Assembly (NCBI RefSeq): GCF_029892045.1
Contig: NZ_CP120367.1
Span: 1,984,001 to 2,048,000, forward strand
DNA length: 64,000 nucleotides
DNA from: Sinorhizobium numidicum
GTDB taxonomy: Bacteria > Pseudomonadota > Alphaproteobacteria > Rhizobiales > Rhizobiaceae
Reading direction: 5' to 3'
Below the pieces are notes generated by a model. The model saw nothing but the letters and a program-made list of their open reading frames with translations. It ran no database searches and had not been told where the DNA came from. Of this stretch, positions 1 to 64,000 are shown piece by piece. Each line of letters starts with the position of its first letter. Position 1 is the stretch's first letter. Made by a program: the position numbers and the translations under genes.

Positions 1-1028
1 AGCCGCAAGAGCATGCGAGCGACGCTCGATTTGCCCGAGCCGGATTCGCCGACAATGCCGAGGGTTTCGCCTCGCCTGACCTCGAAGCTGACGTCGTCCA
101 CCGCCTTGAACGTGCGCTTGCCGGCAAAGCTCCCTGAGGAAAGCAGATAGTCCTTCGTGAGATGTTCCACCTTGAGCAGTACGTCGCCCGCACCCCCCGT
201 CGAACGCTTGTTCGAAGTCTCCGCAGCGTCGCCGTGCGGCAGCGCGGAAATTAAGCGGCGGGTATAGGCATGCTGCGGATTGCTGAAGACCTCTCTGGCC
301 GAGCCGGCCTCCACAACTCGCGCGGCGTTCATGACGATGACGCGATCCGCCATGGCAGAGGCGACCTCGAGATCGTGGGTGATCATGATCAGCGCCATTC
401 CGGTCTCGCGCTGGAGGTCGCGCAACAGTTCGAGGATCTGGGCCTGAACACTGACGTCCAGGGCGGTCGTAGGCTCGTCCGCGATCAGAATGTCGGGCTT
501 CAGCGCAATCGCCATGGCAATCATCACACGCTGGCGCTGACCGCCGGAAAATTGGTGCGGATAGAAGTCAACCCGGCTTTCCGGTTCCGGAATGCCGACG
601 CGGCGGAGGAGCTCAATCGCGTTGGCACGCGCTTGCCTGCCCTTCCCGGCGCCGTGGCTCTCATAGACCTCCTCGATTTGGCGTCCGACCGTGTAGACGG
701 GATTGAGATAGGCGAGCGGATCCTGGAAGATCATCGCAATCCGGCGGCCGTTGATGCTTCTGCGGGCTTCCGCATCCAGACGCGAGAGTTCGATGCCATC
801 GAAGTGGCAGGCGCCTGCGACGATATCGGCCGGTGGGCAGTCGAGGAGGTCCATCACCGTGCTCGTGCTGACGCTCTTTCCCGAGCCGCTTTCACCGAGA
901 ATGACGAGGGTCTCGCTGCGATTAACGTGGAAGGAGACGTTGTCGACCGCCCGTACTGGCTCTTTATCCGAGAGGAAATCGACCGTCAGGCCCTCGACCT
1001 TGAGAATGGGATTGGCTGCGTTCTTCAT
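1..1028 (-). CDS. ABC importer ATPase, double-domain Dpp/Gsi type (partial)
   Basis: ATP-binding subunit of a peptide/nickel-family (Opp/Dpp) importer, cut by the left edge; 342 codons are present. The first ATPase domain has Walker A GESGSGKS at about residues 45-52, the signature FSGGQRQRV near 160 and Walker B ILIADEP near 180. A linker follows residue 270. A second Walker A GESGSGKS appears near residue 330, so two ATPase units (DppD-like then DppF-like) are fused in one chain, as in GsiA. Its ATG overlaps the stop of the upstream permease by 4 bp (ATGA). It is the last visible gene of the gntR-kdgD-transporter operon. The solute is unknown; peptide-family importers also carry sugars and sugar acids. 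Confidence 0.9.
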
Positions 1029-1948
1029 CGAGCGGCCTTTCGCAATGTCTGCAGACGCCAGCGTTGTTGCGGATCGGCGACGGTGCGCGCCCAGTTCGAA
1101 AGGATGTTGAGCGAGAGCGTCGTCAACATGATGGCAAGGCCAGGCCAAAAGGCGATCCACCAGGCCGTCGAAAGATAACCGCGGCCGTTTGCCACCATCG
1201 CACCCCAGGTGAAATCTGGCGGCTGAATGCCGAGGCCGAGGAAGCTCAGTGCCGATTCGGATAGGATGACCGTTGCGAAGTCGATGGCCGAGATCGTCAC
1301 CAATGTCGGCAGGACGAGCGGTGCGATATGCCGGAGAATGATCCTGGCCGGCTTTGCGCCCATGGAACGCGCTGCGCTGACGAACATGCGCTCGCGCAGT
1401 TCCAGCACTTCGGCGCGCGCAGTTCTCAGATAAATCGGCATGCGGGTGATGGCGAGAACGATCACAAGATTGGTGATGCTGGGCCCGAGCGTATAGAGCA
1501 CGATCAAGGCCAAGAGCAGCGACGGAAAGCTCATGACGACGTCGGCGAGACGCAGAATGAGGTGGCTGTACCAGCGTTCGGAATAGCCGGCGATCAGGCC
1601 GAGCGTTCCTCCGACGAGCATGGAGGAGAACACCGCGGCGGCCGCAATGCCGAGTGTATTCTGCGCACCGACGATCAGCCTGGCGAGGATTGGCCGGCCG
1701 AGCGTATCGGCCCCGAGGACGTAGATCCAGCCCTGCTCGAAGGCGAAAGGAGCGAGGTTGCGCTGGCGCAGGCCGAGCCGGGACGCCGCGTCTCCAACGA
1801 GCCAAGGCCCGACGATGGCCGCGGCCACGAAGATCGCCAGGAAAATGGCGGCGGCCAGCGCGAGCCTGTCGCGCTTCAGATAGGCGATGAGGACGCGCGC
1901 GGTGCCCGGACCCGTCGACGGTTTGCTATCGGGAGTGATGATCGTCAT
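1025..1948 (-). CDS. ABC transporter permease, DppC-like
   Basis: Inner-membrane permease of the peptide-family importer, 307 residues. The N-terminus (residues 1-22) is cytoplasmic, and a first membrane segment lies at about 30-50. A large extracytoplasmic stretch containing LGADTLGRP, typical of DppC, follows, then five more hydrophobic segments. The EAA loop that docks the ATPase is at AARSMGAKPARIILRH (about 192-207). It pairs with the DppB-like subunit 3 bp upstream. Four-bp overlap with the ATPase gene implies translational coupling. Family assignment is firm; substrate is not. Confidence 0.92.
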   Translation of the reverse strand: MTIITPDSKPSTGPGTARVLIAYLKRDRLALAAAIFLAIFVAAAIVGPWLVGDAASRLGLRQRNLAPFAFEQGWIYVLGADTLGRPILARLIVGAQNTLGIAAAAVFSSMLVGGTLGLIAGYSERWYSHLILRLADVVMSFPSLLLALIVLYTLGPSITNLVIVLAITRMPIYLRTARAEVLELRERMFVSAARSMGAKPARIILRHIAPLVLPTLVTISAIDFATVILSESALSFLGLGIQPPDFTWGAMVANGRGYLSTAWWIAFWPGLAIMLTTLSLNILSNWARTVADPQQRWRLQTLRKAAR

Positions 1949-1951
1949 GGG

Positions 1952-2866
1952 TCAATACCGGATGCGCGGATCGAGCACTGCGTAGAGCAGATCGATTGCG
2001 ATGTTCAGGATGAAGATGGCGGTCGCGGTCACCAGGATCGTCGATTGGACGACGGCGAAATCGCGCTGGATGATCGAGTCGATCATCAGCTTGCCGATGC
2101 CTGGCCAGCCGAATATCGACTCCACCACGACTGCCCCGTTGACGAGGCTCGTGGCGAGGTCGCCGGCAACCGTCACCACGGGCAGCAGCGAATTGCGAAG
2201 CGCATGTCCGAAGATGATCTTCTGTCGGCGAAGTCCCTTCGCGCGCGCTGTCTTGATGTAGGGCGAGGCGAGGGCTGAGAGCATTGTGCCCCTGACGACC
2301 TGCACAAGCAGCCCGAATGGGCGGAGCATCAGCACGAAAATCGGCATGATCCAATGCGCCCAGCTTCCGGTGCCGGAGGTTGGCAGAATTTCGAGCCCGA
2401 CGGCGAAGACTAGAATGCCGACGATTGCGACCCAGAAATCCGGAGCACTCGCACCGGCAAGAGACGCGACGCTTGCAATACGGTCAAACAGGCTGCCGGG
2501 CCGCGCTGCGGCGAGTGAGCCGACGAGGATCGCGAGCGCCGTCGACAGCGTAATCGCAACGAATGCAAGCTTCAGGGTTTCCGGAAAGGCCTCGAGCGCC
2601 ACGTCCATGGCTGAGCGGTTCTGGCGCAGCGATTGGCCGAAATCGAGCTGCAACAAATCCTTGAGATATTCCAGGAATTGCCAGTGCAGCGGCTGATCGA
2701 GACCGTTCAGCTGCGCGAATGCGGCCCTCGCTTCCGCGGTCGAATCCAGCGGCAGATATAAGGCGGACGGATCCCCGGTGAGCCGTGTCAGGAAAAAGAC
2801 CAGCGTCAGCAGGCCGATGACCGAGAGGACGCTATGAGACGCGCGGCGTCCTAGATAAGTGAACAT
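1952..2866 (-). CDS. ABC transporter permease, DppB-like
   Basis: First permease of the importer, 304 residues, the usual length for DppB/OppB. It begins with FTYLGRRASHSVLSVIGLL, the conserved N-terminal membrane helix, and has the periplasmic loop with LDQPLHWQF after it. The EAA loop is TARAKGLRRQKIIFGHALRNS (positions about 204-224). It ends with the family-typical LYAVLDPRIRY. It lies 82 bp downstream of the binding-protein gene, and that gap carries a GC-rich inverted repeat (around 2925-2940) that may damp expression of the membrane genes. Confidence 0.92.
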   Translation of the reverse strand: MFTYLGRRASHSVLSVIGLLTLVFFLTRLTGDPSALYLPLDSTAEARAAFAQLNGLDQPLHWQFLEYLKDLLQLDFGQSLRQNRSAMDVALEAFPETLKLAFVAITLSTALAILVGSLAAARPGSLFDRIASVASLAGASAPDFWVAIVGILVFAVGLEILPTSGTGSWAHWIMPIFVLMLRPFGLLVQVVRGTMLSALASPYIKTARAKGLRRQKIIFGHALRNSLLPVVTVAGDLATSLVNGAVVVESIFGWPGIGKLMIDSIIQRDFAVVQSTILVTATAIFILNIAIDLLYAVLDPRIRY

Positions 2867-2948
2867 TTCAGATGCCCTTCGATGAATATCGAATGCAGTG
2901 GATCAGGGACGCAGGGCCATGTTCAGGCGCCTGCGCCCCCGGTGCCAG

Positions 2949-4457
2949 TTAGTCTTTGATGGCGATGTTGGCCAAGGGTATTTCGCTGTTGGTGGTGATA
3001 TCCGGCTTCCACTCCAGTCGTGTGCCGACGCGCGTATAGCCGATCATGTGGAACATCGGGATATCCGCGACGACGTCTTTGCGTGCCTTGTCGAAGATCG
3101 TTTTGAAGCTCTTCGTGCGGGCCTCGCCCGTCGCAGCCAGGGCCGTGTCGATCTCCTTGTCGAGAGCAGGATCGGCCAAGGTCGAGTAGCTGCCGCTCGA
3201 GCGATAGAAGATTGGAATGGTGAAAGCCGCATCGCCCTTATTGTTGTCGTGCATCATCTGCAGCAGATTGGCGCCACGCTCGGCCGGGAAAGGCTTCTGC
3301 AGGTAACGCAGCCAATCGGCGACATCGAGCATGGTGAGCTTGACGTTGAGGCCGACGGCCTGCCACATCGTCATCATGGCTTCCATCGCTTCGGCACCAT
3401 TCGGATAGATGCCGTTGCGGCCGATGAGCTTGATCTCAGTGTCGACGGGAACGCCCTCGGCCGCTGCCTCCTCGATCAGCTTCTTTGCCTCTTCCGGATC
3501 AAAAGGCCAGGGCTCAAGCGCATCGTCGTGCCCGTTGATGCCGGAGACGACCATCTGCGACGCGCGCTTGACGTCGTCGCCGAAGAGCTGTGCAAGGCCT
3601 TCCCAATCTATGGCGAGGTTCAGCGCCTTGCGGACGCGCAGATCGTCAAGCGGCGGCAGGGCCGTGTCGATGCGGATCGCGGTGGTTTCAGAGTTCAGAT
3701 AGGCGAAATCCGTCTCCGGATTGCTTGCGTCCTGAATGGCGATCGACGGCGTCAGGTCGGCCTCGCCGGTTTCGACCATGGCCGCTCGGATCGAGGATTC
3801 CGGTCTCCAAACATAGGTCGCCTTGGTGATCTCCGGCTTTTTGCCCCAGTAGCCGTCGAAGGCATCGAGCACGACCGTCTGCGGGGAGAAGGTCGACAGC
3901 TTGAAGGGCCCTGTGCCGACCGGGTCGTTGACAGCCTTGTCGGCCGGAGTCTTCGGGGAGACGACCATCACAACGCTTAAGAGCGTCGGCATGATCGGCT
4001 CCGGCCGGTCGGATTTGATTTCGACTGTGAGATCGTCGAGCGCAGTTACTGTCAGTTTCGCATCGCCGAATTTTGCAATGTTGCTGCAAGTGATCTTGCC
4101 GCCGACCATGCGGTTGATGGAAAATGCGACCGCGTCAGCGTTGAGCCCGGAACCGTCCTGGAACTTGACGCCTTCGCGCAGCTTGATGCGCCAGGTCGTG
4201 GGGTCCGTCTGGGTCCACTCGGTTGCCAATTTCGGCAGAGGTTGCCCGGTGTTCGGATCGATGACCGTCAGCGGCTCCACGACATTCTGGCTCAATATCT
4301 GGCCGACATTGGTGATGATTGTACCGCAGGGCTCCAGGTTCGCCGGCTGCTCCGGCAAAACGATGCGGATTTCCTGCGCGGCACCTTGCGCCATTGCCGA
4401 TGGTGTCGCCGCCATCGTGACGACGGACGCGATCGTAAGAATGCTTGTCTTGTTCAT
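2949..4457 (-). CDS. ABC transporter substrate-binding protein, peptide/nickel family (SBP_bac_5)
   Basis: Periplasmic solute receptor of 502 residues with a Sec signal peptide (cleavage after about residue 23, ATPSAMAQG). The family region follows: PLTVIDPNTGQPLPKLATEW, then KLREGVKFQDGSGLNADAVAFS, the hallmark block of family-5 binding proteins. A strong Shine-Dalgarno, GGAGG, sits 7 nt before the ATG. It is third in the operon after gntR and kdgD, so the ligand is probably a sugar acid or a short uronate oligomer that yields the KdgD substrate, rather than a peptide. That ligand call is inferred from context only. Confidence 0.9.
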   Translation of the reverse strand: MNKTSILTIASVVTMAATPSAMAQGAAQEIRIVLPEQPANLEPCGTIITNVGQILSQNVVEPLTVIDPNTGQPLPKLATEWTQTDPTTWRIKLREGVKFQDGSGLNADAVAFSINRMVGGKITCSNIAKFGDAKLTVTALDDLTVEIKSDRPEPIMPTLLSVVMVVSPKTPADKAVNDPVGTGPFKLSTFSPQTVVLDAFDGYWGKKPEITKATYVWRPESSIRAAMVETGEADLTPSIAIQDASNPETDFAYLNSETTAIRIDTALPPLDDLRVRKALNLAIDWEGLAQLFGDDVKRASQMVVSGINGHDDALEPWPFDPEEAKKLIEEAAAEGVPVDTEIKLIGRNGIYPNGAEAMEAMMTMWQAVGLNVKLTMLDVADWLRYLQKPFPAERGANLLQMMHDNNKGDAAFTIPIFYRSSGSYSTLADPALDKEIDTALAATGEARTKSFKTIFDKARKDVVADIPMFHMIGYTRVGTRLEWKPDITTNSEIPLANIAIKD

Positions 4458-4540
4458 GTATTCTCCTCCCGGTGACCTTGCTTCAGATTGTGGGCGGAAG
4501 AACGTCCTCCCGTTCTCCGCCGAATTTTCGGTGATCGGCT

Positions 4541-6263
<1,723 letters not shown>

Positions 6264-6325
6264 AGGTCCTCCACATTTCCTAAGGTTATGACATCCATAC
6301 TCTCAGCCAGCGAGAAATGCGAGCC

Positions 6326-6376
6326 CATCATATGAAATCGGATGAATGTCTTGCATTTGGCCATATTCATCATATG
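6326..6376. promoter_or_regulatory. Paired CATCATATG sites upstream of gntR (5511-6263)
   Basis: CATCATATGA at 6326-6335 and TCATCATATG at 6367-6376 lie about 42 bp apart, close to four helical turns, in the 390-bp gap between the two divergent gntR genes. They repeat the core of the kdgD upstream dyad. The arrangement suits cooperative or looped binding by the minus-strand regulator. The site assignment is inferred from recurrence only. Confidence 0.5.
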
Positions 6377-6565
6377 CTTCCAATCGATCAAACAGACTGT
6401 GCTTGGCGCGAACGCCAGCTTGTGAACGGCGGCGAGGTCAACCGGACGACGGCTGGAATGCTCACCTCCGCATCCTGCTCTGAGCTGCGTCAGTTCCGTT
6501 TCCAAATCTAATCGGCACGGGCTCCAGCGAGGTAAGCCGGATATTCTGGTGCAACCATTGTTGTG

Positions 6566-6612
6566 TTGACTCATCTCCAGCAGCGAGTATCTTGTAGAGA
6601 TTGGTATGACCA
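6566..6612 (+). promoter_or_regulatory. Promoter and FadR-type operator for gntR (6658-7401)
   Basis: A sigma-70-like promoter reads TTGACT (6566-6571), 16 bp, TATCTT (6588-6593). Immediately downstream, at 6602-6612, is TGGTATGACCA, a TGGT-N3-ACCA dyad that fits the TNGTNNNACNA pattern of FadR-group regulators. The position at the start of transcription suits repression, probably by the gene it precedes. No matching dyad was found in front of the TRAP genes, which may therefore be read from this promoter. Confidence 0.5.
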
Positions 6613-6657
6613 CCTGGCCAGCTTACCGCGCCAGCGGAACCGCAGACAAGGAAGATG

Positions 6658-7401
6658 ATGTTTTCTGCCGTTGAATCGCGCCGTCTGTACCGACAGGTGG
6701 CGGATCAGATGCGAGGGCTAATCGAGCGGGGCGAATTGGAGGCCGGCTCCAGGCTTCCGGCCGAGCGCGAGCTGGCGCAGATGTTCGGCGTGTCTCGTCC
6801 GACCGTCCGGGAAGCGCTGATCGTGCTGGAGGTTGAAGGCTTCATCGATATTCGTATGGGGTCCGGTATCTATGTCACGGCGCCCAAGGTGCCCTCGTCC
6901 GATCTGCCGCCGGAGGACTTCGAAGGTCCGTTCGAATTGCTGAGGGCCCGGGCGGTGGTGGAGTGTGCGATCGCCGAGGAGGCGGCGCGGCTGGCGCGGC
7001 CAGAGCATATCGTCATGCTCGACGACAATCTGATGCGAATGGGGGCGGTGCTAGAGGACCGGCGCCTCGCCCTCGCGCTTGATCGTGACTTCCACGTCAT
7101 CGTGTCGAGCATCATCGCCAATGCGACGCTGAACCGCTTTGTAGGAAGCATCCACGACCTGCGCATGACGCCCTATTTCGAGAAGCTCGCCAGCTATTTC
7201 GAAAACACCGAGACTTGGCGGGCGGCGATGGAGGAGCACCGGACGATCCGCGACGCCATCGCCGCCGGCGATCCGACTGCCGCACGGGCCGCCATGCGCG
7301 CGCATCTCGATCAATCTCAGCTTCGCCTGTCGGCAAGTTTCGGGGAGGAACCGACCGACAGCACGATACCGGCTGCATGGAGGCGTGCCGGGGGTAATTA
7401 G
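6658..7401 (+). CDS. GntR-family regulator, FadR/FCD type, of the TRAP operon
   Basis: Regulator of 247 residues. The winged helix spans about residues 8-75 (GSRLPAERELAQMFGVSRPTVREAL, IRMGSGIYV). The FCD domain carries the metal-ligand segments DRDFHVIVSSI and MRAHLDQSQ. Two ATG codons are adjacent (6655 and 6658); the second has AAGGA 5 nt ahead and is preferred. It reads towards the TRAP and dehydrogenase genes and most likely controls them. It resembles UxuR/ExuR-like regulators of sugar-acid use, but the effector cannot be read from sequence. Confidence 0.9.
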   Translation: MFSAVESRRLYRQVADQMRGLIERGELEAGSRLPAERELAQMFGVSRPTVREALIVLEVEGFIDIRMGSGIYVTAPKVPSSDLPPEDFEGPFELLRARAVVECAIAEEAARLARPEHIVMLDDNLMRMGAVLEDRRLALALDRDFHVIVSSIIANATLNRFVGSIHDLRMTPYFEKLASYFENTETWRAAMEEHRTIRDAIAAGDPTAARAAMRAHLDQSQLRLSASFGEEPTDSTIPAAWRRAGGN

Positions 7402-7407
7402 TACACT

Positions 7408-7508
7408 GCATGTGTCCTTAGATCGGAGCCGATTTAAGGACGAAAACATGCAGCAATTCAAAATGCTACAGCGACCTTTGTGCGTCTGAAAAACGTACGG
7501 CGCTGTAG
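7408..7508. repeat. RIME-type intergenic element, copy 1
   Basis: Palindromic mosaic repeat with the segments CCTTAGATCGGAGCCGATTT, ACATGCAGCAATTCAAA, TGCTACAGCGACC and TGCGTCTGAAAA...GCGCTGTAG. The same blocks recur at 13.6, 25.6 and 34.5 kb. This is the Rhizobium-specific intergenic mosaic element known from Sinorhizobium. It sits between gntR and the TRAP binding-protein gene. Confidence 0.85.
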
Positions 7509-7541
7509 TGGCAATGACTTCACTTTGGGAGGAGAAAGAAC

Positions 7542-8516
7542 ATGAAGATCAGACTGTTAACGCTACTGGGTGCAACCGCGACCATCCTGGCTTCGGCTCT
7601 GACTGCTGAGGCTCAGACGGCGCTCAAATGGGCGCATGTCTACGAAACATCGGAGCCATTCCATACCGAATCCGTCTGGGCAGCTGAAGAGATCGGCAAA
7701 CGCACCGAGGGGCGTTATAAGATCGATGTCTTCCCGGCTTCGCAGCTCGGCAAGGAAGCCGATCTCAACCAGGGCCTGAAGCTCGGCACCGTCGACATCA
7801 TCATTTCCGGTTCGAGCTTCGCCGCGCGCGAACATCCGCCGATCGGCGTCACATATTTTCCCTACACCTTCCGCGACCCCGCCCATCTGATCGCCTACAC
7901 GAAGAGCGATGTCTTCAAGCGATTGGCCGAGGGATATGAGGAAGCCTCGGGCAACCACATCACAGCCGTCACCTATTATGGCACGCGCCACACCACGTCG
8001 AACAAGCCGATCAGCAAATGCGCCGACATGCAGGGGCTGAAGATGCGCGTGCCGGACGTTCCAGCCTATCTTGCCATGCCGCGTGCTTGCGGCGCCAACA
8101 CCACGCCGATTGCCTTCGCGGAGGTGTATCTCGCGCTCCAGAACGGCACGGTCGAGGCTCAGGAAAATCCGCTGACGACGATCGAGGCGAAGAAGTTCTA
8201 CGAGGTGCAGAAGCACATCGTGCTGACCGGCCATATTGTCGACCATCTGAACACTTTGGTGTCGAAGAATCTCTGGTCGCAACTGTCTGATGCCGACAAG
8301 CAGATCTTCACCGAAGTGATGCAGGAGGCAGCGGAACGGAGCACCAAGATCATCGAAGAGCGTGAGAAAGCCCTCGTCGCGACCTTCAAGGAGCGCGGCC
8401 TCGACGTGACCGAAGTCGACAAGTCCGATTTCGAAGCGAACGTGATGGATAAGGTTGCGCTCGACGACTTCGGCTACAAGAAGGAAGACTGGGAAGCCAT
8501 CCGCGCCATCAAGTGA
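7542..8516 (+). CDS. TRAP transporter solute-binding protein (DctP family)
   Basis: Periplasmic receptor of 324 residues with a signal peptide (cleaved after about 25, LTAEAQT). DctP-family blocks are visible: ALKWAHVYETSEPFHTESV, the GLKLGTVDIIISGSS region, MQGLKMRVPDVPAY, and the signature arginine in KMRVP that binds the ligand carboxylate. NGTVEAQENPLTTI is the second family block. GGAGGAG lies upstream of the ATG. It feeds the DctQM pair downstream. Together with an idonate-type dehydrogenase, this points to uptake of a sugar acid. Confidence 0.92.
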   Translation: MKIRLLTLLGATATILASALTAEAQTALKWAHVYETSEPFHTESVWAAEEIGKRTEGRYKIDVFPASQLGKEADLNQGLKLGTVDIIISGSSFAAREHPPIGVTYFPYTFRDPAHLIAYTKSDVFKRLAEGYEEASGNHITAVTYYGTRHTTSNKPISKCADMQGLKMRVPDVPAYLAMPRACGANTTPIAFAEVYLALQNGTVEAQENPLTTIEAKKFYEVQKHIVLTGHIVDHLNTLVSKNLWSQLSDADKQIFTEVMQEAAERSTKIIEEREKALVATFKERGLDVTEVDKSDFEANVMDKVALDDFGYKKEDWEAIRAIK

Positions 8517-8523
8517 ACCGCTA

Positions 8524-8553
8524 ATGCCGGCCGCTCGCCAGAGCGGCCGGCAT
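8524..8553 (+). terminator. Intercistronic hairpin between dctP and dctQ
   Basis: A perfect 13-bp stem (ATGCCGGCCGCTC paired with GAGCGGCCGGCAT, 4-nt loop) directly follows the binding-protein stop. It lacks a U-run, so it is more likely an RNA-stabilising or attenuating element that raises the binding protein over the membrane subunits than a full terminator. Confidence 0.6.
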
Positions 8554-8572
8554 TCCGCCCAACATTCGCTGG

Positions 8573-9154
8573 ATGATCACCATGTCAGAGGAAGTCCATT
8601 TACAGACGACGCCGGAGGAAATCGCCCATTCCTTCGACGAGGCCGCGCCAGCCGCGGACGTCTCGAACTATACGATCGAAGATTGGGTCACGCTTGCCAT
8701 CTTCTGGCTGATGACCGGATGCGTGTTTCTCCAGTTCTTCACCCGCTACGTGCTCAACGATTCCTATGCCTGGACGGAGGAAATCGCCATCAATTGCCTG
8801 ATCGGCGTGGTGTTCCTCGGCTCGGTCATGTGTGTTCGCGTTTCGCGGCACATCCAGGTCGATGTGCTCTACCATTACCTGCCGCAGCCCGTCGCCCGCG
8901 CCCTGGCGATCTTTGTCGATCTCGTGCGCATCGGCTTCTTCGCCTATGCCTGCTGGCTGATGTGGCGCTATGTGGCGATCGTCGCCGACGAGCGCATGGT
9001 TACGGTCAACCTGCCGCGCAACATCGTCTTCTACAGCGTGATGGCCGGCTTCGTGCTGATGCTCGTCCGCTCCATCCAGGTCTTCATCGCCAACCAACGC
9101 CGCGGCTATTCGGTTCTCGAAAGACCCGAGGAATTTCAGAAGGTTGAGGGCTGA
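8573..9154 (+). CDS. TRAP transporter small membrane subunit (DctQ family)
   Basis: Protein of 193 residues with four predicted membrane helices starting near residue 40 (DWVTLAIFWLMTGCVFLQFF), the DctQ layout. The conserved WTEEIA (about 64-69) and the LYHYLPQPV-type loop are present. The start is uncertain: ATG at 8573 or at 8582, neither with a strong Shine-Dalgarno. It ends 3 bp before dctM, so the two are co-translated. It partners DctM in sodium-driven uptake. Confidence 0.88.
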   Translation: MITMSEEVHLQTTPEEIAHSFDEAAPAADVSNYTIEDWVTLAIFWLMTGCVFLQFFTRYVLNDSYAWTEEIAINCLIGVVFLGSVMCVRVSRHIQVDVLYHYLPQPVARALAIFVDLVRIGFFAYACWLMWRYVAIVADERMVTVNLPRNIVFYSVMAGFVLMLVRSIQVFIANQRRGYSVLERPEEFQKVEG

Positions 9155-9157
9155 TCC

Positions 9158-10564
9158 ATGCTCCTGCTCGTCGGTTCGTTTCTTCTCTTGATGCTGGTCG
9201 GGGTGCCCGTTGCCATCTCCATGGCTGTGGCATCGGTGCTTTATCTGGTCTTCTACAATGTCGCGCCCGACATCATCGCGGCGCAGCGGATGATCGCCGG
9301 CGTCGAGAGCTTCCCCTTGCTTGCGGTGCCCTTCTTCATTCTTGCCGGCAACCTGATGAACTCCGCCGGCGTGACCGGGCGCATCTATTCTTTCGCTGTC
9401 GCGCTTGTCGGCTGGATGAAGGGCGGGCTGGCACAGGTCAACATCATCGGTTCGGTGATTTTTTCCGGCATGTCGGGCACGGCGCTTGCCGACGCCGCCG
9501 GCATCGGCACTATCGAAATCAAAGCGATGAAGGATCACGGCTATCCGCTGGAGGCCGCCGTCGGCGTGACCGCCGCATCGGCGACGCTCGGTCCGATATT
9601 TCCGCCATCGCTGCCTTTCGTAATCTACGGCATGATGGCAAATGTCTCGATCGGTGCGCTGTTCATGGCCGGCATCGTGCCGGGCGTCGTAATGACCGTT
9701 TTGATGATGCTGACGGTCGCCATCTTTGCCTATCGGCGAGGCTGGGGTTCGGATACGCCTTTCGAGATGAAGCGTCTGCTGTCGGCCTCGGTCGAGATCG
9801 TTGTCGTCTTCTCCGTGCCGCTTCTCATCTTTCTCCTGATGTCGGCGGGCCTGTCGCTGAACGTCGCCGTGGGCATCGCTCTCGTCGCGCTTCTTGCTCT
9901 TGACTGGTATTTCGACTTTTCCGCCGTCATGGCGCTGATGACCCCGATCATCCTGATCGGGGGCATGACGATGGGATGGTTCACGCCGACCGAGGCGGCG
10001 GTGGCCGCCGTGCTCTGGTCGCTATTTCTCGGTTTGGTGCGCTACCGGACGATGACGTTGTCGACGCTCGCCCGAGCGACCTTTGACACGATCGAGACGA
10101 CGGCCTCGGTGCTGTTCATCGTCACGGCCGCGTCCATCTTCGCCTGGCTGCTGACGGTCAGTCAGGCAGCCCAGATGCTCTCCGGCGCGATTCTGACGAT
10201 CACCGAAAACAAATGGGTCTTCCTGATCCTGGTCAATCTGCTGATGCTGTTCGTAGGATGCTTTCTCGATACGATCGCCGCTATCACGATCCTGGTTCCG
10301 ATCCTTCTGCCGCTGGTGGCTCAATTCGACATCGACCCGGTGCATTTCGGCTTGATCATGACGCTCAACCTGATGATCGGCCTGCTTCACCCACCGCTCG
10401 GCATGGTGCTCTTCGTGCTGTCGCGCGTGGCCAAGCTCTCTGTCGAGCGCACCACCATGGCGATCCTGCCCTGGCTCGTGCCGTTGTTCGTCGCACTCAT
10501 CCTGATTACCTTCGTTCCGGCCATTACGCTGTGGCTCCCGACCGCGGTCGGATTGATCCGCTGA
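9158..10564 (+). CDS. TRAP transporter large permease (DctM family)
   Basis: Membrane carrier of 468 residues; DctM proteins are usually 425-440. Roughly 12 hydrophobic helices are visible. Family signatures include PLLAVPFFILAGNLMNSAGVT near residue 58, SGMSGTALADAAGIG near 107, ATLGPIFPPSLPFVIYG near 147, FTPTEAAVAA near 275, and a glycine- and proline-rich LHPPLGMVLFV near the C-terminus. A modest insertion in the middle (about 210-260) explains the extra length. It performs solute translocation with DctQ and the binding protein. Confidence 0.93.
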   Translation: MLLLVGSFLLLMLVGVPVAISMAVASVLYLVFYNVAPDIIAAQRMIAGVESFPLLAVPFFILAGNLMNSAGVTGRIYSFAVALVGWMKGGLAQVNIIGSVIFSGMSGTALADAAGIGTIEIKAMKDHGYPLEAAVGVTAASATLGPIFPPSLPFVIYGMMANVSIGALFMAGIVPGVVMTVLMMLTVAIFAYRRGWGSDTPFEMKRLLSASVEIVVVFSVPLLIFLLMSAGLSLNVAVGIALVALLALDWYFDFSAVMALMTPIILIGGMTMGWFTPTEAAVAAVLWSLFLGLVRYRTMTLSTLARATFDTIETTASVLFIVTAASIFAWLLTVSQAAQMLSGAILTITENKWVFLILVNLLMLFVGCFLDTIAAITILVPILLPLVAQFDIDPVHFGLIMTLNLMIGLLHPPLGMVLFVLSRVAKLSVERTTMAILPWLVPLFVALILITFVPAITLWLPTAVGLIR

Positions 10565-10578
10565 TAGGGAGACCAGCC

Positions 10579-11622
10579 ATGCAAACGCGTCTCGCGCGGC
10601 TCTACGGCCAACGCGACCTCAAATTAGAAGTCGCGGACGTCGGTGAGCCCGGCGACGGCGAGGTCCTGCTGAAGATGGCTGCCGGAGGCATCTGCGGTTC
10701 CGATCTTCACTATTACCAGGACGGCGGCTTCGGTCCCGTCCGGGTACGCGAGCCCATCATTCCGGGGCATGAGGCTTCCGGGCACGTCGCGGCCCTCGGT
10801 GCCAATGTTTCCGGACTTGCGGTCGGTGACCTGGTGGCAGTCAATCCAAGCCAACCCTGTGGCAGCTGCCGCTTTTGCCGCGAAGGCCTGGCCATTCATT
10901 GCCTGAACATGCAGTTCATGGGCAGCGCCATGCGCCTTCCCCACGCGCAGGGCATGTTCCGCGACTGGCTGGTGGTTCCCGCCATCCAGTGTTTCCCGGC
11001 GGGCACGCTCGTCAGCGCCGGCGAGGCCGCCTGCGCCGAACCGCTGGCCGTCTGCCTTCATGCGGTCGCGCAGTCCGGCGATCTCACCGGCAAAAATGTG
11101 CTTGTTACCGGAGCAGGGCCGATCGGCGCGCTCGTCGTCGCAGCCGCGCGTCATGCCGGAGCGGCAGCGATCGTGGTGACAGACCTTGCCGACGCGGCGC
11201 TTGAACGGGCATTGGCTTTGGGCGCCACGCAGGCCGTCAATGTCGGCCGCGATCCGGCGGGGCTTGCCGCTTACGAAATCGACAAGGGTCAGTTCGACGT
11301 CGCCTTCGAATGCTCCGCCGCCGAACCAGCGCTACGCACCGCGATCGCCACCGTAAGGCCGCGCGGTCTGATCGTGCAGGTTGGAGTGACGGGCGACATC
11401 AGGCTTCCGCTGAACGCCCTGGTCGGCAAGGAATTGCGGCTGATCGGATCGCAGCGCTTCGACGGCGAATTCGCTGTTGCCGTTGAGCTCATAACTCGTC
11501 GCCGGATCGACGTTCGGCCGATCATTTCCCATGAGTTTCCGGTCGATCAGGCAGTTATGGCCTTTGAGCAGGCCGGCGACCGTTCGGCAGCCTGCAAGGT
11601 ACAGCTGACATTTCTGCCCTGA
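10579..11622 (+). CDS. Zinc-dependent dehydrogenase, L-idonate 5-dehydrogenase-like
   Basis: Medium-chain alcohol dehydrogenase of 347 residues. Catalytic zinc ligands are in GICGSDLHYY and PGHEASGHV. The structural-zinc loop is CGSCRFCREGLAIHC. The Rossmann fold has GAGPIGALV near residue 178. GICGSDLHYY with the following DGGFG is typical of IdnD, which oxidises L-idonate to 5-ketogluconate. An in-frame extension reaches back into dctM, but AGGGAGA 6-12 nt before this ATG fixes the start. Fourth gene of the gntR-TRAP operon. Another sugar-acid or polyol substrate remains possible. Confidence 0.85.
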   Translation: MQTRLARLYGQRDLKLEVADVGEPGDGEVLLKMAAGGICGSDLHYYQDGGFGPVRVREPIIPGHEASGHVAALGANVSGLAVGDLVAVNPSQPCGSCRFCREGLAIHCLNMQFMGSAMRLPHAQGMFRDWLVVPAIQCFPAGTLVSAGEAACAEPLAVCLHAVAQSGDLTGKNVLVTGAGPIGALVVAAARHAGAAAIVVTDLADAALERALALGATQAVNVGRDPAGLAAYEIDKGQFDVAFECSAAEPALRTAIATVRPRGLIVQVGVTGDIRLPLNALVGKELRLIGSQRFDGEFAVAVELITRRRIDVRPIISHEFPVDQAVMAFEQAGDRSAACKVQLTFLP

Positions 11623-11730
11623 AGGAGCTTGCATCCCGTGTAGATGGCAGATCGAACCGGGTGTTTGCGCGCGTGCCCAGATCAAAGAGCAGGCACAGCT
11701 ATCCCAAGCACAGTTCGCGCGGCTTGATGA

Positions 11731-12078
11731 TCAGGGGTGGGCTTCAGGAAAGCCGTGGCGCTCGGAGAGCGCCGCAAGGATCTTGTCCTTGTCCGAAACG
11801 TAGGCGCGGCCCCTAAAAACACCTGACTGGTGCGCCGATGTCTGACCATCCGAGAGCACCAGGAGTGGCAGAGATTGGTTTTGCTCTCCGACGAGCGCGA
11901 TAACTGCCTGCCTTGGGCGGGGCCACTCGATACGCTCTACATCAAGCCTCCGCGCCAGCTCGGGGAAGGAGACCAGCACTCCCTCCATCAGGGCACAGTG
12001 CCAGCAGTAAAAGCGCCGGCCAGGGAAAGCGGGATCTTGGAAATCCGGGCGCAGGAGAAAGAGCTTGTCGCGGTTCAT
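11731..12078 (-). CDS. DUF3088 family protein
   Basis: Cytoplasmic protein of 115 residues with the DUF3088 pattern: LLRPDFQDPAFPGRRFYCWHC near the N-terminus, then EGVLVSFPELARRLDVERI, and PLLVL in the middle. The family is common in alphaproteobacteria and has an arsenate-reductase/glutaredoxin-like outline, with a CxxC (here CWHC, about residues 25-28; CPHC is more usual). No function is established. It stands alone on the minus strand after the idonate dehydrogenase gene. Confidence 0.8.
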   Translation of the reverse strand: MNRDKLFLLRPDFQDPAFPGRRFYCWHCALMEGVLVSFPELARRLDVERIEWPRPRQAVIALVGEQNQSLPLLVLSDGQTSAHQSGVFRGRAYVSDKDKILAALSERHGFPEAHP

Positions 12079-12135
12079 ATGGTCACATCTACGATCGTGG
12101 TTACTGAATGGCAGTAGCTGATTCAGCAGCGAGAG

Positions 12136-12333
12136 TCAGGCCTCCACATTTGCTAATTTGCGCACGCGTTCGGCTTCTGTGGGCAGGAAGGCGGCGGGGT
12201 CGTCACCCCGCACATGATCCGGATCCGCATCGGTCCAAAACCCGGACTTTCGTCCAGCTCTCCTCGGCCATTCGTCCCAATAGGCCAGGGCAAAGGTCCG
12301 ATCGCCGCGCTTCCTGGGGAACGAACACTGCAT
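12136..12333 (-). CDS. Small hypothetical protein
   Basis: A 65-residue frame rich in Arg, Asp and Trp (ALAYWDEWPRRAGRKSG, PDHVRGDDPAAFLP). AAGGA lies 8 nt before the chosen ATG. Codon third positions are moderately GC-rich, which fits a coding frame but does not prove it. No family is recognised and no signal or membrane segment is seen. Confidence 0.35.
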   Translation of the reverse strand: MQCSFPRKRGDRTFALAYWDEWPRRAGRKSGFWTDADPDHVRGDDPAAFLPTEAERVRKLANVEA

Positions 12334-12491
12334 TGCATTCTTCCTTATCATGACAGAGCCGACTTCCGCGCGTCCAAGCAGTTACGCGCGGACACGGCAG
12401 CAACGGAGAATACCGGACCTCGGCGGCTCAAGCATGCTGTGGGGAATTTGCCTCGTATGCTTCTCCCGACGGATCTTGGATGGAGGCGCGC

Positions 12492-12686
12492 ATGCGATAC
12501 AGGAAAAATCGCTACCCGGAGCGCGAGGCTCGCAGTGGTTTACCGGTGACGATCATTCTGACTTTGATGGCAGGACTGTGCCTTTATCTTCTGGTCGGAA
12601 ACATGCTCAGCGGCTCCAGCCAGCAAACGCGTGTCTTTCCCCCCGATAGCATCACGGTCGCAGCTGGCGAGAAGAACGCGCCATAG
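12492..12686 (+). CDS. Small single-pass membrane protein
   Basis: Protein of 64 residues: a basic N-terminus (MRYRKNRYPEREARS), one hydrophobic helix (LPVTIILTLMAGLCLYLLVG, about residues 18-37) and a polar C-tail. GGAGG lies 6 nt before the ATG at 12492; an in-frame ATG 12 nt upstream lacks a site. No family is recognised. It is probably anchored in the inner membrane with the tail outside. Confidence 0.6.
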   Translation: MRYRKNRYPEREARSGLPVTIILTLMAGLCLYLLVGNMLSGSSQQTRVFPPDSITVAAGEKNAP

Positions 12687-13114
12687 CTTGGCGACTTTAC
12701 TAGTGCCCCCGACCAGAGGCGGCACTCGCTTCGCCCAGCATCTGTGCAAGGTGTCCTTCCGGGCGCAGGTTTCCGGTCTTGGACTTTGGTCCGACCAAGC
12801 ATAGGTTCAACGTCTTGAGGTAAGCCAGTCGTTGGTCTTATCGACGAGAGCAAAGGTCCCAGCGAGGGATGAGCTCCGGAACATCATTGTGCATCGCGTT
12901 GTTTTTTCCCAGACTTTCGCGCAGCCGCTGTCCCTTCCTGCGCGGGGTCGAGCCCGCCGGCGGTCGCTCCGGCGGGCACTCTTGGCTCATGAGCCGGCCG
13001 TGGATCGTTTCGACGCTTCCGCGGAAACCTAGCGGAGAGTCGTCGTGGTGCCGCACGAATGGGTGTAAATAGGCTTCATTCGACCCACCCTCAGCGGGCC
13101 TTGGGTGTCGCCAG
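12687..13114. other. Intergenic stretch without a supported gene
   Basis: About 430 bp. Open frames on the minus strand here have no Shine-Dalgarno and no recognisable protein pattern. A GC-rich inverted repeat lies around 12945-12990 (CCCGCCGGCGG / GGCGGGC). I see nothing else. Confidence 0.4.
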
Positions 13115-13543
13115 ATGAGAAAGTCTATGCTTTTGCGAAGAACGTTCGTTGTCGGACTTATTGCAGCGTCGTCTAGCCTAATATCGACCACGTTCCCTGT
13201 TCATGCGCTCGCGCAGGGACGCAGTGGAGGAAAGGGCGGAGGCAGCAAAGGGGGCAGTGGCAAGGGGGGGAGTGGCAAGGGGAGTAGCGGCAAGGGGAGT
13301 AGCGGCAAGGCGGGCGGCGCGGGCAATAGCGGTGCTCGCGGCAATACTGGCGCAAACGCGAATCAAGTCACGGGACAGGCGACGAGCAGCGGCGGGTCAA
13401 TCGTCGTGCGGCATTCCAATGGGATGACGGAAAAGCTCATTAACGGCCGATATGAGATGACGGATGCCCGTGGGCGCATCATCATCAGTCGCGGGGCAAC
13501 GTCATCGGATAGCGCGCGGCTCCGTGGCATGCTCGGTCGGTGA
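13115..13543 (+). CDS. Secreted Gly/Ser/Lys-repeat protein
   Basis: Protein of 142 residues. A signal peptide spans about residues 1-34 (LLRRTFVVGLIAASSSLI, cut near VHALAQ). A low-complexity stretch built from GKGGS/GKGSS repeats follows, encoded by near-perfect 15-bp tandem units between about 13228 and 13315. The C-terminal 60 residues are ordered (SIVVRHSNGMTEKLINGRYEM, ARGRIIISRGATSSD). No family function is known. The repeats may vary in copy number between strains. A RIME copy follows the stop. Confidence 0.75.
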   Translation: MRKSMLLRRTFVVGLIAASSSLISTTFPVHALAQGRSGGKGGGSKGGSGKGGSGKGSSGKGSSGKAGGAGNSGARGNTGANANQVTGQATSSGGSIVVRHSNGMTEKLINGRYEMTDARGRIIISRGATSSDSARLRGMLGR

Positions 13544-13558
13544 CGCGGGGCAGCTACC

Positions 13559-13660
13559 TGCATCGTTCCTCAAATCGGGACCGATTTGACGTTAAAACCA
13601 TGCAGCAATTGAAGGTGCTGCCGCGATCTTTGTGCGTCTGAAAAGACGCACGGCGTGCTT
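13559..13660. repeat. RIME-type intergenic element, copy 2
   Basis: Contains TTCCTCAAATCGGGACCGAT, ACCATGCAGCAATTGAAG, and the hairpin TGCGTCTGAAAAGACGCA. It matches the copies at 7.4, 25.6 and 34.5 kb block by block. It lies between the convergent Gly/Ser-rich gene and the response-regulator gene and may act as a terminator for both. Confidence 0.85.
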
Positions 13661-13681
13661 CGAACTCAGCCACCTCCGCTT

Positions 13682-14329
13682 TCATCGAACCTCGCCCGCA
13701 TCTCGCAACACCATGGCAGCTTCCGTACGGTTGCTGACCTTGAGCTTTGCGAAAATGCGGGTGAGATGATGCTTGATCGTCTTTTCGTGCAGGTCGAGCA
13801 CCAGGGCGACCCGCTTGTTACTCAGCCCCGATGCTACCAGCCTCAGCACCTCCTGTTCCCGGCTCGTCAGAGAAGCAATTGGATTTTGATCTTTCGGGCG
13901 GCCGGAGACTACGGAGAGACCCGACAGCAGTCGGGCCGACAAGGTGGGCGAAACGTAGCTTTCTCCGGATGCGACGAGTGTCAGGATTTCCGACAGGGCC
14001 CTGGACCCGACACCTTTCAGAACATAGCCTTTCGCCCCGCTGTTCAAGGCTTTCGCAACGTCCTCGCTTGCTTCCGATACGGTCAACACGACGATCTTTT
14101 GAGAAGGGAACCGCTCAAGAATCGGGGTAATCGCGTTCAAGCCTCCACCCGGCATCGATAGATCAAGAAGAACGATATCGGGTAGCTGGTCTTCAGCTAT
14201 CCTGAGGGCGTCGTCTTTGGTGCTGCCTTGTCCGACGATCGCAAAACCGTCGGTCTCCGCGAGACTTCGCGTCACTCCCTCTCTAAACAGCGGATGGTCA
14301 TCGATCACGGCGACTCGAATAGTTCCCAT
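13682..14329 (-). CDS. NarL/FixJ-type response regulator
   Basis: Two-domain regulator of 215 residues. The receiver domain (1-120) has the acidic pocket VIDDHPLFREG, phospho-acceptor aspartate in VLLDLSMPG (about residue 56) and a conserved lysine in GYVLKG. The LuxR-type helix-turn-helix (about 148-205) reads LTSREQEVLRLVASGLSNK and KTIKHHLTRIFAKL. Its ATG overlaps the stop of the kinase gene by 1 nt (TGATG), so they form a cognate pair. It may control the adjacent molybdenum-hydroxylase operon; that is inference from position. Confidence 0.92.
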   Translation of the reverse strand: MGTIRVAVIDDHPLFREGVTRSLAETDGFAIVGQGSTKDDALRIAEDQLPDIVLLDLSMPGGGLNAITPILERFPSQKIVVLTVSEASEDVAKALNSGAKGYVLKGVGSRALSEILTLVASGESYVSPTLSARLLSGLSVVSGRPKDQNPIASLTSREQEVLRLVASGLSNKRVALVLDLHEKTIKHHLTRIFAKLKVSNRTEAAMVLRDAGEVR

Positions 14330-15738
14330 CAGGTCTGCTCCAATTCGTCGATGCTCAACGACATTCTCACGAGCGTTCCAGTTGCAGAAGACCGTATCAT
14401 GAAACTACCGCCGAGGCTTTCCACCCGCTCGCGCAACCCCGCCAGACCCAGCCTCTCCGGCCCGACTGCGTTGAGATCGAAGCCCTGGCCTTCGTCGCTT
14501 ACTTCGACAATCACATGGCGCTCCTCGACGGCCTGACTGACCCGTTGCCCGAACCCGCCTGCATGACGATAGCCATTGTTCAATGCCTCCTGAATAAACC
14601 GGTAAATACAGATCTTGGCCGAGGGGGAGAGCGGCAACGCAGGGTTCAAAACGGACAGCCCCACCTCGCAATTCGTGCGTTGTTCATGCGCTTTGACGGC
14701 CAATCGCAAAATATCGCCGAGTGCGGCCGCTTCGATATAAGGCAGTACGAGACCGCTGCATATGCTCCGAAGCTCGCGAAGTGCCTCCTCGAGCGTCACC
14801 TTGATGGCTGTTATTTCTGACGCGCGCTCCTGTGCGGGGGCCGAAGACTCGGAGAGAGCCCGACTGTCGAGCCTCAGGGCGGCAAGTGCCACCAACTGCG
14901 CCGGTCCATCATGCAGATCAGCCCCGATACGCCGCAGATAACCTTCGTTGAGCGCCGCAACGCGCTGAGAGGCTCTTTGAACGCGCGCATTCAGTGATTT
15001 ATTCTGCGCGAGCAATTCCGAGAGTTCGCCGACCCGCTCCTTCAAGGTGTGGCGCTGCTCGTCGATAATGCGGCTGCCGCGAAAGACAACGAGCGATAGC
15101 ACGAGAAAGAAGCCGAGCGTGACGCAAGCCACGGCCAACCAGCTCAGCAGGCGTGCGCTGCTGAGGCTGCGTTGGAAATCGGGCGCAATTTCGTAGAATT
15201 CCGAAACGGCAACAACTTCGCCAGACCATGGCTGACGTATGGGGTTATATATTTCCAGCAGGGGCAATCCGCTCGCGCGCTCGGCTTCGCTCTCGACGTC
15301 ATCCACGGGACCGTATTCAGCTACGAGTTGCCCTTGAAAAGCGGCCCGCAGATCTTCACTGGGTTCGAATTGCTTGCCGATCAGATCCTTTTGCTCGGAA
15401 TAAAGGATGGTACCGTCTCGGCGCCACAGTCGAAAGGATGCCAGGCGGCTGCCGAGTGCTCCCTGCCCAAGAGTTTCATCCAGTGCACGCATAACAGCGC
15501 CGTCCAGCACTTCATTGGTTCTCATGTCCGGGAGGATCGGGGCAATCACGCTGTCGACGTATAGTGCCGAGGTCGTGGCCGAATTGCGCGTGAATGCAGC
15601 CTCGATCAGGCTCGTGACGACCGCACCCACGAGAAGCATAGCGATCATCGAGACAACGCTGCCGGCAAGCAGGAACTGCGTTGCGAGCGAGGAGGAATTC
15701 CATCGGTCAAGAAGCTTTTGAAACCGCGACACGGGCAC
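14329..15738 (-). CDS. NarX/DegS-type sensor histidine kinase (HisKA_3)
   Basis: Membrane kinase of 469 residues. A first helix (about 20-42, FLLAGSVVSMIAMLLVGAVV), an extracytoplasmic sensor domain (about 43-195) and a second helix (LLSWLAVACVTLGFFLVLSL) are followed by a coiled-coil linker. The HisKA_3 phospho-site lies in RRIGADLHDGPAQLVALA (His near 277). The ATPase domain has QEALNNGYRHAGG, DEGQGFDL and GLAGLRERVESLGGSF. It phosphorylates the regulator encoded by the overlapping gene downstream. The ligand is unknown. It begins 193 bp downstream of the hydroxylase large-subunit stop. Confidence 0.92.
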   Translation of the reverse strand: MPVSRFQKLLDRWNSSSLATQFLLAGSVVSMIAMLLVGAVVTSLIEAAFTRNSATTSALYVDSVIAPILPDMRTNEVLDGAVMRALDETLGQGALGSRLASFRLWRRDGTILYSEQKDLIGKQFEPSEDLRAAFQGQLVAEYGPVDDVESEAERASGLPLLEIYNPIRQPWSGEVVAVSEFYEIAPDFQRSLSSARLLSWLAVACVTLGFFLVLSLVVFRGSRIIDEQRHTLKERVGELSELLAQNKSLNARVQRASQRVAALNEGYLRRIGADLHDGPAQLVALAALRLDSRALSESSAPAQERASEITAIKVTLEEALRELRSICSGLVLPYIEAAALGDILRLAVKAHEQRTNCEVGLSVLNPALPLSPSAKICIYRFIQEALNNGYRHAGGFGQRVSQAVEERHVIVEVSDEGQGFDLNAVGPERLGLAGLRERVESLGGSFMIRSSATGTLVRMSLSIDELEQT

Positions 15739-15931
15739 GTTCTCGATCAGCCTCAGCTCTGCCGGCTCAATTTTTCATTGAAACTGATAGATATGGCGCC
15801 TCTTGAATACGTCAACTTATTGGCGTCCAGGGCTTCGCTCGCCATCTCCGCGGACCGCGATGCAGCATTTCACCGCGATCCGCTCTGGCAATGCTTGCCG
15901 TGGTTGCCGGCTGGGCGATCCAGGCCCTTTA

Positions 15932-18103
15932 TCAGACACCCAGGCTATTGTTTTTGAGCGGTAATTGCCGGATGCGCTTGCCGGTCGCGGCAAAGACGGC
16001 ATTCAGGACCGCCGGCCCGGCGACGGCGATCGTCGGCTCGCCGACCCCGCCCCAGAAACCGCCGGACGGAACGAGGACCGTCTCGACCGCCGGCATCTGA
16101 TCCATGCGCATGACCTCATAGGTGTCGAAATTCTCCTGCTCGACACGGCCGCCGTTGATCGTGCACTCTCCATAGAGACAGGCTGAAAGGCCGTAAACGA
16201 AGGACCCCTCGACCTGGCGCTCGGCTTGGGCGGGATTGACGATGTGGCCGGAATCGGTCGCCGCGACGATGCGGTGGATCTTCAACTGCCCATCCGTGAC
16301 GGAGACTTCCGCGGCAGCGGCGACGTAGCTGCCGAACCCCATGATCTGCGCCAGACCACGATGGACGCCATGGCGAGGCGGCCTTTCCCAGCCGATCCGC
16401 TCGGCGACGGCATCGAGAACCGCAAGATGCTTGGGGTGGTCGGCGAGCAGTTTCCGCCGAAAATGAAGCGGGTCGATCCCGGCTTCATGTGCCAGCTCGT
16501 CGATGAAGCACTCGACGTAAAGGGCGTTCTGATTGAGATTGACCCCACGCCAGAAACCGGGAGGAACCGGGGGATTTCGCATAGCATGATCGATGAGGAG
16601 GTTCGGGATGGTGTAGCCGAAGGCGCCTTCCGCTCCGCCATCGTTCAAGCCCTGGAAAACGGCGGGGTCGCGTCCGCTTTCGCGTACCTCGGCGCGCAGC
16701 GGCCAAAGAATGGATTGGCCGCTGATGCGCATATGGAAGGCCGTCACGTTACCATCCGCATCAAGCGCCGCCCTGAACCGACATTGCGTTGTCGGGTGGT
16801 AGGCGCCATGGAGCATGTCCTCTTCGCGCGACCAGATAAGCTTCACCGGCGAACCCGGAAATTGCTTGGCGAGCGTTACCGCTTGGCGGACATATTCCTG
16901 ATGCCAGCCGCGCCTGCCGAAGCCGCCGCCGAGATGCAGCTTGTAGACCTCGCATTGTTCGATCGGCAGTCCTGAAGCCTCCGCCGCGATGCTGAGACTG
17001 CCTTCGCCGTTTTGCGTCGGCACCCACACCTCGCACTTGTCCGGCGTATATCGCGCCGTCGCGTTCATCGGCTCCATCGTGGCATGGGCCTGGTAGGGGA
17101 AGGAATAGGTGGCCGAGACGACCTTGGCAGCTCCGGCAACTGCCGCGCGTGCGTCGCCAATGGCGTTACCGACGACGGCCTCCTCGGCGTCGAGGCCTTC
17201 GACCAGCATTGCGGCAATCGAGGCGCTCGTGACTTCTTTATTCGGGCCCTCGTCCCAGACGATCGGCAGCGAATTGAGGGCCGAGTGGGCCTGCCACCAG
17301 GTGTCGGCAACCACCGCAACTGCCGTTTCGTCTACCTGGATGACTTTGCGCACGCCCGGCATGCCCGAAACGGCGGCTGCATCGAAGCTGGCTACTTTGC
17401 CGCCAAAGATCGGGCACGCCTTGATCGAGGCGTTCAGCATGCCCGGTAGCTTCAGATCGACGCCATAGATCTGCTTTCCGGTGAGCTTGTCACGCGTGTC
17501 GAGTCTCGGGAGCGGCTTCCCGGCGATCGTCCAGTCTTTCGGATCCTTCAGCCTCACGTTGGTCGGTGGCGGCATTTGCGCGGCAAGCGAGGCTACCGCG
17601 CCATAGGTGACGCTGCGTCCCGAGGCAGGGTGGGTAATGACGCTCTTTGCAACCGAACACTCCGACGCGGGAACCTTCCACAAGCTCGCCGCCGCGGCAA
17701 TCAGCATTTCCCGCGCGGCCGCGCCGCCTTGGCGCACATATTCGTGCGACTCCCGGATGCCGCGGCTGCCGCCGGTGGAGAAATTGCCCCAGATGCGGCT
17801 TCGCCTCAGGCTTTCTCCAGGTGTCGGGTATTCGGTGGTAACCTTCGACCAGTCGCATTCGAGCTCTTCGGCGACGAGCTGAGCCAGTCCGGTGAGCGTT
17901 CCCTGTCCCATCTCCGAACGAGCAATCCGAATGACGACCGTGTCGTCCGGATGAATGAGGACCCAGGCGTTCACCTCAGGCAAGATTTCCTGCGCCTTCT
18001 CGGCTCGTGCCGCCAAGGGGACATGAAAACCGAGCGAGAATCCGCCGGCCGCTGCGGCGGTGCCAATCAGGAATTTGCGGCGTGACAAGGTTGCGACGGT
18101 CAT
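15932..18103 (-). CDS. Molybdenum hydroxylase large subunit (xanthine dehydrogenase family, IorB-like), Tat-exported
   Basis: Molybdopterin-binding catalytic subunit of 723 residues, of the single-chain type found in isoquinoline 1-oxidoreductase and related aldehyde dehydrogenases. The N-terminus has a twin-arginine signal (SRRKFLIGTAAAAGGFSLG). Cofactor segments include GGGFGRRGWHQEYVRQA, GFWRGVNLNQNALYVE and the C-terminal GGVGEPTIAVAGPAV, whose Glu is the likely catalytic base. The start is set by GAGG 8 nt before the ATG at 18103; an in-frame ATG 48 nt further upstream overlaps the small-subunit gene. With the 2Fe-2S subunit and cytochrome c upstream it forms a periplasmic dehydrogenase. 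The substrate is unknown. Confidence 0.9.
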   Translation of the reverse strand: MTVATLSRRKFLIGTAAAAGGFSLGFHVPLAARAEKAQEILPEVNAWVLIHPDDTVVIRIARSEMGQGTLTGLAQLVAEELECDWSKVTTEYPTPGESLRRSRIWGNFSTGGSRGIRESHEYVRQGGAAAREMLIAAAASLWKVPASECSVAKSVITHPASGRSVTYGAVASLAAQMPPPTNVRLKDPKDWTIAGKPLPRLDTRDKLTGKQIYGVDLKLPGMLNASIKACPIFGGKVASFDAAAVSGMPGVRKVIQVDETAVAVVADTWWQAHSALNSLPIVWDEGPNKEVTSASIAAMLVEGLDAEEAVVGNAIGDARAAVAGAAKVVSATYSFPYQAHATMEPMNATARYTPDKCEVWVPTQNGEGSLSIAAEASGLPIEQCEVYKLHLGGGFGRRGWHQEYVRQAVTLAKQFPGSPVKLIWSREEDMLHGAYHPTTQCRFRAALDADGNVTAFHMRISGQSILWPLRAEVRESGRDPAVFQGLNDGGAEGAFGYTIPNLLIDHAMRNPPVPPGFWRGVNLNQNALYVECFIDELAHEAGIDPLHFRRKLLADHPKHLAVLDAVAERIGWERPPRHGVHRGLAQIMGFGSYVAAAAEVSVTDGQLKIHRIVAATDSGHIVNPAQAERQVEGSFVYGLSACLYGECTINGGRVEQENFDTYEVMRMDQMPAVETVLVPSGGFWGGVGEPTIAVAGPAVLNAVFAATGKRIRQLPLKNNSLGV

Positions 18104-18113
18104 GGTCTGATCC

Positions 18114-18584
18114 TCATCCTTTCTGAGATGCGCCGACATTTTCGGCGGCAAGCTTGATGGCGGCGCGAACGCGATTGTAAGTGCCGCAGCGACAGATATT
18201 GGTGATCTCGGCGTTGATATCCTCGTCGGTTGGTTGCGGTGTGCCGTTGAGGAGGGCTGCCGCTGCCATGATCATGCCGGCCTGGCAGTATCCGCATTGC
18301 GGGACATCGAGCGCCAGCCATGCTTGCTGGACCGGGTGGGAGCCATCTTCGGATAGTCCCTCGATCGTGACGATCTGTTGGTTGGCCTCTATCGCGCTTA
18401 CCGGCATTGCGCAGGAGCGCGTCGCCACGCCGTCGATATGTACGGTACAGGCGCCGCATTGGGCTATTCCGCACCCGAACTTCGTGCCGGTGAGGCCCGC
18501 CTGCTCACGCAGCACCCAGAGGAGTGGTGTTTCGGGATCCACGTCGATATCCCGTGTCTCACCATTGATGGTCAATCGAGCCAT
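18114..18584 (-). CDS. Molybdenum hydroxylase 2Fe-2S small subunit (IorA-like)
   Basis: Electron-transfer subunit of 156 residues with two [2Fe-2S] clusters. The plant-type cluster uses the cysteines in [16 protein letters not shown] with one more in TRSC; the second, helical cluster uses CGYCQAGM and [10 protein letters not shown]. It has no signal peptide and would be carried out by the Tat signal of the large subunit after assembly. It lies 10 bp before the large-subunit gene and 39 bp after the cytochrome gene. Confidence 0.93.
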
Positions 18585-18623
18585 GACATGTTCCTTATCG
18601 GTTAAGGGAGTGGGTAAACCCGC

Positions 18624-19022
18624 CTATCGGACCGCCTCGCCGTCGGTCGAAAAGCTTCGCAGATACGAAATGATCGCCGAGCGCTGCGTCTCGTCGCGAA
18701 TACTGACGCTCATCGTCGTGCCCGGCACCACCTGGCGGGGATTGTTCAGGTAGGCCGCAAGCCGTTCTTCGTCCCAGACGAAGCCCGATGCGCCGAGCGC
18801 CTTTGAATAGCGAGCGCCTTCGACACTGCCTGCCGTGCGCCCAACGAGGCCGGAAAGATGCGGACCCATGCGGTTTTCGCCCATGTTCAAGCTATGACAG
18901 GAGGCGCAGCGGGTGCGGAAAAGCCTCTCTCCTTCGGGAGCTGCAGGCTCCTGTGCCCGGCTCACGCCGGGACAGAGCAGGACGGAAAGGACGAAGGCGG
19001 AAGTTAGGTGCGTGTTTTTCAT
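18624..19022 (-). CDS. Class I c-type cytochrome, electron acceptor of the hydroxylase
   Basis: Periplasmic mono-haem cytochrome of 132 residues with a signal peptide (MKNTHLTSAFVLSVLLCPGV, cut after SRAQ). The haem site is CASCHSLNMG, and the axial methionine is probably in VVPGTTMSVSI. The fold resembles cytochrome c2/c550 (GPHLSGLVGRTAGS). A longer in-frame extension upstream is not protein-like, so I start at this ATG. First gene of the operon; it should pass electrons from the 2Fe-2S subunit to the respiratory chain. Confidence 0.9.
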   Translation of the reverse strand: MKNTHLTSAFVLSVLLCPGVSRAQEPAAPEGERLFRTRCASCHSLNMGENRMGPHLSGLVGRTAGSVEGARYSKALGASGFVWDEERLAAYLNNPRQVVPGTTMSVSIRDETQRSAIISYLRSFSTDGEAVR

Positions 19023-19549
19023 AGGCAATCCTCGTTTCTCTGGCGCCCGCAAGGATGCGCTAGCGCCATCCGCTGCAGATGCTTCGAGATCTGAAGGATA
19101 GATGCCGTTTGTCGCAGAGATGTGCCGGCCGAATTGCCGAGTTGTAACCAAATATCTCAGCCGCGAGCCGCCAAGTCCTTGGCTTTGGTCCAGACTGGCG
19201 TGAGTCCCCTTCGAAACAGCTTCAATAAAACCTTGGTAGTAAAGTACACCGACCAATCGAATTCGACGCAAGGCCGGATCGTTACATGGTTCTGGATGTT
19301 TGGACGAGTTTCTCCCGGGAAGAGGTTGATACATCTAGATACAAACTAGCCTTCCCCCTGGGATAATATTGCGACAGATCAAATTTAAGCTCCGCAGATA
19401 GGAAGCAAGGGCCGGTGCCGATGCGGTGGAGAAACGCCGAACCGGCGACAGCGCGCATCCCTATAGCTATGCGGCCCGCCATGCCGCCCCAAAGCACATT
19501 GGTCTCCTCAGAGCGGGAGATCGATCACTAACGCAACGACTGTTGCTCG
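19023..19549. other. Intergenic stretch upstream of the cytochrome operon
   Basis: About 530 bp that is more AT-rich than its surroundings (19200-19400). It should hold the promoter of the minus-strand cytochrome-hydroxylase operon. I could not identify a convincing promoter or gene in it. Confidence 0.4.
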
Positions 19550-19849
19550 ATGGACATAGGATCGACGGACATGAAACATAGATTTACCGATGGGGAACCT
19601 GCCTATCTTCGGGACCGCCGGGAAGCCGTTGCGCGCCCGGGCGCGAACTTGATTGCAGGAATAGTTCTGAGCACAGCCTCGGCGTTCGGCGTCGCGCTGG
19701 TTGTGCCGGAGTCCGGTCTCAGCGAAAGGGCTTATGCCGCCCGGGTTACGCCGGTCGGATCGACAGACGTGCGAAAGCCGATGCTCTGCGTGAAACTGGA
19801 TTCGTCCACGGTCGACAGCGCGCAATTGCCGATCGAGGGCTCCGGCTGA
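19550..19849 (+). CDS. Hypothetical protein with one hydrophobic segment
   Basis: Frame of 99 residues; starting at the second ATG (19571) gives 92. One hydrophobic stretch (LIAGIVLSTASAFGVALVV, about residues 34-52) could be a membrane anchor. It is followed by a polar tail ending LDSSTVDSAQLPIEGSG. No family is recognised. The Shine-Dalgarno is weak for both starts. It stands alone between two minus-strand operons. Confidence 0.45.
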   Translation: MDIGSTDMKHRFTDGEPAYLRDRREAVARPGANLIAGIVLSTASAFGVALVVPESGLSERAYAARVTPVGSTDVRKPMLCVKLDSSTVDSAQLPIEGSG

Positions 19850-19972
19850 AGGCGCGCCGATCGGCGCCTGAGATTCCTTGGCAGTCCCTGTCGGGTGCCG
19901 CACAAAGGCCATGCCCTCGCTGCGGCGTTAGCCAGGCCCGCGTATCATCTCCGCGGCACCATCCCGTGTGCT

Positions 19973-20557
19973 TCAGACGACGAAATCGAAGCGGCCGAAC
20001 TTGCCGTCGGCGGTGTTGCTGATGTCGAGCAGCAGGCTCTCGGAATAAAGATAGTCCCCGTCGTTGCGCGGCTCGTTCGGAAAGAAGAGCTGCGTCGTCA
20101 GCACCGGGCCTCCCGGGCGTCGCACCCTAAGGTGATAGTGACGGGTCCGCCCGGGATAAAGCGCGGGAACGATGGTGCTGAACCACCAGCGGCCAGCATC
20201 ATCGGTGAACTGGTGGGCGCGTAACCTGAAGCCTTCTAAATCATAGTCGCCGTTCTCGTCCGCATGCCATATCTCTACGAGGCTTTTGCTGATCGGCTGG
20301 CAATCTTCGCTGAGCACGAAACCGGCGAGGGTAATGCGCTCGCCTCCCGGAGAATCGGCAAAGAGTTCATGTCGCAAGGGCGCACTCGGTTTGTAGAAAG
20401 GGCCGGCGGTCCGCGCGAGTGTCAGGTCGTCGTCATCACCGCAGGCAGGTGTCCGTGGCAGTGCCGGCGCCTGTGCCAAAGCCGGCTGGAGCGTGGAAAT
20501 TGGCAGTGCCGGTATCGCGAGGAACGCGGTAAGCAGGGTTCGCCGGGTTGGCAGCAT
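19973..20557 (-). CDS. Intradiol ring-cleavage dioxygenase, exported
   Basis: Secreted member of the protocatechuate/catechol dioxygenase family, 194 residues. A signal with RRTLLTAFLAIPALPIS lies at the start (possible Tat motif TRRTLLTAF). The non-haem Fe(III) ligands are visible: Tyr in ENGDYDLEGF, then Tyr, His, His in LYPGRTRHYHLRV. AAGGAGG lies just before the ATG at 20557. It lies 73 bp downstream of a histidine-kinase gene on the same strand. Exported single-subunit relatives act on aromatic compounds outside the cytoplasm; the substrate here is unknown. Confidence 0.85.
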   Translation of the reverse strand: MLPTRRTLLTAFLAIPALPISTLQPALAQAPALPRTPACGDDDDLTLARTAGPFYKPSAPLRHELFADSPGGERITLAGFVLSEDCQPISKSLVEIWHADENGDYDLEGFRLRAHQFTDDAGRWWFSTIVPALYPGRTRHYHLRVRRPGGPVLTTQLFFPNEPRNDGDYLYSESLLLDISNTADGKFGRFDFVV

Positions 20558-20629
20558 GGCGGCCTCCTTCAAGGATTATCTGGCTTACTGTCGGCTCCGT
20601 TTGCACAATGATCAAGACCCACAAAACGC

Positions 20630-22066
20630 TCAGGCGCCTCGGTCGGACGTGGGCAGCGTAATCGTTGCGCGCAGACCTCTTTCCAGCCGCGACAGGGTGA
20701 TATCGCCGCCGTGATGACGCACGGTCGCCCGTGCGATCGACAGACCCAAACCGACACCGCCCGTTTCCCGATTGCGCGACGATTCCAACCGGAAGAAGGG
20801 CGCGAAAACGCGCTCGAAATCCTTCTCGGCGATGCCCGGGCCTCTATCCTCCACGACAATCTGGACGGAGGAGGGCGTTTCGGCGACCTTCACCCGCGCC
20901 TCGGTACCGTAACGGACGGCGTTTTCGATCAGGTTGCGGGCGGCGCGCCGCAGCCCATCCGGACGGCAGCGATAGGTGATCTTGGGGCTATCGAGAAAGG
21001 TAACTTTCTGCCCGAGTTCGGCGAGATCGTCGCAGAGGCTTTCGATCAGGGCGGTCAGGTCGACCGTTCTCGTCGCCTCGGTTATCGCTTCCTCGCGAGC
21101 GAAGGCGAGCGCCGCCTCGGTCATAGTCTGTATTTCATCGATCGTCGCCAGCATCCGCTGCTGGGCGTCCGTGTCGGAGACGAATTCGGCACGCAGACGC
21201 AGTGAGGTAAGCGGTGTGCGAAGGTCATGGCTGATTGCGGCAAGCATGCGCGTCCTGTCCTCGACGAAGCGGGTAAGACGGGCCTGCATCCGGTTGAACG
21301 CTTCGGCCGTCCGGCGGATATCGTCCGGGCCGGTCTCCGGCAGCGGCGCGATCGATTGGCCCCTGCCGAGAGCTTCCGCAGCGCCCGCCAGGCGGCGCAT
21401 CGGTCGGGCGATGCGCGTGGCGACGATCACGCCGATCAATGCGAGCGTTGCCGCGGTGATGCCGAGCGAAACGAGCGACTGCGTGTTCCAGAGCGCATTG
21501 GGCATGTTCTTGCGATAGACGGAGTTTAGCCATCGTCCGTCGCTAAGCTGAACCGCAAGGCCCATTCCGTGGGAATCGCCAAGCGGCAGATACTTGGCGA
21601 AACGGGGAATCGTCCACACATCGGAGGAAAGCCGCGTCCAGCCTTCGGACGCGATCGCCTTGTCGAATAGATGAAAATTCGTGGCCGACGGCGTCTTGTG
21701 CGGCACTGCGGAGGTCAGTTCGGGCTGGCGATAGGCAGGCAGCAGATTGGGTAGGGGTTCGTCCATTTGTGCGATTGCCCGCCTGCGCCAGGCGATCGCA
21801 TCGACGGGGTCTTCCTCTGACATCCAGAACCGCGTGTAAGTCGTTCCGCTCGCGCGCAAAACATCGGTGTGAAAGCCTGCCGGGATCGACTCAAGCAATG
21901 TCGCAAGCGAGGCCGTTCGGCTGAAAAATTCGCCTTTCGATGCAGCCCGCAAGGCCTTGTCTCGCTCGTCCCAGGAGATCAGAAATCCGATCACCTGCGA
22001 CACGATGAGCGCCGCCAGCAGAAAACAGATGAATTGAGCCGCAAGGCTCTTTCTCCACCATCGCAT
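20630..22066 (-). CDS. EnvZ-type sensor histidine kinase
   Basis: Membrane kinase of 478 residues. A helix at about residues 8-32 (LAAQFICFLLAALIVSQVIG), a periplasmic domain to about 170, a second helix (LVSLGITAATLALIGVIVA), then a HAMP domain (RIARPMRRLAGAAEALGRG) follow. The HisKA site is LAAISHDLRTPLTSLRLRA. ATPase boxes are RNLIENAVRYG, EDRGPGIAEKDFERVF and GGVGLGLSIARATVRHHGG. The start at 22066 overlaps the response-regulator stop by 1 nt (TGATG). Its stimulus is unknown. Confidence 0.92.
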   Translation of the reverse strand: MRWWRKSLAAQFICFLLAALIVSQVIGFLISWDERDKALRAASKGEFFSRTASLATLLESIPAGFHTDVLRASGTTYTRFWMSEEDPVDAIAWRRRAIAQMDEPLPNLLPAYRQPELTSAVPHKTPSATNFHLFDKAIASEGWTRLSSDVWTIPRFAKYLPLGDSHGMGLAVQLSDGRWLNSVYRKNMPNALWNTQSLVSLGITAATLALIGVIVATRIARPMRRLAGAAEALGRGQSIAPLPETGPDDIRRTAEAFNRMQARLTRFVEDRTRMLAAISHDLRTPLTSLRLRAEFVSDTDAQQRMLATIDEIQTMTEAALAFAREEAITEATRTVDLTALIESLCDDLAELGQKVTFLDSPKITYRCRPDGLRRAARNLIENAVRYGTEARVKVAETPSSVQIVVEDRGPGIAEKDFERVFAPFFRLESSRNRETGGVGLGLSIARATVRHHGGDITLSRLERGLRATITLPTSDRGA

Positions 22067-22785
22067 CAGTAAGCTTCTACCTCTGCCACGAAGCTGTACC
22101 CTCCGCCCCAATGCGTCTTGATCAAAGATGGGTTCTTCGGGTCGCTCTCGATCTTCTTGCGCAAGCGGCTGACCTGATTGTCGATGCTACGATCGAAGCT
22201 CTCGGCGGCTCGCCCGGCGGTCAGGTCAAGAAGCTGGTCGCGGCTGAGCACCAGGCCGGGGTGATCGAGGAATGCCTTGAGGAGACGGAACTCAGCCGTG
22301 CTCAGCGCCACGCTGACGCCGTCGTGTCCAAGCAGTTCTCGCCGGCCGGTGTCGAGTTCCCATGTGTCGAAGCGGATCATCTTGGCCCTTATGCCGCCGC
22401 GCTGCGGCGGAAGGCTGTTGACGCGCCTGAGCACTGCCCTGATCCTCGCCAGGAGTTCGCGCGGATTGAACGGCTTTGTCACATAATCATCGGCGCCGAG
22501 TTCCAATCCGACTATCCGATCCGTTCCGTCCGCCATCGCCGTCAGAAAAATGACCGGCAGGTCCGTCGTCGTGCGCAACTGCCGACAGACGGTGAGGCCA
22601 TCCTCGCCGGGCATCATGATGTCGAGCACGACAAGGTCAGGTGCGCCCTTTTCCAAGAGACGCCGAAGCGCTTCGCCGCTTTCGGCGACGGAAACGCGAT
22701 AGCCCTGTTGCGTGAGATACTTCCCGACCAGGTCGCGAATGTCGCGATGATCGTCCACAACAGCGATATGAGGTGTAGATTGCAT
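22066..22785 (-). CDS. OmpR-family response regulator
   Basis: Regulator of 239 residues, the standard OmpR/PhoB length. The receiver has VVDDHRDIRDL, phospho-aspartate in LVVLDIMMPGEDGL, and lysine in YVTKPFNPRELLARI. The winged helix (about 140-235) has LSTAEFRLLKAFLDHPG and DRSIDNQVSRLRKKIE. A longer in-frame start exists (22863), but homologous length and the start of the receiver favour this ATG. First gene of a three-gene run with the kinase and, probably, the exported dioxygenase. Confidence 0.92.
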   Translation of the reverse strand: MQSTPHIAVVDDHRDIRDLVGKYLTQQGYRVSVAESGEALRRLLEKGAPDLVVLDIMMPGEDGLTVCRQLRTTTDLPVIFLTAMADGTDRIVGLELGADDYVTKPFNPRELLARIRAVLRRVNSLPPQRGGIRAKMIRFDTWELDTGRRELLGHDGVSVALSTAEFRLLKAFLDHPGLVLSRDQLLDLTAGRAAESFDRSIDNQVSRLRKKIESDPKNPSLIKTHWGGGYSFVAEVEAY

Positions 22786-23159
22786 CTTATCGTCCGGGCG
22801 GAAGTTGTCCTTAGAAACACATATCGCCGTCGGCCGGCGTCCGCACTCGAAAAAATGTATCAAAGAGTGTCAATTGCGAAACTCCGGAGTGGGCGACAGC
22901 ATCCTAGGCACGTCGATATTGCGTCGCAACACCATGAAAACTGCGGCCCGCAGTGTGCCATTCTTAAAAGACGTTACTCTCGCGCTGATACACTTTGGCA
23001 CGAACGGCCCATCGGGTCGCATAACCGTGCGACAAGTCACGCTTAGGTTCTCCCCTGTCCTAAGTCGTGCGGTTCCCCGCACCAGTTGGACTTCGTCGCC
23101 GTCGCGCCCGATCTCTCCCAGATCGGGGCGCAACGGGAAAACGGACAAAGGAGAATTCC
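22786..23159. other. Divergent promoter region
   Basis: About 375 bp between the divergent response-regulator and 90-residue exported-protein genes. It must carry both promoters. AAAGGAG at about 23148-23153 is the Shine-Dalgarno of the plus-strand gene. No gene is supported here. Confidence 0.45.
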
Positions 23160-23432
23160 ATGACCACCAAACACTACATCGTTCCCGCCGTTGTTTCGTT
23201 CGTCACACTTGCGAGTGTCGGTACCGCTTTCGCTGGCGGCGACTACTACGAAGGCGTCGACATCAGCGCCAAGCGGGAGCCTTCTTCACCCACGCAGAAG
23301 ACTGATCGTGGGGTGACCGGGGCCATTCGCGCGAATGCCGCCACCTACGGCTTTCCGCATAGTGCCGAACCGGCCCCCGTGGTCGCCAAGGGCGGTGAAG
23401 GCGAATACTACAAGGGTATCAGCCGTCGCTGA
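23160..23432 (+). CDS. Small exported protein
   Basis: Protein of 90 residues with a clean signal peptide (MTTKHYIVPAVVSFVTLASV, cut after TAFA). The mature part of about 65 residues begins GGDYYEGVDIS and ends GGEGEYYKGISRR, so a (G)xYYxGhS motif occurs at both ends. AAAGGAG lies 6 nt before the ATG. No family function is recognised. It is probably periplasmic, and the paired motif suggests the product of an ancient internal duplication or two identical contact sites. Confidence 0.7.
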   Translation: MTTKHYIVPAVVSFVTLASVGTAFAGGDYYEGVDISAKREPSSPTQKTDRGVTGAIRANAATYGFPHSAEPAPVVAKGGEGEYYKGISRR

Positions 23433-23619
23433 TGCAAACGGTCGCGGGCGCTTCGGCGCCCGCGTGCCTTTGAGGTCCGATTTGACTGGCTGGCATCTGC
23501 GAGCCGCAAGCCACAGCCGCCGCGGGCACGGACGATAACACGCTTCCGATGTCTTTGACGCCTTGAAGAGGTTCTTTGCATCCTGTAGGTCGGGGCGGGT
23601 ATCCTGGAACGGAAGTCGA

Positions 23620-23880
23620 ATGAAAATGGGCGCGCGTGATCGCTATTCTAGGAAGCTCGAATGCTCGAAGTGCGGAGCTTCCGCCTTCGCCGACGCATCA
23701 GAGGATGACGACCCTCAGCGCAAGAATGCAGGGTTCAAAGTTGACCGGATGCCGCAAGGCTTCTCGACAGATCGCCCCTCGGCCGATCCGACGAAGCACA
23801 TGATCCGTTGCCGTTGCGGCAGTGTCTTTCCCTTCAAGCGAAAGACTGTTTACGCGACGGGAGGCGAACCGCGCGGCTGA
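23620..23880 (+). CDS. Small zinc-ribbon-like protein
   Basis: Protein of 86 residues with two cysteine pairs, CSKCGAS near residue 16 and CRCGSVF near residue 67, spaced as in a zinc ribbon. GGAAG lies 4 nt before the ATG at 23620; an in-frame ATG at 23563 is less likely. No signal peptide or membrane segment. Function is unknown; a nucleic-acid or protein contact role would be typical for the fold. Confidence 0.6.
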   Translation: MKMGARDRYSRKLECSKCGASAFADASEDDDPQRKNAGFKVDRMPQGFSTDRPSADPTKHMIRCRCGSVFPFKRKTVYATGGEPRG

Positions 23881-24295
23881 CGGAAATTTAGCGGCGCCGA
23901 ACAGGTACACACGTTCTGCCAATACTTAAGACTTGAAGCCGCCACATTGGTATTCTACAGGAGGATAACCTGCGTGGTCGCCCCTAAAGCAAGTCGTTGG
24001 TTGCGCAATCAAGGGTCGCGAGTTCCATAGCGGCACATCCTTCGAACGATCTCCTCAAGCAATCGCGTCCAAGCTCTGCCTGGCGGCGACAGGACCAGAT
24101 GCAAGACCAATTTGAACTGAAACCATTTGGCGCGGACGCTCCACCAATCACCGAACCGAGATCAGCGAATCTCTCGATAGCCCCCGCGACCGTGGGGTTT
24201 TCCGCGAGGAGTCGTGCAGGATCGCGCCGACGAGATCGACTGGAGCGACGGTTCATCGTTCCCCATCACCCGAAGGAGCAGGCTGCATAGACGGC
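23881..24295. other. Intergenic stretch without a supported gene
   Basis: About 415 bp. A plus-strand frame at 23997-24290 has no ribosome site and no recognisable protein pattern. The promoter for the DUF4167-desaturase pair should lie here. Confidence 0.4.
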
Positions 24296-24538
24296 TTGAA
24301 GAAGATCATTAACAAACAACAGTCCACCATACGGTCGAAGAGAAGTGCCAAACGCCACTCTCGTCAAACAGCCACACCCCGCGACCTGAAGCAATGCTAC
24401 GAACGTTATATGGCGCTCGCCGACGAAAAGGCGCTATCCGGCGATCGGGTCGAAGCTGAAAACTACTACCAGCATGCGGAGCATTATTTCCGCACAGCCG
24501 CGGCCGCCGCCCGCCTGCAGGAAACGCCCCACCGATGA
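24296..24538 (+). CDS. DUF4167-like small basic protein
   Basis: Protein of 80 residues. The N-terminal third is Lys/Arg/Gln-rich (KKIINKQQSTIRSKRSAKRH). The rest matches the core of DUF4167: YERYMALADEKALSGDRVEA, then AENYYQHAEHYFR. The start is probably TTG at 24296; AAGGAG is present but about 20 nt upstream, so the true start is uncertain. DUF4167 proteins in rhizobia are putative RNA-binding proteins. Its stop overlaps the desaturase ATG by 4 bp, an unexpected coupling. Confidence 0.65.
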   Translation: MKKIINKQQSTIRSKRSAKRHSRQTATPRDLKQCYERYMALADEKALSGDRVEAENYYQHAEHYFRTAAAAARLQETPHR

Positions 24539-25575
24539 CCGCTGCGACGACTTTCGAACAAGCATCCTCCGTCTCCGACGAAAAACACTGGCTCAAGATC
24601 ACCGCGAAATACCGCAAGCCTCACCTCCGGCGCAGTGCGTTCGAACTTGCCGTGACGGCCATTCCGTTCGCCATTCTCTGGACCTGCTCATTGGTCGCGG
24701 CTCATTATGGCTTCTGGTTCGGCCTCATCCTGAACATTGCCGCGGCCGCGTTTCTGCTTCGGTTGTTCATGATTCAGCACGATTGCGGTCACGGCTCCTT
24801 CTTTGCGCATCGGCGTATGGACGACTGGACCGGCCGGCTGATCGGCGTTCTGACTTTGACCCCTTACGATTGCTGGAAGCGAGGGCATGCGGAGCATCAC
24901 GCCTCGGCTGGCAATCTGGACGAGAGGGGTGTTGGCGACATCACCACGCTGACGATCGGCGAATACCGGGCGCTGTCCGGTTGGGGACGGCTCTGCTATC
25001 GCCTTTACCGGCACCCTCTCGTCATGTTCGGGCTCGGGCCGGCGTGGCTGTTCCTCTTCAAGCATCGATTGCCCTTCGGTATGATGCGCTCCGGAGCCCT
25101 GCCGTGGGTTTCGACCATGGCGACCAATGCCGCAGTTGCAGTCACGGCGGCGCTCTTGATGTGGGCAGTCGGCGTGGTCCCCTTTCTACTCGTTCACCTG
25201 CCGATCGTTCTGATGGCCGCTGCAGCCGGCGTTTGGCTCTTTTACATTCAGCACCAATTCGAGGAGACGCACTGGTCGAGACCGCCGGAATGGCGGTTTC
25301 CGCAGGCTGCGCTCCACGGCGCATCCCATTACGATCTGCCGCCCGTTTTGAGATGGATAACCGGCAACATCGGAATTCATCACGTGCACCATCTATCGAG
25401 CAGGATACCCTATTACCGCCTAACGGAAGTCCTCAAGGATCATCCGGAACTGAGCGATTTCGGCCGCATTTCGCTGATGGACAGCCTCCGCTGCGTGAAG
25501 CTTGTGCTTTGGGACGAGGAAAACCGGCGGCTCGTTTCCTTCCGTGCGGCGAAACGGGCAGGGGCGCTATCGTGA
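24535..25575 (+). CDS. Fatty acid desaturase (acyl-lipid type)
   Basis: Integral-membrane di-iron desaturase of 346 residues. The three histidine boxes are HDCGH (about 82-86), HAEHH (118-122) and HHVHH (about 283-287), with hydrophobic helices between. The spacing and the third box fit omega-6/delta-12-type acyl-lipid desaturases, although regiochemistry cannot be read from sequence. It would introduce a double bond into membrane lipid acyl chains using a ferredoxin-type donor. ATGA overlap with the DUF4167-like gene; RIME copy 3 follows the stop by a few bases. Confidence 0.9.
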   Translation: MTAATTFEQASSVSDEKHWLKITAKYRKPHLRRSAFELAVTAIPFAILWTCSLVAAHYGFWFGLILNIAAAAFLLRLFMIQHDCGHGSFFAHRRMDDWTGRLIGVLTLTPYDCWKRGHAEHHASAGNLDERGVGDITTLTIGEYRALSGWGRLCYRLYRHPLVMFGLGPAWLFLFKHRLPFGMMRSGALPWVSTMATNAAVAVTAALLMWAVGVVPFLLVHLPIVLMAAAAGVWLFYIQHQFEETHWSRPPEWRFPQAALHGASHYDLPPVLRWITGNIGIHHVHHLSSRIPYYRLTEVLKDHPELSDFGRISLMDSLRCVKLVLWDEENRRLVSFRAAKRAGALS

Positions 25576-25577
25576 TT

Positions 25578-25715
25578 TCTACAGCGCCGCGCGTCCAATT
25601 AGACGCGCAAAGTCGCTGTAGCACTTTGATTCCTTAAATCGATTCCGATTTAAGGAATCATGCAGTAGCATCGGCCAGCGAGCTTTCTGCGTCTGAAAGA
25701 CGGACGGCGCTGTAG
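25578..25715. repeat. RIME-type intergenic element, copy 3
   Basis: Two CTACAGCG...CGCTGTAG hairpin modules flank a central TTCCTTAAATCGATTCCGAT dyad. The first module is CTACAGCGCCGCGCGTCC paired with GACGCGCAAAGTCGCTGTAG. It is the longest of the four copies, with both outer modules kept. Confidence 0.85.
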
Positions 25716-25738
25716 AGAAGTATCAGGGCACAAAGCAA

Positions 25739-25761
25739 AAGAGCCTCGGCGAGAGGCTCTT
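25739..25761. terminator. Hairpin terminator
   Basis: A perfect 9-bp stem, AAGAGCCTC / GAGGCTCTT, with a GGCGA loop. On the minus strand it is followed by TTTGCTTTG; on the plus strand a weaker GGGATTGTTT follows. It lies downstream of the desaturase gene and RIME copy 3, and separates them from minC. Confidence 0.65.
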
Positions 25762-26036
25762 GGGATTGTTTAGACTCATCCGCGTCACTTAAGCACGGAG
25801 CGAACTTTGCAGCTCCGCGAAGGTCACCGCGGCGGAGTAAAATAAATATAATCAAGAGCTACGGCGGATTCAAGATCTGTCGTCCCATGGACGTCGGCAC
25901 AATCCCGACTCACCCGTCGCCCGTAAACAGCGACTCTCGCTATGGCAATGCTCCAGCTCGCCACTACGCTCGCCGTGACCTTCACCACCGAAAATCGGCG
26001 ATCTCGGATCCTTCAGCCTGATGCAGGGTACGGAGG

Positions 26037-26052
26037 TTAACCATTTGTTAAC
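26037..26052 (+). promoter_or_regulatory. CtrA box upstream of minC
   Basis: TTAACCATTTGTTAAC is an exact full CtrA site (TTAA-N7-TTAAC), 41 bp before the minC start. CtrA is the alphaproteobacterial cell-cycle regulator, and S. meliloti minCD is reported to be a direct CtrA target. The site suggests timed expression of the division-site selector. Confidence 0.8.
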
Positions 26053-26092
26053 CATCGTTCACGTAAATCTTAGCAACGAAAAATTAACGTAG

Positions 26093-26845
26093 ATGACCAA
26101 AGTGCTAACTGACACTCGTTCAATCCGCATAAAGGGCCGCTCGTTCCTGGCGCTCGTGCTTTCGCCGGAGCTGCCTCTTGATGGCTGGCTCGGCCGGCTC
26201 GACGACCTGGCCGCGCGTTCGGCAGGCTTTTTCTTGGGACGCCCCGTGGTCCTCGACGTCGCGGATCTCGAGATCAACCGGCCGCAGTTGAAAGACCTGA
26301 TTGCCGAGCTTGGTAATCGGAACGTGCGGATCATGGGCATAGAGGGAGCGCGTCCATCGCTGCTTGAAGCGGGCATGCCGCCGGCCATGAAGGGCGGGCG
26401 GCCCGCTCCCGATTTCGAAGTGCCGTCGGCCGAGCCGGCTGCCGACGCGCCGAAGGCCGACAATGACGGATCCGCCGCACCCGTCGCGCATCCGGAACCG
26501 CAGCCGGTGAGGGCAACGTCGTCGATCGTCATCAAGGAGCCGGTACGGTCTGGACAGTCAGTGATCTTTCCGGAAGGCGACGTCACGGTCATCGGATCGG
26601 TCGCATCGGGCGCGGAAGTCATCGCGGGCGGTTCAGTCCATATCTACGGGACGCTGCGCGGACGGGCGCTGGCGGGCTCCGTCGGCAACGCCTCGGCGCG
26701 CATCTTTTGCCGCAAGCTGGAAGCGGAGCTTCTGGCAATCGACGGCGTCTACAAGACGGCTGACGATATGGCACCCAACCTTCGCGGACAAGCTGTCCAG
26801 CTCTGGCTCGAAGGCGATGCGATCATGGCAGAGAAACTTAACTGA
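26093..26845 (+). CDS. minC: Septum site-determining protein MinC
   Basis: FtsZ-polymerisation inhibitor of 250 residues. The N-terminal domain (about 8-100) has RSIRIKGRSFLALVLSPELP. A Pro/Ala-rich linker (about 105-150) follows. The C-terminal beta-helix dimerisation domain reads VRSGQSVIFPEGDVTVIGSV, GAEVIAGGSVHIYGTLRGRA, then AGSVGNASARIFCRKLEAEL. It works with MinD and MinE to keep the Z-ring away from the poles. The Shine-Dalgarno is weak. A CtrA box lies just upstream. First gene of minCDE. Confidence 0.95.
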   Translation: MTKVLTDTRSIRIKGRSFLALVLSPELPLDGWLGRLDDLAARSAGFFLGRPVVLDVADLEINRPQLKDLIAELGNRNVRIMGIEGARPSLLEAGMPPAMKGGRPAPDFEVPSAEPAADAPKADNDGSAAPVAHPEPQPVRATSSIVIKEPVRSGQSVIFPEGDVTVIGSVASGAEVIAGGSVHIYGTLRGRALAGSVGNASARIFCRKLEAELLAIDGVYKTADDMAPNLRGQAVQLWLEGDAIMAEKLN

Positions 26846-26877
26846 GCCGGCTGTCGGCCAGCAGACAGGAGGGCAAG

Positions 26878-27693
26878 ATGGCGAAAGTAATCGTGGTCAC
26901 ATCGGGTAAGGGCGGCGTCGGCAAGACTACGTCGACCGCCGCGCTCGGTGCGGCGTTGGCGCAGCGAAACGAGAAGACGGTCGTCGTGGATTTCGACGTC
27001 GGCCTGCGCAATCTCGACCTTGTCATGGGTGCCGAGCGCAGGGTCGTCTATGACCTCGTAAACGTCATTCAGGGCGACGCCAAGCTGCCGCAGGCGCTGA
27101 TCCGCGACAAGCGGCTGGAAACGCTCTATCTGCTGCCGGCATCGCAGACCCGGGACAAGGACAGCCTGACGGCGGAGGGCGTCGAGCGGGTGATGGCCGA
27201 CCTGAAGAGGCACTTCGACTGGATCATCTGCGACAGCCCGGCCGGAATCGAGCGGGGTGCGACGCTCGCGATGCGCCACGCCGACATGGCAGTGATCGTG
27301 ACCAATCCCGAAGTCTCGTCGGTTCGTGATTCGGATCGCATCATCGGGCTCCTGGACTCCAAGACGGAACGGGCGGAGCGCGGAGAAAGGGTGGAGAAGC
27401 ATCTGCTTCTGACCCGCTACGATGCAAACCGCGCTGAGCGGGGCGACATGCTGAAGGTCGACGACGTCCTCGAAATTCTGTCGATCCCGCTGCTCGGCAT
27501 CATTCCCGAGAGCATGGACGTCTTGCGTGCTTCCAATATCGGCGCGCCGGTCACCCTCGCCGACAGCCGCAGTGCACCGGCGCTCGCCTATCTCGACGCC
27601 GCACGCCGGCTCGCCGGCGAAACTGTGCCGATCGTTATCCCGGGCGAAAAGCGCGGCCTATTCGGCAAGATATTCGGACGGAGGGCAGCATGA
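26878..27693 (+). CDS. minD: Septum site-determining ATPase MinD
   Basis: Deviant Walker A ATPase of 271 residues. [11 protein letters not shown] at residues 9-19 includes the signature lysine (Lys11). [20 protein letters not shown] and the Walker B region [15 protein letters not shown] are typical. The C-terminal amphipathic membrane-targeting helix is [13 protein letters not shown]-bound MinD recruits MinC to the membrane and is released by MinE. The last 4 bp overlap minE (ATGA). Confidence 0.97.
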
Positions 27694-27953
27694 GCATATT
27701 CCGTTTCTTCAACAAGCAGACTTCGGCACCGACGGCACGCGAGCGCCTGCAGGTGCTGCTCGCTCATGAGCGATCCTCGGTCGGTCATTCGGACCTAGTG
27801 GCGCTTCTGAGAGAGGAGATCCTCGCCGTTCTTGCCAAGCACGTGCAGGTCGAGGGCGACAGAGTCAGCGTCAAGATGGACCGCGGCGAACAGGTCTCGA
27901 CACTGGAAATCGACATCGAGATCCCGCTAACCGCTGGCGTGCGGGCGGCTTAA
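27690..27953 (+). CDS. minE: Cell division topological specificity factor MinE
   Basis: Protein of 87 residues, the usual MinE length. The N-terminal membrane and MinD-binding segment reads [20 protein letters not shown], followed by [11 protein letters not shown]. The C-terminal domain has [16 protein letters not shown] and LEIDIEIPL. It stimulates MinD ATPase and drives the oscillation. Translationally coupled to minD by the 4-bp overlap. Confidence 0.96.
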
Positions 27954-27966
27954 CCACAGCCGCCCG
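27942..27966 (+). terminator. Hairpin at the end of minE
   Basis: A 9-bp stem, CGGGCGGCT / AGCCGCCCG, with a 7-nt loop, spans the minE stop codon. No strong U-run follows, so termination efficiency is uncertain. It is the only hairpin seen between minE and the convergent hydroxylase operon. Confidence 0.45.
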
Positions 27967-28198
27967 TCGCTGTTCATCGGAAAGCGCTCCCTCAAGTGGC
28001 TCCATACTTCCTGATGGGAAGCGGAGCCACGGAAGCGATGAGAGAGTGGTCAACCGTAGAGGTTGTGCGAGGCGTTGCCACACGCTCCGTCCAAGAAAGC
28101 GCTGCTCGGGCTTGGCGTCACACTTATCCCGGAGCCCCCAAGGGCTGCCTTATGTGGGCAGTGGGGAACCTACGTCCCGTTCCTGCGGGTTCGCTCCG

Positions 28199-30442
28199 TC
28201 AATAGGAGCTTGTGACGGCGGCCCGTATTCGCTCTCTCGTAAACGGTAAATCATAGAGGCGTGTGCCGATGGCATTTCTGATCGCATTAGCGACCGCTGC
28301 GGCCGCCGGTCCCTGGGCCGCCTCGCCGGTGCCGAGGAACGGTTCGCCGGGGCGCTCGACGATATGCACGTCGACACGGTCGGGGACGCTGGCGAAACGT
28401 AGGATCGGGTAACTCGACCAGTCGGTGCTGGTGATCCTCGTCCTGTCGAATGCCACGGCCTCGTAGAGCGTCCAGCTGATCGATTGCAGGATGCCTCCTT
28501 CCGTCTGGTTGCGGATGCCGTCCGGATTGATGATCTCGCCGCTGTCGATTGCAGACACGGCGCGCACCACGCGAACGCGCCCGGTTTCCGGTTCGACTGC
28601 CGCCTCCACCGCAACGGCAAGATAGGCGGCGAGGTTCTTATAGCGAGCAAAGCCGAACCCACGCCCACTGTTCCTGGGCATTTGGGAGTTGTTCCAGCCG
28701 AAGCGCTCGGCAGTCAGCTCTATAACGGCACGCGCACGCGGATCCTCCATGTGGCGCAGCCGGAATTCGACGGGATCGACTTTGGCCATTAAAGCCAATT
28801 CATCGATCGTGCTTTCGATTGCAAAGACATTGGCATAGGCGCCCAGCGCCCGCAGCGCGGATACGCGTACCGGCATGTCCGGCAGGAAATGCCAAAGCAC
28901 GCGCCTGTTCGGGATCGTGTAGAGCGGATTGGCATTCCGGTCACCATTGCCGGATGGGCTGATGTTGAGCTTGGCCGGCTTCGGCTGAAACGGCTGCGCT
29001 TTGTGCCGCGCTGCTAGCAGCGCGCCGGCCCCGCCGGGTCGGGTTGAGTGGGTGTTGCTCCACAGGTCGTAGGCCCAGCTAGCGATCTTGCCTTGATCGT
29101 CGAGTGTTGCGCGCACTTTCATGAGCATCGCAGGCCCGTAAGGTTCCCAACTGTGTTCCTGCTCCCGCATCCACTGGACCCGGACCGGTCTGCCGGGAAG
29201 CTTGGTAGCAATGAGCGCGGCATCTGCCGCGGCGTCGTCGGCGCCGTTATGTCCGTAACATCCGGACCCTTCCATGTGGACGACGCGAACCCTGTCTTCT
29301 GGCATGGCCAGCATCTCGGCGATCGCGGCGCGGTCGGGAAAGACGCCCTGCGTATGGGACCACACGTCCAATATCCCATTCGGTTTCATCTGGGCGACGG
29401 CGCAGGACGGGCCGATCGAGCCATGAATCTGATAGGGCCGCGTATAGGTTGCCTCGAAGATCTGGCCATTGGACGAGAGGACGCCCGCCTCGGCAACTGT
29501 ACCCACCTTGCGCTCCAGTCTTTGCAGTTCCGCCGGCAGATCGGTTTGGTCGGGAAGCGTCTCCTTTTCCTGCCATCTCGCGGCCGCAGCGAGCGCCCGC
29601 ATGGCGTTGACCGCCTGGAACTCCTTCTCGGCGACGACAGCGAGAAAATTGCCGTCGCGGACGACCGACACGATCCCCGGCATTGCTTCAGTCGGGCCTG
29701 TTTCGAGTTCTGTCAGTTCCGCCGCTGGGCTCGGGGGAAGAACGACACGCGCATGCAGCATGCCATCCAAGCGCAGATCGTGCACATAGGCGGCAGCGCC
29801 GGTCACCTTCGCTGGAATATCGATGCGAGGCAGCGACTTGCCCATGACCCGGAATGTGCCGGGCTGCTTCAAGGCCGACTGCGGCTGCGCCTCCACGTGC
29901 AGCATCTGTCCGGAAACTAGCTCTCCGTAGGTCAGGCTTCTCCCGTCGCTCGCTAGCACAGATCTATTCTCGGCTTTAAGCTCCGTTGCGGCCACGCCGA
30001 AGCGCTTCGCGGCTTCTGCCAGGAGTAGCGCGCGCACCTGTGCTGCGGCGTTCCTGATGGCCGTGCCGCTGTTTTGCATCGACTGGCTGCCGGCCGTGAA
30101 TCCCTCGTCAGGCGAGCGTCCGGTATCTGCTGTCACAAGCTGGATGTCCGCGGGGGCTAGCTCCAGCTCCTCGGCGGCAACTTGCAGGAGCGCAGTGCGG
30201 ACGCCCTGGCCAAGCTCCGCCTTGCCGGTGAAGACGGTAACCGAATTATCAGCATCGATCCGAATCCAGGAATCGAGGAAACGGTCGTCATCAAGGCTGC
30301 CTGGCAAGGACCCGGGCGGCGTCGGCGGTGTCGCCGGCGGGGGCTCCTGGGCAAATGCGCGGGCGAGCGAAAAACTGACAACGAGCGCGCCGGTGCCGGC
30401 GATGACGCTGCGACGGCTGATCTCTCCTTGAAGGATGCTCAT
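28199..30442 (-). CDS. Molybdenum hydroxylase large subunit (second copy), Tat-exported
   Basis: Molybdopterin-binding subunit of 747 residues, paralogous to the one at 15932-18103. The twin-arginine signal is SRRSVIAGTGALVVSFSLA. Cofactor segments include GCYGHNGADDAAADAALIA, the LRALGAYANVFAIES block and GEPFLGTGEAAQGPAAAAVA, where the Glu of GTGEA is the likely base. It belongs to the single-chain aldehyde/isoquinoline-oxidoreductase type. Its ATG overlaps the small-subunit stop by 1 nt. Substrate unknown. Confidence 0.9.
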   Translation of the reverse strand: MSILQGEISRRSVIAGTGALVVSFSLARAFAQEPPPATPPTPPGSLPGSLDDDRFLDSWIRIDADNSVTVFTGKAELGQGVRTALLQVAAEELELAPADIQLVTADTGRSPDEGFTAGSQSMQNSGTAIRNAAAQVRALLLAEAAKRFGVAATELKAENRSVLASDGRSLTYGELVSGQMLHVEAQPQSALKQPGTFRVMGKSLPRIDIPAKVTGAAAYVHDLRLDGMLHARVVLPPSPAAELTELETGPTEAMPGIVSVVRDGNFLAVVAEKEFQAVNAMRALAAAARWQEKETLPDQTDLPAELQRLERKVGTVAEAGVLSSNGQIFEATYTRPYQIHGSIGPSCAVAQMKPNGILDVWSHTQGVFPDRAAIAEMLAMPEDRVRVVHMEGSGCYGHNGADDAAADAALIATKLPGRPVRVQWMREQEHSWEPYGPAMLMKVRATLDDQGKIASWAYDLWSNTHSTRPGGAGALLAARHKAQPFQPKPAKLNISPSGNGDRNANPLYTIPNRRVLWHFLPDMPVRVSALRALGAYANVFAIESTIDELALMAKVDPVEFRLRHMEDPRARAVIELTAERFGWNNSQMPRNSGRGFGFARYKNLAAYLAVAVEAAVEPETGRVRVVRAVSAIDSGEIINPDGIRNQTEGGILQSISWTLYEAVAFDRTRITSTDWSSYPILRFASVPDRVDVHIVERPGEPFLGTGEAAQGPAAAAVANAIRNAIGTRLYDLPFTRERIRAAVTSSY

Positions 30443-30942
30443 CAGCCTGTCCTCCCTTTATCGGAACCGGGCAAGGAGGCGGCCTGCATCAATTCGCCTG
30501 CCCGGCGGGTCGCTGCCAGGATCCGCATGTGGGTTCCGCAACGACAGAGATTGGTCGCTAGCGCGTCGCGGATTTCCTCGTCGCTAGGCTGCGCGTTCCG
30601 GCGTAAGAGGGCATGAGCACTCATCATCATGCCAGGGATGCAGTAGCCGCACTGCGCTGCCTGCAATTCGATGAATGCCTGCTGCAATGGCCCGGGCTCC
30701 TCAAGCGTGCCCAATCCTTCGACCGTCGTGATTTCGCGCGCTTCCATGAGCATGATCGGCACCATGCAGGAAAGCACCGCCTCGCCGTCCACCACCACGG
30801 TGCAGGAGCCGCACTGCCCGAGCCCGCAGCCGTATTTGGCGCCGTTCAAGGCCAAGTCATCGCGCAGGACGTAGAGCAGCGGTGTCGCCGGGTCGGCGTC
30901 GATCTGATGCGGGCTGCCGTTGACCGTCAGCGATGTCGTCAT
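30442..30942 (-). CDS. Molybdenum hydroxylase 2Fe-2S small subunit (second copy)
   Basis: Protein of 166 residues with the two-cluster pattern: GCGLGQCGSCTVVVDG and LSC for the plant-type cluster, CGYCIPGM and CRCGTHMRILAAT for the second. It has no signal of its own. It overlaps the cytochrome stop by 4 bp and the large-subunit ATG by 1 nt, so the three genes are tightly coupled in the order cytochrome, small, large. Confidence 0.93.
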   Translation of the reverse strand: MTTSLTVNGSPHQIDADPATPLLYVLRDDLALNGAKYGCGLGQCGSCTVVVDGEAVLSCMVPIMLMEAREITTVEGLGTLEEPGPLQQAFIELQAAQCGYCIPGMMMSAHALLRRNAQPSDEEIRDALATNLCRCGTHMRILAATRRAGELMQAASLPGSDKGRTG

Positions 30943-32363
30943 AACTCCTCCTCGGCGCCGACATTGTGCGGCGCCCTTTCTATGCCGTCCGATGGTCGGA
31001 TTGTGACCTTGTACTCACCGGAGCGGGTATCTGCGGTGAGTTCCGCGAGCCCACTCCATGGCGCCTCCTCGGAAAACCGTTCGCGCATATAGGCGAGCAG
31101 ATCGGCCATCTGCTGATCATTCAATAAATGCTGGAAGGCCGGCATGACCGCGCTTGCCTCGCCGTCTGCCGGCGGCAGGCCGAACAAGACGACGTTGACG
31201 ATGTTTTGCGGGTTGGGTGCATTGACGGCCGTGCTGAGGGCGAAATTCAGGCCGCCGAAGGGCTGCCGCCGCCGGCCTTCATGGCAACTTGCGCAGGCAG
31301 CAAGGTAAATCGCCTCGCCGGGATGACCACCGGACGCGCTAATGAGAGAACTCTGACTGTCGGCCGCCTGCTCAAGGCGATCCCCTTCGAACTGTTCAAT
31401 CAATCCTTTCGCTCTTTCGGCGCGTTCGGGCGTGGGATCCCCCATGATGGAAGCGACGTAAGTGGAGATCGCCACGACATCGCTGTCCGGAATCCGCGAG
31501 AGATTGCCCGTCACCTCTGCCATTGGTCCGCGCGAGACGCCGTGGAATTCATGCCAGCCGTTGCGGAGGTAGAAGGCGATGCTTTCTTCGTTCCATGGAA
31601 TGGGTGCCTTGGAATTGCCGTTGATCGCGTAAGCTTGCCAGCCTTCCGCCTCGCCGCCGCCAAAATGCCGATCGCGATCCTCGGCGCCGAACGCGTTGCG
31701 CGGTGTATGGCAAGCGCCGCAGTGGCCGAGACCCTCGGTAAGATAGCGCCCGCGGTTCCATGCCTCGCTTTGGCCGGTATCCGGTTCGAACTCGCCGCTT
31801 TCAAGGGATAGCAGTTTCCAGGCGGCAAGAATCGGGCGGAACTGAAGAGCGAATGGGAGGTCGTTCTTCGGGGCTTCGGCCTTCACTGCCGCACGGGTCA
31901 TGAGAAAGGCGTAGAGGGCCCGATTGTCCTCTGCCGTCACATGCGTGAAGTGGTCGTAGGGAAAGGCCGGGTAGAGGTGCTTGCCTTGCCGATTGACGCC
32001 CTCGCGCATGGCGCGCTCGAAGGCGGCTTCACTCCAGCCGCCAATGCCCGTCTCCCGATCGGGGGTAATATTGGTGGAGTGAATCGTGCCGAAGGGCGTC
32101 GGCACGGCAAGGCCGCCGGAAAACGCCGGTTTGCCGGGAACGGTGTGGCAGGCAATGCAATTGCCGAGCGCAGCCAGTTGCGCCCCCTTTGCGATGAGCT
32201 CGGGAGCGAAATCCGCCTCCGCCGCCGAGGCATCCCTTGGGATTTCAGAACGCCACGCGAAAAGCAGGAAAACGATCACAGCCAAGAATACAGCCGCTAC
32301 GGAAACGATCGCCGCCCTCAATGCCCACACCGCAGATCTCCGCCGAATCGCACAAAACGCCAC
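30939..32363 (-). CDS. Three-haem membrane-anchored cytochrome c
   Basis: Protein of 474 residues with an N-terminal membrane anchor (about 15-37, RAAIVSVAAVFLAVIVFLLF). Three haem sites are present: CIACHTVPG, CGACHTPRN and CASCHEGRR. The layout matches the cytochrome subunit of periplasmic alcohol, gluconate and aldehyde dehydrogenases (AdhB-like). Here it should take electrons from the molybdenum hydroxylase encoded downstream and pass them to ubiquinone or the cytochrome chain. First gene of the operon. Confidence 0.92.
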   Translation of the reverse strand: MAFCAIRRRSAVWALRAAIVSVAAVFLAVIVFLLFAWRSEIPRDASAAEADFAPELIAKGAQLAALGNCIACHTVPGKPAFSGGLAVPTPFGTIHSTNITPDRETGIGGWSEAAFERAMREGVNRQGKHLYPAFPYDHFTHVTAEDNRALYAFLMTRAAVKAEAPKNDLPFALQFRPILAAWKLLSLESGEFEPDTGQSEAWNRGRYLTEGLGHCGACHTPRNAFGAEDRDRHFGGGEAEGWQAYAINGNSKAPIPWNEESIAFYLRNGWHEFHGVSRGPMAEVTGNLSRIPDSDVVAISTYVASIMGDPTPERAERAKGLIEQFEGDRLEQAADSQSSLISASGGHPGEAIYLAACASCHEGRRRQPFGGLNFALSTAVNAPNPQNIVNVVLFGLPPADGEASAVMPAFQHLLNDQQMADLLAYMRERFSEEAPWSGLAELTADTRSGEYKVTIRPSDGIERAPHNVGAEEEL

Positions 32364-32464
32364 AGCCCGCCGATCTGTTCCAGGATGCGGCTGACGTCGG
32401 GGAGATCACTTCCCCAACACCAGCCGATTTGCCGGCATTCGTCGCTTGGGCCGGGCTGCGTTAC

Positions 32465-33115
32465 TCAATGGGGGCTGGCGGTCGGCCGAACGACGATCTC
32501 GCTGACGTCGACGTCTGCCGGCTGGCTCACCGCATAGAGGATCGAATTAGCCACCGCCTCCGGGCAAATTGTGATAGCGCGCCACGCCTTCATTGCCTCA
32601 CGAGCCGTCGCATCGCTGATCGTATCGGCAAGCTCCGATGTCGTCGTGCCCGGGGAGATGATCGTCACGCGGATGCGGTCGGTTTCCTGTCGTAGACCAT
32701 CCGAGATGGCCCGTACGGCGAACTTGGTGGCGCAATACACGGCGGCGGTCGGTGAGACACGATGACCACCGACCGACGAAAGATTGATGATGTGGCCTGA
32801 GCCTTGCCGATCCATGATCGGCAAGGCGGCGGCAATGCCGTAGAGAACACCCTTGATGTTCACGTCCACCATAAGGTCCCATTCTTCCACCTTGAGTGCC
32901 CCAAGCGGCGAAAGGGGCATGACGCCCGCATTGTTGACGATCACGTCGAGCCGGCCGAATTGCGACCGGGCCTCCTGAGCGAAGGCCCCGACGTCCAGGC
33001 GGCTCGTTACGTCCAACGTCTTCGCATGCACCGAGCCGGGTCCTACGGGGATCACTTCAGGGCAAACATACGCGTCGGTGCCGTCGAACTCGTCGGCGCC
33101 GAAAGCTACGTGCAT
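32465..33115 (-). pseudogene. N-terminally truncated SDR oxidoreductase
   Basis: Frame of 216 residues that matches the short-chain dehydrogenase family from about residue 33 onward: [20 protein letters not shown], then IINLSSVGG, catalytic YCATK (Tyr-x3-Lys) and the [14 protein letters not shown] block. The first 70 or so residues of a normal SDR, including the TGxxxGxG nucleotide loop, are missing. They are replaced by about 30 unrelated residues ([20 protein letters not shown]). The loss occurs exactly where an ABC ATPase tail abuts on the other strand. Without the nucleotide loop the product is unlikely to be active. Confidence 0.75.
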
Positions 33116-33250
33116 GGCACGCTGCTAAAGGGTGAGCCCCCGATCTTCCATGTCCCCGGTCGCTCGCGCATCGCCATGGATGATGAGGTCGAGGTCGTCG
33201 CCCCACCGGAAAGTTTGCACTGCTTCGATGCCACAGTCGGGCGTCTATGA
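33040..33250 (+). pseudogene. C-terminal fragment of an ABC sugar-transporter ATPase (UgpC/MalK TOBE domain)
   Basis: The plus-strand frame ending at TGA 33248-33250 encodes [18 protein letters not shown], then GRSRIAMDDEVEVVAPPESL and HCFDATVGRL. This is the final TOBE segment of MalK/UgpC-type ATPases, which normally ends LHLFDA-TGRR. The nucleotide-binding part is absent. The fragment overlaps the aberrant 5' end of the truncated SDR gene on the opposite strand, so a deletion or inversion joined two genes tail to head here. The left limit is approximate. Confidence 0.6.
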
Positions 33251-33326
33251 GAGCTAGCCTCTGCGCCGGTTTATGGCCGACTTAAGAAACAGGGTCGTAC
33301 CCGCCACTCGTGCGGCGCGTCGTCGT

Positions 33327-33527
33327 CTAACGATTGATCAGCCAGAGGATCACCGAAAGCGCAATGCTGAAAAGCAGCCCGGTAGTGATCGGGAGGTAAA
33401 TGGTGAAATTCCCGCGTTGGATCAGGATGTCGCCCGGAAGCCTCCCAATACCAAAACGCGAGAGCCATGGCCAGAGAACACCGAGCGCAACGATAACAAG
33501 ACCGATGATGATGAGGATTCGGGACAT
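33327..33527 (-). CDS. DUF2905 family small membrane protein
   Basis: Protein of 66 residues with two membrane helices (ILIIIGLVIVALGVLWPWL and PITTGLLFSIALSVILWLI) joined by the conserved loop GRLPGDILIQRGNFTIYLP. That loop is the DUF2905 signature. The family is widespread, and its role is unknown. It is monocistronic between the decayed region and the BON-domain gene. Confidence 0.88.
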   Translation of the reverse strand: MSRILIIIGLVIVALGVLWPWLSRFGIGRLPGDILIQRGNFTIYLPITTGLLFSIALSVILWLINR

Positions 33528-33760
33528 GGTGCACCCATCTGCATGTCACAATCGGAACGATAGATCTACGACAGTACCGACCCGAAGTCCAACGTGCCAG
33601 GAAGCGCCCTAACATCCTGGCGATCGAGTTGGCTCAGAGGTCGAGGCAGCCCTCTCGGACGCGGATGTCCGGTGAGATCGTCGCGCTCCTCCATTTAGGA
33701 ACAAACCGGGCACGCGGTGGTTCGGGCCCGCAAACAAAAGAAACATAAGGAGGAATAACC

Positions 33761-34453
33761 ATGGCAGATGACTGGTATGGACGAGAGAGGCGCGACCGTC
33801 GAGATCGTGAAGGCTGGCGGACCCGGGAACGTGACCGTGAAGAACGTGAAGAAAGAGGCATGTACGGCTCATTGCGCGAACCCTACCGCGGCGACAGGCT
33901 CGGCTATGATGACAGGCGGCAGCGGTCCGGTTACGACGCCGGCGGTCGCCAGACATGGTCCACCGACGAACTCGGCTATTCCGACCGCGGCTATAATGCA
34001 GGCGGCTATCGCACTGGCTACTATGGCGAGCGGGGAAACCCTGACTTTGCCGGTTGGGCAGAGGCGCTAGCGACCTTCGATCCCTATGAGAACCGCCCCG
34101 GTTTCCAAAACCGGTCCGGTCAGGAAGGCTGGCCCGGCGGTCAGCGGGGCCGTCGCGAGATGGGGCAATTCAGTGGCAAAGGACCGCGCGGCTACACCCG
34201 TTCCGACGACCGCATCAAGGAAGATGTCAACGATCGCCTGACGGACGATCCCTGGCTTGATGCTTCCGACATCGAAGTTGCAGTTTCGGGTGGCGAAGTT
34301 ACGTTGACAGGACATGTATCGAACCGGCAGGACAAGCGCAGAGCCGAGGACTGCGCAGAGGCCGTCTCGGGTGTCTCGTATGTTCAAAACAACCTTCGCA
34401 TCAGATCGCAAGCTGAAAGCACCGCTTCGCCGGTTTCTTCGTCGATGACCTGA
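33761..34453 (+). CDS. BON-domain protein with charged N-terminal region
   Basis: Protein of 230 residues. The first two thirds are low-complexity and rich in Arg, Asp, Gly and Tyr (RERRDRRDREGWRTRERDRE; repeated YDDR/GGY units). The C-terminal 75 residues form a BON domain: DDRIKEDVNDRLTDDPWLDA, then IEVAVSGGEVTLTGHV and GVSYVQNNLRIRS. No signal peptide is seen. AAGGAGG lies 8 nt before the ATG. BON domains bind phospholipid, and such proteins are often stress-induced in rhizobia. Confidence 0.85.
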   Translation: MADDWYGRERRDRRDREGWRTRERDREEREERGMYGSLREPYRGDRLGYDDRRQRSGYDAGGRQTWSTDELGYSDRGYNAGGYRTGYYGERGNPDFAGWAEALATFDPYENRPGFQNRSGQEGWPGGQRGRREMGQFSGKGPRGYTRSDDRIKEDVNDRLTDDPWLDASDIEVAVSGGEVTLTGHVSNRQDKRRAEDCAEAVSGVSYVQNNLRIRSQAESTASPVSSSMT

Positions 34454-34455
34454 CC

Positions 34456-34570
34456 CTCTACAGCGTCGTGCGTCTTTTCAGACGCACAACGTCGCTGTAG
34501 CACGTTGAACTGCTGCATGGTTTTATCCTCAAGTCGGTTCCGATTTGAGGAACCATGCAGGAGCGAAACA
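34456..34570. repeat. RIME-type intergenic element, copy 4
   Basis: The module CTACAGCGTCGTGCGTCTTT...GACGCACAACGTCGCTGTAG is followed by TGCTGCATGGTTTTATCCTC and the AAGTCGGTTCCGATTTGAGG dyad, in the opposite orientation to copy 2. It separates the convergent BON and PfkB genes and could serve as their shared terminator. Confidence 0.85.
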
Positions 34571-34607
34571 TGTGCGTTGGACACCTGCGGGACGGCGCCT
34601 GAGCCTG

Positions 34608-35546
34608 CTATTTCGGCAGCTTCGATAAGAAGTCCAAAAACTCCTGTCGATCGGGATAGGAGGCCTGAGCACCCATTCTTGTAACGGAAATGGAGGACGC
34701 CGCTACGCCCCACCGCGCAGCTTCCACAGGACGGCGGCCCTCATAAAGGGCGGCTGCCAAAGCACCGACGAAGGCATCGCCCGCACCCGTCTTGTCGACG
34801 ACCTCCACTTTGGGGGCCGCAAGCATGGACATCTCGCCTTGGTGGCAAAAAACACAGCCGCCCCGCGACAGCTTCACGCAGACAATGTCCACGCCGCGTT
34901 CGTGCAGTTCTTTCGCCGCGTCCGCCGCATCCTCCTCCGTAACGATCTTCCTCTCGAGAAGACCCTCCGCCTCCGTCTGATTGGGGGTGATCGCGTAGAA
35001 GCGCCGAAGCAGCGAGAGGTCGATTTCTTCCGGAAATGTCGGATCTACCAGGATCCGGAATCCACGTTGTTCAGCGCTCGTGAACGCCACCTCCAGAACG
35101 TTTCTCGAAGTTTCGAAGTCGGCGATCAGGATAGAATTGTCCGCCGCGGTCAAAATGGTCTTGTGCACGAGTTCGATCGCTGATGCGTCCCAAAGCATAT
35201 TCGCGTTGGATGCGCAAAGCATGGTTTTGTTGCCATCTTTCGGAACTGCGACGATCGCTATGCCGGTGGGAGCTTCGTTCGTGATGGTGACACCGGAGAG
35301 CTCCATGCCGGCACTGCGAAGTGGTTGAAGAGCTATGTCGGCGTAGTGGTCAGAGCCCACTCGACCGAGCAGAATGGTCGGCGCGCCCATTCGATGCGTG
35401 AAGAAGGCGGCATTTGCGCCCTTTCCGCCCGGGCGCTCGGCGAAACCGCCTGTTCGGATCGTTCCCTGATCCCTGAGGGAACGAAAATTCCTGAACTCGA
35501 GATCGGCATTGATACTGCCGATGGATAGAATAACCGGTGCTCCCAT
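34608..35546 (-). CDS. PfkB-family carbohydrate kinase (ribokinase-like)
   Basis: Sugar kinase of 312 residues. PfkB signature 1 is in GGFAERPGGKGANAAFFTHR (about 32-51). Signature 2 is DKTGAGDAFVGALAAALYEG (about 246-265), with the catalytic Asp in GAGD. The GGKGAN motif is ribokinase-type. It would phosphorylate a pentose, hexose or nucleoside with ATP; the acceptor cannot be read. No transporter or sugar gene adjoins it. Start ATG at 35546 follows a short gap carrying a 20-bp tandem duplication further upstream. Confidence 0.88.
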   Translation of the reverse strand: MGAPVILSIGSINADLEFRNFRSLRDQGTIRTGGFAERPGGKGANAAFFTHRMGAPTILLGRVGSDHYADIALQPLRSAGMELSGVTITNEAPTGIAIVAVPKDGNKTMLCASNANMLWDASAIELVHKTILTAADNSILIADFETSRNVLEVAFTSAEQRGFRILVDPTFPEEIDLSLLRRFYAITPNQTEAEGLLERKIVTEEDAADAAKELHERGVDIVCVKLSRGGCVFCHQGEMSMLAAPKVEVVDKTGAGDAFVGALAAALYEGRRPVEAARWGVAASSISVTRMGAQASYPDRQEFLDFLSKLPK

Positions 35547-35591
35547 GAAACCTGACGTGAGCCTAAAGGCTTGTTGGCTGCTTTAATCTTT

Positions 35592-35631
35592 CGGGCGATG
35601 CGGGACCCGGGCGGGCGATGCGGGACCCGGG
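35592..35631. repeat. 20-bp perfect tandem duplication
   Basis: CGGGCGATGCGGGACCCGGG occurs twice head to tail in the gap between the pfkB-like gene and the RNase Z-like gene. Each unit holds a CCCGG/CCGGG inverted repeat. It is a likely replication-slippage product; copy number may vary between strains. Confidence 0.85.
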
Positions 35632-35736
35632 GCTGTCACGGCCAAACCACGCAAGCGGCGATATGTTTCATCTTGTGCTAACGGGAAGGCACCAGAGCGA
35701 AATAATGTCCCACACGAACTCGCTTCGACGCGGCTT

Positions 35737-36747
35737 TCAAGGCCACGAGGGCAGGGACCCGGTGGTAAGAGCTGTTTGAAATTCCTCAATCACCGACTGC
35801 TCACGACCGAGATAGCGCGGCGAAAAATGCATTGGAACGGCTCTTGAAACGCGCGCCGCTGCGGCAATCGTTCCTGCCTGAAAGGCGGTCAGATGGCGTT
35901 TTGATGCGGCGATTGCCTTATCCTCTTCGAGAAAGCCGCCTTCGATGAAGAGGTAGTCCGCGCCGCGCGCCAGTACCAGCAATTTGTCGACGTTCACCTT
36001 CGAGAAGGCGAGATCCGTTGCGTATACCACACGCTCGCCCGGACCTGTGACAAGCACTTCAGCGGACAGAAGGTCTTTCAGTTGGACCGCATGGTTCTCC
36101 TTAACTGTGACCATCACGCTCGGGTCCGCTTCCGCCCTGACCAGGCGCTTGGCCTCAGTCAGCCAGGGGCCAACAGGAAGACCAAGCTGGTCCAGCCTCG
36201 CCTTGTGAACATTTACCCGCAAGCTCTCCTGAAATGCAAATGCGAGACATGGAATGCCGTGGTCGAGTTCTACCGCTTCGATCTGAAAATCCGGCTCGAC
36301 CAGCAGGAGCCCGCGGGGCATCACCTCGATACCGAGCGGCTCGCGGAGAAAGCGGTTGCGTGCTCGGAATTGGCTGCGAACGGTATTGTCGTTGAGGTTC
36401 CAATCTGCTGCGACAATCGAGAAATCCTCGGATGTCTCGTCCAGGAGGTTCCATGTATAGGCTCGGAGCTTGGCCTCGACGGCATCAGTCAGGCCGGGCG
36501 GGCCGAAGATGTGAACTCTTGCGATGCGACGAAGGAAAAGCCGGAGAAGCTTATCGAACCCGACGAAGTGATCCATGTGCATGTGCGACACGAAAACGTG
36601 GCGAACTCTGAAAAGTGTTCGGCCCGGAAGTCGGGACAGGTCGCCGAGATCAAACAGGATTGCACGGCCACCAAAGCTGAAGTCGAGAAGCAGCCCAGCG
36701 TCGCCGAATGCATCATTCGCCAGTTTGGGCTGAACGAACAAAACCAC
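35737..36747 (-). CDS. RNase Z-like metallo-beta-lactamase-fold hydrolase
   Basis: Protein of 336 residues with the zinc motif HMHMDH (residues 55-60; HxHxDH), later ligands in VVYATDLAF and a final histidine in VPMHFSPRY. The arrangement and the GFDKLLR stretch after the motif resemble RNase Z/ElaC and related phosphodiesterases. True tRNA-processing RNase Z is normally shorter and has a GR-motif exosite arm, so this may be a divergent member with another substrate. GTG start, with GGAG 6 nt ahead. Monocistronic. Confidence 0.75.
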   Translation of the reverse strand: MVLFVQPKLANDAFGDAGLLLDFSFGGRAILFDLGDLSRLPGRTLFRVRHVFVSHMHMDHFVGFDKLLRLFLRRIARVHIFGPPGLTDAVEAKLRAYTWNLLDETSEDFSIVAADWNLNDNTVRSQFRARNRFLREPLGIEVMPRGLLLVEPDFQIEAVELDHGIPCLAFAFQESLRVNVHKARLDQLGLPVGPWLTEAKRLVRAEADPSVMVTVKENHAVQLKDLLSAEVLVTGPGERVVYATDLAFSKVNVDKLLVLARGADYLFIEGGFLEEDKAIAASKRHLTAFQAGTIAAAARVSRAVPMHFSPRYLGREQSVIEEFQTALTTGSLPSWP

Positions 36748-36919
36748 AATTCGCTCCGGTGTCTCAGTGTCTCTACGCCTGGCGACACAATTGCGCCTGG
36801 GACAAATTGTTCCGGTTTGCCGTCCAAAGAGAAGAAGAGCAGGAGTGCGCTCTTCGGGAAAAAGTTTGCTCCCTCACTTGTTTGGAGCCTCGTAGTTCAA
36901 GAGGCCGCCATGCAAAATC

Positions 36920-37140
36920 CTCCCCCCAAAGCTCTATCACGCTGTCGTTGCGGATGACGGTCCGCTCAACGGAGCCGACGGCTCGGCCCTTGAGCTCAAG
37001 CACGGCAAGATTGTTTCACCGGACGGCAGGACGGCGAACTCGGAAATGTCGGCACCGCGGCGGCGATTGCAAGCGCCGTCTACCATGCCACAGGCAAGCG
37101 AATCCGAGATCTCCCGATCAGGATTGAACATCTGGTTTAG
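36920..37140 (+). pseudogene. Remnant of a molybdenum hydroxylase large subunit (YagR/PaoC type)
   Basis: Two plus-strand frames carry pieces of one protein. The first, about 36930-37045, reads PLNGADGSALELKHGKIV, like the PLHGA...VxDGRI segment of YagR-type subunits. The second, about 37036-37140, reads GELGNVGTAAAIASAVYHAT then GKRIRDLPIRIEHLV and a TAG stop, which is the conserved C-terminus (VGTAAAIANAVYHATG). The catalytic segment between them is gone and the frame shifts. This is a gene tail left after deletion, separate from the two intact hydroxylase operons. Confidence 0.6.
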
Positions 37141-37218
37141 CAAGGGCGTAAGGCCAGCGGTCAGGTCCAATCGGATGAAGACATGCGCCATTCGGCGACT
37201 TCTCGATCAATCCTCAAG

Positions 37219-37755
37219 TCACGCGAATTCCACGTTCATGCGCACGAGGTTTTCCCAAAGGCTCTCGGCAAAACCGCGCAAGACCATGATCTCGAAAGCC
37301 GCGACGTCGACGCGGGTGAGATGCACGGAGATATGCCCAAGCAAGGTCGTGGTCGAATTGCCGACCGGGAACATGCGAAGGTCGAGATCGACCGCCGTGC
37401 CCTTGGCGAGCGTTCGCTCGACCATGGCGCCCTCCAGCCGAATGCGTACGCGTCCATGGCTCTGGTCGACGGCCGCCGCATGCGGCTTGAGTCCGGTCGC
37501 GATCGTCGTGAATTCGCTGTGAGAAAGCGGCGTATCCCCAACGATGAACCATTGTCCGGGACCCGCAGAACGCACGGCATGGGGGGAAGCGCCCGCGTTT
37601 TTTCCAAGCAGCATCTTCGACAGGTCCGGCCCCTGCGGGCTCCCGAGAACTTGAACGACGTGTCCCTCCGGCATGGCCGTCATTGCGACGCCTCGCGGTG
37701 CCGGTTTGACTGCCGAGCCGAGCGCCGGGCGAAGTGCAATGCGGAATTCAGACAT
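37219..37755 (-). CDS. soxG: Sarcosine oxidase-type gamma subunit / N-methylglutamate dehydrogenase subunit D
   Basis: Protein of 178 residues matching SoxG: GHVVQVLGSPQG, WFIVGDTPLS, then the C-terminal HISVHLTRVDVAAFEIMVLR and FAESLWENLV. It folds like part of the GcvT family and packs against the alpha subunit in the heterotetramer. It overlaps the alpha-subunit stop by 8 bp. In this context (glx synthase and glnT nearby) it may be MgdD of N-methylglutamate dehydrogenase rather than of sarcosine oxidase. Confidence 0.88.
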   Translation of the reverse strand: MSEFRIALRPALGSAVKPAPRGVAMTAMPEGHVVQVLGSPQGPDLSKMLLGKNAGASPHAVRSAGPGQWFIVGDTPLSHSEFTTIATGLKPHAAAVDQSHGRVRIRLEGAMVERTLAKGTAVDLDLRMFPVGNSTTTLLGHISVHLTRVDVAAFEIMVLRGFAESLWENLVRMNVEFA

Positions 37756-40711
37756 GGAGCCTCTCGTTGGCGGGATCGATGAAGGTCGGGTGACAGAGGG
37801 CGGCGGGCGTATATTCGCCTTTCAGGCCGTTCCAGACGATGACTTCCTCGCCGATTCGTTCCGGGCCACGCTTGACGAGCGCCAAGCCGATGGTCGAGCC
37901 GACATGCGGGGAGAAAGCGCTCGATGTGACATAGCCCTGATCGTTTTCGAGCGTCGACTGCGCGCCCTTTTCCAGAATGTGCGAGCCGGTCTTGAAGGAC
38001 GTGGATGGATCGAGAGGCCGCACGCCGACGAGACGCAGCCGATCGGCGGCCTTGAGACCCTCGCGCTCCAACATTGCCTTGCCTATGAAGTCGACCTTCG
38101 TGGCGGAGACCATCCGGCCAAAGCCAAGATCACTCGGGACGACTGTGCCGTTGATTTCGGAATGGGTCACATGGCCCTTCTCTATGCGAAGCACACCGAG
38201 CGCTTCGGTGCCATAGGGCTGAATACCGTATCGAGCGCCCGCATCGAGCAGGACGTCGGCGATGCTCTCCGCAGCGCCGGCGGGGACCGCGAGCTCGTAA
38301 GCGAGTTCGCCCGAGAAGGAGATGCGGAAGAGGCGTCCGTGCAGCCTGCCGCCGCAGAGCGGGACATTCTTTGCCGCAAGGAACGGAAACGCTGCATTGG
38401 AGATGTCCGCGTCGATGATCTTTTCCATCACGAGCCTGGATTTCGGTCCGGCGATCGCCATCTGCGCCCACTGATCGGTAACGGACGCAAGCCGCACATC
38501 GAGGTCGGGCCAGAGCGCCTGCGTGCAGAATTCGAGATGGCTCATCACCCCCGCCGCATAGGCGGTGGTCGTCGTCATGAAGAAGTGTTCCTCCCCGAGA
38601 CGACTCGTCGTGCCATCATCATAGATGAAGCCATCTTCGCGAAGCATGATACCGTAACGGGCCCTTCCGACCGGTAGCTTCGAAAAAGCATTGCAATAGA
38701 CCCGATCCAGAAACTCCCCCGCGTCCTTGCCGAAAATCTCGATCTTGCCGAGCGTCGACACATCGCAGAGCCCGACATTCTGCCGAACGTTGAGAACTTC
38801 GCGATCCACACTTTCGCGCCAGACCTTCTCGCTGGCGCGGGCGAACCAGGCAGAGCGATACCAGAGCCCGGCTTCGGTGAAGATCGCCCCCTTGTTCTTC
38901 GCCCAGTCATGAAGCGGCGACTTGCGGACCGGCTGAAAGTCATGGCCGGAATGCGTACCGGTGAGCGCCCCGAACGACACGGGCGTGTAGAAGGGGCGGA
39001 ACGTTGTGGTCCCAACTTCAGCAGGCGAAACGCCGCGGGCTTCGGCGAGAAGACCGATCGCGTTCACATTCGACAGCTTGCCCTGGTCGGTCGCCATGCC
39101 GTTCGTCGTGTACCGCTTGGCCAGTTCGACATGACCATAGCCTTCGCGAGCCGCAAGGCCGAGGTCTTTCAGATGCACGTCGTTCTGAAAATCGACGAAA
39201 GCCTTACCGTTGATGCCGGGTATCGCCCATAGCGGCTTTGCCGGACGGCTGTCCTTGTCCGCCTCGATATTTGCGAAAGTGGCTGGCCGGCAGGGAAATC
39301 CGAGATCGCCGAGATATGCTGCCGCTTGCGCAGCACCCTGGTCGAGGCAAGCGGCAAGTCCGCTCGTCGCGGCCGCGGCACCGGCGACGCCGAGCCCTTT
39401 GAGGCCATCCGGGGCGAGGAAGCAGGCATCTTCCTCAGACCAGATCGGCTTGGCGCCCCGGTGGCAGGCGAGGTGTATGATCGGGCTGAAACCGCCCGAC
39501 ATAGCGAGCGCATCGACCGCTATGGTTTGCGTGCGGCCGTCGCTCCGCACGTCGATCCCCGAAACCGACTTGCCGCCTCTCGTTCGGCAAACGACCGCGC
39601 CCGCGATCAGGCGTGCTTTGCCTTGGTAGCCGATACTCGCCGAGGTGCGGGTATCAACAATGGCAACGACGTCAACGCCGGCTGCTTCAAGATCACGCGC
39701 GAGAACATATCCGCTGTCGTTTGAGGTGAAGACGGCCGTCGCCTTTCCGGGGGCAACGCCGTACCGATTGAGGTAGGCGCGCATGGCCCCCGCCATCATC
39801 ACGGCCGGGCGATCATTGCCGCCGAAGATGAGCGGGCGTTCTTCCGCTCCCGTCGCCAGCAGCGCCTGCCGGGCGACGATCCGCCAAAGCCGTTCGGTCG
39901 GCAGATTGTCTTCTGGTTCGCGGATATGCTTTTGGACGCGCTCGACCGCACCGAAAATATTGCCGTCATACCAACCAAAGGCCGTCGTCCTCGTCATGAG
40001 CCGGACGTTCGGCATGGATTGCAGCTCGGCGATTATTTCACCAGCGAATTCGCTCGCAGGCTTGCCATCGATTGTCGCCGTGTCGAAGAGCAGAGAGCCG
40101 CCGGGCATCGAGCCCTCGTCGAGGAGGATGACCCTGGCGCCGGCGCGTCCTGCAGTCAGCGCTGCGGCAAGACCTGTCGGGCCGGCGCCTATGACGAGCA
40201 GGTCACAATGCGCCCAGCTTTTCTCATAGCTATCCGGGTCCGGCTCATACGTCGCCTTGCCGAGACCGGCCGCCTTGCGGATGAGAGGCTCGTAAAGCTT
40301 TTCCCAAAGCGGTGCCGGCCACATGAATGTCTTGTAGTAGAAGCCGGCGCTGAGAAACGGCGACAGGAGGCCGTTCAGCGCGCCGACGTCGAAGTCGAGC
40401 GATGGCCACCGGTTCTGGCTCCTGGCTTCGAGGCCGTCGTAAAGCTCCTGTACGGTGGCGCGCGTGTTCGGTTCGGTGCGACCGCCGCTGCCAATGGTGA
40501 CAAGCGCGTTCGGTTCGGCAGCACCCGCGGTCAGAATGCCGCGCGGGCGATGATATTTGAAGCTGCGGCCGACGAGCAACCGGCCATTCGCAAGCAGTGC
40601 GGAGGCGAGCGTATCGCCTTCAAAACCCTGCATCGGCTTCCCGTCGAAGGTGAAGGAGAGTGGTGCGCGGCGATTGACGAGGCCGCCTTTGGCGAGGCGA
40701 TAGGGCGTCAT
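37748..40711 (-). CDS. soxA: Sarcosine oxidase-type alpha subunit / N-methylglutamate dehydrogenase subunit C
   Basis: Large subunit of 987 residues. The N-terminal ferredoxin-like domain (FTFDGKPMQGFEGDTLASAL) is followed by a dinucleotide-binding domain (LLVIGAGPTGLAAALTAGRA near 160) and a C-terminal GcvT-like folate domain from about 610 (WYRSAWFARA, GLCDVSTLGKIEIFG, FSGELAYELAVP). It oxidises an N-methyl group and hands formaldehyde to tetrahydrofolate. The long upstream extension is excluded because soxD overlaps it by 4 bp (ATGA) at the chosen ATG. Part of soxBDAG. Confidence 0.92.
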   Translation of the reverse strand: MTPYRLAKGGLVNRRAPLSFTFDGKPMQGFEGDTLASALLANGRLLVGRSFKYHRPRGILTAGAAEPNALVTIGSGGRTEPNTRATVQELYDGLEARSQNRWPSLDFDVGALNGLLSPFLSAGFYYKTFMWPAPLWEKLYEPLIRKAAGLGKATYEPDPDSYEKSWAHCDLLVIGAGPTGLAAALTAGRAGARVILLDEGSMPGGSLLFDTATIDGKPASEFAGEIIAELQSMPNVRLMTRTTAFGWYDGNIFGAVERVQKHIREPEDNLPTERLWRIVARQALLATGAEERPLIFGGNDRPAVMMAGAMRAYLNRYGVAPGKATAVFTSNDSGYVLARDLEAAGVDVVAIVDTRTSASIGYQGKARLIAGAVVCRTRGGKSVSGIDVRSDGRTQTIAVDALAMSGGFSPIIHLACHRGAKPIWSEEDACFLAPDGLKGLGVAGAAAATSGLAACLDQGAAQAAAYLGDLGFPCRPATFANIEADKDSRPAKPLWAIPGINGKAFVDFQNDVHLKDLGLAAREGYGHVELAKRYTTNGMATDQGKLSNVNAIGLLAEARGVSPAEVGTTTFRPFYTPVSFGALTGTHSGHDFQPVRKSPLHDWAKNKGAIFTEAGLWYRSAWFARASEKVWRESVDREVLNVRQNVGLCDVSTLGKIEIFGKDAGEFLDRVYCNAFSKLPVGRARYGIMLREDGFIYDDGTTSRLGEEHFFMTTTTAYAAGVMSHLEFCTQALWPDLDVRLASVTDQWAQMAIAGPKSRLVMEKIIDADISNAAFPFLAAKNVPLCGGRLHGRLFRISFSGELAYELAVPAGAAESIADVLLDAGARYGIQPYGTEALGVLRIEKGHVTHSEINGTVVPSDLGFGRMVSATKVDFIGKAMLEREGLKAADRLRLVGVRPLDPSTSFKTGSHILEKGAQSTLENDQGYVTSSAFSPHVGSTIGLALVKRGPERIGEEVIVWNGLKGEYTPAALCHPTFIDPANERLHV

Positions 40712-40986
40712 GGCCGAGCTTCCGTTTCTTTTGCAAGCGCCGCATCGTGGCACGTCTCGACTTCGTGGCTGACCGTGTCGCGCGTTATCACCAACCAGCG
40801 ACGGCAGCCGGATGTGTGGTGCCAATATTCCCGATGGCATCCCCTCGGATTGTCGCGGAGATAGACATAGTCCATCCATGCCTTCGTGCCGGCATCGCTG
40901 GCCGGGCGAGGCAGAACCGCACCCTGGATCGTGAACTCTTCCCTGGGCCGAGCGCCGCAGTGAGGGCATGAAATGATGCTTGCCAC
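40708..40986 (-). CDS. soxD: Sarcosine oxidase-type delta subunit / N-methylglutamate dehydrogenase subunit B
   Basis: Zinc-binding small subunit of 92 residues. CPHCGARPREEF gives two zinc cysteines; WMDYVYLRDNPRGCHREYWH and HTSGCRRWLVITRDT are family blocks with further His/Cys ligands. It lies between soxB and soxA, with a 4-bp overlap to soxA. Its length and motifs match SoxD throughout. Confidence 0.93.
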   Translation of the reverse strand: MASIISCPHCGARPREEFTIQGAVLPRPASDAGTKAWMDYVYLRDNPRGCHREYWHHTSGCRRWLVITRDTVSHEVETCHDAALAKETEARP

Positions 40987-41012
40987 GCTTTAATATCCTC
41001 TGGTGGGGTCTG

Positions 41013-42263
41013 CTAGTGAAGGTTGGGCTGGGCGCCTACGCCCTTTTCATCGATGAGAAAGCCTCTTTCGAAGCGGTCGAGGCGAAAGGCCTCGGCGGTC
41101 CGGTGCGGCTGATCGCGGGCAATCAAATGGGCAAAACAGTAGCCGGAGGCGGGGGTCGCCTTGAAGCCGCCATAGCACCAGCCGGCATTTAGATAGAGAT
41201 TATCGAAAGACGTCCGGTCGATGATCGGTGAGCCGTCCATGCTCATGTCCATGATGCCGCCCCACGAACGCAGTACCCGTACGCGCGACAATGACGGGAT
41301 CATCGCTTTGCCGGCTTCGGCCACGTGTTCCACCGTCGCCAGATTGCCGCGCTGCGCGTAGGAGTTGTAACCGTCGATGTCGCCGCCGAAGACGAGCCCG
41401 CCCTTGTCCGATTGCGAAACGTAGAAATGACCGGCGCCGAAGGTCACGACGCAGTCGATGAACGGCTTCAGCCCTTCCGAAACAAAAGCCTGCAGCACGT
41501 GGCTCTCGATCGGCAGACGCAGGCCCGCCATCGCCGCGACCTGCGAGGAATTGCCTGCGGCCGCAAGCGCGAGCTTGCCGCAGCCGATGAAGCCTTTGCT
41601 CGTTTCGACGCCGATGACGAGGCCGTTTTCCTGCCGAATTCCTCTCACTTCGCAGTTCTGGATGATGTCGACGCCCGTTCGATCGGCGCCACGCGCATAA
41701 CCCCAGGCAACGGCGTCGTGGCGGACCGTGCCGCCGCGCCGCTGGATCAGGCCACCTTGGATCGGAAAACGGGCATTGTCGAAATCCAGAAAAGGCAGGA
41801 TCTCTCGCACAGCGGCGCGGTCGAGCAGTTCGGCGTCTACGCCATGTAAAAGCATCGCGTTGCCGCGGCGCGTGTAGGCGTCACGTTGGGCATCGGTGTG
41901 GTAAAGATTGAGCACGCAGCGTTGCGACACCATGGCGTTGAAGTTGAAATCACGTTCCAGCCCCTCCCAGAGTTTCATGGAAAGCTCGTAAAACGGATTG
42001 TTGCCCGGCAGCAGATAATTCGATCGGATGATCGTCGTGTTGCGCCCGACATTGCCCGAGCCGACATAATTTTTCTCGAGCACGGCAATGTTTTTGAGCC
42101 CGAATTCCTTGGCAAGATAGTAGGCTGTTGCGAGGCCGTGGCCGCCAGCGCCGACGATCACCACATCGTAATGAGATTTCGGCTGCGGGTTTCTCCATGC
42201 CGGGCGCCAGGCGCGATTGCCGGTGAGGCCGTTCAACAGGATGGAGAGAGCCGAATAGCGCAT
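41013..42263 (-). CDS. soxB: Sarcosine oxidase-type beta subunit / N-methylglutamate dehydrogenase subunit A
   Basis: FAD/FMN subunit of 416 residues, the standard SoxB length, after removing an in-frame upstream extension. The dinucleotide motif is DVVIVGAGGHGLATAYYLA. The histidine that covalently holds FMN is in GGTVRHDAVAWGYARGAD. It oxidises the N-methyl amine at the FAD. First gene of soxBDAG and divergent from glxA; the 80-bp gap contains CCTGAGAGACGAATT (42324-42338), a partial match to the repeats near the cupin regulator. Confidence 0.92.
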   Translation of the reverse strand: MRYSALSILLNGLTGNRAWRPAWRNPQPKSHYDVVIVGAGGHGLATAYYLAKEFGLKNIAVLEKNYVGSGNVGRNTTIIRSNYLLPGNNPFYELSMKLWEGLERDFNFNAMVSQRCVLNLYHTDAQRDAYTRRGNAMLLHGVDAELLDRAAVREILPFLDFDNARFPIQGGLIQRRGGTVRHDAVAWGYARGADRTGVDIIQNCEVRGIRQENGLVIGVETSKGFIGCGKLALAAAGNSSQVAAMAGLRLPIESHVLQAFVSEGLKPFIDCVVTFGAGHFYVSQSDKGGLVFGGDIDGYNSYAQRGNLATVEHVAEAGKAMIPSLSRVRVLRSWGGIMDMSMDGSPIIDRTSFDNLYLNAGWCYGGFKATPASGYCFAHLIARDQPHRTAEAFRLDRFERGFLIDEKGVGAQPNLH

Positions 42264-42343
42264 CGAAAGCGTCCCTTGAAAGTCTTCGCCCTTGATAAAG
42301 CACTGTGAATTGATTGAATTGCACCTGAGAGACGAATTTCTAC

Positions 42344-43330
42344 ATGAATGGGCCGCGGGTGATCGACGCGAAAAATATCCAGCACATGGGCTTTGTCCTG
42401 GTCCCGAATTTCGCGCTGATGTCCTATGCATCGGCGAGCGAGCCGCTGCGCGCCGCGAACCTCATTGCCGGCCGCAATCTCTATGCGGTGAGACCCTTGT
42501 CCGTCGGAGGCAAACCCGTCGTCAGTTCTTCCGGCATTGTCGTCGACTGCGACGATGTGAACGTTAAGGCGGCGCATTTTCACACGGTGTTCGTCTGCGC
42601 CGGCGGCGGACCTGCGGACTGGAGCGATTCGGCCGCTCTCCATCCGGTTCTGCGCAGGCTCGCCCGCGAAGGCGTACGGATCGGTGGCATCTCCAGCGGC
42701 GCCTTCATCCTCGCGGCGGCCGGTCTCCTCAACAATCGTGATTTCACCATCCACTGGGAACATGCGCCGGTGTTGAGGGAGGCATTTCCTGATCTCAGTC
42801 CGCGTCAGGCGCGCTACGTGCTCGACGGCGATCGCATCACCTGCGGCGGTGGTGTTGCGCCGCTCGACATGATGCATGCTCTGATTTCAGAGCGGATGGG
42901 CTCGCATTTCGCCCGCCGCGTCAGCGACTGGTATCTTCATACCGCCGTTGCGGAGCCGGCCGATCCGCAGCGCGCCTCGGCGGCCGAACGCTTCGGCACG
43001 ACGCACCCGGCGCTATTGGCCATTCTCGAAAAGATGGAAGCGACGATCGAACAGCCGCTTGGCCGCGGCGCCATGGCACGCTTTGCCGGCATCAGCCCGC
43101 GTCATCTCGACAGGCTTTTTGCCGAACACCTCCAGTCGGGTTTTCTGGAAACCTACAGGCAGACGCGGCTACGCCATGCAAGACGGCTACTTGAGCAAAG
43201 CCCGCTATCGATCGCAGAGATCGCGTTTGCAACCGGCTTCTCAAGTCCAGGGCATTTTTCGCGCGCGTTCAAGGCGTTCTTTGCCCAGACGCCAGCGCGG
43301 TGCCGTCGCTCAGACTTTCTTCTCAGTTGA
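42344..43330 (+). CDS. glxA: GlxA-type AraC regulator with DJ-1/PfpI domain
   Basis: Transcription regulator of 328 residues. The N-terminal class I amidotransferase-like domain (about 14-190) has HTVFVCAGGG and GGISSGAFILAAAGLLNNR, where the usual nucleophile cysteine is Ser, so it should sense a ligand rather than catalyse. The C-terminal AraC helix-turn-helix pair (about 230-325) reads ISPRHLDRLFAEHL and IAEIAFATGFSSPGHFSRAF. Relatives (GbdR, CdhR) control glycine betaine and methylamine-type catabolism. Divergent from soxB, it probably activates both the sox and glx sides. Confidence 0.9.
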   Translation: MNGPRVIDAKNIQHMGFVLVPNFALMSYASASEPLRAANLIAGRNLYAVRPLSVGGKPVVSSSGIVVDCDDVNVKAAHFHTVFVCAGGGPADWSDSAALHPVLRRLAREGVRIGGISSGAFILAAAGLLNNRDFTIHWEHAPVLREAFPDLSPRQARYVLDGDRITCGGGVAPLDMMHALISERMGSHFARRVSDWYLHTAVAEPADPQRASAAERFGTTHPALLAILEKMEATIEQPLGRGAMARFAGISPRHLDRLFAEHLQSGFLETYRQTRLRHARRLLEQSPLSIAEIAFATGFSSPGHFSRAFKAFFAQTPARCRRSDFLLS

Positions 43331-43339
43331 TGAAATTTT

Positions 43340-43356
43340 CCTTTGAGGATAATTAT
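43340..43356 (+). promoter_or_regulatory. Candidate operator, copy 1, before the cupin regulator
   Basis: CCTTTGAGGATAATTAT, 25 nt before the ATG of the cupin-type regulator, matches a sequence upstream of glxB (44065-44081) at 14 of 17 positions. Recurrence at both ends of the regulator gene suggests a binding site of that protein. Hypothesis from sequence recurrence only. Confidence 0.4.
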
Positions 43357-43381
43357 CGGCTTTTCAGGCGATGAGAGTGAA

Positions 43382-44050
43382 ATGACCGAAAACAACAAGC
43401 CGGACCTAAACCCTAACCAGGTGCTATCGCAGGATCCCCACGCGGTGAGGGAGCCGAGGGAAAACAATCTCGAACTGGCGATCGGCCATGAAGTCCGCGC
43501 CTATCGAAAGAAACTCGGCCTGACCGTGACCGACCTTTCCGCCGCAACAGGAATGTCGGTGGGCATGCTGTCGAAGATCGAAAACGGCAATATCTCGCCG
43601 TCGCTGACGACGCTGCAGGCGCTTTCGCGCGCGCTCGGTGTGCCGATGACCGCCTTCTTCCGCCGTTTCGAAGAGCCTCGCCGGGCAACCTTCGTCAAGG
43701 CGGGAGAGGGTATGAACATTGAGCGCCGAGGCACCCGCGCCGGCCACCAGTACAGCCTCCTCGGGCACATCGACAACAACACCAGCGGCGTGATCGTCGA
43801 GCCCTACCTCATCAAGCTGACGGCCGAGTCCGATGTCTTCCCAACCTTTCAACACGAAGGCATGGAGTTCCTCTACATGCTGGAGGGCGAGGTCGTGTAC
43901 CGGCATGCCGAGAAACTTTACACCATGCAGCCGGGCGACACCCTGTTCTTCGATGCCGATGCACCGCACGGGCCCGAAGAGCTCGTTAGGCTGCCTGCCC
44001 TGTACCTGTCGATCATCTCCTACCCGCAACGGCGGAGCGGTGAAGGTTAA
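43382..44050 (+). CDS. XRE-family regulator with C-terminal cupin domain
   Basis: Regulator of 222 residues. The helix-turn-helix (about 30-84) reads GHEVRAYRKKLGLTVTDLSA and GMSVGMLSKIENGNISPSLT. The cupin sensor domain (about 145-215) reads QHEGMEFLYMLEGEVVYRHA and YTMQPGDTLFFDADAPHGPE. Such proteins (PuuR-like) respond to small amines or their products. It sits between glxA and glxBCD. The start at 43382 follows GAGAG; an in-frame ATG 39 nt upstream is less likely. Confidence 0.9.
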   Translation: MTENNKPDLNPNQVLSQDPHAVREPRENNLELAIGHEVRAYRKKLGLTVTDLSAATGMSVGMLSKIENGNISPSLTTLQALSRALGVPMTAFFRRFEEPRRATFVKAGEGMNIERRGTRAGHQYSLLGHIDNNTSGVIVEPYLIKLTAESDVFPTFQHEGMEFLYMLEGEVVYRHAEKLYTMQPGDTLFFDADAPHGPEELVRLPALYLSIISYPQRRSGEG

Positions 44051-44064
44051 GGCAGCAGAAATTG

Positions 44065-44081
44065 CCTTAGAAGAAAATTAT
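44065..44081 (+). promoter_or_regulatory. Candidate operator, copy 2, before glxB
   Basis: CCTTAGAAGAAAATTAT lies 68 nt upstream of glxB, after the regulator stop. It matches copy 1 (43340-43356) at 14 of 17 positions. A short inverted repeat, TAAGGCA...TGCCTTA (44048-44069), overlaps its left end. Confidence 0.4.
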
Positions 44082-44149
44082 ATTCCTGTGGGTTGATTGT
44101 ATCGATCCGCTCTGTTAGCACTTGCAGCATCGACAACGGAGATGGGGCC

Positions 44150-45055
44150 ATGTGCGGCATTGTTGGATTGTTCTTGAAGGACCGGAGCCTCGAACCTCAG
44201 CTCGGCGCGCTGCTTTCGGATATGCTCATCACCATGACGGACCGTGGTCCGGATTCCGCGGGCATCGCGATTTACGGTGCGCCGGCACCGGGCAAGACCA
44301 AGATCACGCTCCAATCCGCCACTCCAGGCCCTGACTTCACCAAGCTCGAAGGCGCGCTCGCGGAAGTCGGCCTTCGCGCCTCGGTCACAGTCAAGAACAC
44401 CCATGCCGTCCTCGAAGTCGACGCCGGCCAAGGGGAGGAGACCCGTGCGGCGCTTGCTCGCCTGCGGCCTGGCATCCGTGTCATGGGATCGGGCGACAGC
44501 GTCGAGATCTATAAGGAGACGGGCCTCCCGAAAGACGTGGTCTCACGCTTTGACGTGCGATCGATGGGCGGTACCCACGGCATCGGCCATACGCGCATGG
44601 CAACCGAGTCTGCCGTAACGACGCTCGGTGCCCACCCATTTTCCACCGGCGCCGACCAGTGCCTCGTCCATAATGGCTCGCTCTCGAACCATAACAATCT
44701 GCGCCGCGAACTCGTGCGCGAAGGCATGATCTTCGAAACGCAAAACGACTCTGAGGTCGCGGCTGCCTATCTGACTGCGGAAATGGCAAAGGGCAAGGAT
44801 CTCGGTCAGGCGCTGGAGAGTGCGCTGGACGATCTCGATGGCTTCTTTACCTTCGTCGTCGGCACGAAATCGGGGTTCGGCGTCGTGCGCGACCCGATCG
44901 CCTGCAAGCCCGCCGTAATGGCCGAGACGGATCAATATGTCGCCTTTGGTTCGGAATACCGTGCGCTCGTCAATCTGCCTGGTATCGAGAAGGCCCGCGT
45001 CTGGGAGCCGGAGCCTGCCACGGTCTACTTCTGGGACCATGAGAAAGCCGCCTGA
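44150..45055 (+). CDS. glxB: Class II glutamine amidotransferase / N-methylglutamate synthase subunit A
   Basis: Protein of 301 residues starting MCGIVGLFLKDR, with Cys2 as the N-terminal nucleophile of class II amidotransferases. Further blocks are TDRGPDSAGIAIYG, HGIGHTRMATES and CLVHNGSLSNHNNLRRELV. It is the stand-alone equivalent of the glutaminase domain of glutamate synthase, as in GlxB of S. meliloti and MgsA of methylamine users. MgsA-type proteins use gamma-glutamylmethylamide. The in-frame upstream part is discarded because Cys must be residue 2. Begins the glxBCD-glnT run. Confidence 0.92.
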   Translation: MCGIVGLFLKDRSLEPQLGALLSDMLITMTDRGPDSAGIAIYGAPAPGKTKITLQSATPGPDFTKLEGALAEVGLRASVTVKNTHAVLEVDAGQGEETRAALARLRPGIRVMGSGDSVEIYKETGLPKDVVSRFDVRSMGGTHGIGHTRMATESAVTTLGAHPFSTGADQCLVHNGSLSNHNNLRRELVREGMIFETQNDSEVAAAYLTAEMAKGKDLGQALESALDDLDGFFTFVVGTKSGFGVVRDPIACKPAVMAETDQYVAFGSEYRALVNLPGIEKARVWEPEPATVYFWDHEKAA

Positions 45056-45089
45056 ACAGGCAATTGACCCATCACAAGGACTACCACCC

Positions 45090-45776
45090 ATGCCTGTTAT
45101 CGATCTTGCCATCACGCCCCTGCGTGACCTCAACAGTGCCCTCCATGCCATCCCCCAAGGCTCGAACGACATTGCGTTCGAAGTCGTCAATCCGCGCGGC
45201 AGTCATGCCGTCGCCGTCGGGATCGACGCGCCCGTCACCGTCGATGTGAAGGGATCCGTCGGCTACTATTGTGCCGGCATGAACGATGGCGGCTCGGTGA
45301 CGGTTCACGGTTCGGCAGGTCCGGGCGTCGCCGAGAACATGATGTCGGGAAAGGTGGTGATCGAGGGCGATGCCAGCCAGTACGCCGGGGCCACGGGGCG
45401 GGGCGGCCTGCTCGTTATCAAAGGCAATGCGGCGTCGCGCTGCGGCATTTCGATGAAGGGCATCGACATCGTCGTGCACGGTAGTATCGGCCACATGTCA
45501 GCCTTCATGGGCCAGTCCGGGCACCTCGTCGTCCTTGGCGATGCCGGCGAGGCGCTGGGCGATTCCCTCTACGAAGCCAAGCTCTTCGTCCGCGGAACGG
45601 TCAAGAGCCTCGGATCGGACTGCATGGAGAAGGAGATGCGGCCGGAACACCTCACGAAACTCGCGGAGCTCTTCGAAATGGCGGGCATCACGGGAGTGAG
45701 ACCGGAGGAGTTCAAGCGCTATGGGTCGGCGCGCAAACTTTACAACTTCAACATCGACAATGCCGACGCCTATTGA
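45090..45776 (+). CDS. glxC: GXGXG-domain protein / N-methylglutamate synthase subunit B
   Basis: Protein of 228 residues made of the right-handed beta-helix seen at the C-terminus of glutamate synthase (GltB). GXGXG-type repeats are GGSVTVHGSAGPGVAEN, GKVVIEGDASQYAGATGRG, GIDIVVHGSIGHMSAFMG and LVVLGDAGEALGDSLYEAKL. It probably organises the subunit channel between the amidotransferase and the FMN synthase subunit. It lies between glxB and glxD with short gaps. Confidence 0.92.
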   Translation: MPVIDLAITPLRDLNSALHAIPQGSNDIAFEVVNPRGSHAVAVGIDAPVTVDVKGSVGYYCAGMNDGGSVTVHGSAGPGVAENMMSGKVVIEGDASQYAGATGRGGLLVIKGNAASRCGISMKGIDIVVHGSIGHMSAFMGQSGHLVVLGDAGEALGDSLYEAKLFVRGTVKSLGSDCMEKEMRPEHLTKLAELFEMAGITGVRPEEFKRYGSARKLYNFNIDNADAY

Positions 45777-45795
45777 GCGCGAAAGGGTTTAGATC

Positions 45796-47124
45796 ATGTC
45801 TTACCACAATCCCTATACGCCGCCGCGCAAATCCGCGACCTTCGACGACTACACGCTTGCTGAAATCCGCCGCGCGGCCGCCACCGGAATTTACGACATC
45901 CGGGGCGCCGGCACCAAACGCAAGGTTCCGCATTTCGACGATCTCCTCTTCCTCGGCGCATCGATTTCCCGGTACCCGCTCGAGGGTTACCGTGAAAGAT
46001 GCGACACGTCCGTCGTTCTTGGTACGCGCTTCGCCAAGAAGCCGATCCGACTGAAAACGCCGATCACGATTGCCGGTATGAGTTTTGGCGCACTTTCCGG
46101 TCCAGCTAAGGAAGCGCTTGGGCGCGGCGCGACAATTGCCGGCACCTCGACCACCACCGGCGACGGGGGCATGACGGACGAGGAGCGCGGCCACAGCGAA
46201 ACGCTGGTCTACCAATATCTGCCGTCCCGCTACGGGATGAACCCGAAGGACCTGCGCCGCGCCGATGCCATCGAAGTGGTTGTCGGCCAGGGAGCCAAGC
46301 CCGGTGGCGGTGGCATGCTGCTCGGGCAGAAGATTTCCGACCGTGTCGCCGAGATGCGCACCCTGCCGAAGGGCATCGACCAGCGTTCCGCCTGCCGCCA
46401 CCCGGATTGGACGGGCCCGGACGATCTGGAGATCAAGATCCTCGAACTGCGCGAGATCACCGATTGGGAGAAGCCGATCTATGTCAAAGTCGGCGGCGCG
46501 CGCCCCTACTACGACACGGCCCTGGCGGTAAAAGCTGGAGCAGACGTGGTCGTGCTCGACGGCATGCAAGGGGGCACGGCAGCGACGCAAGATGTCTTCA
46601 TCGAGCATGTCGGCATGCCGACGCTCGCCTGCATCCGGCCGGCGGTCCAGGCGCTCCAGGACCTCGGCATGCACCGCAAAGTCCAGCTCATCATCTCGGG
46701 TGGCGTTCGCTCCGGCGCGGATGTCGCTAAGGCGCTGGCGCTCGGCGCGGATGCGGTCGCGATCGGTACCGCGGCCCTGGTGGCACTCGGTGACAACGAC
46801 CCGCGCTGGGAGGAGGAATATCAAAAGCTCGGTACCACAGCCGGGGCCTATGACGACTGGCACGAGGGCAAGGACCCAGCCGGCATCACCACGCAGGATC
46901 CGGAACTCATGAAGCGGCTTGACCCGATCGCCGCCGGCCGCCGGCTTGCCAATTTCCTGAAGGTGATGACGCTGGAGGCGCAGACGATTGCGCGTGCCTG
47001 CGGCAAGAACCATCTGCACAATCTGGAGCCGGAGGATCTCTGTGCGCTGACAATCGAAGCATCGGCGATGGCCCAGGTGCCGCTCGCCGGCACGAGCTGG
47101 ATCCCGGGCAAGGGAGGGTTCTGA
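45796..47124 (+). CDS. glxD: FMN-dependent glutamate synthase-type subunit / N-methylglutamate synthase subunit C
   Basis: Protein of 442 residues of the glutamate-synthase central/FMN domain: SFGALSGPAKEALGRGATIA, TTTGDGGMTDEERGH, KPGGGGMLLGQKIS, KPIYVKVGGARPYYD, VVLDGMQGGTAATQD and ISGGVRSGADVAKALALGAD. A cysteine-bearing RSACRHPDW may contribute to an iron-sulfur site. It would reductively transfer the amine onto 2-oxoglutarate; with methylamine-derived glutamine analogue the product is N-methylglutamate. Confidence 0.92.
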   Translation: MSYHNPYTPPRKSATFDDYTLAEIRRAAATGIYDIRGAGTKRKVPHFDDLLFLGASISRYPLEGYRERCDTSVVLGTRFAKKPIRLKTPITIAGMSFGALSGPAKEALGRGATIAGTSTTTGDGGMTDEERGHSETLVYQYLPSRYGMNPKDLRRADAIEVVVGQGAKPGGGGMLLGQKISDRVAEMRTLPKGIDQRSACRHPDWTGPDDLEIKILELREITDWEKPIYVKVGGARPYYDTALAVKAGADVVVLDGMQGGTAATQDVFIEHVGMPTLACIRPAVQALQDLGMHRKVQLIISGGVRSGADVAKALALGADAVAIGTAALVALGDNDPRWEEEYQKLGTTAGAYDDWHEGKDPAGITTQDPELMKRLDPIAAGRRLANFLKVMTLEAQTIARACGKNHLHNLEPEDLCALTIEASAMAQVPLAGTSWIPGKGGF

Positions 47125-47209
47125 GCCCGTCTGCTGTGCCCGATCATTTGGGAGGATGGCGGGCGATCCTTACGAAAGCAAAGTGTCTGATAATCCAAAG
47201 GGGAACCAC

Positions 47210-48517
47210 GTGACACTAGATCTCTCAAGCTACGCCGAAGAGCACGGCGTCAAATACTTCATGATCAGCTATACGGACCTTTTCGGCGGACAGCGCGCCA
47301 AACTGGTTCCGGCAGAAGCGATCGCCGATATGCAGAGGGATGGCGCGGGGTTCGCCGGTTTCGCGACCTGGCTCGATCTGACGCCCGCACATCCCGATCT
47401 GTTCGCGGTTCCCGATGCCTCCTCGGTCATCCAGCTTCCCTGGAAGAAGGAGGTTGCCTGGGTTGCCGCCGATTGCGTCATGGATGGCGCGCCCGTTGAA
47501 CAGGCACCCCGCGTCGTGCTGAAAAGACTTCTTGCCGAAGCCACCCGGGAAGGCTTGCGCGTCAAGACCGGCGTCGAAGCCGAATTCTTTTTGATATCTC
47601 CGGACGGATCGAAGATCTCCGATGAATACGATACGGCAGAAAAGCCCTGCTACGATCAGCAGGCGGTCATGCGCCGCTACGATGTGATTGCAGAGATCTG
47701 CGATTACATGCTCGAACTCGGCTGGAAGCCCTACCAGAACGACCATGAGGACGCGAATGGCCAGTTCGAGATGAACTGGGAATATGACGATGCGCTGAAG
47801 ACCGCGGACAAGCATTCCTTCTTCAAGTTCATGGTGAAATCGGTGGCGGAAAAGCATGGGCTGCGCGCCACCTTCATGCCGAAGCCGTTCAAGGGGCTGA
47901 CCGGCAATGGCTGCCATTGCCATATTTCCGTCTGGGACACCGAGGGGGAGGTGAATGCCTTTGCGGATAAGGCCGCCGAGTTCGGGCTTTCGGCGCAGGG
48001 CCGGACCTTCCTGGGCGGCATCATGAACCACGCCAGCGCGCTCGCCGCGGTCACCAATCCGACGGTGAATTCCTACAAGCGCATCAATGCGCCGCGCACG
48101 ATTTCTGGCGCAACCTGGGCGCCGAACACGGTCACCTGGACCGGCAACAACCGCACCCATATGGTGCGCGTACCAGGCCCCGGCCGTTTCGAACTGCGCC
48201 TGCCTGACGGCGCCGTCAACCCGTATCTGCTGCAGGCCATCATCGTCGCGGCTGGCCTTTCCGGCATACGCTCCAAGGCCGATCCCGGTCCGCACCATGA
48301 TATCGACATGTACAAGGACGGTCACACGGTGACCGATGCGCCGAGGCTGCCGCTCAACCTGCTCGATGCGCTTCGCGAATACCAGAAGGATGAAGTGCTG
48401 CAGGAGGCGCTTGGACGGGAGTTTTCGGCCGCCTATCTCAAACTGAAGTACAGTGAATGGAACAGCTACTGCTCTCAATTCAGCAGGTGGGAGCACGAGA
48501 CGACGCTCGACATTTGA
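47210..48517 (+). CDS. glnT: Glutamine synthetase-family ligase / gamma-glutamylmethylamide synthetase
   Basis: Protein of 435 residues from a GTG start; GGGGA lies 5 nt ahead, and the length equals that of rhizobial GlnT. Glutamine-synthetase blocks are visible: VKTGVEAEFFLIS, NDHEDANGQFEMNWEYDD, GNGCHCHISVWD, and NRTHMVRVPGPGRFELRLPD. The family includes GlnT and GMAS; GMAS joins methylamine to glutamate with ATP. Location directly after the mgs-like genes favours GMAS. A longer frame from ATG 47156 is possible but lacks a good ribosome site. Confidence 0.88.
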   Translation: MTLDLSSYAEEHGVKYFMISYTDLFGGQRAKLVPAEAIADMQRDGAGFAGFATWLDLTPAHPDLFAVPDASSVIQLPWKKEVAWVAADCVMDGAPVEQAPRVVLKRLLAEATREGLRVKTGVEAEFFLISPDGSKISDEYDTAEKPCYDQQAVMRRYDVIAEICDYMLELGWKPYQNDHEDANGQFEMNWEYDDALKTADKHSFFKFMVKSVAEKHGLRATFMPKPFKGLTGNGCHCHISVWDTEGEVNAFADKAAEFGLSAQGRTFLGGIMNHASALAAVTNPTVNSYKRINAPRTISGATWAPNTVTWTGNNRTHMVRVPGPGRFELRLPDGAVNPYLLQAIIVAAGLSGIRSKADPGPHHDIDMYKDGHTVTDAPRLPLNLLDALREYQKDEVLQEALGREFSAAYLKLKYSEWNSYCSQFSRWEHETTLDI

Positions 48518-48615
48518 GCTGATGGCGACGGCGCCCGAGGCCGGTCCGGAATTTGCGTCAATTGACGCGTGACGGGCCACCCCGTGTCGCGTGCTTGAAA
48601 GATGGAACGACGGAC

Positions 48616-49500
48616 ATGAACAAGTTCATCTTAACCGTATCCTGCAAATCGACGCGCGGGATCGTGGCGGCCATTTCCGGCTATCTCGCCGAACAGGGCT
48701 GCAACATCATCGACAGCTCGCAGTTCGACGATCTCGGCACAGGCCGCTTTTTCATGCGCATCAGCTTCATCTCCGAGGAGGGAGCCGGCCGCGAGACGCT
48801 CGAAAAGGGCTTCGCGCCGATCGCCGAGAAATTCGCCATGGAAGCCGAGATGCGTGATGCGAATGAGCGCATGAAGGTGCTGTTGATGGTGTCGCGGTTC
48901 GGCCACTGCTTGAACGACCTGCTCTACCGCTGGAAGATCGGCGCGCTGCCGATCGATATCGTCGGCGTCGTCTCCAACCATTTCGACTACCAGAAGGTGG
49001 TCGTCAACCACGACATCCCCTTCCACCACATCAAGGTGAGGAAGGAGAACAAGCCGCAGGCCGAGGCGCGGCTGATGGAGATCGTCGAGCAGAGCGAGGC
49101 CGAGCTGATCGTGCTCGCCCGCTACATGCAGGTGCTGTCCGACCCGCTCTGCAAGAAGATGTCGGGGAAAATCATCAACATCCACCATTCCTTCCTGCCG
49201 AGCTTCAAGGGCGCCAATCCGTACAAGCAGGCCTATGAGCGCGGCGTCAAGCTGATCGGCGCGACGGCGCACTACGTCACCGCCGATCTCGATGAGGGCC
49301 CGATCATCGAGCAGGACATCGCCCGCATCACCCATGCGCAGAGCGCCGAGGACTATGTGTCGATCGGCCGCGACGTCGAAAGCCAGGTGCTGGCGCGCGC
49401 CGTGCACGCCCATATCCATCGGCGCTGCTTCATCAACGGCAACCGCGTCGTCGTCTTCCCGCCGAGCCCCGGCAGCTATGCCTCCGAGCGCATGGGCTGA
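48616..49500 (+). CDS. purU: Formyltetrahydrofolate deformylase
   Basis: Protein of 294 residues. An N-terminal ACT domain (about 5-85, LTVSCKSTRGIVAAISGYLA) is followed by the formyltransferase fold: LLMVSRFGHCLNDLLYRWKI, IVGVVSNHFDY, and IINIHHSFLPSFKGANPYKQ with catalytic His residues and the final Asp in DLDEGPIIEQD. It releases formate and tetrahydrofolate from 10-formyl-THF. Next to methylamine-type genes it can regenerate THF after N-methyl oxidation. Last gene before a terminator. Confidence 0.94.
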   Translation: MNKFILTVSCKSTRGIVAAISGYLAEQGCNIIDSSQFDDLGTGRFFMRISFISEEGAGRETLEKGFAPIAEKFAMEAEMRDANERMKVLLMVSRFGHCLNDLLYRWKIGALPIDIVGVVSNHFDYQKVVVNHDIPFHHIKVRKENKPQAEARLMEIVEQSEAELIVLARYMQVLSDPLCKKMSGKIINIHHSFLPSFKGANPYKQAYERGVKLIGATAHYVTADLDEGPIIEQDIARITHAQSAEDYVSIGRDVESQVLARAVHAHIHRRCFINGNRVVVFPPSPGSYASERMG

Positions 49501-49531
49501 CTACAGTCCGGCCGGTGTTGAAGCCAAACAG

Positions 49532-49564
49532 CCCGTTCGCAGATGCGGACGGGTTTGTCTTTTG
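49532..49564 (+). terminator. Rho-independent terminator of the glx-glnT-purU run
   Basis: Stem CCCGTTCGC / GCGGACGGG with an AGAT loop and one G-U pair, followed by TTTGTCTTTT. It lies about 30 bp after the purU stop and cleanly separates it from the next operon. Confidence 0.8.
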
Positions 49565-49693
49565 CCACGCCTGAAGGAACGGCCTCGCGTGTTGCGGAAG
49601 GCGAGGATGCAAACCGGGAGTCCATTTTTGCCCGATCATCGAATGCTCCCAGTCTACGGGTCGGCCGCCTTTCGCCGGCCGCAAGAACCATGC

Positions 49694-49725
49694 TTGACAT
49701 CACGATATTATGGCATACCATAGTA
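49694..49725 (+). promoter_or_regulatory. Promoter with GntR-type operator for the 49.7-58.9 kb operon
   Basis: TTGACA (49694-49699) is followed at 16 bp by TACCAT (49716-49721). Over the -10 region lies TATTATGGCATACCATAGTA (49706-49725), an 8-4-8 dyad with one mismatch. The same dyad, perfect, is found at 59835-59854 upstream of the GntR gene that converges on this operon. The overlap with the promoter fits repression. Confidence 0.7.
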
Positions 49726-49749
49726 CGTAATATAGATATGGAGACTGCC

Positions 49750-50352
49750 ATGCCGATCGAAATCCGCAAAACGCTCTTGCAAGTCGAGACGACGCTGATT
49801 GAGGGCGGCAAGGCTGCGCCAGTGCCTCTGAAGCTCTATTCGGCGATTGCCGTTATAAAAAATCCTTGGGCAGGCAGCGGTTACGTTGACAACCTGAAGC
49901 CAGAGATTCACGCCTGCGCCCCGGTACTCGGAGAACTGCTGACGAAGATGATCATCGAGGCGGTGGGCTCGGGCGAAGCCGTCGAGGCTTATGGCAAGTC
50001 GGCGATCGTCGGCCTTGATGGCGAGCTAGAGCACGCTTCGGCCCTGATCCATACACTCCGCTTCGGCAATCACTACCGCCACGCGGTCGGCGCCAAATCC
50101 TATCTCGCCTTCTGCAACATACGCGGCCCCGCGAATGCTCCCGTGATGATCCCGTTGATGGACAAGAACGATGAGGGCCGGCGCTCCCATTATCTGACCA
50201 TCCAGACGTCGATCCCGGATGCTCCGGCCGCCAACGAGATCGTCGTGGCGCTTGGTGCCTCGGTCGGGGGTCGCCCGCATCACCGGATCGGCGATCGCTA
50301 CCAGGATCTGAAGGAACTTGGACAGGACGTCGCCAATCCGGCCGGCGTCTGA
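49750..50352 (+). CDS. AA_synth (DUF1185) family protein
   Basis: Protein of 200 residues of the so-called amino acid synthesis family (PF06684). Blocks include KLYSAIAVIKNPWAGSGYV, GKSAIVGLDGELEHASALIH, ALGASVGGRPHHRIGDRYQD. The family name rests on weak evidence and its reaction is unknown. GGAG lies 6 nt before the ATG at 49750; an in-frame ATG 12 nt upstream is less likely. First gene of the operon with hydrolase and flavin-dependent genes, which suggests a catabolic rather than biosynthetic role here. Confidence 0.82.
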   Translation: MPIEIRKTLLQVETTLIEGGKAAPVPLKLYSAIAVIKNPWAGSGYVDNLKPEIHACAPVLGELLTKMIIEAVGSGEAVEAYGKSAIVGLDGELEHASALIHTLRFGNHYRHAVGAKSYLAFCNIRGPANAPVMIPLMDKNDEGRRSHYLTIQTSIPDAPAANEIVVALGASVGGRPHHRIGDRYQDLKELGQDVANPAGV

Positions 50353-50378
50353 CGCCTTCGACTTCGGGAATAAAAAAG

Positions 50379-51206
50379 ATGTTTCACGAAGATCTGACGC
50401 AACGGGGAAGCTTTCGTGCCGAGCGCTTGGTAACGGCGAATGGCGCCGCCTATGTCGAGGTCGGCACTGGCGAACCGCTCGTCCTCGTTCATGGTGTCGG
50501 CATGCGGCTCGAGGCCTGGGCACCGCAGCTCACCGCCCTTTCGGCGAAGAACCGGGTGATCGCCGTCGACATGCCTGGCCATGGCGAAAGCGGCAAGCTT
50601 GAGACCGGCGCACGCCTTGAGGATTTCGTCGCCTGGCTTGGCGTCTTTCTCGATGACCTGCGACTTGATGGCGTCAGCCTCGCCGGTCACTCGATGGGTG
50701 CGCTGATTTCCGGCGGAGCCGCCGCGACCTTCGCCGATCGCATTCGTCGGGTGGCGCTTCTGAATGGCGTCTACCTGCGCGATCCTGCCGCCAAGGCTGC
50801 TGTCATTGCCCGGGCGCGTACGATCAGCAGCGGCACCGTCGATGTCGATGGCCCCTTGAGGCGCTGGTTCGGCGAAGGCAGCGAGAGGTCGTCCGCCTAC
50901 CGTTCGACGCGCAGTTGGTTGCAAGCAGTCGATCCCGATGCTTACGCGACGGCGTACAATGCTTTCGCCCACGGTGACGACGTTTATGCGGAATGCTGGT
51001 CCAAGGTAAATTGCCCGGCGCTGTTTTTGACCGGCTCGCAGGACCCGAATTCGACGCCTGAAATGGCCCATGCCATGGCCGATGCTGCGCCGCGCGGCTG
51101 GGCTCACATCGTCGAAGGGCATCGCCATATGGTCAACCTGACCGCGCCGGAGCTGGTGAACGAGCTCCTTGCAGACTGGCTTTCACGAGGAGGAGAAACG
51201 TCATGA
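50379..51206 (+). CDS. Alpha/beta-fold hydrolase
   Basis: Hydrolase of 275 residues. The oxyanion region is LVLVHGVGMRLEAW, the nucleophile elbow GHSMGAL (Ser near 105), the acid in LTGSQDPNSTPEMA and the catalytic histidine in VEGHRHMVN. No signal peptide. It resembles RutD and enol-lactone or carbamate hydrolases in size. It overlaps the flavin-reductase gene by 4 bp. It would cleave an ester, amide or C-C bond in the product made by the monooxygenase downstream. Confidence 0.88.
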   Translation: MFHEDLTQRGSFRAERLVTANGAAYVEVGTGEPLVLVHGVGMRLEAWAPQLTALSAKNRVIAVDMPGHGESGKLETGARLEDFVAWLGVFLDDLRLDGVSLAGHSMGALISGGAAATFADRIRRVALLNGVYLRDPAAKAAVIARARTISSGTVDVDGPLRRWFGEGSERSSAYRSTRSWLQAVDPDAYATAYNAFAHGDDVYAECWSKVNCPALFLTGSQDPNSTPEMAHAMADAAPRGWAHIVEGHRHMVNLTAPELVNELLADWLSRGGETS

Positions 51207-52135
51207 CGACAGCCTCTTTCGATCCGCGCGCACTGCGCGATACCTTTGGTGCGTTTCTGACCGGCGTAACCGTGGTCACCGCAAAGGATGTCACGGGATC
51301 GCCGATCGGCTTCACCGCCAATTCCTTCGCCTCCGTTTCCATCGATCCGCCGCTGCTGCTTGTTTGTCTTGCCAAGACATCACGCAATTTTGCGACAATG
51401 ACCTCCGCGAAGGGTTTCGCCGTCAACGTCCTGTCGGAGAAGCAGATCGCCGTCTCAAACACCTTCGCCAAGCCGGTGGAAGATCGTTTTGCAACCGTCG
51501 AGTGGATGGTCGGCCCCTATGGTGCTCCGATCCTTGGCGGTGTGGCGGCATGGTTTGACTGTTCGATGCACAAGATCGTCGATGCGGGTGACCACGCCAT
51601 TTTGATTGGTCGCGTCGAGGCTTTTGAAAACGGCGTCATGGCTGGGCTCGGTTTCGCGCGCGGCAGCTATGTCACGCCGGCTCTTTCCGGCAGGGCAGTT
51701 TCGGCCGCTGCCGAGGGAGCGCCGTTGATCGCGGCCGTTGTCGAGCGCAACGGCGAAGTGCTGTTGATTCCGACCGAGGATGGCCGCTGGTGCCTGCCGC
51801 AGATGCCGCTGCAGAGCGGGGGGACCCTTCGAGGGCTGCAGGATTACTTGCGTAGCGCAACCGGGTTGGGCGTGGAGGTCGGTTTCCTTTACTCGGTCTA
51901 CGAGAACAAGACGTCGGGGCATCAGCACATCGTCTATCGCGCTTCCGCCGAAGCCGGAGAAAGCGGCGCCGGGCAGTTCTTTGCCATCGCCGATCTGCCG
52001 CTCGACGAGATGGACAGCCCCGCCACCGCCGACGTGCTGAAACGCTTTGCGGCCGAAAGCGTGCTCGGCAATTTCGGGATTTATGTTGGCGACGAGAAGC
52101 AGGGCAAAGTCCACCCATTCAATAAGAGGGCCTGA
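51203..52135 (+). CDS. Flavin reductase fused to a degenerate Nudix-like domain
   Basis: Fusion of 310 residues. Residues 1-160 form the flavin-reductase domain (LRDTFGAFLTGVTVVTAKD, GFTANSFASVSIDPPLLLVC, FAVNVLSEKQ, DHAILIGRVEAFE) that supplies reduced flavin. Residues 175-295 look like a Nudix fold (LIAAVVERNGEVLLIPTEDG, RWCLPQMPLQSGG, LYSVYENKTSGHQHIVYRA). The Nudix box is not conserved: the REx2EE position reads LRSATGLG and lacks the metal-binding glutamates. Four-bp overlap with the hydrolase and 3 bp to the monooxygenase gene. Confidence 0.85.
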   Translation: MTTASFDPRALRDTFGAFLTGVTVVTAKDVTGSPIGFTANSFASVSIDPPLLLVCLAKTSRNFATMTSAKGFAVNVLSEKQIAVSNTFAKPVEDRFATVEWMVGPYGAPILGGVAAWFDCSMHKIVDAGDHAILIGRVEAFENGVMAGLGFARGSYVTPALSGRAVSAAAEGAPLIAAVVERNGEVLLIPTEDGRWCLPQMPLQSGGTLRGLQDYLRSATGLGVEVGFLYSVYENKTSGHQHIVYRASAEAGESGAGQFFAIADLPLDEMDSPATADVLKRFAAESVLGNFGIYVGDEKQGKVHPFNKRA

Positions 52136-52138
52136 TCG

Positions 52139-53179
52139 ATGAAATTCTCGCTTTTCGTGCATCTCGAGCGGCTGAACCCCGGTCAGACCGACGAGAGCCT
52201 CTATGAGGAATTCGTGCAGCTCTGCGAGATCGCCGACCGTGGAGGCTTCTCCGCCATCTGGACCGGCGAGCATCATGGGATGAGCTTCACGATCGCGCCC
52301 AACCCCTTCCTCACGCTCGCCGATCTCGCCCGTCGCACACGGAACGTCCGTCTCGGCACAGGTACGGTGATTGCGCCGTTCTGGCACCCGATCAAGCTCG
52401 CGGGCGAAGCGGCGATGACCGACATCATCAGCGGCGGCCGGTTGGACATCGGCATCGCCCGCGGCGCCTATAGTTTCGAATATGAGCGGCTTTTGCCCGG
52501 GCTCGATGCCTGGGGCGCGGGCCAGCGCATGCGCGAGCTCATCCCGGCGATCAAGGGCCTGTGGGAGGGCGACTATGCACATGACAGCGAGTTCTGGAAA
52601 TTCCCGCCCACCACTTCTGCCCCGAAGCCTTTGCAGAACCCGCACCCGCCGATCTGGGTGGCGGCGCGCGACCCCAATAGCCACGAATTCGCCGTCGCCA
52701 ACGGCTGCAACGTTCAGGTCACCCCGCTCTGGAACGGCGATGACGAGATCGCCAGCCTGATGGACCGGTTCGAAGCCGTCTGCGCCAAGAACTCTTCGGT
52801 GACGCGGCCGAAAATCATGCTGCTGCAGCATGCCTATGTCGGCACCGACGAGGCCGATCTGGAGCAGGCGGCGAAGGAAATGAGCGTCTATTACAACTAT
52901 TTCTTCGCCTGGTTCAAAAACGAAAAGCCGATCCGGCAGGGCCTGATCGAAACCATTACCGAAGAAGAGATGGCTGAGAACGCGCTGGTGGCGCCGGAGG
53001 TAATGCGCAGGAATCTGGCGGTTGGAACGACAGAAGAAGTGATCGCCAGACTGAAGACCTACGAGGCGATGGGCTATGACGAATATTCCTTCTGGATCGA
53101 TACGGGCATGAGCTTCGAGCGCAAGAAGGCCTCGCTGCAGCGCTTCATCGCCGAAGTCATGCCGGCATTTGCGGAGTAG
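52139..53179 (+). CDS. LLM-class flavin-dependent monooxygenase
   Basis: Luciferase-like monooxygenase of 346 residues. Family blocks are IWTGEHHGMSF, VRLGTGTVIAPFWHPIKLAG, ISGGRLDIGIARGAYSFEY and PHPPIWVAARDPNSHEFAV. It uses reduced flavin, presumably made by the adjacent reductase, and oxygen. Relatives act on sulfonates, amines, pyridine rings or, as in RutA, uracil. The substrate cannot be read. It lies 4 bp before the aldehyde dehydrogenase start. Confidence 0.92.
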   Translation: MKFSLFVHLERLNPGQTDESLYEEFVQLCEIADRGGFSAIWTGEHHGMSFTIAPNPFLTLADLARRTRNVRLGTGTVIAPFWHPIKLAGEAAMTDIISGGRLDIGIARGAYSFEYERLLPGLDAWGAGQRMRELIPAIKGLWEGDYAHDSEFWKFPPTTSAPKPLQNPHPPIWVAARDPNSHEFAVANGCNVQVTPLWNGDDEIASLMDRFEAVCAKNSSVTRPKIMLLQHAYVGTDEADLEQAAKEMSVYYNYFFAWFKNEKPIRQGLIETITEEEMAENALVAPEVMRRNLAVGTTEEVIARLKTYEAMGYDEYSFWIDTGMSFERKKASLQRFIAEVMPAFAE

Positions 53180-53183
53180 GAAC

Positions 53184-54647
53184 ATGCAAAGCTTTCAGTC
53201 CTACATCGACGGCAAGTTCACGGATGGAGAAACCCGGTTCGAGAGTGTCGATCCGGCCTCCGGCCGCGCCTGGGCAGAGATGCCGGAGGCGCGGGAAGCA
53301 GACGTCGATCGTGCGGTCGAAGCTGCGCACAACGCCCTTTACGAGGGGCCGTGGGCGAAGACGACTGCCACCCAGCGTGGCAAGCTGCTCTATCGGCTGG
53401 CCGATCTTGTTGCCGAGAATGCCGGAAGGCTTGCCGAACTCGAGACGCGGGATACCGGCAAGATCATCCGCGAGACCTCGGCACAGATCGCCTACGTCGC
53501 CGAATACTATCGCTACTATGCCGGCATCGCCGACAAGATCGAAGGCTCTTATCTGCCGATAGACAAGCCGGACATGGATGTCTGGCTGCGCCGCGAGCCG
53601 ATCGGCGTTGTGGCCATGGTCGTGCCCTGGAACAGTCAGCTTTTCCTGTCGGCCGTGAAAATCGGCCCGGCGCTGGCGGCTGGCTGCACCATGGTGGTGA
53701 AGGCCTCGGAGGACGGGCCTGCGCCGCTTCTCGAATTTGCCCGGCTCGTACATGAGGCGGGCTTTCCCGCCGGCGTGGTCAATATCCTCACCGGCTTTGG
53801 CCCCTCCTGCGGTGCGGCGCTCAGCCGCCACCCTAAGATCGACCACATCGCGTTTACCGGCGGGCCGGAGACGGCGCGCCACGTGGTTCGCAATTCGGCG
53901 GAGAATCTCGCTTCGACCTCATTGGAACTCGGCGGCAAATCCCCCTTTATCGTCTTTGCCGATGCCGATCTCGAAAGCGCTGCAAATGCGCAGGTCGCGG
54001 GCATCTTTGCCGCGACCGGCCAGAGCTGCGTGGCGGGTTCGCGGCTGATCATCGAGCGCAGCGTCAAGGACCGCTTCCTTGCAATATTGAAGGCGAAGGC
54101 GGAAGCGATCCGGATCGGCAGCCCGCTCGACATGGCGACCGAAGTAGGACCGCTCGCGACGCAGCGTCAGCGGGACCATGTCGAAGCGCTGGTCGCCCGC
54201 TCGATTGCCGCCGGTGCCCGGCTGGTCACGGGCGGCAAGGTGGTGCAGGGCGACGGCTTCTACTATCAGCCGACTATTCTCGATTGCGACGGCAGCGCCT
54301 CGCCGTCGCTCGATAACGAATTTTTCGGACCGGTACTCTCAGTTCTGTCCTTCGAGACGGAGAAAGAGGCGCTCCACCTTGCCAATGACACGCACTACGG
54401 ACTCGCTTCCGGCGTTTTCACACAGAATCTCACCCGCGCGCATCGTCTGATGAAGGGAATCCGCGCTGGAATCGTCTGGGTCAACACCTACCGCGCCGTT
54501 TCGCCGATTGCGCCCTTCGGCGGCTTTGGCCTTTCCGGCCATGGGCGCGAGGGCGGGATCGCGGCCGCCCTCGACTACACCAGAACGAAAACCATCTGGC
54601 TCAGGACATCGGACGACCCGATTCCCGATCCTTTCGTCATGCGGTGA
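53184..54647 (+). CDS. NAD(P)-dependent aldehyde dehydrogenase
   Basis: Protein of 487 residues. Cofactor region VVPWNSQLFLSAVKIGPALA, glycine loop FTGGPETARHV, general-base Glu in LELGGKSPFIVF and catalytic Cys in GQSCVAGSRLI. It ends with the usual NTYRAVSPIAPFGGFGLSGH block. It should oxidise an aldehyde released by the upstream steps to a carboxylate. GGAG and TAGGA precede the ATG at 53184, which is preferred over an in-frame start 15 nt upstream. Confidence 0.94.
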   Translation: MQSFQSYIDGKFTDGETRFESVDPASGRAWAEMPEAREADVDRAVEAAHNALYEGPWAKTTATQRGKLLYRLADLVAENAGRLAELETRDTGKIIRETSAQIAYVAEYYRYYAGIADKIEGSYLPIDKPDMDVWLRREPIGVVAMVVPWNSQLFLSAVKIGPALAAGCTMVVKASEDGPAPLLEFARLVHEAGFPAGVVNILTGFGPSCGAALSRHPKIDHIAFTGGPETARHVVRNSAENLASTSLELGGKSPFIVFADADLESAANAQVAGIFAATGQSCVAGSRLIIERSVKDRFLAILKAKAEAIRIGSPLDMATEVGPLATQRQRDHVEALVARSIAAGARLVTGGKVVQGDGFYYQPTILDCDGSASPSLDNEFFGPVLSVLSFETEKEALHLANDTHYGLASGVFTQNLTRAHRLMKGIRAGIVWVNTYRAVSPIAPFGGFGLSGHGREGGIAAALDYTRTKTIWLRTSDDPIPDPFVMR

Positions 54648-54651
54648 CGGG

Positions 54652-54939
54652 ATGTTCTACGAGATCAGGACTTATCGGCTGAAGAACGGAGCGATCCCCG
54701 CTTACCTCAAGGTGGTGGTGGAAGAGGAGGGGATCGGCGTCCAAAAAAAGCACCTGGGCGAGCTCGTCGGTTACTTCTTCTCCGAAATCGGCCCCGTCAA
54801 CGAGATCGTCCATATCTGGGCCTTCGGCAGTCTTGACGATCGAGACAGGCGCCGGGCCGCACTGATGGCAGACCCTGCGTGGCAGGCGTTCCTGCCCAAG
54901 ATACGCGACCTTATAGAATCGCGGAAAACAAAATCATGA
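54652..54939 (+). CDS. NIPSNAP-family protein
   Basis: Protein of 95 residues with the NIPSNAP pattern: FYEIRTYRLKNGAIPAYLKV, ELVGYFFSEIGPVNEIVHIW, then RRAALMADPAWQAFLPKIRD. These are ferredoxin-like alpha/beta-barrel dimers of unknown reaction, common in catabolic operons. It starts 4 bp after the aldehyde dehydrogenase stop and is probably part of the same transcript. A small isomerase or chaperone-like role is possible. Confidence 0.86.
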   Translation: MFYEIRTYRLKNGAIPAYLKVVVEEEGIGVQKKHLGELVGYFFSEIGPVNEIVHIWAFGSLDDRDRRRAALMADPAWQAFLPKIRDLIESRKTKS

Positions 54940-55025
54940 AGCCGGCGCCGTTTTCGCCCGCGGGCGGCAAGGCGCCATACGACGATCAATAAGCAAAAAC
55001 TCTCGGAACCACGGAGTAAGGGAAC

Positions 55026-56036
55026 ATGAAAAAGAAATTCGCTTCGGCGGCGCTTGCCGCCTTCCTATCAACAGCACTCCCGGCAGCGGCTGCCGAGATC
55101 GTTTTTTCGAGCTGGGGTGGCACGACGCAGGATGCCCAGAAGGCTGCCTGGGCCGACAAATTCACTGAAAAGACCGGCATCAACGTTCTTCAGGACGGGC
55201 CGACCGACTACGGCAAGCTGAAGGCCATGGTCGAAGCGGCGGGTGTGACCTGGGATGTGGTCGACGTGGAAGGCGACTATGCAGCGCAGGCAGGCAAGAA
55301 CGGCCTGCTAGAAAAGCTCGATTTCTCCGTGATCGACAAATCCAGGCTCGATCCGCGCTTCGTCACCGATTATTCGGTCGGCAGTTTCTATTATTCCTTC
55401 GTCATCGGCTGCAACAAGGATGCGGTCAGTGAGTGTCCGAAGACCTGGGCGGATCTGTTCGACACGGAAAAATTCCCAGGTAAGCGCACCTTCTACAAGT
55501 GGTCCGCTCCGGGCGTGATCGAAGCGGCGCTGCTGGCCGACGGCGTGCCGGCCGACAAGCTCTACCCGCTCGATCTCGACCGCGCCTTTAAGAAACTCGA
55601 TACCGTCAAGGCCGACATCATCTGGTGGTCCGGTGGCGCACAATCACAGCAGCTTCTCGCCTCCGCCGAGGCGCCCTTCGGCAGCCTATGGAACGGGCGC
55701 ATGACAGCGCTCGCCCAAACCGGCGTCAATGTCGAAACCTCCTGGGAGCAGAACATCACGGCGGCGGATTCGCTCGTTGTGCCCAAGGGAGCGAAGAACA
55801 AGGAAGCGGCGATGCAGTTCATCGCGCTCGCAACATCGGCGGAAGCGCAGGCGGAACTCGCCAAGGCGACCGGCTATGCGCCAATCAACCTCGATTCCCC
55901 GAAGCTGATGGATGAGGCGCTGGCCAAGACGCTGCCGGATCGGCAAACGGCAAACCAGGTCAATGCCGACATGAACTACTGGGCGGAAAATCGCGATGCG
56001 ATCGGCGAGCGCTGGTATGCCTGGCAAGCGAAGTAA
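55026..56036 (+). CDS. ABC substrate-binding protein, polyamine type (PotD-like)
   Basis: Periplasmic receptor of 336 residues with a signal peptide (MKKKFASAALAAFLSTALPA, cut after AAA). Mature blocks EIVFSSWGGTTQDAQKAAWA, FTEKTGINVLQDGPTDYGKL and the C-terminal PINLDSPKLMDEAL match the SBP_bac_8/PotD group. It delivers the operon's substrate to the permeases. The PotD acidic amine-binding pocket is only partly recognisable, so the ligand may not be a polyamine. An intercistronic hairpin follows. Confidence 0.9.
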   Translation: MKKKFASAALAAFLSTALPAAAAEIVFSSWGGTTQDAQKAAWADKFTEKTGINVLQDGPTDYGKLKAMVEAAGVTWDVVDVEGDYAAQAGKNGLLEKLDFSVIDKSRLDPRFVTDYSVGSFYYSFVIGCNKDAVSECPKTWADLFDTEKFPGKRTFYKWSAPGVIEAALLADGVPADKLYPLDLDRAFKKLDTVKADIIWWSGGAQSQQLLASAEAPFGSLWNGRMTALAQTGVNVETSWEQNITAADSLVVPKGAKNKEAAMQFIALATSAEAQAELAKATGYAPINLDSPKLMDEALAKTLPDRQTANQVNADMNYWAENRDAIGERWYAWQAK

Positions 56037-56044
56037 TTAAGGGA

Positions 56045-56083
56045 GATGGCGGAAGAAGGCCGCCGAGGCCTTCTTCCGCCATC
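56045..56083 (+). terminator. Long intercistronic hairpin after the binding-protein gene
   Basis: A perfect 17-bp stem (GATGGCGGAAGAAGGCC paired with GGCCTTCTTCCGCCATC, loop GCCGA) starts 9 bp after the stop. There is no U-run. It probably protects the upstream message or limits read-through, giving more binding protein than permease. Confidence 0.7.
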
Positions 56084-56161
56084 CCGCACAGACGCCCGGT
56101 CTAACGGCGTATCAGGCGCCCTTGTCGGACCGGCGCGGCCTCTTTCATGGGAGAGACAGCC

Positions 56162-57037
56162 ATGTTGTCGCGGATCGATGCTCAGACTACAAGACCGCAG
56201 ACGGCTGCGCGCATCCGAAGGTCGACCGATTTCGATTTGACCTTGCCGGCGCTCGGTCTTCTGGTCCTGTTCTTCGTCGTGCCGGTCGTCATCCTGCTGG
56301 CGCGCAGCGTAACGGAGCCCGCGCCAGGGCTCGGCAACTATGCCGAACTGCTTGGCTCGTCCACCTATCTTCGGATATTCGCGAACACGTTCATCGTCTC
56401 GGGACTGGTAACGTTGGTCTCTCTGGTGATCGGATTCCCTGTCGCCTGGGCGCTGGCGATCATGCCCAGCCGGGCTGCTTCGATCGTTTTCGCGATCCTG
56501 CTTCTCTCCATGTGGACCAACCTGCTTGCGCGGACCTATGCATGGATGGTGCTTCTGCAACGGACCGGCGTCATCAACAAAATGCTCATGGGCATTGGGC
56601 TGATCGATCAGCCTCTGCCGCTCGTCAACAACCTGACCGGGGTTACGATCGGCATGACCTATATCATGCTGCCCTTCATCATCCTGCCGCTCTATGGCGT
56701 GATCCGGAAGCTCGACCCCGCGATCCTGCAGGCGGCCGCGCTTTGCGGTGCCAACCGCTGGCAGGCACTTACCCGGATTCTACTGCCGCTGACCCTCCCG
56801 GGCATGGCGGCCGGCGCACTCATGGTCTTCGTGATGTCGCTTGGCTATTTCGTCACCCCGGCTCTGCTCGGCGGCACGGCGAACATGATGCTCGCCGAAC
56901 TCATCGCGCAGTTCGTTCAGTCGCTGGTCAACTGGGGCATGGGTGGTGCGGCGGCGCTGGTGCTGCTGGTGGTGACGCTGGCGCTCTATGCCGTTCAACT
57001 CCGCTTCTTCGGCACTGATCGGATGGGAGGGGGCTGA
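56162..57037 (+). CDS. ABC transporter permease, PotB-like
   Basis: Membrane subunit of 291 residues with six predicted helices beginning at about 30 (LPALGLLVLFFVVPVVILLA). The EAA loop is AALCGANRWQALTRILLPLT. PotB-type order is confirmed by a PotC-like gene next. GGGAGAG lies 6 nt before the ATG at 56162, preferred over an in-frame start 15 nt upstream. Confidence 0.92.
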   Translation: MLSRIDAQTTRPQTAARIRRSTDFDLTLPALGLLVLFFVVPVVILLARSVTEPAPGLGNYAELLGSSTYLRIFANTFIVSGLVTLVSLVIGFPVAWALAIMPSRAASIVFAILLLSMWTNLLARTYAWMVLLQRTGVINKMLMGIGLIDQPLPLVNNLTGVTIGMTYIMLPFIILPLYGVIRKLDPAILQAAALCGANRWQALTRILLPLTLPGMAAGALMVFVMSLGYFVTPALLGGTANMMLAELIAQFVQSLVNWGMGGAAALVLLVVTLALYAVQLRFFGTDRMGGG

Positions 57038-57038
57038 A

Positions 57039-57839
57039 ATGCTGTTGAATTTCGACCGGCTCGGCTGGTGGAAGCTTGTTCTCGTCGGCATCACCCTGCT
57101 GACGTCGGCGTTCCTGCTTCTGCCCATTCTCTTCATTGCGGCGCTCTCCTTCGGCTCCTCGCAATGGCTCATCTTTCCGCCGCCGGGCTGGACGCTGAAG
57201 TGGTATCAGGAGCTCTTTGCCGATCCGCGCTGGCTCGAGTCCGCCTGGACGAGTTTCCGTATAGCCGTCATCGTTACGGTTCTCTCGGTTCTGCTCGGCC
57301 TCGTCACCTCGTTCGGCTTGACGCGCGGCCGTTTCATCTTCCGCGAGGCGCTGAAGGCGCTGTTCCTGACGCCGATGATATTGCCCGTCGTCGTCCTCGC
57401 GGTAGCGCTCTACGCTTTTTTCCTGCAAATCGGCCTGAACGGAACGTTGACCGGTTTCGTCATCTCCCATCTTGTGCTCGCATTGCCCTTTTCGATCCTG
57501 TCGATAACCAGCGCGCTCGAAGGCTTCGACAAGTCGATCGAGGACGCCGCAGTGCTTTGCGGCGCTTCCCCGCTCGAGGCCAAGATCAGGGTGACCTTGC
57601 CGGCGATCAGTCACGGCGTTTTCTCTGCCGCGGTCTTCTCGTTCCTCACATCCTGGGATGAAGTCGTGGTTGCGATCTTCATGTCCAGCCCGACGCTTCA
57701 GACGCTTCCCGTCAAGGTCTGGTCGACATTGCGCCAGGACCTGACTCCGGTTGTCGCCGCCGCCTCAACGCTTCTCATATTGCTGACCGTGCTCTTGATG
57801 GTGCTCGCGGCGCTCGTTCGCAAAGGACTGAAATCATGA
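57039..57839 (+). CDS. ABC transporter permease, PotC-like
   Basis: Second permease, 266 residues. Helices begin at about 10 (WKLVLVGITLLTSAFLLLPI). The EAA loop is AAVLCGASPLEAKIRVTLPA. It starts 1 bp after the PotB-like stop and overlaps the ATPase gene by 4 bp (ATGA), so the three are translationally coupled. Confidence 0.92.
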   Translation: MLLNFDRLGWWKLVLVGITLLTSAFLLLPILFIAALSFGSSQWLIFPPPGWTLKWYQELFADPRWLESAWTSFRIAVIVTVLSVLLGLVTSFGLTRGRFIFREALKALFLTPMILPVVVLAVALYAFFLQIGLNGTLTGFVISHLVLALPFSILSITSALEGFDKSIEDAAVLCGASPLEAKIRVTLPAISHGVFSAAVFSFLTSWDEVVVAIFMSSPTLQTLPVKVWSTLRQDLTPVVAAASTLLILLTVLLMVLAALVRKGLKS

Positions 57840-58918
57840 CGAAACCCTTCCTGCAAATCCGCGGAATCCGCAAGGAATATGGTCCCGTGACGGCGGTCCA
57901 CGATGTCACTCTCGACGTGGCGCAAGGCGAATTCCTGACCTTTCTCGGTCCCTCCGGATCGGGCAAGAGTACGACCCTCTATATTCTCGCCGGCTTCGAA
58001 AACCCGAGCCGTGGCGACATCCTGCTGAACGGCCACTCCTTGCTGTCGACGCCGTCGCACAAGCGCAATATCGGCATGGTGTTCCAGCGCTACACGTTGT
58101 TCCCTAACCTTTCCGTTGGCGAGAACATCGCCTTTCCGCTTAAGGTGCGCCGGCGGCCGAAGGCCGAGGTAGACGCCAAGGTTCGCGAGATGCTCAAGCT
58201 CGTGCGGCTTGAAGGTTTCGAGGACCGGAAGCCCGCGCAGATGTCCGGGGGACAGCAGCAGCGTGTCGCGCTTGCGCGCGCTCTTGCCTATGACCCGCCC
58301 GTGTTGCTGATGGATGAGCCGCTGTCGGCGCTCGACAAGAAGCTGCGCGAGGAAATCCAACATGAGATCCGGCGCATTCACCAACAGACTGAAGTGACGA
58401 TCCTCTATGTGACGCATGATCAGGAGGAGGCGCTGCGGCTTTCCGACCGGATCGCCGTATTCTCGAAGGGCGTGATCGATCAGATCGGCACGGGACCGGA
58501 GCTTTATGCAAATCCGGCAACGCGTTTCGTCGCCGAATTCATCGGCGATAGCGACTTTCTACCCTGTGATCTGCTCAGGGCGGGCAATGGCAGGGCGGAT
58601 ATTTCGCTTGGCGGTACGGCCGTCGTTGCAAATGTGCCGTTCCACGGCCAGCCTGCCGTTGGGGGCAGGGCCGCGCTGATGCTGCGCCCGGAGCGCCTGA
58701 AGTTGATGAGATCGGCGCCCCCGGCGGCATCGGCGCTCGCCGTCACCGTCAGCGACATCACCTTCCTCGGCAACAATATTCATGTCGCGACTGAGACGGC
58801 AAAGGGCGACGGGCTAGCGATCAGGCTTCCCTTCGGGCACGAGGCGATTTCCAGCCTGAGCCGCGGCGACACCGTTTGGCTCGGATTCGATCCCGCCTCG
58901 GCGCATGTGTTCTGCTGA
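57836..58918 (+). CDS. ABC transporter ATPase, PotA-like
   Basis: ATPase of 360 residues. Walker A GPSGSGKST (about 40-48), signature MSGGQQQRVALARAL and Walker B VLLMDEPLSALD, then switch histidine in YVTHDQEEAL. The C-terminal TOBE domain (about 285-355) has GGRAALMLRPERLKL. It energises the importer. Last gene of the operon; the convergent GntR gene ends 95 bp downstream. Confidence 0.95.
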   Translation: MTKPFLQIRGIRKEYGPVTAVHDVTLDVAQGEFLTFLGPSGSGKSTTLYILAGFENPSRGDILLNGHSLLSTPSHKRNIGMVFQRYTLFPNLSVGENIAFPLKVRRRPKAEVDAKVREMLKLVRLEGFEDRKPAQMSGGQQQRVALARALAYDPPVLLMDEPLSALDKKLREEIQHEIRRIHQQTEVTILYVTHDQEEALRLSDRIAVFSKGVIDQIGTGPELYANPATRFVAEFIGDSDFLPCDLLRAGNGRADISLGGTAVVANVPFHGQPAVGGRAALMLRPERLKLMRSAPPAASALAVTVSDITFLGNNIHVATETAKGDGLAIRLPFGHEAISSLSRGDTVWLGFDPASAHVFC

Positions 58919-59013
58919 ACTGTTCGTGGCGCACACTCTCACATTCCACCCGCGAGATCTGGAACATAGTCCGCCACCCTCGGGCGTGCGCCGAGGCTCG
59001 GAGCAGCGCTATG

Positions 59014-59709
59014 TTATGCGGTTTTGCCCGCCTGAGAATCGGCGAGAAGCGACTGGGCGATTGCAGCCGCGCTTCCTACATGAGCGTTCGCTGCACGATA
59101 GGCCGCCTCTCCATCGCCCGCTTTGATCGCGTCGATAATCCGCTGCATCTGCGCCGGACCTTCCTTGTCGCGGCCGACCGTCTTGATCGTCATCGATCGC
59201 AGATGATTGATCCTCACGGTGATGGAGTTGACGATGCTCCAGGCGACGTGGCGGCCGGATTTCTCGAAAAGCGTACGGTAAAATTCTGTGGTGGCGGTCA
59301 GCACATCGGCGAGCTCTCTCTTGGCGTAGCTTGCACGGATGCGCTCCAGGATCGTTTCAAGCTGCGCCACCAGCGTCGGATCCTTTGCCTCGGCGCAGGC
59401 TTTGGCGGCAATACCCTCAAGAGCGCCGCGGATCTCGTAAATCTGCTTGGCGTCTTCTGGCGTCGTTTCCGCGACGATCGGGCCGCGATTCGGCAGGATC
59501 GTGACGAGCCCTTCCGATTCCAAATGGCGCAATACTTCACGAACGACCGTTCGGCTGACCCCGAGTTGGTCGCAGAGGTCGCGTTCGACAAGCCGCTCAC
59601 CCGCCTTGAAGTGCATGTTGACGATCGCGTCGCGCATTTTCTCCAATGCAAGTTCGCGAAGGGTTTTTTCCGGGCGGAGAACCCTCATAGGCAATTCAGA
59701 CATGCTCAT
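59014..59709 (-). CDS. GntR-family regulator (FadR/FCD type) of the catabolic operon
   Basis: Regulator of 231 residues. The winged helix (about 15-80) reads AGERLVERDLCDQLGVSRTV and VREVLRHLESEGLVTILPNR. The FCD domain follows (YEIRGALEGIAAKACAEA, AWSIVNSITVRINHLRSMTI, AYRAANAHV). I start at ATG 59709, with GGA 9 nt upstream; a longer in-frame start would read through the operator. It points towards the end of the operon. The 20-bp dyad upstream of it is shared with the operon promoter. Confidence 0.9.
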   Translation of the reverse strand: MSMSELPMRVLRPEKTLRELALEKMRDAIVNMHFKAGERLVERDLCDQLGVSRTVVREVLRHLESEGLVTILPNRGPIVAETTPEDAKQIYEIRGALEGIAAKACAEAKDPTLVAQLETILERIRASYAKRELADVLTATTEFYRTLFEKSGRHVAWSIVNSITVRINHLRSMTIKTVGRDKEGPAQMQRIIDAIKAGDGEAAYRAANAHVGSAAAIAQSLLADSQAGKTA

Positions 59710-59834
59710 AAACCGTCGTCCTCTCCGACTGATGTACCCGTTCGTTCGTCTCCACCGCCGCACGCGTTGGCGACGACCTTGGTATGTCACGCACTCTTCG
59801 CCTGGCGCTCTCCAATCCAATCCGGCAGCCGAAG

Positions 59835-59854
59835 TATTATGGAATGCCATAATA
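59835..59854. promoter_or_regulatory. Operator upstream of the GntR gene
   Basis: TATTATGGAATGCCATAATA is a perfect 8-4-8 inverted repeat, 126 bp before the GntR start. It matches the promoter dyad of the 49.7-58.9 kb operon (49706-49725) in 15 of 16 arm bases. It marks autoregulation and the regulator's target. Confidence 0.7.
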
Positions 59855-60013
59855 CCATGATCCGCGGCGGCTGTCAGCGGGGTGACATGCTAGAAAACTG
59901 CAACAGCGGGGACCAGCCCGCCAGGATTCATCGAAGACTCTGGAATCGCGACCCGGCAATTCCAATATCAGATCATCATCAACAAAGCTGCTTTGATTGG
60001 AGGGTCAAGGTAA

Positions 60014-60238
60014 ATGGTTCTGCGCTTTTCGGATCTGGCCATTGATGGTGATGAGATCTCGATGCTCCGGCGTGTACATACCTATGCGTGTTCCACAAAG
60101 AAATTGGAGCCGGAAAGTGAGGAGGGCGCCGAAATCGGCAAGATGCTTTTCTACCTATACCAGCAGGGTGTGCGGGGCGAACTCGCTCTCATGCAAATGC
60201 TGACGACGAGAGAATCCTCGACGACAGGACAGAAATAA
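60014..60238 (+). CDS. Small hypothetical protein
   Basis: Protein of 74 residues, helical by composition: DGDEISMLRRVHTYACSTKK and GKMLFYLYQQGVRGELALMQ. GGAGG is 10 nt upstream and AAGG closer to the ATG. It looks distantly related to the product at 60620-60826, sharing a (L/M)-Y-x-x-G-h-R core. No family function is recognised. Confidence 0.6.
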   Translation: MVLRFSDLAIDGDEISMLRRVHTYACSTKKLEPESEEGAEIGKMLFYLYQQGVRGELALMQMLTTRESSTTGQK

Positions 60239-60335
60239 TCCCTGCGCACCGAACGCGCGCTTACGGCGATCGAACCAAATACGGTCGTGGCGAGTTACGT
60301 CGCTATGACAATCACAAAGGCCAGGAGGAAATGGC

Positions 60336-60542
60336 ATGGATTGGAATCGCGTCGAAGGCAACTGGAAGCAGGTAAAAGGCAAGATCAAGGAACAGTGGGG
60401 TCGGCTCACCGACGACGATCTTGACCAGATCAACGGTAACCTCGACCAACTCGAAGGTAAGATCCAGGAACGCTATGGAATCGAACGGGATCTCATCAGA
60501 CGGGATATCGACGACTGGTACAATCGCCAGACCTGGAGCTGA
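60336..60542 (+). CDS. CsbD-family stress protein
   Basis: Protein of 68 residues with the CsbD pattern: DWNRVEGNWKQVKGKIKEQW, LTDDDLDQINGNLDQLEGKI and QERYGIERDLIRRDIDDWY. CsbD-like proteins are abundant, hydrophilic and induced by general stress; their activity is unknown. CAGGAGG lies 7 nt before the ATG. Confidence 0.93.
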   Translation: MDWNRVEGNWKQVKGKIKEQWGRLTDDDLDQINGNLDQLEGKIQERYGIERDLIRRDIDDWYNRQTWS

Positions 60543-60619
60543 TGCTCAAGAATCGGCCTCGTCTCAAGCGGGGGTTTTTCTCGTGTTGGAGCCCCGGCGC
60601 GGTGGTTCAGTCCGGGGCT

Positions 60620-60826
60620 TCAGTAAGGCTTGACCATTTCCTTTAGCATGGCAATGTCTCTTATTCCTGAGTTGTAGATCGAAATCAGACGTTCAGCGAG
60701 CATTTCCGCTCGAAGACTGCCAGTGACTATCTGGCTTTCCTCCAACATATGCTCAAAGATGTCGCGCAAGGCGTTGAATTCGTCGGGCTGCACTTGAGAC
60801 GATTGATAATCAGGGGACGAATACAT
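60620..60826 (-). CDS. Small hypothetical protein
   Basis: Protein of 68 residues, mostly helical: DEFNALRDIFEHMLEESQIV and AEMLAERLISIYNSGIRDIA. GGAGA precedes the ATG. Its second half resembles the product at 60014-60238. A GC-rich hairpin (AGCCCCGG / CCGGGGCT, 60590-60619) abuts its stop and may terminate it and csbD. No function known. Confidence 0.65.
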   Translation of the reverse strand: MYSSPDYQSSQVQPDEFNALRDIFEHMLEESQIVTGSLRAEMLAERLISIYNSGIRDIAMLKEMVKPY

Positions 60827-61062
60827 GGCGCAATCTCCTCTTGCTACTGCATCATCCTTGAATCGGGACAGCCAAGGACAAGCCTATGCAGTGGTCTTGG
60901 ATTACAGCGACCTTGGCGCGTGTGGGTGGGCGCGCATTGTACTCTTACTAAGCAACAAAGCGAGTCTAAGTATCTTGTGTGCGGACCTGTGAAGAGGTGG
61001 GCGGATTGACGCTTTTGCTCCACAAGGGCGACTTCGCGGGCGGTGTGCCGATGACGGAGTTG

Positions 61063-61185
61063 TTACCAGAAGACGCCGTAGAACGTAAAATACGCGACGG
61101 CGCCAAGGGCGATGACAAGCGAGGACCGGACCATAAAGTCAACGGGACGGAAGCGATATCCGAAGCTGTCGATATGCGATTTCAT
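61063..61185 (-). CDS. 40-residue membrane protein
   Basis: A very short gene with a strong ribosome site (GGGAGGAG, 2 nt before the ATG). The peptide starts MKSHIDSFGYRFRPVDFMVR and continues with a hydrophobic helix (SLVIALGAVAYFTFYGVFW) ending at TAA. The layout, a basic N-terminus and one C-terminal helix, is that of a small inner-membrane protein. No family is recognised. Confidence 0.65.
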   Translation of the reverse strand: MKSHIDSFGYRFRPVDFMVRSSLVIALGAVAYFTFYGVFW

Positions 61186-61373
61186 AACTCCTCCCTTTCT
61201 TTTTTCCTTCTGTGGCAGCGCCAATTTCGCGTCGTAGACGACGTTTGGAGATGAAGCTGCCTTGCGCGCGCTGTTGAGGCTCTCCTCCGATCGGCGAAGA
61301 CCCGATCGTCACGAGTTCCCGAAGATCTTGTCTTCCTGCTTTTTGTCGCACGCTTTGTTGTTCGCAGGATCAA

Positions 61374-61580
61374 TCAGCCCAATCGGTCCTCCAACTCGGC
61401 AAGCAGGATATCGGGGTCGCTTATTCCCTGCGTAAACCTGCCGATCAGGAAAACGGCCGCGTCGTTAAGGCTTTCCTGGTGTTGACTCATGACTGTCTTG
61501 CGGAAACCAGCGCGCCGAAGCACATCGTCGAGCATCTGCAAGTTCCGGCGGGTCAACGGCCGTTTGATGCCGGAAGACAA
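61374..61580 (-). CDS. Small hypothetical protein, TTG start
   Basis: Protein of 68 residues: RRNLQMLDDVLRRAGFRKTV, MSQHQESLNDAAVFLIGRFT and SDPDILLAELEDRLG. GGAGGAG lies 6 nt before a TTG at 61580; the longer upstream frame is Arg/Ser-rich and not protein-like. No family or membrane segment is recognised. Confidence 0.6.
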   Translation of the reverse strand: MSSGIKRPLTRRNLQMLDDVLRRAGFRKTVMSQHQESLNDAAVFLIGRFTQGISDPDILLAELEDRLG

Positions 61581-61731
61581 AATCGTCTCCTCCGATGGGC
61601 GAGCGCGCGGTGACGAGAAGCGGCAGCGCCCCGGCCGTTGGCTGGCGAAGGCGACACCATGCTCCCGTGCAAGGGCAATAGCAAATGATATCGCTCCGCC
61701 CCGCATTCGAGAGCGTGAGCGAGAGGCGACC

Positions 61732-61968
61732 CTAGCGGACGCGCGTTGCTTTTTTCGGAGCTGGCAAGAGACCCTCGCGCTGCAATTTCTTGCGGTTGAG
61801 CTTTCGTTGGCGTCGAATAGCGTCTGCCTTTTCGCGCACCCGCTTTTCCGAAGGCTTCTCGTAAGCGCTTCGGGCACGCATCTCGCGGAACACCCCTTCT
61901 CGCTGCATTTTCTTTTTAAGCACGCGAAGGGCCTGGTCGATGTTGTTGTCTCGAACTAGTACTTGCAA
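61732..61968 (-). CDS. rpsU: 30S ribosomal protein S21
   Basis: Protein of 78 residues. [40 protein letters not shown] and [20 protein letters not shown] are the S21 blocks. The start is TTG, with GGAGG 5 nt ahead across a T-tract. S21 binds near the 3' end of 16S rRNA and helps initiation. Rhizobia carry more than one rpsU; this copy lies next to cspA and is probably the cold- or stress-linked one. Confidence 0.93.
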
Positions 61969-62026
61969 AAAAACCTCCGTGTTGCAGCGGCATCGAAGCG
62001 CTGGCTTTGTTTGAGGGGTAGGGGAA

Positions 62027-62308
62027 CTACCTCTTGGCCTTGGTGGCGAGGGATGCCACCCAGGATCGCCCGCTCGCTCCACGAAGCTCATCGGCCTCGG
62101 GAGGGGAGGGTGGTGATTTCTGGTTTTCGATATCCGACTCGGAAATGCATCGCTCGAAACTCTCGCCGTCGAAGCGTACGCGATACTGAGGTTCGTTATG
62201 GGCCGGCAGAACACCGACGATGCGGCACGGCCCATCATGCTTCAGGAAACGAGAGGGCGCATCCTTGAGGACGATTTGGTCGCCGATCCGGTAACGATGT
62301 GAGCTCAT
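62027..62308 (-). CDS. Conserved rhizobial small protein
   Basis: Protein of 93 residues. The N-terminal half looks like a small beta-barrel: [40 protein letters not shown] and [15 protein letters not shown]. The tail is proline- and lysine-rich. I recall similar short proteins in rhizobia but no function. It lies between rpsU and cspA on the same strand, with the cspA terminator upstream, so it has its own promoter. Confidence 0.7.
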
Positions 62309-62335
62309 GTTCAGCCCTCCCGCCAGTTGCGTTCA

Positions 62336-62365
62336 AAATAAAAAAGGCCGGGAGAACCCGACCTT
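62336..62365 (-). terminator. Rho-independent terminator of cspA
   Basis: On the minus strand, AAGGTCGGG, loop TTCT, CCCGGCCTT with one T-G pair, followed by TTTTATTTT. It lies 75 bp after the cspA stop. A clear, strong terminator. Confidence 0.9.
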
Positions 62366-62440
62366 CCTCATCATCTCAACTCGCCAATGCCAGTACATCC
62401 GTGGTCAAAAGCGAGGAGATGAAAATACCATCCGCATCAC

Positions 62441-62650
62441 TCAGAGAGGCCGCAGATTGTCTGCAGACGTCTTGCCGGTGCGGCGGTCCTGAGAGAGCTC
62501 GAAGCTCACCTTCTGGCCCTCTTGCAGAGAACCCATGCCAGCCCGCTCAACTGCGGAAATATGCACGAAGACGTCAGTCGCGCCGTCGTCCGGCTGAATG
62601 AAGCCGAAGCCTTTTGTGGCGTTGAACCACTTTACTGTTCCAGTAGTCAC
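62441..62650 (-). CDS. cspA: Cold-shock protein, CspA family
   Basis: RNA-chaperone of 69 residues: [20 protein letters not shown] contains RNP1 (KGFGFI), and [13 protein letters not shown] contains RNP2 (VFVHI). GTG start, with AAGGA 7 nt upstream; an in-frame ATG 6 nt before it lies almost on the Shine-Dalgarno. A terminator-like hairpin lies in its leader. It melts RNA structure in the cold or under stress. Confidence 0.95.
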
Positions 62651-62683
62651 GATCATATCCTTTCAATCGCTCATGGAAAATAA

Positions 62684-62702
62684 ACATCGCTCAGAGCGAT
62701 GT
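62684..62702 (-). promoter_or_regulatory. Terminator-like hairpin in the cspA leader
   Basis: ACATCGCT, loop CTG, AGCGATGT on the minus strand, followed by TTATTTTCC, 33 nt before the GTG start. No other minus-strand gene lies upstream, so it belongs to the cspA leader. It may attenuate transcription until antitermination or cold remodels it. Confidence 0.55.
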
Positions 62703-63108
62703 AATGAAACCGATTTTGTGAGGACTTTCGTGACGATGCGCCGGGCGCAGAAACTAATATCGTCGATCAATATCGATGGCTGCTATATAAAGTACGACAG
62801 GGCTTTTTACAAGGTTTAATTTCCTCTTCCGAAAATCTTGTCACGGTTGGCTCGACAAAACGACTGTCGATTGGACCGCTATGCGATCGATAACGCAGTT
62901 GGAATTCGCACTGACGCCGGCGCCGCCGGAGCATTGATAAAGTGCTAACTGCTAAAAAAGCTTCCGGTGCCGGGCTCCGTTTCGGTCATGCGTATGATCG
63001 CGCGTGCGCCCTGGACGGCCACCGCCGTGCCGGCGGCGGCAACTATAGGAACATTAGTCCGCTGTCTTGGTTGGAGCGTCGTCTATCGCCAACGATAAGG
63101 AGGGTGCC
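62703..63108. other. Divergent region between cspA and the DUF2267 gene
   Basis: About 400 bp, AT-rich near 62740-62830 (TATATAAAGTACGACAGG...). It should hold the cspA promoter and long leader on the minus strand and the DUF2267 promoter on the plus strand. No gene is supported. Confidence 0.5.
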
Positions 63109-63549
63109 ATGAGTGTCTCCGGTGTTGCCGCATTCGACAAGACGCTTCAGATCACCAATATCTGGCTGGATGAGATCATGGAACACCAAGGGCCAGACCG
63201 GCAGCGCGCCTGGCATATTCTGAGCGCCGTTCTTCATACGATTCGAGACCGGCTAACGGCCGATCTCGCGGCCCATCTTTCCGCCCAGCTTCCACTGCTT
63301 GTACGCGGCGCGTACTATGACCAGTACGAGCCCTCCAAGCAGCCAACCCGCTCGCGCACGGCAGATGAGTTTCTGTCGCAGGTCGAGGACGAACTCGCTT
63401 TCACCCGGCCGGTCGACGTGAAGGAAGCGGCGCAGACGGTCTTTCACGTTCTGTCGCATCACCTCGACCCCGGCGAAGTGCGCAAGGTTCGCGAAGCCCT
63501 GCCCGAGGATGTGCGTGCGCTCTGGCCAGATCCAAGCATTCGCCATTAG
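63109..63549 (+). CDS. DUF2267 family protein
   Basis: Protein of 146 residues. FDKTLQITNIWLDEIMEHQG, AWHILSAVLHTIRDRLTADL and AAHLSAQLPLLVRGAYYDQY, then AAQTVFHVLSHHLDPGEVRK. These are the DUF2267 repeats, helical bundles of unknown role that are common next to stress genes. AAGGAGG lies 6 nt before the ATG at 63109. Confidence 0.92.
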   Translation: MSVSGVAAFDKTLQITNIWLDEIMEHQGPDRQRAWHILSAVLHTIRDRLTADLAAHLSAQLPLLVRGAYYDQYEPSKQPTRSRTADEFLSQVEDELAFTRPVDVKEAAQTVFHVLSHHLDPGEVRKVREALPEDVRALWPDPSIRH

Positions 63550-63673
63550 GGCGGGGTGAGGAAAAGCGCGCGCGGTTTCCGCCCGCATCCCGCTCTAACT
63601 CATTGGGATCGATCATGTTCACGATGTCGGGTCGACTCGGCCCGAAATCATCGTGACCTAGAGGAGAGAAAAG

Positions 63674-64000
63674 ATGGCATTCGAGCTTACGAGCCCGGTT
63701 TTTGAAAGCGGCGGAGAAATACCTGAGCGACATACACGGCGCGGCGAGAATATCTCGCCTTTCCTGCAATGGCAGGACCCACCTGCAGGGACCCAAAGTT
63801 ACGTGCTCGTCATGGAGGATGCCGACGCGACGACAATATTCCGGCATTGGGCCGTTTACGACATCCCCAAGGACCGCCGCCAACTCGCCGAAGGCAGGAG
63901 CTCGAAGGCCAGGACCGAGGATCTGCCGCATGCCTACAACGATTTTGGCAACCTGCATTATGACGGGCCGGATCTTCCGGAGGGCAGTCCCTTACATACC
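63674..64000 (+). CDS. YbhB/YbcL-type PEBP-family protein (partial)
   Basis: Runs off the right edge after 109 codons. AFELTSPVFESGGEIPERHT, NISPFLQWQDPPAGTQSYVL, VMEDADATTIFRHWAVYDIP are the phosphatidylethanolamine-binding/Raf kinase inhibitor-like blocks, with the ligand-pocket DPD-type motif here as DAD and the HWAVYDIP strand intact. GAGGAGAG precedes the ATG. Bacterial members have unknown ligands. Confidence 0.9.
   Translation, partial: MAFELTSPVFESGGEIPERHTRRGENISPFLQWQDPPAGTQSYVLVMEDADATTIFRHWAVYDIPKDRRQLAEGRSSKARTEDLPHAYNDFGNLHYDGPDLPEGSPLHT

Follow-up and report, generated by a model that had tools for sequence, protein, structure and literature searches.

Gene Content of the Locus

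The window, i.e., the whole stretch of 64,000 nucleotides of Sinorhizobium numidicum analysed here, carries ten genes on the forward strand between positions 49,750 and 58,918. Their classes and order, from an AA_synth-family protein to an ABC importer, had been proposed in the initial annotation and were confirmed by open reading frames and a Pfam search:

49750..50352, + strand: AA_synth protein of 200 residues (PF06684, 221.9 bits), orthologue of TgnF
50379..51206, + strand: alpha/beta hydrolase (Pfam), orthologue of TgnD (51% identical to the A. baylyi protein, same slot in the order)
51203..52135, + strand: flavin reductase (PF01613), orthologue of TgnA (42% over 97% of its length to A. 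baylyi)
52139..53179, + strand: luciferase-like monooxygenase, LLM (PF00296, 196.3 bits), orthologue of TgnB
53184..54647, + strand: aldehyde dehydrogenase, ALDH (PF00171), orthologue of TgnC (70% to A. baylyi, same slot)
54652..54939, + strand: NIPSNAP protein (PF07978, 93 bits)
55026..56036, + strand: periplasmic binding protein of the Atu4243 class (613 bits to 4EQ7)
56147..57037, + strand: ABC permease 1 (PF00528)
57039..57839, + strand: ABC permease 2 (PF00528), start set by upstream sequence and the 801-base S. meliloti annotation
57836..58918, + strand: ABC ATPase (PF00005, PF08402)

The starts given for the AA_synth (49750, unchanged from the initial annotation), ALDH (53184), NIPSNAP (54652) and permease 2 (57039) genes are the likely ones, considering the upstream sequence and the annotated lengths of relatives. 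Apart from TgnF and TgnE, the single Tgn letters are those that we presume to belong to each enzyme, and gene functions are predicted from homology and context. The flavin reductase also matches the solved structure 3RH7, a “Hypothetical oxidoreductase”, with 379 bits. NIPSNAP is not a constant part of such loci: with an E-value limit of 1e-15, 9 of 17 family loci and a single one of 80 LLM loci (the best 80 of 547 relatives) contain it.

A flavin reductase, an LLM and an alpha/beta hydrolase are likewise found in Rut uracil degradation, yet the resemblance is one of classes only. The Rut pyrimidine pathway was rejected, with 89 bits for RutF (cut-off 254.75) and 50.6 bits for RutD (cut-off 238.5), while no RutA model appears for the LLM among the 25 of its 28 matches listed.

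Relationship to the Trigonelline Operon of Acinetobacter

The order of the first five genes (AA_synth–hydrolase–flavin reductase–LLM–ALDH) is that of the tgn operon in the A. baylyi type strain, DSM 14961, with identities of 72, 51, 42, 70 and 70%, respectively, the flavin reductase and the hydrolase being less similar to their counterparts than the remaining enzymes; the AA_synth protein reaches 74% with a protein of Acinetobacter baumannii. For the LLM, the 70% identity extends over 345 residues, and in a tree of 26 rows the window and Acinetobacter proteins fall in one clade of 19 rows (support 100/100), with a very distant outgroup and two sister branches that may attract each other. Three of the top Acinetobacter homologues (P0121–P0123) are named flavin-dependent trigonelline monooxygenase oxygenase component at NCBI, and JGI uses this name for a number of rhizobial relatives, starting with one of 89% identity. 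Elsewhere the same relatives bear general names (“LLM class flavin-dependent oxidoreductase”) or different ones (in JGI, “alkanesulfonate monooxygenase SsuD/...” for many), all such names being transferred by similarity.

Linkage was examined in the best 80 of the 547 relatives found with an Acinetobacter query, a set that includes near-duplicates. AA_synth is present in 79 of these LLM loci, the sole exception being a contig that ends 1.6 kb upstream of the LLM, and the core order TgnF-D-A-B-C in 74, so that the co-conservation of AA_synth and monooxygenase, chosen beforehand as a test, was borne out. With gene identities, order, orthology and linkage observed directly, as is the conservation of a palindrome described below, we consider it highly likely that this Sinorhizobium relative carries, in the cluster, a tgn/trc-type operon for the catabolism of trigonelline (N-methylnicotinate). 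By its sequence, the LLM should open the N-methylpyridinium ring.

The initial annotation had taken the pathway to be undescribed and its substrate to be beyond what the sequence identifies. Both views give way before the Acinetobacter operon, which is characterised, has the same gene order and a known substrate, and is matched by the window in orthology as well as in order. The trigonelline pathway itself is already known in bacteria, and there is very probably no undescribed pathway here: AA_synth and NIPSNAP are not known to have a proven reaction, which is what such a pathway would have in its favour, but the high identity to a known operon makes it most improbable. A supposed unknown pathway is thus removed, and a common rhizobial operon gains a substrate. 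In contrast, the general scheme put forward at first was right in class, i.e., a reduced-flavin monooxygenase opening an N-heterocycle, a hydrolase and a dehydrogenase finishing the chain, and an importer for a charged compound. It also appears to hold that AA_synth lacks a proven reaction: PMC7913881, which regards TgnF of A. baylyi as a homologue of its DUF1185 (AA_synth) protein, cites TgnF as stimulating TgnE and sought a similar effect for its own homologue HcdD, without success.

The two systems differ in their accessory genes. The place of the ABC system of the window is taken in Acinetobacter by an NCS1-type permease (and, by eye, a porin); NIPSNAP has no match there; and the genes mgs-gmaS-purU adjoin the operon in the window. 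Moreover, a succinate semialdehyde dehydrogenase gene (TgnE) is adjacent in Acinetobacter, while none adjoins the operon in the window, the genome encoding four homologues elsewhere (47–65%). Sister clusters with an LLM of 42–50% identity have different importers and gene orders, hence the wider family diversifies, and the enzymes of the window might have changed substrate since the split from Acinetobacter to act on another N-methylpyridinium carboxylate or N-heterocycle (e.g., homarine or N-methylisonicotinate). However, the window LLM shares 70% identity with the A. baylyi protein and belongs to its clade, and a closely related S. meliloti operon lies on a replicon that is required for growth on trigonelline; such a change is therefore improbable. 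Homarine was dropped as a substrate after a literature search in which no homarine catabolic genes emerged from titles and the beginnings of abstracts.

Related Blocks in Other Rhizobiaceae

All ten genes recur in the same order on pSymA of S. meliloti (59–92% identity), in a block located near nifAB, with a GntR gene upstream and a succinate semialdehyde dehydrogenase at its end, whereas the window operon lies beside mgs-gmaS-purU and its GntR gene is convergent and downstream. The succinate semialdehyde dehydrogenase of the S. meliloti operon is only 34–37% identical to the corresponding ALDH of relatives. From its replicon and content, we infer that this block is the trigonelline (trc) region. 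According to PMC4207669, wild-type S. meliloti grows on trigonelline and a delta-pSymA strain does not; PMC12489286 treats the uptake and catabolic pathways for trigonelline in rhizobia as established, with a citation for the location of the genes on pSym.

A C58-like locus (L124) is arranged much as the window (AraC-XRE-mgsABC-gmaS-purU-GntR-four genes-AA_synth to ATPase), but between GntR and AA_synth it has, in addition, an importer of the amino-acid type and a gene for an iron alcohol dehydrogenase. In Agrobacterium fabrum, the binding protein of Atu4232–Atu4243 is 85% identical to that of the window, and the system is described in the literature as GABA-binding; these 12 genes appear to form a regulon of the trigonelline operon type, a reading that is new. 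What derepresses the Atu4243 gene was reported as an open question in 2014 (PMC3907764), one that a binding assay or a reporter assay with trigonelline could now address.

Methylamine and Formate Genes Next to the Operon

Upstream of the operon, the window contains the following genes:

37219..37755, - strand: soxG, sarcosine-oxidase-like (PF04268, 30.2 bits)
37748..40969, - strand: soxA, sarcosine-oxidase-like (TIGR01372, 1452.5 bits)
41013..42431, - strand: soxB, sarcosine-oxidase-like (TIGR01373, 718.8 bits)
44093..45055, + strand: mgs-like glutamine amidotransferase domain (PF13522/PF13537)
44937..45776, + strand: mgs-like GXGXG subunit (PF01493)
45796..47124, + strand: mgs-like glutamate-synthase-like subunit (PF01645)
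47156..48517, + strand: gmaS, gamma-glutamylmethylamide synthetase for methylamine capture (639.5 bits, 7CQL series)
48616..49500, + strand: purU, 10-formyl-tetrahydrofolate deformylase (TIGR00655, 334.4 bits, above cut-off)

The MgsABC subunits of the N-methylglutamate pathway are thus present in a row, as judged by domain matches. The best solved relative of GmaS is the characterised enzyme of Rhodovulum sp. 12E13 (7CQL series, 639.5 bits), followed by a “glutamate--methylamine ligase” with 340.6 bits, while entries named glutamine synthetase reach 247.8 bits at best. Given the neighbouring mgs and gmaS, the sox-like genes (37219..42431) possibly encode an N-methylglutamate dehydrogenase (mgd), although the TIGR and Pfam models used cannot tell Mgd and sarcosine oxidase apart; a soxD-like gene was not seen beside the three.

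Across genomes, gmaS was found in 45 of 56 LLM-positive genomes (absent in 11) vs. 83 of 338 LLM-negative ones and, by genus, in 25 of 30 vs. 21 of 79 (odds ratio 13.8), all counts ignoring kinship. It lies within 25 kb of the LLM in only 7 of the 45 genomes with both, many of which are fragmented drafts, and the chance estimate for this linkage is crude, kinship again being ignored. In the presumed genus Agrobacterium, purU adjoins in 15 of 16 loci. That the genes for the predicted waste methylamine and formate (mgsABC-gmaS-purU) adjoin a trigonelline operon is new, and their proximity suggests a functional coupling.

Promoter and Putative Regulator

The regulatory features around the operon are:

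49530..49555, + strand: terminator-like stem-loop after purU (11-pair stem, then TGTCTTTT)
49694..49721, + strand: sigma-70-like promoter just before AA_synth (TTGACA - 16 - TACCAT)
49711..49720, no strand assigned: palindrome TGGCATACCA, overlapping the -10 region of this promoter
59014..59850, - strand: GntR regulator, downstream of the operon and convergent to it

One terminator-like stem-loop was found vs. 0.2 expected in shuffles, and two promoter-like sites (one per strand) in a stretch of 401 bases, vs. 0.2 expected. The palindrome matches only once in the 64-kb window. The form TGGYATRCCA is carried by 144 of 161 loci in the 300 bases preceding AA_synth, compared to 1.9% of random windows; the 17 loci devoid of it include the sister cluster on the pAt of A. 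fabrum and A. baylyi, where it has one mismatch and a GntR gene lies nearby, as here. The GntR regulator is 66% identical to the one upstream of the S. meliloti operon and 61% to that of the C58-like locus, of which it is the probable counterpart; it is probably the repressor of the operon, with the palindrome as its probable site, both site and effector being predictions. The stem-loop, the promoter, the convergent GntR gene and the upstream mgs-gmaS-purU genes are all additions to the initial annotation.

Ligand of the Importer

The importer had been described as polyamine-type, which stands for the superfamily but not for PotD: the binding protein obtains 79 bits with the PotD model (cut-off 582), and polyamine import was rejected, against 613 bits with 4EQ7/4EUO, the GABA-binding protein Atu4243 (85% identity to this class). 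All eight GABA-site positions compared (W9, T13, F100, F/Y102, W202, R205, D228 and Y264 in Pf622 numbering) agree with 4EQ7, and the residues of Pf622, the scaffold of the iGABASnFR sensors, are kept, with F or Y at one position, in 106 operon-linked binding proteins, a set that includes near-duplicates and many loci fetched via the LLM itself. That its importer would belong to a class known as selective GABA binders is a new point for a trigonelline operon.

Hence, the importer could serve GABA instead of trigonelline, the two having been joined because GABA and trigonelline both end in succinate semialdehyde. Atu4243 is described as highly specific for GABA (PMC3907764), and for a Pf622-based sensor a high selectivity for GABA over related compounds is reported (PMC12999171); besides the retention of the GABA site in the 106 proteins, a succinate semialdehyde dehydrogenase is part of the S. 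meliloti operon. On the other hand, none of the four annotated importer-bearing loci examined has an annotated GABA aminotransferase close to the operon, and the binding-protein gene lies inside the operon, behind the conserved palindrome. Furthermore, a close homologue of the binding protein occurs in 44 of 394 family genomes, all 44 of which also carry the trigonelline monooxygenase; the two sets not chosen by LLM give 44/44 and 16/16, genome G190 being in both. Among the 56 LLM-positive genomes, 12 lack a close homologue: four have one of 65–67% identity in the operon and eight have no binding protein in the region fetched.

The weak point in the case against GABA is that transporters vary. 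Among the best 80 of 547 loci, 27 have NCS1 without ABC (two of them with MFS as well), 19 ABC only, 14 NCS1 and ABC, two MFS only and 18 none of these (some being cut by contig ends), while in all 15 Acinetobacter loci of this set an NCS1 permease is present and an ABC importer of this kind absent. A simple replacement of the Acinetobacter permease by the ABC importer was rejected as not clean, 14 of these 80 loci having both. Overall, a GABA importer appears rather doubtful, and the evidence tips modestly towards trigonelline as the ligand. Guvacine, arecaidine and nipecotic acid are classical cyclic GABA mimics, to which trigonelline is related as an aromatic N-methyl compound, so that GABA binding would be mimicry in reverse; a pyridinium carboxylate fits the site, which has a Trp/Phe/Tyr cage with a single Arg and a single Asp.

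We lean slightly towards a broader proposal, in which binders of the Atu4243 class (possibly including Pf622) are the physiological importers for operons opening N-methylpyridinium-carboxylate rings, Atu4243 has trigonelline as its natural ligand, the Atu4232 regulon is induced by trigonelline itself or by way of an intermediate, and the operon and mgs-gmaS-purU are one unit using every fragment of trigonelline, methyl nitrogen included. The natural-ligand claim is weaker for Pf622 than for Atu4243: the cluster around a 96% relative of Pf622 contains LLM, AA_synth, ALDH and hydrolase genes, but the LLM there is only 48% identical and outside the TgnB clade. If the proposal is true, proteins that have been studied as GABA sensors and serve in neuroscience tools have a further natural ligand, and it would be worthwhile to check whether trigonelline interferes with GABA sensors.

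Proposed Pathway

Reportedly, the tgn steps run from ring opening to succinate semialdehyde, and the window genes would fit them as follows. Trigonelline would enter through the ABC importer, and the flavin reductase (TgnA) would supply reduced flavin, with which, and with O2, the LLM (TgnB) would convert the N-methylpyridinium ring into an N-methylformamide-bearing lactone. The ALDH (TgnC) would then oxidise this lactone to a methylene-succinate, from which the alpha/beta hydrolase (TgnD) would release succinate semialdehyde, CO2, formate and methylamine. TgnE, the succinate semialdehyde dehydrogenase presumably encoded elsewhere, would feed the TCA cycle, and AA_synth (TgnF) may assist, in a manner that is unproven. 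Methylamine would be captured by GmaS, the mgs and sarcosine-oxidase-like (mgd) genes passing the nitrogen compound on, while one-carbon units would go via folate and PurU would return formate. Finally, GntR would repress the operon from the promoter palindrome until trigonelline or an intermediate is present. Alfalfa seeds are reported to release trigonelline (from the title of a cited paper). The scheme predicts that trigonelline feeds the methylamine metabolism of rhizosphere bacteria.

Gene Order and Identity of the Operon

All ten genes from AA_synth to the ABC importer ATPase (49750..58918) are present in the order claimed by the initial annotation, as judged from open reading frames and Pfam matches, with likely start codons at 49750 (AA_synth), 53184 (aldehyde dehydrogenase, ALDH), 54652 (NIPSNAP) and 57039 (second permease). 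The genome is of 6.72 Mb in three contigs, and the following features flank the block.

49530-49555, terminator-like hairpin, 3' of purU
49694-49721, promoter-like site, ahead of AA_synth
59014-59850, GntR regulator gene, opposite strand to the operon, downstream of the block

Because of the hairpin and the promoter-like site, the block looks like a separate transcription unit from AA_synth onward.

The same annotation had described the block as a candidate undescribed flavin-dependent catabolic pathway; the class of chemistry was right, but the claim that the pathway is undescribed is contradicted by Acinetobacter. When genome contigs were scanned with an A. baumannii homologue as query, the best 80 of 547 loci included that of the A. 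baylyi type strain DSM 14961, in which orthologues stand in the same order (AA_synth 72%, hydrolase 51%, reductase 42%, luciferase-like monooxygenase [LLM] 70% and ALDH 70% identity to the window), the LLM alignment being gap-free over 345 residues, with a GntR gene (41%) immediately upstream on the opposite strand. Three top Acinetobacter LLM members are named “flavin-dependent trigonelline monooxygenase oxygenase component” by NCBI, and JGI also applies this trigonelline monooxygenase name to several rhizobial proteins related to the window LLM (the first at 89%), while many other relatives are called “alkanesulfonate monooxygenase SsuD/...” (JGI) or “LLM class flavin-dependent oxidoreductase” (NCBI). 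We regard the Acinetobacter match as the deciding comparison and conclude, with high confidence, that the operon is a further case of the already known trigonelline pathway. In this pathway the reductase corresponds to TgnA, the LLM to TgnB, ALDH to TgnC and the hydrolase to TgnD. As stated in PMC7913881, the DUF1185 (i.e., AA_synth) protein HcdD is a homologue of A. baylyi TgnF. With reference to the work of Perchat et al. 2018 on the breakdown of trigonelline, that paper adds that the oxidation of succinate semialdehyde by TgnE is stimulated by TgnF; attempts mentioned there to see a comparable stimulation by HcdD were unsuccessful.

The pairing of AA_synth with the LLM, singled out in the initial annotation, recurs within one locus in 79 of the best 80 of 547 loci, the sole other contig stopping 1.6 kb upstream of the LLM, and the order AA_synth–hydrolase–reductase–LLM is kept in 74/80. 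A 26-row LLM tree, whose root is not trustworthy owing to a very distant outgroup, places the window and A. baylyi inside one 19-row clade (support 100/100) that excludes the pAt paralogue of A. fabrum and the LLMs linked to Pf622, the scaffold of the iGABASnFR sensors. The variable parts are NIPSNAP (match limit: E-value 1e-15), found in 1 of these 80 loci and in 9/17 of a family (Rhizobiaceae) set, and the binding protein (34/80, or 33/80 under a stricter rule).

Rhizobia supply further evidence. In S. meliloti, the whole ten-gene block plus succinate semialdehyde dehydrogenase (SSADH) lies on pSymA near nifA and nifB (59–92% identity to the window), and the ten genes are likewise present in strain 2011; among collected plasmids, the LLM is most similar (about 90%) to copies from Sinorhizobium fredii and S. 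americanum. Growth on 10 mM trigonelline, of which only wild-type S. meliloti is capable, served in PMC4207669 to distinguish it from the delta-pSymA strain. Trigonelline uptake and catabolism in rhizobia are presented as established in PMC12489286, which cites Goldmann 1991 for a location of the genes in pSym's symbiotic region; the reference list of PMC10228743 cites Boivin 1990 for induction under symbiotic conditions.

The C-terminal half of the flavin reductase (window 51203-52135), about 150 residues, is devoid of any Pfam match and resembles a NUDIX domain by eye; a separate NUDIX gene occurs near the R. etli operon (L003 16810-17277). Elsewhere in the window (28199-32363, minus strand) are xanthine/aldehyde oxidoreductase-type molybdopterin-binding and 2Fe-2S subunits, plus a cytochrome c protein.

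Regulator and Importer

The interest of the operon centres on its importer and regulator, through which a described GABA system would turn out to be a trigonelline regulon, and on a methylamine link. Of 161 loci with at least 250 upstream bases available, 144 have the palindrome TGGYATRCCA in the 300 bases that precede AA_synth, whereas 300-base windows drawn at random from these loci have it in 1.9% of cases; 141 of the 158 distinct upstream sequences carry it. By group, it is found in Acinetobacter (13/16), the beta/Xanthomonas group (27/33), alphaproteobacterial genome contigs (29/31), presumed Agrobacterium (16/16), other family loci (48/53), plasmid loci (8/8) and sister clusters (1/2); no copy was found upstream of AA_synth in the A. 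fabrum pAt sister cluster. In all 70 loci listed, a copy lies 36–51 bases ahead of the assumed AA_synth start, a few having a second further up; the distance is 96 bases in locus L007 and 62 in L009. The whole 64-kb window holds a single match (0.16 expected). The palindrome fits the operator type of this GntR class and is a candidate binding site of the GntR regulator.

The closest solved relative of the window binding protein is 4EQ7/4EUO (613 bits; 85% identity over 313 residues), which we take to be Atu4243, the GABA-binding protein of Agrobacterium fabrum. One genome has a protein identical (100%) to the 4EQ7 sequence, encoded in a locus (L124) ordered AraC, XRE, mgsABC, gmaS, purU, GntR, four further genes, AA_synth, hydrolase, reductase, LLM, ALDH, NIPSNAP, binding protein, permeases and ATPase, then SSADH (L125). 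From GntR to the binding protein there are 12 genes, the same number as from 4232 to 4243, and by this count we identify them with Atu4232–Atu4243. Three of the four further genes make up an amino-acid-type importer (binding protein, permease, ATPase), and the other encodes an iron alcohol dehydrogenase:

L124, 7372-11059, second importer and iron alcohol dehydrogenase, between GntR and AA_synth, behind their own palindrome copy, itself behind the GntR gene

PMC3907764 (2014) describes Atu4243 as highly GABA-specific and states that the atu4232 product represses its expression completely, the mechanisms of derepression being unknown as of that year. In presumed Agrobacterium, the binding protein is found in 16/39 genomes, each time inside a trigonelline-type cluster (16/16), and purU falls within the fetched stretch of 15 of these 16. 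Across 394 family genomes, a close binding-protein homologue (E <= 1e-150) occurs in 44, all among the 56 with a trigonelline-type LLM (E <= 1e-140), and the two genes are side by side in 17/17 loci of one family set and 26/26 of another; among the 12 LLM-positive genomes without a close homologue, four have a 65–67% homologue in the operon and eight have none in the stretch fetched. From gene anatomy and conservation we infer the importer and regulator assignments, and the described GABA system (Atu4243 and its regulator) appears to be a trigonelline regulon. Among the papers searched, none mentions both Atu4243 and trigonelline; an answer on derepression may exist in other work.

Trigonelline is slightly favoured as the importer ligand; against it, a sensor built on Pf622 is reported in PMC12999171 to be highly selective for GABA over related compounds. 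The same paper gives the residues that form the GABA site of Pf622. When 4EQ7 and Pf622 were aligned with 106 binding proteins linked to such operons (the window and two Pf622-like proteins included), seven of these eight site positions were invariant, apart from three gaps in total, and the eighth was Y in 103 rows and F in five. As invariance is common in the alignment (96 of 272 comparable columns), this conservation alone is modest evidence and does not separate GABA from trigonelline; the argument is carried by operon context. A fragment search with the iGABASnFR scaffold gave matches in 6/299 genomes of the phylum, with a 96% relative in G699 that clusters with AA_synth, ALDH, hydrolase, GntR, reductase, LLM and an NCS1 permease, probably again a ring-opening cluster, sister to the trigonelline one.

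Methylamine and Formate Genes

In the trigonelline pathway TgnD releases formate and methylamine. Upstream of the operon stand mgsABC-like genes, a gmaS scoring 639.5 bits against the characterised GmaS of Rhodovulum, and purU, with divergent sarcosine-oxidase-like genes. The mgs–gmaS–purU arrangement is repeated in presumed Agrobacterium, and Phyllobacterium brassicacearum (L087; L146 is a contig of equal length), and in part in Gemmobacter, Cypionkella and an uncultured Rhodobacteraceae genome (L069, L075, L077, L073). Within flanks of up to 9 kb, gmaS was seen in only 4 of the best 80 of 547 loci. Over the 394 family genomes, gmaS (E <= 1e-180) is present in 45/56 LLM-positive versus 83/338 LLM-negative ones (odds ratio 12.6) and, with genus collapse as the only handling of kinship, in 25/30 versus 21/79 genera (odds ratio 13.8, p 1.4e-7); the gmaS–LLM distance is below 25 kb in 7 of the 45 genomes with both. 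Anatomy and conservation suggest a trigonelline–methylamine link; in a literature search on trigonelline and the N-methylglutamate pathway, none of the ten papers listed out of 166 mentions trigonelline.

At 37219-42431 of the window, the soxB–soxA gap (about 44 bases) is too small for soxD, and the domain search reported no SoxD domain in the soxA frame. A. baylyi also has sarcosine-oxidase-like genes (42%, 34%) upstream of AA_synth, at a distance of up to about 6.5 kb (L022 249-5000). In Paraburkholderia sprentiae (L008 1-8506), the trigonelline operon is preceded by genes for glnT, N-formylglutamate deformylase, an FAD oxidoreductase and ETF, perhaps an alternative route for methylamine and formyl groups.

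Sister Clusters

In two loci (L173 in G699, L174 in G480), a Pf622-like binding protein lies amid LLM, AA_synth, ALDH, hydrolase, GntR and an NCS1 permease; L173 additionally encodes a NUDIX protein, a DHBP synthase/GTP cyclohydrolase II fusion (for flavin supply) and what looks by eye like a chemoreceptor. The sister cluster of A. fabrum 1D1487 pAt (L010, 7466-14256) comprises reductase, ALDH, LLM (42%), hydrolase, carboxymuconolactone decarboxylase, NIPSNAP, AA_synth (51%) and glyoxylate/hydroxypyruvate reductase, with a ProX-type betaine importer nearby, and its substrate is plausibly another betaine-like N-heterocycle.
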